IMG/VR virus record: IMGVR_UViG_3300017706_001715
Coordinates: 1 to 22,319 of that record
Length of the DNA stretch: 22,319 nucleotides
Source: a virus
Reading direction: 5' to 3' (one strand)
A program made the translations under genes and the position numbers. Numbering within the stretch: the first letter of the stretch is position 1; the number at the start of each line of letters is the position of its first letter. The notes beneath the pieces are model-generated. The model searched no databases, had not been told where the DNA came from, and was given only the letters and a program-made list of their open reading frames with translations. Positions 1 to 22,319 of this stretch are shown here, in pieces.

Positions 1-103
1 AGACTTTACACCAAGAAAAGGTGTAATGACTCGTTACGGAAAGAAAATGGTTCGCGCCGACTTCTACGGAACAGTTACATGTTTGGATATGGATATTATC
101 TAA
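1..103 (+). CDS. C-terminal end of an unidentified protein (possibly major capsid protein)
   Basis: The frame starting at base 2 is open from the window edge to a TAA at 101-103 and gives 33 residues containing TRYGKKMVRADFYGTV. The gene starts outside the window. A very strong terminator follows at once, which suits a highly expressed late gene. The 'TRYG' stretch followed by an aromatic-rich last strand reminds me of the end of T4-like major capsid proteins (gp23), but 33 residues are too few to be sure. It carries no sign of the tag found in the following genes, because its start is missing. Confidence 0.55.
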   Translation, partial: DFTPRKGVMTRYGKKMVRADFYGTVTCLDMDII

Positions 104-129
104 TCTAGACACCTTTTGGTGAGTCTTAT

Positions 130-162
130 AAGAGGCGTCTTCTTCGGGAGGCGTCTTTTTTT
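130..162 (+). terminator. Rho-independent terminator with C(UUCG)G loop
   Basis: Arms at 130-142 and 147-159 pair over 13 positions, four of them G-U wobbles, around a TTCG tetraloop closed by C-G, and the T run continues to 162. The DNA arms look like direct copies of GAGGCGTC because G-U pairs replace Watson-Crick ones. It ends the upstream transcript and isolates the tagged-gene block. Confidence 0.88.
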
Positions 163-227
163 ATATTCTTATTTCTTTTTGCAAATCGACATAATATTTA
201 ATAAAGAATCTGTTTTAAGGAGAAGAC

Positions 228-800
228 ATGAAATTAAATAGAAGACAATTAAGAAGACTAATTGAAAGTACAATTTTAGAACAAGAAGGTGGTTCTACAT
301 CAGGGTCACAAAAGGCGGCCGCAGCAACCGACAGTCGAAACGTTAATTGGGCAATGACACCTCCGAAAGGCATGGCCCAACACAAAAAGAATATGAAGCG
401 CGTCTCGTACGCAGATAGGCAGGACTATACTGACTATGACCAAGACATATCCTTCGACGGGACACATGCAAAAGATATGCAAGCAGATCAAGATCTAGGG
501 TTTATTAAGCTCTATGACGACATTAATATTCCTGCGGGACAAAGTGTAAAATTTAAAGCCAAATACTTTTATGATGAAGGCTCTTTGTATACAAAAAAAG
601 GAGATCACACTAAACTTGCCGCGAAGATTGACAACAGCAAATTAATGGTCACTGACGAAGATTCTACCTACGGCCGTTTCTTTGCGCCAGATACAGTCGT
701 CTCTATCAGTCTAGACTCGGGTCCAAAAGAAGTGACTTGGTATATTAAGAACAGTGGGAATAGACCGGTTGTGATGCAGATTGAAGAGCCCACCGCTTAA
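228..800 (+). CDS. Tagged protein of unknown function, first of the block
   Basis: The 190-residue product starts MKLNRRQLRRLIES, a full copy of the tag, with [IL]-x-E sites ending at E13 and E18. After a low-complexity linker rich in Gly, Ser and Ala (residues 20-35), the body is polar and Tyr/Asp-rich. Its last ~90 residues look like a small beta-sandwich, with alternating hydrophobic strands such as SVKFKAKYFY and DTVVSISL. AAGGAG at 217-222 lies five bases before the ATG, which fixes the start. A terminator lies upstream, so it probably has its own promoter in the AT-rich 163-215, though I see no convincing -35/-10 pair. I do not recognise the body. A packaged head protein is inferred from the tag only. 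Confidence 0.85.
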   Translation: MKLNRRQLRRLIESTILEQEGGSTSGSQKAAAATDSRNVNWAMTPPKGMAQHKKNMKRVSYADRQDYTDYDQDISFDGTHAKDMQADQDLGFIKLYDDINIPAGQSVKFKAKYFYDEGSLYTKKGDHTKLAAKIDNSKLMVTDEDSTYGRFFAPDTVVSISLDSGPKEVTWYIKNSGNRPVVMQIEEPTA

Positions 801-829
801 AAGACGTTTAATTTAACATAAGTATTGAT

Positions 830-838
830 CTGTATAAT
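830..838 (+). promoter_or_regulatory. Candidate promoter -10 box (CTGTATAAT)
   Basis: TATAAT at 833-838 is a perfect sigma70-type -10 hexamer in the 91-base gap before the gene at 892. The same nine bases recur in two other gene leaders (3671-3679 and 21941-21949). The best -35 candidate is TTTAAC at 812-817 with a short 15-base spacer. The leader beyond it contains a 5-bp hairpin (846-850 with 856-860). Confidence 0.35.
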
Positions 839-891
839 ATTTAAATGTGCATAGCGCACAATTCACACATTACATACACACAGGAGGAAAT

Positions 892-1104
892 ATGAGTGGA
901 AACCCTTACAGCCTGAGAGCAGGCTTATTATCACAAGCAGAAAGTATCTTGTCACACAGATATCATTCAGAATACGAAAGAATAAGATATCTATGTGATA
1001 GAGACTTATTAGATATGACAACAGTCACATGGCCAACAATGCCAACGTCTGAAGAAATTATTGCTGAAGCAGAAAAATTATATAAGTTTGTACAGACAAA
1101 ATAA
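892..1104 (+). CDS. Small conserved phage protein of unknown function
   Basis: This is a 70-residue product. A longer reading from a GTG at 847 is possible, but AGGAGG at 882-887 sits five bases before the ATG at 892 and the upstream stretch looks like leader, so I start here. The N-terminal half is a predicted helix (SLRAGLLSQAESILSHRY). The C-terminal half carries W-P-x-x-P-T-x-E-E-I-I-A-E-A-E-K-L-Y-x-F-V, a pattern I remember from short proteins of many marine T4-like phages, none with a firm function. It has no tag and no membrane segment. It is cytosolic, or a minor virion part, by inference. Confidence 0.8.
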   Translation: MSGNPYSLRAGLLSQAESILSHRYHSEYERIRYLCDRDLLDMTTVTWPTMPTSEEIIAEAEKLYKFVQTK

Positions 1105-1152
1105 TTTATCAATTATCTAGAAAATTGCATAATTATCTTTAGCGAGGTGATT

Positions 1153-1767
1153 ATGCTTTTTTTATATTGGATGTTAAGCTTTTTATACGCAGAAAGCACG
1201 ACAATAATCGTAGAAGATCACGCAAACATTGAGGTTTATGTTAATACGCCTAAAATTGTAAATTATTCTGCAGAAACTGAGGGAGTTATTAGCAGCAAGT
1301 CTGTTTATTCATACAATAGTATCTACTGGAAAAGCGGAAGAGTTATAAATGAGCGTGGGACTTGGGACAAACTAGGCAATAGATCAGTTGTAAAAGTCTA
1401 CGATAAAGAAACAATAGAATACGCACATCGTAATTGTAATTACTTACTTGACGCTAAAAAATGTGCAAACCTAAATAATCACTATTTAATCGAGACAATT
1501 ATCACAATTGATGATCATGAAACTGTTGTTCAAATGATGTTATTTAATCCTGACATGACTCTACTAAATGTTGCAACAGTATCTGACCGTGGTAAGATTA
1601 ACTACATAAAACAGCAAGAAACACGTATATCAATGACTCAAGGACGAATTGATATGAGAGTAATGCCTGAGCAAAAGCCACTTAAGTGGATCATACCTGC
1701 GCACCTTTTAGAAGGATATGTAAGGCAAGCCGCACATGGTCTCTGGTTAGGAGTTAAAATACAGTGA
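1153..1767 (+). CDS. Possible exported protein of unknown function
   Basis: This is a 204-residue product. The in-frame GTG at 1147 overlaps the likely ribosome site AGCGAGG (1141-1147), so the ATG at 1153 is preferred. The first 13 residues, MLFLYWMLSFLYA, are almost wholly hydrophobic and end in an acceptable signal-peptidase site (LYA before ES), although the usual positive N-region is missing, so this could also be a short membrane anchor. The rest is beta-rich with many Tyr and Ile. Two cysteines, C95 and C104, lie close enough to form a disulfide after export. There is no tag. Its TGA overlaps the GTG of the next gene by four bases, so the two are probably translated together. Candidate roles such as envelope modification or superinfection exclusion are guesses. 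Confidence 0.75.
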   Translation: MLFLYWMLSFLYAESTTIIVEDHANIEVYVNTPKIVNYSAETEGVISSKSVYSYNSIYWKSGRVINERGTWDKLGNRSVVKVYDKETIEYAHRNCNYLLDAKKCANLNNHYLIETIITIDDHETVVQMMLFNPDMTLLNVATVSDRGKINYIKQQETRISMTQGRIDMRVMPEQKPLKWIIPAHLLEGYVRQAAHGLWLGVKIQ

Positions 1768-2630
1768 AAATAACAAGAAGCCAGCTAGACGAGATAATTT
1801 ATCGAGAACTAAATGAAGGTTTTTTTGATAATCTATTTAAAAGCAAAAAAACAAAAAGAGCTGAAGCTGCAGCAGAAGCAGCTGAGGTTGAGGCACAAGA
1901 TAGACAAAAAATCAGAGAATACTACAAAGACTACTTAGTAATTAGCAAGTTTTTTATGGTCGACCAAAATTGGCACCAAAACTATGCTTTTGTTTGTCAA
2001 GACACAACCGGTAAAAAAACTCTCTGGTACCAGTCAGGTCGAGAAGAAATAATGGTTCAGATCGCAGGAATTGGGATCAATCCATACCCACCAAAGCACA
2101 AGTATGCACCCGGATCAATGTGGCTGTGTAAGTCAACTCCACTAAAAAGACCCTACGGTGGATCAACTGAAGAGAAAATCTACGAGATTTTAAATACATA
2201 CAATAATGGATTTGACACAAGAGATGCATTACCGTTTCCAAAAGAGCTAGTTAATCAATTAAGCGAGAATGGAAAAAACAAATTTTTAAAGCTATGGAGA
2301 TCTGAGATTGTAAAGATGGGTAAAGGTCAAGATGGTGTTGTATTTTACCGCGTTTCTAGTAATGTAGATTCACCAAACATTCAAGAAGCTATAATGGCAG
2401 CAATAAGAGCAACATCAGAAATGTCTGATGACAGCATAGACGGCGCTGGTGCATTACTTGACAATCTTTTGCAATTACGAAAACTCTATGCAGAAAATGA
2501 TCCTTACACACAAGAAACTTATGAGAAGGCTGATGATTTGATGCTCAATCTAAATAAAGCACTAGGGTATACATCAATGCTGCCTTCGAGATTTGACTCA
2601 TCATGGGCAGATGAGCTTTATTCTGAATAA
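1764..2630 (+). CDS. Tagged protein of unknown function with Ala/Glu-rich helix
   Basis: This is a 288-residue product from a GTG start inside the previous stop (GTGA). GGAG about ten bases upstream gives weak ribosome binding, so coupling is likely. It begins MKITRSQLDEIIYREL; the tag is slightly divergent (Asp-Glu at 9-10) and the best [IL]-x-E site is LNE ending at E18. Residues 25-50 are a charged helix (KKTKRAEAAAEAAEVEAQ) that could be a linker or short coiled coil. Residues 55-130 look like a compact beta domain with several Trp and Tyr, and the C-terminal ~90 residues are helical and acidic. I recognise no enzyme motif. It lies between a possible exported protein and another tagged gene. 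Confidence 0.82.
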   Translation: MKITRSQLDEIIYRELNEGFFDNLFKSKKTKRAEAAAEAAEVEAQDRQKIREYYKDYLVISKFFMVDQNWHQNYAFVCQDTTGKKTLWYQSGREEIMVQIAGIGINPYPPKHKYAPGSMWLCKSTPLKRPYGGSTEEKIYEILNTYNNGFDTRDALPFPKELVNQLSENGKNKFLKLWRSEIVKMGKGQDGVVFYRVSSNVDSPNIQEAIMAAIRATSEMSDDSIDGAGALLDNLLQLRKLYAENDPYTQETYEKADDLMLNLNKALGYTSMLPSRFDSSWADELYSE

Positions 2631-2657
2631 ACTTTTATTATTAACCAAGAGAGAAAA

Positions 2658-3311
2658 ATGAAAATAACAAAGAATCAACTAAAAAAAATTATTATTGAAA
2701 TGATCACCGTTGGGCCTGATGGCACAGCAATTTATTTAGATCCACATGGAGATTCACCTCTAGAGACAGAAAAAAGACTCAGAGACGAATATGTTAAAGA
2801 TCATTATCCTGATAAGAGAATTACAGATCTTGCGAAAAGCGGGCCTGAATTTCATGTTACTGCTAGAACTATAGCTGACGAACTCGATGATTACCAAGCT
2901 GGTCAACTATCTCCTGAGCAAGAAATTGCGCAAGCAATGTATGATAAAGATGCAGTTAGTCTGCCTATTACATGGCAAGGCAAAGATTATAGCGATGAAT
3001 ATTCAGTAGTTCGTCGGCAAGTTACAAAATTAATGGAAGATGAACTTAATAGCATTGATCCAAATAAAGACTTAGATCATATCCAAATACTTGATCGTCT
3101 ATATGATGCAGGACACCGATCAAGGTTGTTAAAAAAAATGATAGATCATTTTGATAATTTATCACCTGAAGAAAGTATGACAGACGGTGCGAACATTGTG
3201 TTCGGATTTGAAAGCCTTCCTGTTGATGTTGTTTACGACATTAATAAAAAATATAAAATTGTCGATCATGACGAATATATTAATTGGCGTGCAATGACAA
3301 ACTACAGGTAG
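2658..3311 (+). CDS. Tagged protein, paralogue of the genes at 9297 and probably 7272
   Basis: This 217-residue product begins MKITKNQLKKIIIEM, a tag with IIE ending at E14. AGAGAG lies shortly before the ATG. Residues 52-96 carry D-x-R-I-x-D-L-x-x-S-G, then A-R-T-I-A-D and L-x-P-E-x-E-x-A-Q-x-M-Y-D. The tagged gene at 9297 has the same succession with small gaps, so the two bodies are related and not just the tags. The protein is acidic and mainly helical, with no catalytic signature that I can name. Its last ten bases overlap the end of the leftward gene at 3302-3640 (convergent), with no terminator between them. Confidence 0.82.
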   Translation: MKITKNQLKKIIIEMITVGPDGTAIYLDPHGDSPLETEKRLRDEYVKDHYPDKRITDLAKSGPEFHVTARTIADELDDYQAGQLSPEQEIAQAMYDKDAVSLPITWQGKDYSDEYSVVRRQVTKLMEDELNSIDPNKDLDHIQILDRLYDAGHRSRLLKKMIDHFDNLSPEESMTDGANIVFGFESLPVDVVYDINKKYKIVDHDEYINWRAMTNYR

Positions 3312-3640
3312 TTTTTCCACGCAAATTTTGCTCTTTTATTTAAATAATCTTCATCATACATTTTACGATAAGCTTCTTGCTCGAATGGAATATTCATGTA
3401 GGCCTCGTCATTGGTCATTCCTGCTACTTTACCTTTAGCCCAATAAAAACCATATAGCAAATAGAAAGGAATAACCCAGAGTTCACGTTGTTGTTCTATA
3501 TGAATGCATTCATGTCTTATTGTTACCTCGCTCATTTCGTCACGCGAGATAATAAAAGGAAAAAGTGTTATTGCACCGATATTAATGAATATTGACAAGT
3601 ACTTAGGGATGTTACTATTCTGTATGATAATAGGTTTCAT
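3302..3640 (-). CDS. HExxH metalloprotease-like membrane protein, only leftward gene
   Basis: This is a 112-residue product. A hydrophobic N-terminal stretch (about residues 14-31) is followed by H43-E-C-I-H47, a zinc-protease HExxH motif, then a second hydrophobic stretch around 55-67, and N-I-P-F-E87-Q-E89-A-Y, where a Glu could be the third zinc ligand. I recall short bacterial proteins of the same plan, with HExxH, an aromatic membrane-like stretch and a [NS]-x-x-F-E-x-E-A motif, common in Bacteroidetes and uncharacterised. AGGAG stands before the ATG on the minus strand, and the start region diverges from the gene at 3713. Its lone orientation and bacterial look suggest an acquired accessory gene. 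Proteolysis is inferred from the motif only. Confidence 0.78.
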   Translation of the reverse strand: MKPIIIQNSNIPKYLSIFINIGAITLFPFIISRDEMSEVTIRHECIHIEQQRELWVIPFYLLYGFYWAKGKVAGMTNDEAYMNIPFEQEAYRKMYDEDYLNKRAKFAWKNYL

Positions 3641-3670
3641 TATAATTCTCCTGTAAACTTTAGTTAGTTA

Positions 3671-3679
3671 CTGTATAAT
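3671..3679 (+). promoter_or_regulatory. Candidate promoter -10 box (CTGTATAAT) in a divergent gap
   Basis: TATAAT at 3674-3679 lies in the 72-base gap between the leftward gene (start at 3640) and the rightward gene at 3713, where new rightward transcription is needed. It is the second of three identical nine-base copies. A weak -35 candidate is TGTAAA at 3652-3657 with a 16-base spacer. Confidence 0.4.
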
Positions 3680-3712
3680 TATCATTATCATACAAATAAA
3701 ACGGAGGTTATG

Positions 3713-3919
3713 ATGCCAGCAAAGAAGACAGCAGCAGAAGAATGTTGCGCAAAATGTGAAAAAGATATTGCAGCACTTAAGAAAGAAATTGCAGGTCTTA
3801 AAAAAGAACTTGCAAAGAAACCAGCAGGTGGCACAGATCCACGGGTTGATAAATTAATTGAAGCTATTAAACTTTTTGGAAATGCGCAAAGACAAAAATT
3901 AGAAAGTAACGGTCTTTAA
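3713..3919 (+). CDS. Coiled-coil mini-protein with N-terminal cysteine cluster
   Basis: This is a 68-residue product. Two ATGs stand in tandem at 3710 and 3713; GGAGG at 3703-3707 is spaced properly (five bases) only for the second. After a Lys/Ala-rich start comes E-C-C-A-K-C, then a regular heptad-like helix (DIAALKKEIAGLKKELAKK), a Pro-Gly-Gly turn and a second amphipathic helix ending in KLESNGL. A short oligomeric coiled coil is the clear reading. The cysteines could bind metal or cross-link subunits. There is no tag. Similar short coiled coils serve as trimer stalks in phage structures, but a virion role is a guess. A structured element and the beta-rich gene at 4014 follow. Confidence 0.75.
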   Translation: MPAKKTAAEECCAKCEKDIAALKKEIAGLKKELAKKPAGGTDPRVDKLIEAIKLFGNAQRQKLESNGL

Positions 3920-3937
3920 TGATATATACTAATAGGC

Positions 3938-3976
3938 CCGGTACACAGCATATAGGCGACCCCACCGTCGTACCGG
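3938..3976 (+). other. GC-rich inverted repeat, possible RNA hairpin
   Basis: CCGGTAC at 3938-3944 pairs with GTACCGG at 3970-3976. Inside, GGCG (3955-3958) can pair with CGTC (3966-3969) with one G-U. No T run follows, so it is not a normal terminator. It sits in the untranslated leader of the gene at 4014 and is far richer in GC than its surroundings. It could be an RNA processing or stability element, or a protein-binding site. Confidence 0.45.
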
Positions 3977-4013
3977 AACCTTGTGGACAATATCACTCTC
4001 AATGGAGGAAATT

Positions 4014-4466
4014 ATGCCAAAAGTAGTAACAACATCCGCGAAAGGACTAGTGCAGTCTACCGGTGCAGGAGTACAGATCAACAATGGTTTGTCCTTAGGC
4101 GGAATTCAAACAATCACAGTACCTGCAGCCGCAGCCGCAGCTGCAGCAAGTAGAATTAGTGCTGATACAACAACTGTTATTTTAAGCTCAGCCGGTGCTG
4201 GTAATAGAGTTTACTTACCTGATCCAGGCTCAGTACCTGCAGGAAAAATTTATTTTTTAATTCTTGGAGGAAGTACCAACTGTGAGTTATGCTCTGAAGG
4301 TGTTAGTGTTGCCTTTAATGACACAACAGGTGTAACATCTGGATCCGGAGCAGCTGCCAAAGAATTAGTTTTGGTTGCACAAACTGTCACTGTGTGTATT
4401 AGAGAAAGTGCAACAAAATGGAGAATAGTAACACTTGCAGACGGTGGAGCAGCTGACGCTGTATAA
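4014..4466 (+). CDS. Beta-rich small protein, probable virion structural or decoration protein
   Basis: This is a 150-residue product. A TTG at 3981 would add 11 residues, but GGAGG at 4004-4008 is positioned for the ATG at 4014. The chain is rich in Gly, Ala, Thr and Val with few charges, and opens MPKVVTTSAKGLVQS. An unbroken run of eight alanines after V-P (about residues 38-45) is followed by repeated hydrophobic strands (TTTVILSS, GKIYFLILGG, ELVLVAQTVTVCI). This composition fits a secreted-like or virion beta-barrel such as a head decoration or fibre-tip protein, but I recognise no named family. There is no tag. Its own strong terminator follows, and a hairpin precedes it, so it may be a separate, strongly expressed transcription unit. 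Confidence 0.8.
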   Translation: MPKVVTTSAKGLVQSTGAGVQINNGLSLGGIQTITVPAAAAAAAASRISADTTTVILSSAGAGNRVYLPDPGSVPAGKIYFLILGGSTNCELCSEGVSVAFNDTTGVTSGSGAAAKELVLVAQTVTVCIRESATKWRIVTLADGGAADAV

Positions 4467-4492
4467 GATATTTACTATGCAGTAAATTTATT

Positions 4493-4520
4493 AAAGACAC
4501 TCTTCGGGGTGTCTTTTTTT
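4493..4520 (+). terminator. Rho-independent terminator with C(UUCG)G loop
   Basis: AAAGACACTC at 4493-4502 pairs over ten positions (one G-U) with 4507-4516 around a TTCG loop, and the T run continues to 4520. It has the same architecture as the terminator at 130-162. It ends the transcript of the 4014 gene, so the tagged genes from 4580 on need their own promoter or readthrough. Confidence 0.9.
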
Positions 4521-4579
4521 GTGTAGCAAATTCAGTCAGACCAAGATAATTAGTATTGATATAAAACTAGGAGTTTATT

Positions 4580-4903
4580 ATGTCTTTAGTTAATAGAAAT
4601 AAAATTAGAAAATTAATTTTAAAAGAATTTAAAATGATGGGAATGGCAGGTATGGGTCATGCTGGCATGATGCCAATGGGATTCTCAAGTCCTGAGCCTG
4701 CCCACGGTGAAATGGATCACGGTATGGATCACGGTATGGATCACGGGCACTCAGCAATGAAGCCGTCTAAGAGTTGTGTTTCACGTGAAGATTGCTGTGC
4801 TGCAATTATGTGTTTAGTTGAATGTTGCGAATGCCCAATTACAAAAAAAATGATAATGGAGTGTTGCGAAGACATAATGTCAGGTGCTTACGACGGAAAA
4901 TAA
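4580..4903 (+). CDS. Tagged Met/His/Cys-rich protein, likely metal (copper) binder
   Basis: This 107-residue product has a divergent tag: MSLVNRNKIRKLILKE keeps the basic residues, the helix pattern and L-x-E ending at E16. Residues 19-60 are Met/Gly/His-rich and include three M-D-H-G repeats (45-56). The C-terminal part has nine cysteines (66, 72, 73, 78, 82, 83, 85, 95, 96) along a predicted helical pair. In total there are 16 Met and six His. This composition recalls copper-binding proteins: Met/His segments as in periplasmic copper carriers, and Cys-lined helices as in copper-storage or four-helix copper-binding proteins. Metal binding is thus well supported, while the choice of copper is inferred. 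AGGAG precedes the ATG. It ends directly against the next ATG. Confidence 0.82.
   Translation: MSLVNRNKIRKLILKEFKMMGMAGMGHAGMMPMGFSSPEPAHGEMDHGMDHGMDHGHSAMKPSKSCVSREDCCAAIMCLVECCECPITKKMIMECCEDIMSGAYDGK
4712..4747 (+). repeat. Three tandem copies of a 12-bp unit encoding MDHG
   Basis: ATGGATCACGGT occurs at 4712-4723 and 4724-4735, and again at 4736-4747 with a final G for T. The near-perfect DNA identity indicates recent expansion by slippage within the metal-binding segment, so copy number may vary among relatives. Confidence 0.9.
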
Positions 4904-5821
4904 ATGAAAATTACAAAACGCCAGCTAGTCAATATGATAAGAGAGTCAATTCAACCTCTTTCTCGATCAGCCCAGTTTGAAAAAATTAAAGGCTTAATTG
5001 ACACTGCTGAAGATGATAGCTTTTTAAACACCGCTGAATCTTTTATTGATTCTTTAAGCGGTGTTCTGCCTAATGAAGAAACTCTTCTTTTAAGAATTGA
5101 CTTGGCTTTAAAATCAAACAACTTTAAAGATATTCCTGATCTTGTTTATGAAGTAATGGGGTCTGAGAATAATTTTTGGGAACCTGATGATGTTGGGACA
5201 GATTATCTTCGAAGAGTTATGTTTAAATACACGGGAGACTATTCAGGTACTAAAAATAACTTTGCAGATACCTATTCTATTTTTAATGACTTTAATCAAA
5301 AATACGGAAGAAATATCTCTTATGCAGTTGGAGCACAATCTAGTAAAGCGCCTGGCTCAAAGTTAATGTTAGGAAAGACAGCAGAGATGTATATCATGGG
5401 AAAGAAATACTTGTCAGAAAACTTAAATGTTTCAGAATACGACTGGTATGGCTTTTATGTTGATGTTGATAAAGAAACAATTAAAAATGGATTAAATTCA
5501 AATCCTGCTTTCGAGTTAACTTATCACCCATATAAGTCAAAAGCTTCGATTACAGTTGGCAAACAAAGCAAATTAAAAACTTATTCTCGCGCTTTTGACC
5601 CATACTCAGACGAAAATGTTTTTGTGTATGCGAAAAATGACAATACAAAAGACAACAATAATTGGGAAATTTTTAGTAGTATCGACCTTGATGGCAATGT
5701 AATTACCAATGGAGTCCCTATCGTTGACGTCATAAGTGGGCTTGAAATTTTCCCTTTTTTAGAAAAAATTTTTCCAGCATCAGGAAATTTATTTAAGTTA
5801 CTCAATAGCTATGAAGATTAA
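4904..5821 (+). CDS. Tagged protein of unknown function, 305 residues
   Basis: The ATG directly follows the TAA of the metal-binder gene, so translation is probably coupled. The tag reads MKITKRQLVNMIRES with IRE ending at E14. Residues 22-95 are helical and acidic. Residues 100-200 hold an aromatic-rich section (NNFADTYSIFNDFNQKYG, then EMYIMGKKYLSE). The rest looks beta-rich (WYGFYVDVD, FELTYHPYKSKASITVG) and ends in a hydrophobic helix FPFLEKIF. No cysteine clusters or catalytic motifs are visible and I cannot name a family. A small tyrosine-rich alpha/beta domain after the propeptide is the most that can be said. Confidence 0.82.
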   Translation: MKITKRQLVNMIRESIQPLSRSAQFEKIKGLIDTAEDDSFLNTAESFIDSLSGVLPNEETLLLRIDLALKSNNFKDIPDLVYEVMGSENNFWEPDDVGTDYLRRVMFKYTGDYSGTKNNFADTYSIFNDFNQKYGRNISYAVGAQSSKAPGSKLMLGKTAEMYIMGKKYLSENLNVSEYDWYGFYVDVDKETIKNGLNSNPAFELTYHPYKSKASITVGKQSKLKTYSRAFDPYSDENVFVYAKNDNTKDNNNWEIFSSIDLDGNVITNGVPIVDVISGLEIFPFLEKIFPASGNLFKLLNSYED

Positions 5822-6512
5822 AATAAAAATTACACGACGCGAACTAGAAAAACTAATTCAAGAAGAGATTAGAAGCGTGCCAGGCGGCTACAAGGTTTAT
5901 CCAAAAAAACCTAAACCTGGTAAAAAGCGTCGTGAAGCGTTATCTAAAAAACCCCTTAGCTATGAAAAAGCCTTGGCACAACTTAAGGCAGTCAAAGCAT
6001 CAAATGAATCTGACGAAGTTGATGAAAGCCGCAAAAAGAAAAGGCGTCATCCAAGGTTTCGACCACCTAGAAATAAACGTGACAATCCTTGCGGAAAAGG
6101 TTTTGCACCAGGTGCTCAGTCCGGAGTAAAAACAAAAATAGGTTATCATAGCAAAAGGCGCGTGTCTAATTGTGAAAAAATTACAGAAGCAGATCCTAAA
6201 GTTGGAACAGGAAAGAAACCTAAAGGAAGCGGTCGTCGCTTATATACAGATGAAAACCCTAGGGACACTGTTAAGGTTAAGTTTAAAACTGCAACTGATA
6301 TTAGGAAAACATTGGCAAAGAAAAGTTTTAAATCCAAAAGTCATAATCGTCAATCCCAGATAATTAATCTTATACACCAGCGTGTACGAGCTGCTTATAA
6401 GAACGCAAAAGATCCTGCGACAAAAAAACGTTTAAAGCGTGCATATGATTATGCAAAAGAAAGAAAAGAAGCTAGTAAGAAGAAAACACAGCGTATGAGG
6501 AAAAAGAAATGA
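5811..6512 (+). CDS. Tagged, very basic protein, possible DNA-condensing internal protein
   Basis: This is a 233-residue product whose ATG lies 11 bases inside the previous gene. The tag has an N-terminal duplication (MKIKIKITRRELEKLIQEE) with IQE ending at E18. A second [ILV]-x-E site, V-D-E ending at E72, is followed at once by SRKKKRRHPRF. The body is strongly Lys/Arg-rich. The part from about residue 125 (DPKVGTGKKPKGSGRRLY, then DENPRDTVKVKF) matches what I remember of an uncharacterised family common in giant and marine viruses, DUF5872, but I could not check this. The C-terminal ~65 residues are basic helices. Binding packaged DNA, as T4 basic internal proteins do, is the natural inference. 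Confidence 0.83.
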   Translation: MKIKIKITRRELEKLIQEEIRSVPGGYKVYPKKPKPGKKRREALSKKPLSYEKALAQLKAVKASNESDEVDESRKKKRRHPRFRPPRNKRDNPCGKGFAPGAQSGVKTKIGYHSKRRVSNCEKITEADPKVGTGKKPKGSGRRLYTDENPRDTVKVKFKTATDIRKTLAKKSFKSKSHNRQSQIINLIHQRVRAAYKNAKDPATKKRLKRAYDYAKERKEASKKKTQRMRKKK

Positions 6513-7258
6513 CAATTAGCAGAAGACAACTTAGAGCAATAATTGCAGAAGCGATTAGAAAGCCTATTTTTTCTAAAGTTCAACCTGAAGAGATTGATGC
6601 GATTCGACAAGCAGCTCGTGATAAAGTGGGTATTGATGATATGATTGGTCCGGAAAAAGCAGAAAAGCTAAGAATAAGAGCACAAGAGCCAGGCGGCAAA
6701 GATCAGGTTAGATCGCTATACCAGACATTTGGATCTGATGAACCAGATTTTACGTCAGCGTCTGAAGACGAGTTTTACATGGCTCAATCTGCACATGACA
6801 AAAAAATAATGGATGAAAACGCGACAGAACTAAGTTTAAAACTCCTCAGAGGCGGCGCCGACATGCTAAATGCAATTGCTGAAATGAAAGAACTAGGAAT
6901 GCTTAGAGGGTCACCGGTGGCTTTGATGGACTATTATCCAACCATGGAGCCTGAAAAGGTAAGGATTATAATTAACTTGACAGCCGAAGCCACTAAGTCT
7001 TTTACTCCTGTGTTAAAAAAAGCGATGCAGGCAGACTCAACGACTAGAAAGCTTAGGTTTAACAATGGACTTGCTGCAGTCAGAGGATTTGCAGGTGGAT
7101 ATTTCGAGACAGACAAACCAAAGCTATCTGGTGAACCATATAGCGGAATTGCAATACGCTTCGATACTCGGTATAAAAATAAGACTGGGATAATTATACA
7201 AATTAGAGGCGGCAAGCAATTGAAACAGATAAAGCAGTTTATAAAAGCTATTTATTAA
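6509..7258 (+). CDS. Tagged protein of unknown function, 249 residues
   Basis: The ATG overlaps the previous TGA (ATGA), with GAGG about ten bases upstream. The tag MTISRRQLRAIIAEA ends in IAE at E14, very like the processing site I remember for T4 internal protein IPIII (FIAE). Residues 20-150 are helical and charged, with an acidic stretch near 75-90 (SDEPDFTSASEDEF). Residues 150-249 alternate strands and helices (KVRIIINLTAEA, GIAIRFDTRYKNKTGIIIQIRGG), suggesting a small alpha/beta fold. I see no catalytic signature. The next gene starts 13 bases downstream. Confidence 0.82.
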   Translation: MTISRRQLRAIIAEAIRKPIFSKVQPEEIDAIRQAARDKVGIDDMIGPEKAEKLRIRAQEPGGKDQVRSLYQTFGSDEPDFTSASEDEFYMAQSAHDKKIMDENATELSLKLLRGGADMLNAIAEMKELGMLRGSPVALMDYYPTMEPEKVRIIINLTAEATKSFTPVLKKAMQADSTTRKLRFNNGLAAVRGFAGGYFETDKPKLSGEPYSGIAIRFDTRYKNKTGIIIQIRGGKQLKQIKQFIKAIY

Positions 7259-7271
7259 ACAGGAAAAATTA

Positions 7272-8186
7272 ATGAAAATAACAAGAAAACAATTAAGAAA
7301 AATAATTCAAGAATCAATTTATGGTCGAGGAAAATACAAGCCAGGCCCTGTCGATCCGATGACAAAAATAAGCACGGGAGGCGGGACATCTACAAACAGA
7401 ATTCCTGATGCATATCGAGGCAAGTTAGATACTTTAGCAAGTGATCCTAATACCTCAGCAATGGCGGATTCTATGGCACCTCTGTTACAGACACCAGACT
7501 TAGTTATTCCTTTTGAAGGTGACGCTTATGAAGAAAAAGCTTTCAAAGGCGATAGTTACGAAGATGAACTGTTAAAACACAGTAAGAGAAATCCTGCTCT
7601 TTTAATTTTACCAATCAAGAAAGAGATAAATAAGCATATTCCAAATTTAGAAAAAGTTTTGGATAGAGAAATAGGTTCAAAGATTAGCTCTTCGTCACGA
7701 CTTTCTTACGATTGGTCTATTCCTCACGACGGTGTTGTTGTTAAGGTAGATTCTAATATTATAACACTGGACGATATGGCCCTTCTAGCAGCAGAAGCTC
7801 TTTTTGGTATAAACTCACCAAAATGTCAGAAATTAAAAAGTTTCCCGCCCCATGACTTATACTATTTAATTGCAAGTAATGATTTTAATTTTACTGAGCT
7901 TACGAATTCTGAAAATAAATCAATTTTTGATGCAACTCAGCATTCTTTTTCTGCATACCTTGCATACAAGGCGATCACTAACGGTTGTTCAATAAACTTT
8001 GGATCTGAGTGGATTGGATCTAGTTATTGTAACATTGGATATCGAGATCACGACGTACCACAAGAGATCGAGTTTTATAGTTTTAATAAGCTAGGGCCTG
8101 CAATATTTAATGCAGCAAAAGTTTTTGACAATATTACTATTGAAGGTGAGAAAATATTAAGCAACGCTAAGTTGGCTTTAAAATGA
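7272..8186 (+). CDS. Tagged protein, probable distant paralogue of the 9297 gene
   Basis: This 304-residue product has the tag MKITRKQLRKIIQES (IQE ending at E14) and AGGA before the ATG. A Gly/Pro/Thr-rich linker follows (20-45). Residues 51-70 (KLDTLASDPN then MADSM) align loosely with the shared motif of the 2658 and 9297 products. DLYYLIAS at 195-202 matches DLYMIAS in the 9297 product, so common ancestry is likely though distant. The section around 145-180 contains a strand-rich part (DGVVVKVDSNIITLDD) followed by a helix. Three cysteines occur (185 and two in the last third). I cannot name a function. Confidence 0.82.
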   Translation: MKITRKQLRKIIQESIYGRGKYKPGPVDPMTKISTGGGTSTNRIPDAYRGKLDTLASDPNTSAMADSMAPLLQTPDLVIPFEGDAYEEKAFKGDSYEDELLKHSKRNPALLILPIKKEINKHIPNLEKVLDREIGSKISSSSRLSYDWSIPHDGVVVKVDSNIITLDDMALLAAEALFGINSPKCQKLKSFPPHDLYYLIASNDFNFTELTNSENKSIFDATQHSFSAYLAYKAITNGCSINFGSEWIGSSYCNIGYRDHDVPQEIEFYSFNKLGPAIFNAAKVFDNITIEGEKILSNAKLALK

Positions 8187-8611
8187 AACTAACAAGAAGG
8201 CAATTAAGAGAAATTATATGTGAGACTTTAAATATTGAGTTTCACAATTCTCCTACTGCTGAAGAAAAATCATCAATGATCAAGGGCTTGCTTGATATGT
8301 TTAACGTAGAAGATGCTTTGCAAGAAAAAAAGAAAAGCAAAAGAAAGAAAATTGACTATAAAAAAGCTTATAAAAAGTATCATAGTTCAAAGAAAGCAAA
8401 GAAAGAGAGAGCACAAAGAAACGCAGCAGGAAGAAAGTTAAAAAAGGCAGGCGTCAAGATACCTGACGGTTATGAAATCGATCATAAAAATCCGATTAGT
8501 AATGGCGGAACAAATGACATAACAAATTTAAGGTTAATTTCAAGAGAAAAAAACAGAGCCTTGGGTCAAAAAATAACAACTAAGAAAAGAAAGAGTAAGG
8601 GTAAATACTAG
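8183..8611 (+). CDS. Tagged HNH endonuclease
   Basis: This is a 142-residue product with ATGA overlap at its start. The tag MKLTRRQLREIICET has ICE ending at E14. A second L-Q-E site (46-48) is directly followed by KKKSKRKK. After a strongly basic helix (60-88) comes a compact HNH core: G-Y-E-I-D100-H101, the general-base His, then N-G-G-T-N-D-I-T-N115-L-R and S-R-E-K-N124, the third position being Asn as in the HNN subtype. No zinc-knuckle cysteines are present. Nicking or cutting of DNA is inferred from the motif. What is odd is the combination with a putative capsid-targeting propeptide, which would put a nuclease inside the head or deliver it to the host. A free-standing homing endonuclease is the alternative. 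Confidence 0.88.
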   Translation: MKLTRRQLREIICETLNIEFHNSPTAEEKSSMIKGLLDMFNVEDALQEKKKSKRKKIDYKKAYKKYHSSKKAKKERAQRNAAGRKLKKAGVKIPDGYEIDHKNPISNGGTNDITNLRLISREKNRALGQKITTKKRKSKGKY

Positions 8612-9300
8612 TGAGAATTACACGTCGCAAACTTAAAATGATTATTGAGTCTTTTTTACAAGAAGATAACAAAAAACTATGGGTTTGCCCTAAGTGTGGT
8701 CATAAACATAAAAAAGAACCTTCAAAAAAATGTTCTAATTGTGGCCATCTATATGACGATAAATTTCAAAATAAAAATTGGTCGAAACCAAACGAAAAGA
8801 TTAATGAAAAAAAGAGAAAACGACGCGGCTTAAAAGAAACACAATGTCCTACTGCAACAGTAGATATCAGTGTTAATACAGCTAACAGAGACCGCGCGAG
8901 ACTACTTGACTGGATTATATACGGCCCGCTAAATGTTGAATTTCCTGGTAATTATTGGAAAAAGATAGCAAAAAAGTGGAAAACAAACCCTGAAGCTGCA
9001 AAGGAATCAAATTGTGGTAACTGTGTCTCGTTTGATCGATCACCAAAGATGGTTGATGAATGCATACCTGCAATCACAACTGAACCTGTTGCAGATAAGT
9101 TTGGTGTTTTAGGTTATTGTTGGATGCACCATTTTAAATGTCATAGTGCTAGAACTTGTAATACATGGGCTGCAGGTGGACCAATTAAAACTGACGCTTC
9201 ATCAGCTGAATGGTTTGAACGTAATAAAGAAGGCGCACTAAAGAAAGATCCAATCGATCCAAATATATATAAGGACGATACTTCGCAGGAGTCAAAGTGA
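8611..9300 (+). CDS. Tagged zinc-ribbon protein with C-terminal Cys-rich domain
   Basis: This 229-residue product from a GTG sharing one base with the previous TAG starts MRITRRKLKMIIES, with possible sites after E13 and E18. Residues 24-46 are a two-knuckle zinc ribbon (C26-P-K-C29 and C41-S-N-C44). I-N-E (64-66) followed by KKRKRRG is a second processing-like site. The C-terminal domain (about 79-190) has C135-G-N-C138, C151, G-Y-C170-W, C177 and C183-N-T-W. I recall this C-x2-C...G-Y-C...C-x2-W plan from uncharacterised marine phage proteins, and it resembles the cysteine spacing of small iron-sulfur (HiPIP-like) proteins. Zinc binding by the ribbon is well supported; an iron-sulfur centre is only a possibility. 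Confidence 0.85.
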   Translation: MRITRRKLKMIIESFLQEDNKKLWVCPKCGHKHKKEPSKKCSNCGHLYDDKFQNKNWSKPNEKINEKKRKRRGLKETQCPTATVDISVNTANRDRARLLDWIIYGPLNVEFPGNYWKKIAKKWKTNPEAAKESNCGNCVSFDRSPKMVDECIPAITTEPVADKFGVLGYCWMHHFKCHSARTCNTWAAGGPIKTDASSAEWFERNKEGALKKDPIDPNIYKDDTSQESK

Positions 9301-9992
9301 AAATAACAAGAAGACAATTAAGAAAATTAATAAACGAAACAATCTTTGCTGGTGGTCCAACTGTTGACAGCCCTGACAAAAGTGTTGGCGTAACGGTTGA
9401 CATGGGAAGAAATGTTTCACCTAAGGCTCGTAAAGAGTACCAACGCGACAAAGCGATAAGAAAAGCTGATCCTAGATTGGAAGATTTAATGAGCGGTGAT
9501 GAGACAGACCAGAACATGGCGCGAACTTTGGCAGACACAATGTTTGGTATTCCAGAAAAAGGCGAACCTTTAAACCCTGAAGAAGAATATGCACAAGGAT
9601 TGTGGGATGAATTCCAGGACGAAAAATTTGATGGTCGATTTATAAAACCTAGAATGTACAGACACCACGACATGCCTGATGAGCGTTTGCAGAGATCGTA
9701 TGCGCCTGAAATAAAACAATTGGAAGCCGCTATGACAAAAAGAGTTCAAGCAGCAATTGATAAAGGCTTTGCAGATTATGATGATTTGTATATGATTGCC
9801 TCTGAAACAACTCCAGGATATGGTGCTCTAAAGCGTTCGCTTTATCGTGAAAAGAAAAAGCGCTTTGGTTCTGCAGTTTCTAATGACGGAAGTTTGACGG
9901 GTGCATACGGTCGTGACCCGAGTGATGAATTAGATTATTTGCCCACGAATGTACTAAAGAGACTGGGTATAACAGAAGATCCGTATTATTAA
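9297..9992 (+). CDS. Tagged protein, paralogue of the 2658 gene
   Basis: This 231-residue product has a GTG overlapping the previous TGA (GTGA) and AGGAG seven bases upstream. The tag MKITRRQLRKLINET is the best match to the consensus, with INE ending at E14. Residues 58-104 repeat the motif order of the 2658 product: D-x-R-L-x-D-L-x-S-G, A-R-T-L-A-D (75-80), L-x-P-E-E-E-x-A-Q (92-100) and W-D. DLYMIAS at 163-169 is shared with the 7272 product. The C-terminal part is basic and then acidic, ending ITEDPYY. Its function is unknown. A packaged protein family expanded by duplication is inferred. Confidence 0.84.
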   Translation: MKITRRQLRKLINETIFAGGPTVDSPDKSVGVTVDMGRNVSPKARKEYQRDKAIRKADPRLEDLMSGDETDQNMARTLADTMFGIPEKGEPLNPEEEYAQGLWDEFQDEKFDGRFIKPRMYRHHDMPDERLQRSYAPEIKQLEAAMTKRVQAAIDKGFADYDDLYMIASETTPGYGALKRSLYREKKKRFGSAVSNDGSLTGAYGRDPSDELDYLPTNVLKRLGITEDPYY

Positions 9993-9997
9993 GTTTT

Positions 9998-10366
9998 ATG
10001 CCTAGAAAAAAGAAAAAGAAAAAGTTGTGGAGTAAACAATCTAAGTATAAGTGCAAGGACGGCAGTTTAGTCTTGATGGATAGTACATGGGAAGTTGCCA
10101 TGGCGAAGAGGTTAGACCATCTTAAAATAACATGGGATCGTAGAGAAGACATGAAGCTGCCTTACTATTCTAAGACAGGGCGTAAAAGAAATTATATACC
10201 TGATTTTTATCTACCTGACTATGATACTTATATTGAAGTAAAAGGTTACTGGACTGATGCCGCAAGGTATAAAATGAATTCCGTTCAAGATACAAACCCA
10301 GTAAAAATCGTTATACTAGAATCATTAGAGGCAGTAAACAAATTTAGTCGGAGAAAATTAAAGTGA
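9998..10366 (+). CDS. PD-(D/E)XK-type endonuclease, untagged
   Basis: This is a 122-residue product that begins with a polylysine start (PRKKKKKK) instead of the tag. The core shows E32 on a helix (STWEVAMAKRLD), a strand pair, then Y-I-P-D69-F-Y-L-P and Y-I-E80-V-K82-G, the classic D...E-x-K arrangement of the PD-(D/E)XK nucleases and especially of small phage Vsr/TnsA-like or homing endonucleases. All three catalytic positions are present, so it should be active. It starts five bases after the previous stop and its TGA overlaps the next GTG, so it is embedded in the tagged string. A homing enzyme or a DNA-processing function are both possible. Confidence 0.88.
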   Translation: MPRKKKKKKLWSKQSKYKCKDGSLVLMDSTWEVAMAKRLDHLKITWDRREDMKLPYYSKTGRKRNYIPDFYLPDYDTYIEVKGYWTDAARYKMNSVQDTNPVKIVILESLEAVNKFSRRKLK

Positions 10367-10935
10367 ATCTTACAAGAAGACAGTTAAAAAGATTGATAGA
10401 GCAAGAGCTTAAGCTATCGGACGATCAGCTTAAAAAAATTAAGGATATAAAAGACGAAGAAGACGAAGCAAAAACAACAATTGCCGCTAATTTAAAAGTC
10501 CCTAAAGACATGGTCGATAAGGCTGTTCAAAAGGCAAAAGATGATGAAACTAACGAAAGTGCTTTTTCGTTGTTTGAGTCAAAGTCAAAAGAAATCTCAC
10601 TTAAGTCTGTTGATAAAGCGTTTATTTCTTGCCTTGAAAAAGAGGGCGGAGCAGCTGGTATGGGAATGCTAGTTAATGCTGTTAAATCTCTTGAGAGTAA
10701 AACAAAAAAACTACCGTCAAAACTTTCAAGTAAAGCAAAAATTAAGAAATATATTGCTAGACATGATGCAATATTAATTCATAAATTTAAAGATATTATT
10801 TTAATTAAAGGTTTACCTAAAGCAAAATTGCAAGAAGCTTTAGAAAAGATTGGTTTTTATAAAAAGTATAGTTACGGATTAGATGATATACCAGATCCTA
10901 CAAAAGCACACGATGATATTATTGGACACACATGA
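10363..10935 (+). CDS. Tagged helical protein of unknown function
   Basis: This is a 190-residue product from a GTG (GTGA overlap) with CGGAG ten bases upstream. The tag is MNLTRRQLKRLIEQ with LIE ending at E13. Residues 18-75 are highly charged and helical, an acid/base-rich linker. Residues 80-170 form a basic helical domain (DKAFISCLEKEGG, SKAKIKKYIARHD, then ILIKGLPKAKLQEALEKIGF) whose helix-strand pattern could be a winged-helix-like nucleic-acid binder; this is weak. It stops at TGA followed by CTA, and the reading frame stays open into the next small gene. Confidence 0.82.
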   Translation: MNLTRRQLKRLIEQELKLSDDQLKKIKDIKDEEDEAKTTIAANLKVPKDMVDKAVQKAKDDETNESAFSLFESKSKEISLKSVDKAFISCLEKEGGAAGMGMLVNAVKSLESKTKKLPSKLSSKAKIKKYIARHDAILIHKFKDIILIKGLPKAKLQEALEKIGFYKKYSYGLDDIPDPTKAHDDIIGHT

Positions 10936-10965
10936 CTAACACATGTTAAGCGGAAGGATTCTGCT

Positions 10966-11187
10966 TTGAATGAAATAGGCGAAGTTTTATGGCACTCTTT
11001 AAAAGAAAACGGTGAAATTAACTTTTACGATGTAATGTGGCCAGATGGAAAAATAGAAACAGATATACCTACAAAACTTTTAGAAAAAGTTGCAGATAGT
11101 GATAGTAATGTTGATGAGCATAATGAGCACGGTGTAGACGGTCATGAAGAAGATTTACTGTATTCAAAAAGGAAATATAAAAAATGA
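10966..11187 (+). CDS. Small acidic untagged protein, in frame with the gene before it
   Basis: This 73-residue product has no ATG upstream in frame. TTG at 10966 with GGAAGGA at 10952-10958 seven bases before it is the best start. The first half (GEVLWHSLKENGEINFYDVMW) looks like a small beta hairpin. The second half is acidic and His-rich (DSNVDEHNEHGVDGHEED) and ends in basic SKRKYKK. It is in the same frame as the 10363 gene with only the TGA at 10933-10935 between them, so it could be a readthrough extension or a remnant of a once longer protein. Its TGA overlaps the next ATG. Confidence 0.6.
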   Translation: MNEIGEVLWHSLKENGEINFYDVMWPDGKIETDIPTKLLEKVADSDSNVDEHNEHGVDGHEEDLLYSKRKYKK

Positions 11188-11633
11188 AAATTACAAAAAA
11201 GCAGCTAAAAAAGATAATCGTCGAATCAATTGGTGGGAAGATTGTGACAGTTAAAATGCACGGATCTAATGATTTTGAGATAATTTTAGAAGGTGGAGCT
11301 AGTTCTATTGATACTGATAGAGCTGGCGTTAAAAAAGCTTTACTCAAACTTAAGTCTGAAGGTTACGACTATGTTTATGATGATAAAACAGAAGATATGA
11401 CTGATTTAGAGATGTTTGCTGATATGTTAGATGAGATACTTGAATTTGGCGAATCTTCACCGAGCGGTAATGAAGATTTGAGCTCTATGGATATATTTAC
11501 ACTAGCTAGTCATACTGATCAACTCATGCAAAATCGCAGAAGTCAAGATTTAAATTTTGATGATGATTTTAGCATGTATGACGAAGAAGATAACTCAGAG
11601 GAAAACTCTGATTTTGATGATGAATATATTTGA
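11184..11633 (+). CDS. Tagged protein with strongly acidic tail, last of the block
   Basis: This is a 149-residue product with ATGA overlap and AAGGAA upstream. The tag is MKITKKQLKKIIVES with IVE ending at E14. A short beta-like section (GGKIVTVKMHG, FEIILEGG) is followed by a helix and then an increasingly acidic C-terminus: 14 of the last 30 residues are Asp or Glu (the end reads FDDEYI). Such a tail could act as a DNA mimic, as in T4 internal or anti-restriction proteins, or bind basic partners; neither is shown. The following 88-base gap marks the border to the tail block and holds no gene or clear terminator. Confidence 0.83.
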   Translation: MKITKKQLKKIIVESIGGKIVTVKMHGSNDFEIILEGGASSIDTDRAGVKKALLKLKSEGYDYVYDDKTEDMTDLEMFADMLDEILEFGESSPSGNEDLSSMDIFTLASHTDQLMQNRRSQDLNFDDDFSMYDEEDNSEENSDFDDEYI

Positions 11634-11721
11634 TTTATTTGATTTTTAAATTAATACTTAAGTCATGTCCCTAGTTTGTAGTTGAGTTGTTGCATATATA
11701 TTTATAAGATCCGGAGTAATA

Positions 11722-12873
11722 ATGGCAACTTTTTCAAATACAACTAATCCAACTCCGTTTGGAATTTATGACAATGAAAGCGACTTCTTATCTGATGCAG
11801 ATAATATGGTTACTTTTGTTAAAAGAAAATTAGGCGATGACATTCTATCAGTTGAGCTTACAAAGAAGCAAATATGGGGAAACTTTGAAGAAGCAACGTT
11901 AGAATATAGTTCGATCCTAAACCAGTATCAGGCCAAATCTCAGCTTGTAAATTTTCTAGGCTTCACCACTGGCAGCATAATGAGCGGCAGTGAGGAAAAG
12001 TATGTAAGGGAAAACCTAGAATTTTTAACAAGATTTGCAGAACCTTACGCGATGGAGGCTGGTATCGGAGGTTCTTATAATTCCCTTAGTGGGTCTATCC
12101 AGCTAGAGGTTGGCCGCCAAGATTACGACTTATATACAGAGTTAAGCGGAGCAAACGGAAGTTTGTTTGATGACACTAGGGGAAAACTTAGGGTTGACGA
12201 AGTTTTTCATTATAATCCACAAGCTGCATATAGATTTTTTGATACAACTTCAGCAATTAATTACTTAAATAATGAATTTAGTTTTGAATCATTTACACCT
12301 GAATCAATCTTTTATATTCTACCTGTCTACGAAGACATTTTAAGAGCTGGGCAACTTGACTTATCTAATAGAGTTAGAAGATCAAATTTTTCTTACAAGA
12401 TTATGGGTAACAATCTTAGAATTTACCCGATACCAACTTCTGAATCTAAAGTTATGCTAAGAGTTAGACAATATCCTGATCCGACTCAACCTTCGTACAA
12501 AGACGACACAGTACATGGGGTTTCAAATATGAGCAATTTACCGTTTGGTAATGTTCAATACAATCGCATAAACAGCATAGGTCGTCAGTGGATCAGGAGT
12601 TTTACTCTTGCTATTTCAATGGAACAACTAGGTTACATTAGGGGTAAGTTTGGAAGTGTTCCTGTGCCTAACGCAGAGGTAACGCTAAACAGCTCCGATT
12701 TGATTAGTAATGGAAGGACAGATAGGGATGGTCTAAAGGAAAAACTTAGAGAAATGCTCGATTCAATGACATATGATAAACTAATGGAGACGCAAGCAAC
12801 TAGATCTGAACAAATACAAAAACAACTAAAATATGTGCCACCTCCAAATGGCAAAGCAATCTTTATGGGATAA
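11722..12873 (+). CDS. gp13: Neck protein, T4 gp13-like
   Basis: This is a 383-residue product, against 309 in T4. CGGAG stands before the ATG. gp13 forms the neck with gp14 and joins the finished head to the tail. The best evidence is the C-terminal part: N-S-I-G-x-Q-W-I at about 284 followed by a helix, then R-G-K-F, V-P-x-P-N-A-E-V-T-L, and S-N-G-R with a terminal coiled region, a succession I know from gp13 of marine T4-like phages. The N-terminus has a helix-rich part (residues 18-75) resembling connector adaptor proteins. The gp14- and gp15-like genes that follow support it. It opens the tail block after an AT-rich 88-base gap that probably holds a promoter. Confidence 0.85.
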   Translation: MATFSNTTNPTPFGIYDNESDFLSDADNMVTFVKRKLGDDILSVELTKKQIWGNFEEATLEYSSILNQYQAKSQLVNFLGFTTGSIMSGSEEKYVRENLEFLTRFAEPYAMEAGIGGSYNSLSGSIQLEVGRQDYDLYTELSGANGSLFDDTRGKLRVDEVFHYNPQAAYRFFDTTSAINYLNNEFSFESFTPESIFYILPVYEDILRAGQLDLSNRVRRSNFSYKIMGNNLRIYPIPTSESKVMLRVRQYPDPTQPSYKDDTVHGVSNMSNLPFGNVQYNRINSIGRQWIRSFTLAISMEQLGYIRGKFGSVPVPNAEVTLNSSDLISNGRTDRDGLKEKLREMLDSMTYDKLMETQATRSEQIQKQLKYVPPPNGKAIFMG

Positions 12874-12876
12874 ACA

Positions 12877-13539
12877 ATGCCAAGACTTTTTATAACGCCG
12901 AGAGAAATTAACTTTATTAATGATATTGCTAAAGAAGTAATTAAGGATGTAATTGGGCAAAAAATATATTTGTTCCAAATATCAGAGATTAAATCAAAAG
13001 TTCATGATGTATATGAAGAAAGCCCAGATAAAGTTTTTGAGACTCCAATTGAGCTAGACTGCTTAGTAAAATATAGTGGTCAAGAAGTGACTACTGATCG
13101 TTTTGGATCAGAGAAATATTTCCAAATTGAAGTTTACGTCCAGTCAAGAGATTTACTTGACAAAGAGATTGAGATACTTGAAGGTGATTTTTTCTCTTAC
13201 GGAAGTATATTTTTTGAGATCACAAAAGCTCCGAGCTCTAATATTATATTTGGTCAAATTGAGCATGAAAGATTTATTACAATTTCAGGTCGTCAGTCTA
13301 GAAAAGATTTGTTTTTGGCTAAGGTATTTGGTCCGACAAGCGAGTCATACTTAGATGCCGATGCAGTCCAAGAAACTTTTGTTCAACAAAGAGGTCAAAA
13401 AGAAAATAGACTAGGAAAGACAGGAGACGTTAGAGACCTACAAAAAAACGGAGTAATCGACGCTCCAATTACCGGACCAAAAGAAGTTTCGCCTAGAGGC
13501 GACTCAACTAACGTTGGTTCTTCATTTTATGACGAATAA
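12877..13539 (+). CDS. gp14: Neck protein, T4 gp14-like
   Basis: This is a 220-residue product, against 256 in T4, starting three bases after the gp13-like gene. The opening I-T-P-R-E-I-N-F-I-N-D-I, the section K-I-Y-x-F-x-I-S-E-I-K-S-K-V-H-D-V-Y-E-E and the beta-rich middle (YFQIEVYVQSRDL, EGDFFSYGSIFFEI) match what I remember of gp14-type neck proteins in marine myoviruses. The product works with gp13 in head completion and tail docking. The C-terminal ~50 residues are polar and probably disordered. Confidence 0.83.
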   Translation: MPRLFITPREINFINDIAKEVIKDVIGQKIYLFQISEIKSKVHDVYEESPDKVFETPIELDCLVKYSGQEVTTDRFGSEKYFQIEVYVQSRDLLDKEIEILEGDFFSYGSIFFEITKAPSSNIIFGQIEHERFITISGRQSRKDLFLAKVFGPTSESYLDADAVQETFVQQRGQKENRLGKTGDVRDLQKNGVIDAPITGPKEVSPRGDSTNVGSSFYDE

Positions 13540-13553
13540 TATAAAGGAATAGC

Positions 13554-14756
13554 ATGGCAAAAAGAAAAAATCCAGAAAAAAAAGTATTGCTAAGAAAGTT
13601 TGACGGTGATAATACACCTAAAGATTTTGACTTTCCAAGCTTAACTATTGAAGATATTGACAGAGCTTTGTTTGATCTTTTTGAAAAAACTTTAAAATTA
13701 GAAGTTACTAGTAACGGTGAGTCAAAGTCTGTGCCGGTTATTTTTGCAACAGGTGAAAGATTTGCACTCACAAGAAGAAAAGTACCAATTAGAGACAAAA
13801 ATAACACAAATATTTTACCTTTGATTTCTATTGTTAGAAACAACTTAGACATTGGACCTTCTCAAGGTGGTAAAGGAACAGCTATCGCTTTTAGAGCTCA
13901 ACCTAACTACACAATAAAATACAGATTAGGGGAAAAAGATAGATCATTTCAAAACTTAATAAATAAGCAAAACATTAAAAATCAAGATAATGTCTCAAAT
14001 GACAAGAGCTTTATTGATGTTACTGGAATGAAAGGTTTAAATCCAGGTCATGTCGGCTCAAGAAGAGAAAAAACAAATTTAAAATTCTCAAAAAATGCAA
14101 GCATTAGTTTGAACCCTAATATTAATACAAACATCTATGAGATAATACAAATACCTTACCCGTACTTTATAACTGCCACATACAATGTAACTTTTTGGGC
14201 ACAATATATGCAACAAGCAAATCAAATGATAGAATATTTCATAAGTCAAATTCAAGTTCCAGGTGGTGAGTTTGCAATTAAAACATCAGATGGGTATGAG
14301 TTAGTTGCTTTTGTTGGCGATGGTATTAATTTTACAAACAACTTTGATGCAATGACGGAACAAGAGCGAATTATAAAGTATTCATTTGATATGACAATTC
14401 CTGGGTATTTAATGAATTTAAAATCACCAGGTTTACCTAATCAATTAAGAAGTTTTCACTCAGCCCCTATGATTGACTTTTCTTATTTAAGTACAAGCGA
14501 AAATATAAAAGTAAATTATCAACCAGAGACAAAAGAAGAAAAAGTTGAACGATTTGTCTTAACAGATATCGCTGCTTCAAATGAAAACGAAATAAGCAAA
14601 GGTGAATCATCTGAAGTCATTGAATCATATGTTAAAAATCCATTCTCAGGAGAAGAAAAAGTTGAATTTCTAAGGGTGAAAAATGCCAATACAAGAGCAG
14701 GTGAGTCTGTCGTTTCAGCAAGAATAATTAAAGAAATAGACAGGCAATATGAGTAA
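13554..14756 (+). CDS. gp15: Tail completion and sheath stabiliser, T4 gp15-like
   Basis: This is a 400-residue product, longer than T4 gp15 (272). AAAGGA precedes the ATG. gp15 forms the ring that caps the tail and contacts the neck. The recognisable core is at about 195-290: P-Y-P-Y-F-I-T-A-T-Y-N-V-T-F-W, a helix ending in F-I-S-Q-I, and then E-R-I-I-K-Y-S-F-D-M-T-I-P-G-Y-L, paralleling the T4 sections from PSPIKMIYELSIFTRY to RRIEWSLTFEVNGW. The N-terminal half is basic. The last ~100 residues are an extension without counterpart in T4, acidic and then ending in a helical part. Position between gp14 and the sheath is as in T4. Confidence 0.82.
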   Translation: MAKRKNPEKKVLLRKFDGDNTPKDFDFPSLTIEDIDRALFDLFEKTLKLEVTSNGESKSVPVIFATGERFALTRRKVPIRDKNNTNILPLISIVRNNLDIGPSQGGKGTAIAFRAQPNYTIKYRLGEKDRSFQNLINKQNIKNQDNVSNDKSFIDVTGMKGLNPGHVGSRREKTNLKFSKNASISLNPNINTNIYEIIQIPYPYFITATYNVTFWAQYMQQANQMIEYFISQIQVPGGEFAIKTSDGYELVAFVGDGINFTNNFDAMTEQERIIKYSFDMTIPGYLMNLKSPGLPNQLRSFHSAPMIDFSYLSTSENIKVNYQPETKEEKVERFVLTDIAASNENEISKGESSEVIESYVKNPFSGEEKVEFLRVKNANTRAGESVVSARIIKEIDRQYE

Positions 14757-14811
14757 TTCATTGATAATTAGTAATGTAGAGAATATTTATTTACAATTTA
14801 GGAGAGTTTAA

Positions 14812-17800
14812 ATGACAGAACAAGTATTTAGATCTCCAGGTTTTTTCGAAAGAGAAGTAGATTTAACCCAGAGTAATGTTACAATTGAAGGGATACCTGC
14901 GGGTATTATAGGCACATCAACTTTTGGCCCTGCTTTTGTTCCAGTAACTATTGGGTCTTTTATAGACTTTGAGAGAAAATTTGGTACTTTAAACAAAGAT
15001 CAGTTTGGTCCTTTTGCTGTGAGAGAATGGTTGAAAAATCGAAGCGCAGCAACCTTTATTAGGGTATTAGGAGCAGGAATTGGCATGGAAACGAACAGCG
15101 GAACTGTTCAAAATGCAGGATTTATTATCAAAGGAACTCAGGCAAGTGCACAAGATCCAAGTCCAGTAGCTGACGGCCGACATGCTGGGTCCGTGCAGTT
15201 TATCTCAGCTCTTCACGATTCAAATTCAAATGAAGTCGCAGGTTATCCGATTTTTACTGATAATCAAAGTTTTGATTCTGCAAACAACTTAAAGTTAATA
15301 CGTGGTATGGTTCTTATGGCTTCTGGCGCAAGAATGCAAATTCTTAGTGACAATGAGTCATATTCAGTTTTAAATGTTGCCAATGATGATGCAAAGATTA
15401 GCTCTTATGATGGCTCTAAGTCTCAAGGTACGTTTAAATTAGTTTTGTCAAGTGCACTTGGATCGACATTTGGTAACGACGAAAGCAAAATTGGTGTAAA
15501 AATATTTACAGCATCTTTAGATCCAAACAGCAGCTTTTATATTGGTAAGTTTTTAAATAAAAACCCAGACAGATTTCATGATGAACAACACTTCTTATAT
15601 GCTGATTTCCCTGTTGAAGATGAATTAGCCAGAGTAGAACATCATAACTCAAATAGTACAGTATCAATCTTATCCGGATCAACTGATACATTTAGAAATC
15701 TTTTTGGAAGATTTGACACGCGATATAAATCAGCAAAAACTACTGCTTTTATCTCTCAGCCTTTTGGCGACAAAGAATACGACTTATTTCATTTTGAGTC
15801 TTTAGACGATGGATCAGTTGGAAATACAAGAATTAAAGTATCAATATCAAATCTTAGAAAGTCAACAGATCCAAAAAACCCTTGGGGTACATTTACTGTG
15901 CTTGTAAGAGATTATAGTGATACAGATACAAGCTTAAATGTTCTAGAGACATTTGGTCCTTGTACTTTAAACCCGTCTGATGGGAATTATGTTGCAAATC
16001 TAATTGGTGATTACAAAGTTTCTTATAATTTTAATGCTGAAACAGATTCTGAGCGCAGACTTAACGTTAGCGGTAAAAGACCAAATCGATCACAATTTGT
16101 TAGAATTGTCATGAATGACTTAGTTGAAGATAAGCTTATTCCTTATGAGACACTACCGTTTGGCTTTAGAGGCTTACCTGTACTTAAAACAAGTGACTTT
16201 TTGACAGACAACACAACGCCATTATCTATGGGAACATCAGGATACAGATTAGCTGCTGTTGAAAGTGCAAACGTAGTGGAAGGTTACTCTTTGACGGGCT
16301 CAATTCTACCTCCTATACCAATGAGGTTTAAAGCAACAAGAGGCGCAGTTAACTCAACAGCAGCATTTACAGGTAAACCAGGAAGCGTTGAGATATCTGA
16401 TGCAAGATACTTTTGGGGTGTTAAAACAGAAGCTCTAGCACCAACTGGTTCAATTACAGACTCTGTTCTTAAATCGAACATTGGAAATGTCAAAAACAAA
16501 TTGTTAGAATCATACAGTAAACTACTAGGAATACAAGGATTAGATACGCTAGTAACAGGATCAGGCGCTGACGCTTTTAATAATAATAAGTTTAGTTTGG
16601 CAAAAGTTGCATTATTTAATCAATTTTCAACTACTGGTGACAAGATTAATACAGCGGAATCTTTAATAGGTATTGTGACAGGATCAGCTAGCGAGCATAT
16701 GAAAGAGGCAGCATACATTAGAAATGGTGAGAATGAAACAAAAAACTATACTATTTTAGAAAGTAGCTTAAATAGACTAACATTTGCTTCATTGGCAGCT
16801 GCTAGAGAAGCAAAGTATTTTAATCGATTCACAGATTACGCTAAATTCACAAATATATTTTATGGCGGTTTTGATGGCGTTAATATACTTGATAGAGACC
16901 AGAGGTTGCTTAGTGATAGAGCTGCTTCCTCCGAGTCAGGAGGAAAAGCGGCAGGCGGAGAAATTAGTTATCTTAATTTAAATGTTGCATCTAGTCCTGG
17001 CGCAGGTGAAAACAACAATATAATTAATTCGTATCGAACTGCAGGGCGTATATTAACAGACCCATTTGCTTCTAGAGTTAATGTTATTGCATCACCAGGT
17101 ATTAGAGACCCTTATGTTACTGATTATATTAGTGATCTGACACGTGATTACAGCCAAGCAATATATCTCATGGATATTCCTTCCTACAGTGATGTAGATT
17201 CAAATGGTAACAGTACTAGAATTTTTGGATCAAGTGCAAGACCAAACGTTCAAAAAACTGTTGACTCTCTTGAGGGTCGTGGAATTGATAACAACTATGT
17301 GGCTACATATTTTCCAGATGTTGTTGTTGATGATGACATTAATCGATCAACAGTCGAAGTTCCAGCTTCAATAGCAGCTCTTAAAGCTCTAGGTTATAAC
17401 GATGCAGTTTCTTTCCCTTGGTTTGCTCCAGCAGGATTTAACAGAGGGGCTTTAAGTAATGTGCTAAATTCAAAAGTAAGGCTCAACACAGAAGATCGAA
17501 ACATCTTATACGAAGCAAGAATAAACCCTATAGCAACATTTCCAAACGGTGGTTTTGTGATATTTGGGCAAAAAACTCTTCAACAAGACAGATCAGCTCT
17601 TGATAGAGTTAACGTGAGAAGAATGCTAATAGAAGTTAAAAGAATTGTTTCAGATATTGCGATGAAACTTATATTTGAACAAAACACACCTAATACTAGA
17701 GCTAGATTTATTGCTGACGTCACGCCAGAGCTTGCAACAATTCAGGCTAATCAAGGTATTGATCAATTTAAAGTCATAATGGACTCAACAAACAATACAG

Positions 17801-17916
17801 ACGAAGATGTCCAGCAAAATAAATTAAACGGAAAAATTATTCTTGTTCCAACAAGGGCAGTTGAATTTATAGCGATTGACTTTATTGTTACAAATTCCGG
17901 CGTAAGTTTTGAGTAA
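14812..17916 (+). CDS. gp18: Tail sheath protein 1 (gp18 family)
   Basis: This is a 1034-residue product, against 659 in T4. AGGAG precedes the ATG. It is the contractile sheath subunit that surrounds the gp19 tube and drives DNA injection. The N-terminus has F-R-S-P-G-F-F-E-R-E-V-D-L and I-P-A-G-I-I-G-T-S, typical of sheath proteins. The C-terminal domain holds F-G-Q-K-T-L, A-L-D-R-V-N-V-R-R (about 928) and D-S-T-N-N-T, ending V-E-F-I-A-I-D-F-I-V, parallel to the T4 gp18 C-terminus (WGNKT, DRINVRR, DTTNNT, INYITLNF). The long middle must form extra outer domains. The next gene is a second, paralogous sheath. Confidence 0.93.
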   Translation: MTEQVFRSPGFFEREVDLTQSNVTIEGIPAGIIGTSTFGPAFVPVTIGSFIDFERKFGTLNKDQFGPFAVREWLKNRSAATFIRVLGAGIGMETNSGTVQNAGFIIKGTQASAQDPSPVADGRHAGSVQFISALHDSNSNEVAGYPIFTDNQSFDSANNLKLIRGMVLMASGARMQILSDNESYSVLNVANDDAKISSYDGSKSQGTFKLVLSSALGSTFGNDESKIGVKIFTASLDPNSSFYIGKFLNKNPDRFHDEQHFLYADFPVEDELARVEHHNSNSTVSILSGSTDTFRNLFGRFDTRYKSAKTTAFISQPFGDKEYDLFHFESLDDGSVGNTRIKVSISNLRKSTDPKNPWGTFTVLVRDYSDTDTSLNVLETFGPCTLNPSDGNYVANLIGDYKVSYNFNAETDSERRLNVSGKRPNRSQFVRIVMNDLVEDKLIPYETLPFGFRGLPVLKTSDFLTDNTTPLSMGTSGYRLAAVESANVVEGYSLTGSILPPIPMRFKATRGAVNSTAAFTGKPGSVEISDARYFWGVKTEALAPTGSITDSVLKSNIGNVKNKLLESYSKLLGIQGLDTLVTGSGADAFNNNKFSLAKVALFNQFSTTGDKINTAESLIGIVTGSASEHMKEAAYIRNGENETKNYTILESSLNRLTFASLAAAREAKYFNRFTDYAKFTNIFYGGFDGVNILDRDQRLLSDRAASSESGGKAAGGEISYLNLNVASSPGAGENNNIINSYRTAGRILTDPFASRVNVIASPGIRDPYVTDYISDLTRDYSQAIYLMDIPSYSDVDSNGNSTRIFGSSARPNVQKTVDSLEGRGIDNNYVATYFPDVVVDDDINRSTVEVPASIAALKALGYNDAVSFPWFAPAGFNRGALSNVLNSKVRLNTEDRNILYEARINPIATFPNGGFVIFGQKTLQQDRSALDRVNVRRMLIEVKRIVSDIAMKLIFEQNTPNTRARFIADVTPELATIQANQGIDQFKVIMDSTNNTDEDVQQNKLNGKIILVPTRAVEFIAIDFIVTNSGVSFE

Positions 17917-17947
17917 TAGATAATTAAAATTAAATGGAGAATTAAAT

Positions 17948-20900
17948 ATGGCAGAATTAACTTTTAAATCACCTGGAGTAAGTACTAGAGAAATTGACTT
18001 ATCACAACCTAGCAGAACTGGGCCAGTAGGTATACCTGCAGGTGTGATTGGTACAGCTCTTGAAGGTCCTGCTTTTGTGCCTTTGACATTTGCAAATTTT
18101 TCTGATTTTGCTAAGACTTTTGGAAAGACAGACGGAGAAAAATTTGGACCGCTCGCTGTTCATCAGTGGTTAAACAATGCGCAAGCTGCAACTTATATTA
18201 GAGTTTTAGGCGCAGGTAACGGTAGAAAAAGAATAACTGCTGGAGACGTAACAAACGCTGGATTTATTGTTGGTAATAGAATAGTTCAAGAAAACGGTGT
18301 AGTTTCAAATAATGCTTACGCTAATAGTGGGGCCGGGGCACCTGAGGGTCGAACTTACATGTTGGGTTGCTTCATGTCAGAATCACTCGGATCAACAGTA
18401 TTTAGTGATGCAGGACTACAGAAGACAACAGCTGCAAGTGGTATTAGCGCAACAGCAGTAAATGCTATTGATACTGATGGTGCTTATGCCGGTATTAATG
18501 GTGGGACCGATGTGTCGTTTACGATAAATGTCCCTACCGATGCCGGCGGCGAAGGTGGTATTATTACAATCACTCTCACAGACACTGACGACACTGGTGC
18601 CGCCGGAGCGGGTGCAAATGCAATCGGTATTGGTGGTAACTCTGGTCTAGGTGATGCATCGTGGCAAAACTTAGTTTTGGCAGCTATCAACGGTGATACC
18701 TCCTCAGGTCGTATCACCATGGCCACCTCAGGTCGAGGTCAGTCAGGTGTTGGCGGTGTGACTGCAACAAATGGTACGTCCAATACTCAAACCACGTTAA
18801 CGATAGACCAAGCAGGTGCGAATGGAAACTCCGCTGCACTTGCTTCTACAGCCGGTGTCAACATTATTGATGTAACTTCTTTTACCGGCGGTGTTAGCGG
18901 AAATCACGCAGTTCCAATTCTTCGTGGTGTTCTTCTTGCACCAAGCGGTGTAATTCTACACTTAAGTGGTGGTAATGTAGCTAATGATAACATTCCTTTA
19001 AAATCTGCGACAGCAGCTGACGGTTCATCAAAAATGGGTAGAAAAGGATCATTGACAGGATCTGTTAATATTGCTAGCCAAGAATTTGTGCTTTTAATGA
19101 ATGGTTACAGCAACTCAGATACTTCTAAGAAGACACATATTACAGCATCATTTGACATGACTAGTCCTAATTACTTCGCAAATGTTTTTAATACAAACCC
19201 GCACAACATAGAAAAAGAAGGACATCTTTTGTATGCACATTACGATGTATACCCAGACTTAGCTGTTGTAACTGGAAGTGGAATAGTAACACCAGGTACA
19301 GAAATTAATGGTGGTACTAAGCTTGATCTTGCTTTCTTGTTGTCAGGCTCAAACACAAGAAATACTGACTCAGCATCAAATGTTAATTATGAATCATTTC
19401 AAGATCGTTTTAATACAGCTAGCACACCTTTTGTGACATCACAAACTTTAGGTGGGGTTAAAAAGAACTTATTTAAAATTCACCTGTTATCACCAGGAAA
19501 AAATACTTCAAATAGATATAAGTTTTCTATTGAGAATGTTAGAAAATCTTCTTCGTTATTAGATGAATATGGTACATTTGATTTAGTAGTTCGTGATTTT
19601 AATGATAGTGACAACGAACGAATTGTTTTAGAATCATTTAGAGGTGTTGACTTAGATCCTTCGTCTGATCGTTATATTGGTAGAATAGTTGGAGATCAAC
19701 ATATATTTTATAATTTTGATGCAGATCCTTCATCTCAAAAAATAGTTGTTGACGGAACTCACCCGGTAAGATCTAGATATATTAGAGTAGAAGTCCATAC
19801 TGATGTTGCTAATAACAATATATCTAAAAGTGCACTACCTTTCGGGTTTAGAGGGCATAGCCACCTTGTAACAAGCGGCTCAGTTTTGGCAGGAGAAGAC
19901 TCTACTAATTATTCTGTTAGTAACATTGTAAGAGCTGTCTCAGAAATACCTAACCCACTTAGAGAAAGTGTGACCCAAGGATCAGGTATTCAGAAAAGAA
20001 TTGATGGTCGACTTTACTGGGGAATACAGTTTGAAAGAAAGACAGATGCAACCTTGCCAAACAAATCAGATTTGCAGGATACATCGATTCAGTCTTTTGC
20101 AAAATACTTTCCAAACTTTAAAACATCAGGTGTCGCATTTTCAGTAGGCAATAATGCAGGAACAGCTAATGTCGCGGGATCAGTTTTAGATAGTGACTTA
20201 TTTAATAGAAATGCATTTAACTTAGAAAATATTCAAATTAGAACAGGATCTAATGGAAAGGCTGACCCAAGCCAATGGCACAGTGCATCTTATGTTAGAG
20301 CAGGAAACATCAGTGCTAATGCAACAAATAAAACAAGGGCTTTTAATGTAGATGATTTAAGCGCTGTCGGAAATATTAAGTACGCTAAGTTTACTTTCTT
20401 CTCTCAAGGTGGCTTTGATGGAGTCAATATATTTGATGAAGAAAAGTCAAAATTATCAAATACTGCTATTAAAAGAGAAGAAAATGAAGATGCAGGAATT
20501 AATAGCAATACAGTGTCTGCTTATAGAAAAGCCTTAGACATTATGTCATCAAAAACTGATGTTGATATTCAGTTACTGGCTGTGCCGGGTATACGACATA
20601 CGTCAGTAACAGACTATGCAATACAGAAAATTGAAGAAAGATTTGATGCATTGTATATTATGGATATAGAAGAAACAGATCAAAACAATACATATATAAC
20701 ATCATCAGCTCAAAAACCAAGTGTTACTAGAACAGTTAGTCAGTTTGAGGGTCGAGGACTTGACTCTTCATTTGCAGCAGCATATTTTCCAGATGTAACA
20801 GTAACAGATCCTTCAACGCAAGCATTTGTTCAGGCACCTCCTTCAGTAGCAGTTTTAGGTGCATATGCTTTTAACGACACAGTTGCTCATCCATGGTTTG

Positions 20901-21388
20901 CACCTGCAGGATTTTCAAGAGGTGCATTAAATAGTGTAGAGTTGGCTTCTGTAAAACTTAATAGAACAAATTTAGATGACTTGTACGAGTCAGACATTAA
21001 TCCAATTGTGGAATTTCCAGGTGTTGGTATTACAATTTGGGGACAAAAAACGCTTCAGTCTGCTAACTCAGCGCTAGATAGAGTAAATGTCAGAAGATTA
21101 TTGATCGATGTTAGAAGAAAAGTTAAAAACATTGCAAATACATTACTCTTTGAGCCTAATAGAGAAGAAACTCTTGATCGATTTAATGCTTTGGTAAACC
21201 CAATTTTACAAAGAATTCAAGAACAGAGCGGGGTTGAACGCTATAAGGCAGTAATTGACACATCTACCACAACGCAAGCAGATGTAGAAAATAATACGAT
21301 CAGAGGTAAGATCTTTTTGCAACCAACACGTTCAGTTGAGTTTGTTGCTTTGGACTTTGTTGTTACAAATGCAGGTTCAAATATTTAA
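17948..21388 (+). CDS. gp18: Tail sheath protein 2 (gp18 family) with inserted domain
   Basis: This is an 1146-residue product with GGAG before the ATG. It repeats the sheath landmarks of the previous gene: F-K-S-P-G-V-S-T-R-E-I-D-L, I-P-A-G-V-I-G-T, W-G-Q-K-T-L, A-L-D-R-V-N-V-R-R (about 1041) and a C-terminus V-E-F-V-A-L-D-F-V-V. It is clearly a tandem paralogue, diverged along its whole length. Compared with its neighbour it has about 160 extra residues (about 159-318), Gly/Ala/Thr-rich and of higher GC, between FSDAGLQ and PILRGV. The two could build a mixed or zoned sheath, or one could be a specialised variant. Confidence 0.93.
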   Translation: MAELTFKSPGVSTREIDLSQPSRTGPVGIPAGVIGTALEGPAFVPLTFANFSDFAKTFGKTDGEKFGPLAVHQWLNNAQAATYIRVLGAGNGRKRITAGDVTNAGFIVGNRIVQENGVVSNNAYANSGAGAPEGRTYMLGCFMSESLGSTVFSDAGLQKTTAASGISATAVNAIDTDGAYAGINGGTDVSFTINVPTDAGGEGGIITITLTDTDDTGAAGAGANAIGIGGNSGLGDASWQNLVLAAINGDTSSGRITMATSGRGQSGVGGVTATNGTSNTQTTLTIDQAGANGNSAALASTAGVNIIDVTSFTGGVSGNHAVPILRGVLLAPSGVILHLSGGNVANDNIPLKSATAADGSSKMGRKGSLTGSVNIASQEFVLLMNGYSNSDTSKKTHITASFDMTSPNYFANVFNTNPHNIEKEGHLLYAHYDVYPDLAVVTGSGIVTPGTEINGGTKLDLAFLLSGSNTRNTDSASNVNYESFQDRFNTASTPFVTSQTLGGVKKNLFKIHLLSPGKNTSNRYKFSIENVRKSSSLLDEYGTFDLVVRDFNDSDNERIVLESFRGVDLDPSSDRYIGRIVGDQHIFYNFDADPSSQKIVVDGTHPVRSRYIRVEVHTDVANNNISKSALPFGFRGHSHLVTSGSVLAGEDSTNYSVSNIVRAVSEIPNPLRESVTQGSGIQKRIDGRLYWGIQFERKTDATLPNKSDLQDTSIQSFAKYFPNFKTSGVAFSVGNNAGTANVAGSVLDSDLFNRNAFNLENIQIRTGSNGKADPSQWHSASYVRAGNISANATNKTRAFNVDDLSAVGNIKYAKFTFFSQGGFDGVNIFDEEKSKLSNTAIKREENEDAGINSNTVSAYRKALDIMSSKTDVDIQLLAVPGIRHTSVTDYAIQKIEERFDALYIMDIEETDQNNTYITSSAQKPSVTRTVSQFEGRGLDSSFAAAYFPDVTVTDPSTQAFVQAPPSVAVLGAYAFNDTVAHPWFAPAGFSRGALNSVELASVKLNRTNLDDLYESDINPIVEFPGVGITIWGQKTLQSANSALDRVNVRRLLIDVRRKVKNIANTLLFEPNREETLDRFNALVNPILQRIQEQSGVERYKAVIDTSTTTQADVENNTIRGKIFLQPTRSVEFVALDFVVTNAGSNI
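18423..18903 (+). other. GC-rich inserted domain within sheath protein 2
   Basis: Sheath 1 runs directly across this point (ALHDS... to LIRGMVL) with only a short loop. By hand count, bases 18481-18900 have 213 G+C in 420 (51%), while sampled 60-base lines further along the gene (19081 and 19201) have 32-37%. The section shows alternating strands (SFTINVPT, GIITITLTDTDD, TTLTIDQAG) and ends FTGGVSG. I recall a recurring domain of this type in marine phage structural proteins. Boundaries are approximate. Confidence 0.7.
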
Positions 21389-21421
21389 AAGCCAAATATA
21401 TATAATTAAAAGGAGAATAAA

Positions 21422-21913
21422 ATGGCAGAAACACTATCAGTCACAGATATGTTACCAAACAAGTTTGAACCAAAAAGAGGTTATCGATGGGTCCTAGCGA
21501 TTGAAGGTATTGACGCATTCTTAGTAACATCCACAAAGAGGCCAGACATTACATTTCAAGCTGACACTATTCCGTTTATTAACAGCTATCGAAAAATAAG
21601 TAACGGTAAGGGTGTATGGGGATCAATTAACGTAGAACTTCATGATCCTATTGCCCCTTCTGGTTCACAGCAAGTAATGGAATGGATTAGAACACACTAT
21701 GAGTCTGTCTCAGGAAGATCTGGTTATGCAGATTTTTACAAGAGAGATATTCAGTTAAAAATGCTAGACCCAATCGGAACAGTAGTAGAACTATGGGATA
21801 TCAAAGGCGCTTTTATTCAGTCAGCAACTTTTGGAAATTTAAGTTATGAAGGTAATGATATAATGAAAGTATCATTAACACTTGAGGTTGACAACTGCGT
21901 ACTCCAATTCTAA
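21422..21913 (+). CDS. gp19: Tail tube protein, T4 gp19-like
   Basis: This is a 163-residue product, the same length as T4 gp19. AGGAG lies shortly before the ATG. It forms the inner tube inside the sheath through which DNA passes. Features are an N-terminal F-E-P-K-R-G-Y-R-W-V-L-x-I-E-G-I-D strand pair, a central W-G-S-I-N-V-E-L-H-D, a helix with Q-V-M-E-W-I, and a final strand region E-G-N-D-I-M-K-V-S-L-T-L-E-V-D-N-C, all as in myovirus tube proteins. It directly follows the two sheath genes, as gp19 follows gp18 in T4. A terminator follows. Confidence 0.94.
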   Translation: MAETLSVTDMLPNKFEPKRGYRWVLAIEGIDAFLVTSTKRPDITFQADTIPFINSYRKISNGKGVWGSINVELHDPIAPSGSQQVMEWIRTHYESVSGRSGYADFYKRDIQLKMLDPIGTVVELWDIKGAFIQSATFGNLSYEGNDIMKVSLTLEVDNCVLQF

Positions 21914-21933
21914 TTTAAGTTTTAACTTGATAT

Positions 21934-21965
21934 AAAACCTCTGTATAATACACAGAGGTTTTTTT
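21934..21965 (+). terminator. Rho-independent terminator after the tail tube gene
   Basis: AAAACCTCTGT at 21934-21944 pairs perfectly over 11 bp with 21952-21962 around a seven-base loop, followed by T to 21965. It ends the sheath-tube transcript. The loop and the end of the left arm contain TATAAT, so the same DNA may also start the next transcript. Confidence 0.88.
21941..21949 (+). promoter_or_regulatory. Candidate promoter -10 box inside the terminator hairpin
   Basis: CTGTATAAT is the third identical copy of this nine-base sequence in the window. TATAAT is at 21944-21949; TTTAAC at 21921-21926 is a weak -35 at a 17-base spacing. Transcripts would begin near 21956, inside the right arm of the hairpin, so they would escape the terminator. 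The baseplate gene starts 30 bases downstream. Confidence 0.4.
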
Positions 21966-21978
21966 ATAGGAGGAGTGT

Positions 21979-22319
21979 ATGAATAACTCAGAAAATATAG
22001 TCAAGGATGTATTTGGTTGGGAAGTACCTGTTGAGCAAGTACCTTTACCATCTGGCGGTATCGTTTACAGTCCTGATGGGCTTTTGTTTAATAGAGAAAC
22101 TGTGCAAATTAAATCAATGACAGCAAGAGAAGAGGATATTCTTTCAAGTCAAGCTTATATAAAAGAAGGAACAACAATTAAAATGTTAGTAAGTTCTTGC
22201 TTGATGGATAATAGTATAGATGTAAATGATTTATTGCTTGGTGATCGAAACGCTTTAATGGTCGCAATAAGAATAACAGGCTACGGCACAGACTATAAAG
22301 TCAAGCATAGGTGTCCTAA
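21979..22319 (+). CDS. T4 baseplate-protein family (gp26-like), N-terminal part
   Basis: 113 residues are visible and the frame is open at the window edge. AGGAGG at 21968-21973 precedes the ATG, so the start is firm. The sequence V-P-L-P-S-G-G-I-V-Y, I-K-S-M-T-A-R-E-E-D-I-L, L-V-S-S-C-L and L-L-L-G-D-R-N-A-L-M-V-A-I-R-I-T-G-Y-G matches what I remember of the phage family called T4 baseplate protein, related to gp26, a baseplate hub assembly factor. It usually lies next to gp19 in marine myoviruses. The last visible residues, H-R-C-P, probably begin a Cys-x2-Cys zinc site that continues outside. Confidence 0.85.
   Translation, partial: MNNSENIVKDVFGWEVPVEQVPLPSGGIVYSPDGLLFNRETVQIKSMTAREEDILSSQAYIKEGTTIKMLVSSCLMDNSIDVNDLLLGDRNALMVAIRITGYGTDYKVKHRCP

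Follow-up and report, generated by a model that had tools for sequence, protein, structure and literature searches.

Why thirteen otherwise mostly unrelated products of one phage should begin with the same short peptide is the question raised by a 22.3-kb IMG/VR fragment (the window, meaning the whole stretch of 22,319 nucleotides) from a T4-like myovirus with a neck protein, two sheaths and a tail tube. The peptide is very probably a capsid-targeting propeptide that is cut by a gp21-type (Peptidase_S77) protease; presence in the virion, cleavage and ejection are all inferred. On dozens of unrelated proteins, this tag almost certainly serves to load them into the head, packaging itself being an inference, and the tagged proteins are probably injected with the DNA, as is again inferred. 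Being a fragment, the window lacks the head module and contains no protease gene. For comparison, 80 relatives were obtained by a neck-protein scan.

The shared N-terminus and its distribution

All thirteen starts named by the sequence-only reading belong to real ORFs. Each product carries the tag, consensus M-K-[IL]-T-[RK]-x-Q-L-x-x-[IL]-I-x-E, at its N-terminus, and in each an [LI]-x-E ends at residue 13–18 (Table 1). A position-specific matrix derived from relatives scored 12 of the 13 tagged ORFs at or above the cut-off of 8 bits and found 0 matches in the reversed window. The product starting at 5811 was not scored only because of four extra N-terminal residues (MKIK-IKITRRELEKLIQEE); by eye only, it resembles a protein at 52463 of the relative G017. 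The divergent tag of the product starting at 4580 scored 13 bits, a value that random 14-mers reach at a frequency of 5e-6, and 20 bits were reached by 0 of 400,000 random 14-mers.

Table 1. Tagged genes of the window and their context.
Feature	Coordinates	Strand	N-terminus and remarks
Tagged CDS, 190 aa	228..800	+	MKLNRRQLRRLIE then S; [LI]xE ends at residues 13 and 18
Tagged CDS, GTG start, 288 aa	1764..2630	+	MKITRSQLDEIIYRELNE, E18; L163 homologue also tagged, 62% identity
Tagged CDS, 217 aa	2658..3311	+	MKITKNQLKKIIIE, E14
CDS with divergent tag, 107 aa	4580..4903	+	MSLVNRNKIRKLILKE, E16; Met/His-rich body
Tagged CDS, 305 aa	4904..5821	+	MKITKRQLVNMIRE, E14
Tagged CDS, 233 aa, four extra N-terminal residues	5811..6512	+	MKIKIKITRRELEKLIQE, E18
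Tagged CDS, 249 aa	6509..7258	+	MTISRRQLRAIIAE, E14
Tagged CDS, 304 aa	7272..8186	+	MKITRKQLRKIIQE, E14
Tagged HNH-endonuclease-like CDS, 142 aa	8183..8611	+	MKLTRRQLREIICE, E14
Tagged CDS, 229 aa, Cys-rich N-terminal part	8611..9300	+	MRITRRKLKMIIE, E13/E18
Tagged CDS, 231 aa	9297..9992	+	MKITRRQLRKLINE, E14; tagged G017 homologue at 155292
Tagged CDS, 190 aa	10363..10935	+	MNLTRRQLKRLIE, E13; tagged homologues in L281, L039, L016, L009, L007, L019
Tagged CDS, 149 aa, acidic	11184..11633	+	MKITKKQLKKIIVE, E14
Context: T4-type neck (11722), tail sheaths (14812, 17948), tail tube (21422)	11722..22317	+	

Beyond the tag the bodies diverge completely, as had been claimed: once residues 1–18 are cut off, BLAST finds no similarity (E<1e-3) among the 11 proteins with the strongest tags. 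The N-terminus is all that is shared in two alignments, one of 74 and one of 116 tagged proteins, and the information content of 185 distinct N-termini drops sharply past residues 14–16. The claim that selection acts on the peptide also holds with one caveat, namely that pairs of identical tag residues use the same codon in 55% of cases where codon usage predicts 45%. Since the codon variation is real, though not saturated, the peptide is taken to be the conserved entity; some recent copying of tag DNA is possible. The slight excess of shared codons is the one observation that would suit a common start arising merely as a by-product of recent 5'-end duplication, or as a nucleotide-level signal, without any targeting role. 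Such an origin is scarcely credible because codons differ in 45% of identical residues, the peptide is kept across unrelated bodies and distinct genomes, and different peptides replace it on homologous bodies.

The phage had been described as devoting a block of ~11 kb to tagged payloads. Thirteen tagged genes are indeed present; however, seven untagged ORFs (847, 1147, 3302 on the minus strand, 3710, 3981, 9998 and 10966) lie inside the block and, in relatives, the tag is spread genome-wide over several arrays and is joined by a second tag class. Seven related IMG/VR contigs of 135–293 kb have 8–35 tags each, with 0 in reversed-sequence controls. Copies of the tag seen in the window (class 1) number 27 in G017 (202 kb), 35 in G001 (237 kb), 29 in G042 (273 kb), 31 in G059 (293 kb), 21 in G053 (185 kb), 8 in G084 (160 kb) and 29 in G041 (135 kb). 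Many are found in tandem arrays, such as the 21 consecutive copies at 47.6–57.8 kb of G059. In G017, a complete-looking relative, the slot equivalent to that of the window is situated downstream of the S77 gene, with gp23 on one side and the neck on the other. A pattern scan of IMG/VR DNA found 77 stretches, while a tblastn search of cultured phages with the 22-aa consensus returned no match, the query probably being too short. A reading of the tag as unique to marine myoviruses was dropped because similar N-termini are present in the huge phage LR756508.

The presumed cut motif, the protease and the prohead core

In 436 of 452 non-redundant tagged proteins, an [LI]xE ends at residues 13–20. 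When E14 is absent, the motif is found at 13 or 15–20 in 72 of 79 proteins, compared to 74 of 373 when E14 is present (p=6e-34); for positions 15–20 alone, which are columns unused in tag detection, the shift has p=1e-19. A motif that moves in this manner fits a cut site and does not fit a helix face, which would keep its register.

The bodies, defined as residue 31 on, were compared between 420 non-redundant tagged and 625 untagged proteins from the same genomes. The observed/expected ratio (O/E) of [LI]xE is 0.89 in tagged bodies versus 1.09 in untagged ones, with a bootstrap 95% CI of -0.30 to -0.12 for the log ratio tagged/untagged. LxE is the most depleted of the 400 XxY pairs in tagged bodies; [LI]xD is enriched, and neither V-x-E nor A-x-E is depleted. 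The depletion holds in each length class and in each tag class. It is statistical (about 19%) and not absolute. Prohead-core proteins, in contrast, are rich in the motif, with an O/E of 1.83 for gp22, 2.34 for the gene before S77 and 3.36 for the gene after S77. T4 presents the same contrast, its core proteins gp22/67/68 being rich (2.28) and its mature IPI–III having 0 sites. Depleted bodies beside a rich core form the pattern expected for payloads that meet a gp21-type protease and survive.

Peptidase_S77 and gp23 were identified in the identical 12 of 50 tag contigs and the HK97-type capsid (PF05065) in 0 of the 50. Beyond the 12 tag contigs with gp23, all of which have S77, the protease was also found in G001, G017 and G087 (a class-2-tag contig), as well as in LR756508. 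Tagged genes in phages lacking a prohead protease were sought and not found: wherever a capsid gene could be identified in a tagged contig, S77 was there too. G041, with 29 tags and no S77, was considered as a counter-example and rejected, as its sequence begins within the tail-sheath gene and includes no head gene. The S77 linkage amounts to consistency rather than proof, for its base rate in large IMG/VR contigs is unmeasured, and it could result in part from the common descent of T4-like phages.

In nearly all S77 loci read, a short gene lying directly or one after S77 has the start M-[SK]-K-[IL]-S-R-x-x-L-K-x-I-V-K-E-C-L-V-E-I-L, which closely resembles the K-[IL]-T-R-x-x-L-R-x-I-I-K-E of the tag. 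The matrix score of this post-S77 protein is weak in G017 and G001, the two closest relatives of the window. From the resemblance, it is inferred that the tag most likely docks on the prohead core. In the proposed mechanism, the tag would mimic the N-terminus of the core protein encoded beside the protease and, as a basic amphipathic helix, would probably dock on the prohead core during head assembly, the docking partner being inferred. The payload would become enclosed in the prohead, where the gp21-type (Peptidase_S77) protease would cut after the glutamate of [LI]-x-E, near residue 14, so that the tag is lost, a cleavage that is likewise inferred. The mature payload would then remain in the head and probably be injected with the DNA to act on the new host, two steps that are also inferences.

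Exchangeable tags and their payloads

In seven payload families, members from different phages are tagged differently, with class 1 in one phage and another tag in the next. This second tag (class 2) has the consensus M-[KN]-x-L-R-[QE]-Y-I-R-x-[IL]-L-x-E, with K as the second residue in the narrower form of the pattern. In one payload pair, the bodies are 71% identical and the tags wholly different. Class 2 forms arrays of its own, including one of 16–17 genes at 249.6–262.8 kb of G042, and is like the T4 capsid-targeting sequence (CTS) MKTYQEFIAE at positions 4, 7, 8 and 10. From mutations of the T4 CTS, residues 4 and 7 are needed for targeting and residues 8 and 10 for processing (PMC9026906). 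Homologues of the 8611 product in L061, L037 and L049 have another tag (..ESWRKFLKEA), in which ESWRKFLKE followed by A has the spacing of YQEFIAE followed by A in T4. A 5'-nucleotidase comes in three forms, bearing tag 1, tag 2 or no tag, and the untagged 5'-nucleotidases of most cultured phages begin at the tag's end. Initial regular-expression patterns for a third tag class picked up, in the loci tested, hardly anything other than the IPII and IPIII of T4 itself. The proposal that the tag is a T4-like capsid-targeting peptide cut after [LI]-x-E thus draws support from the tag exchange as well as from the motif shift, the depletion of bodies with enrichment of core, the co-occurrence of S77 and the post-S77 N-terminus.

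AlphaFold produced a poor model for the 8611 family of the window (pLDDT 51) and a fair one (pLDDT 73) for a payload family in which both classes of tag occur; a Foldseek search with the latter gave only weak acetyltransferase-like matches. In the one usable payload model, the tag is a low-confidence helix outside the fold, and the folded domain starts from about residue 20. This placement, and the character of the tag as a basic amphipathic helix with a mean net charge of +3.6, would also be compatible with an uncleaved helix that docks on some other partner, be it the RNA polymerase of phage or host, a sliding clamp, a ribosome or a membrane, and recruits many phage proteins after infection. 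Such a role is very unlikely, as it does not account for the shifting position of [LI]xE, for bodies that avoid precisely L/I-x-E, for the link to S77 and core proteins, or for the exchange with T4-CTS-like tags.

Among 190 tagged proteins, only a handful have Pfam matches, the domains being L,D-transpeptidase, TseH-like, HNH, SET, HD, LysM and 5'-3' exonuclease; class-2 proteins add PAP2 and a weak ART-PolyVal match. Searches of Pfam and PHROG left most payloads without annotation, and about 95% have no recognisable function. No relative was found in the set for 297 of 568 payload bodies. The bodies are acidic (median pI 4.87) with a median length of 150 aa. A few tagged proteins resemble metabolic enzymes, namely 5'-nucleotidase and 5'-3' exonuclease. 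The T4 late promoter word TATAAATA was not found near or upstream of tagged genes.

The payload domains look more host-acting than structural, effector function being inferred. An unlikely alternative, though less so than an uncleaved helix, accepts that the tagged proteins enter the prohead and are cut but makes them accessory scaffold or core proteins that are degraded, expelled or kept as structural filler, and not effectors. It gains from the fact that, within these genomes, nothing matches the tag more closely than the start of the core proteins beside S77, and from the large share of payloads without recognisable function. It is at odds with the difference in [LI]xE content between core (1.8–3.4) and tagged bodies, with payloads that are diverse, arranged in arrays and poorly conserved, and with the enzyme domains that some contain (those listed above, from L,D-transpeptidase to HD, with PAP2 and the ART-like match).

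Relation to known systems and meaning

The T4 protease gp21 cleaves after L/I-X-E (PMC9026906). In T4 (IPI–III, Alt) and SPN3US, proteins are targeted to the prohead by N-terminal propeptides, lose these to a gp21-type protease and are ejected (PMC9026906, PMC7411985). The capsid-targeting reading shares with T4 IPI, IPII, IPIII and Alt the placement of one short N-terminal propeptide on unrelated head-internal proteins, the [LI]-x-E cut motif, an S77 protease and a T4-like head gene order. The differences concern sequence and scale. The 14-aa class-1 tag, MKITRRQLRxIIxE, fails to match the T4 CTS pattern M-K-T-[YF]-x-E-F-I-A-E, whereas the class-2 and W-type tags of relatives resemble it. T4 has four payloads; among the relatives scanned, most have about 20–45 per genome and one has 8. 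The T4 internal proteins are small and basic, while the payloads here are mostly acidic and in tandem arrays, and several tag classes coexist in these phages. Both the class-1 sequence and the acidic bodies were counted against the best explanation. As the tag sequence differs, the system is classed as working like that of T4 and not as the T4 CTS itself.

SPN3US and other phiKZ-like giant phages also eject many head proteins with their DNA after a gp21-related protease removes the propeptides (PMC7411985). These propeptides are long (111–130 residues) and found on about seven proteins, in contrast to a 14-aa tag shared by dozens; the trait of a propeptide of at least about 100 residues is not met by a conserved stretch of 14–16 residues. 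The Dar proteins of phage P1 are built into the head and have a link to defence against restriction by the host (PMC12810830); the parallel implies no shared short tag.

The sequence-only reading had considered the system undescribed. That remains so for the tag, its scale and the interchangeable tag classes, for which no description was found in the open-access papers searched; the kind of system is known from the T4 internal proteins and their CTS. With somewhat better than even confidence, these phages may be viewed as practising modular capsid-borne effector delivery, with an address code of at least two interchangeable tag classes and about 20–45 proteins per genome loaded for injection. 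The hundreds of unknown families, with ADP-ribosyltransferase-like, cell-wall, nuclease and methyltransferase candidates among them, would then be host-takeover or anti-defence effectors. If true, the number of effectors would be on the scale of the arsenal of a bacterial secretion system. The tag would serve as a sequence handle that marks, from raw genomes, which unknown proteins of large marine phages ride in the virion, and hundreds of orphan genes would become a defined set of candidates for injected effectors and anti-defence proteins. The tags may also provide new signals that direct proteins into phage heads, and the unresolved role of the 'mysterious' internal proteins of T4 would become testable over many lineages.

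A second tag class and tag-like N-termini in huge phages

In the 273-kb tag-bearing relative G042, the products of about 16–17 nearly consecutive genes have an N-terminal tag of a second kind. This tag, MK-x-LRQYIR-x-[IL]LxE, is similar to the capsid-targeting sequence (CTS) of T4. Judged by sequence, the MKLTExKLRKIIxEEIxxVL starts in the huge phage LR756508 (484 kb) are a variant of the first tag, that of the window proteins. Several ORFs of a second huge phage, LR756502 (642 kb; stretch L275), start with M[KR]xLKx[FY]xxFE, for example MKYLKIFEDFVE and MRYLKQYIIFE, and possibly represent a further CTS-like class.

Other genes of the window

The Met/His-rich product is possibly metal-binding, and similar small proteins are present in the relatives G017 (52167) and G001 (135807). 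Among the untagged genes in the tagged block are the two listed in the table. The two tail-sheath genes adjoin each other.

Features of the window, related contigs and huge phages
Feature	Location	Details
Small Met/His-rich protein	window 4580-4903	divergent tag; GMAGMGHAGMMPMG..MDHGMDHGMDHGH
Untagged gene	window 3302-3640 (-)	sole minus-strand gene in block; PHROG 15610 'protease', E 2e-25
Untagged endonuclease/Holliday-junction-resolvase-like gene	window 9998-10366	between tagged genes
Tail sheath, very large	window 14812-17916	1034 aa
Tail sheath, very large	window 17948-21388	1146 aa
Second-tag array	G042:C1:249605-262829	L220 9605-20000 + L221 1-3660
Short-ORF clusters, MKLTE starts	L005 14254-19807, 44298-45727	LR756508
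Two-piece S77	G024:C1:15115-16599	
Two-piece S77	G030:C1:29715-31196	
Two-piece S77	G032:C1:52303-53784	
Two-piece S77	LR756508 156507-158102	
Tandem gp23 pair	G059:C1:176509-180120	
Tandem gp23 pair	G067:C1:139350-142938	

Head genes

Ribosomal protein bS21 is annotated in the Mel-JY01 head gene cluster (L003 22183-22410), and a small basic ORF at ~128.3 kb in G042 appears similar by eye; bS21 reportedly occurs in other large phages too. The major capsid gene, gp23, is present as a tandem pair in two contigs. At four loci, the gp21-type prohead protease (S77) was found in two pieces. Since these pieces lie ~1 kb apart and share a single open frame of 556–576 aa, the arrangement suggests a putative intein or large in-frame insertion within the protease gene.
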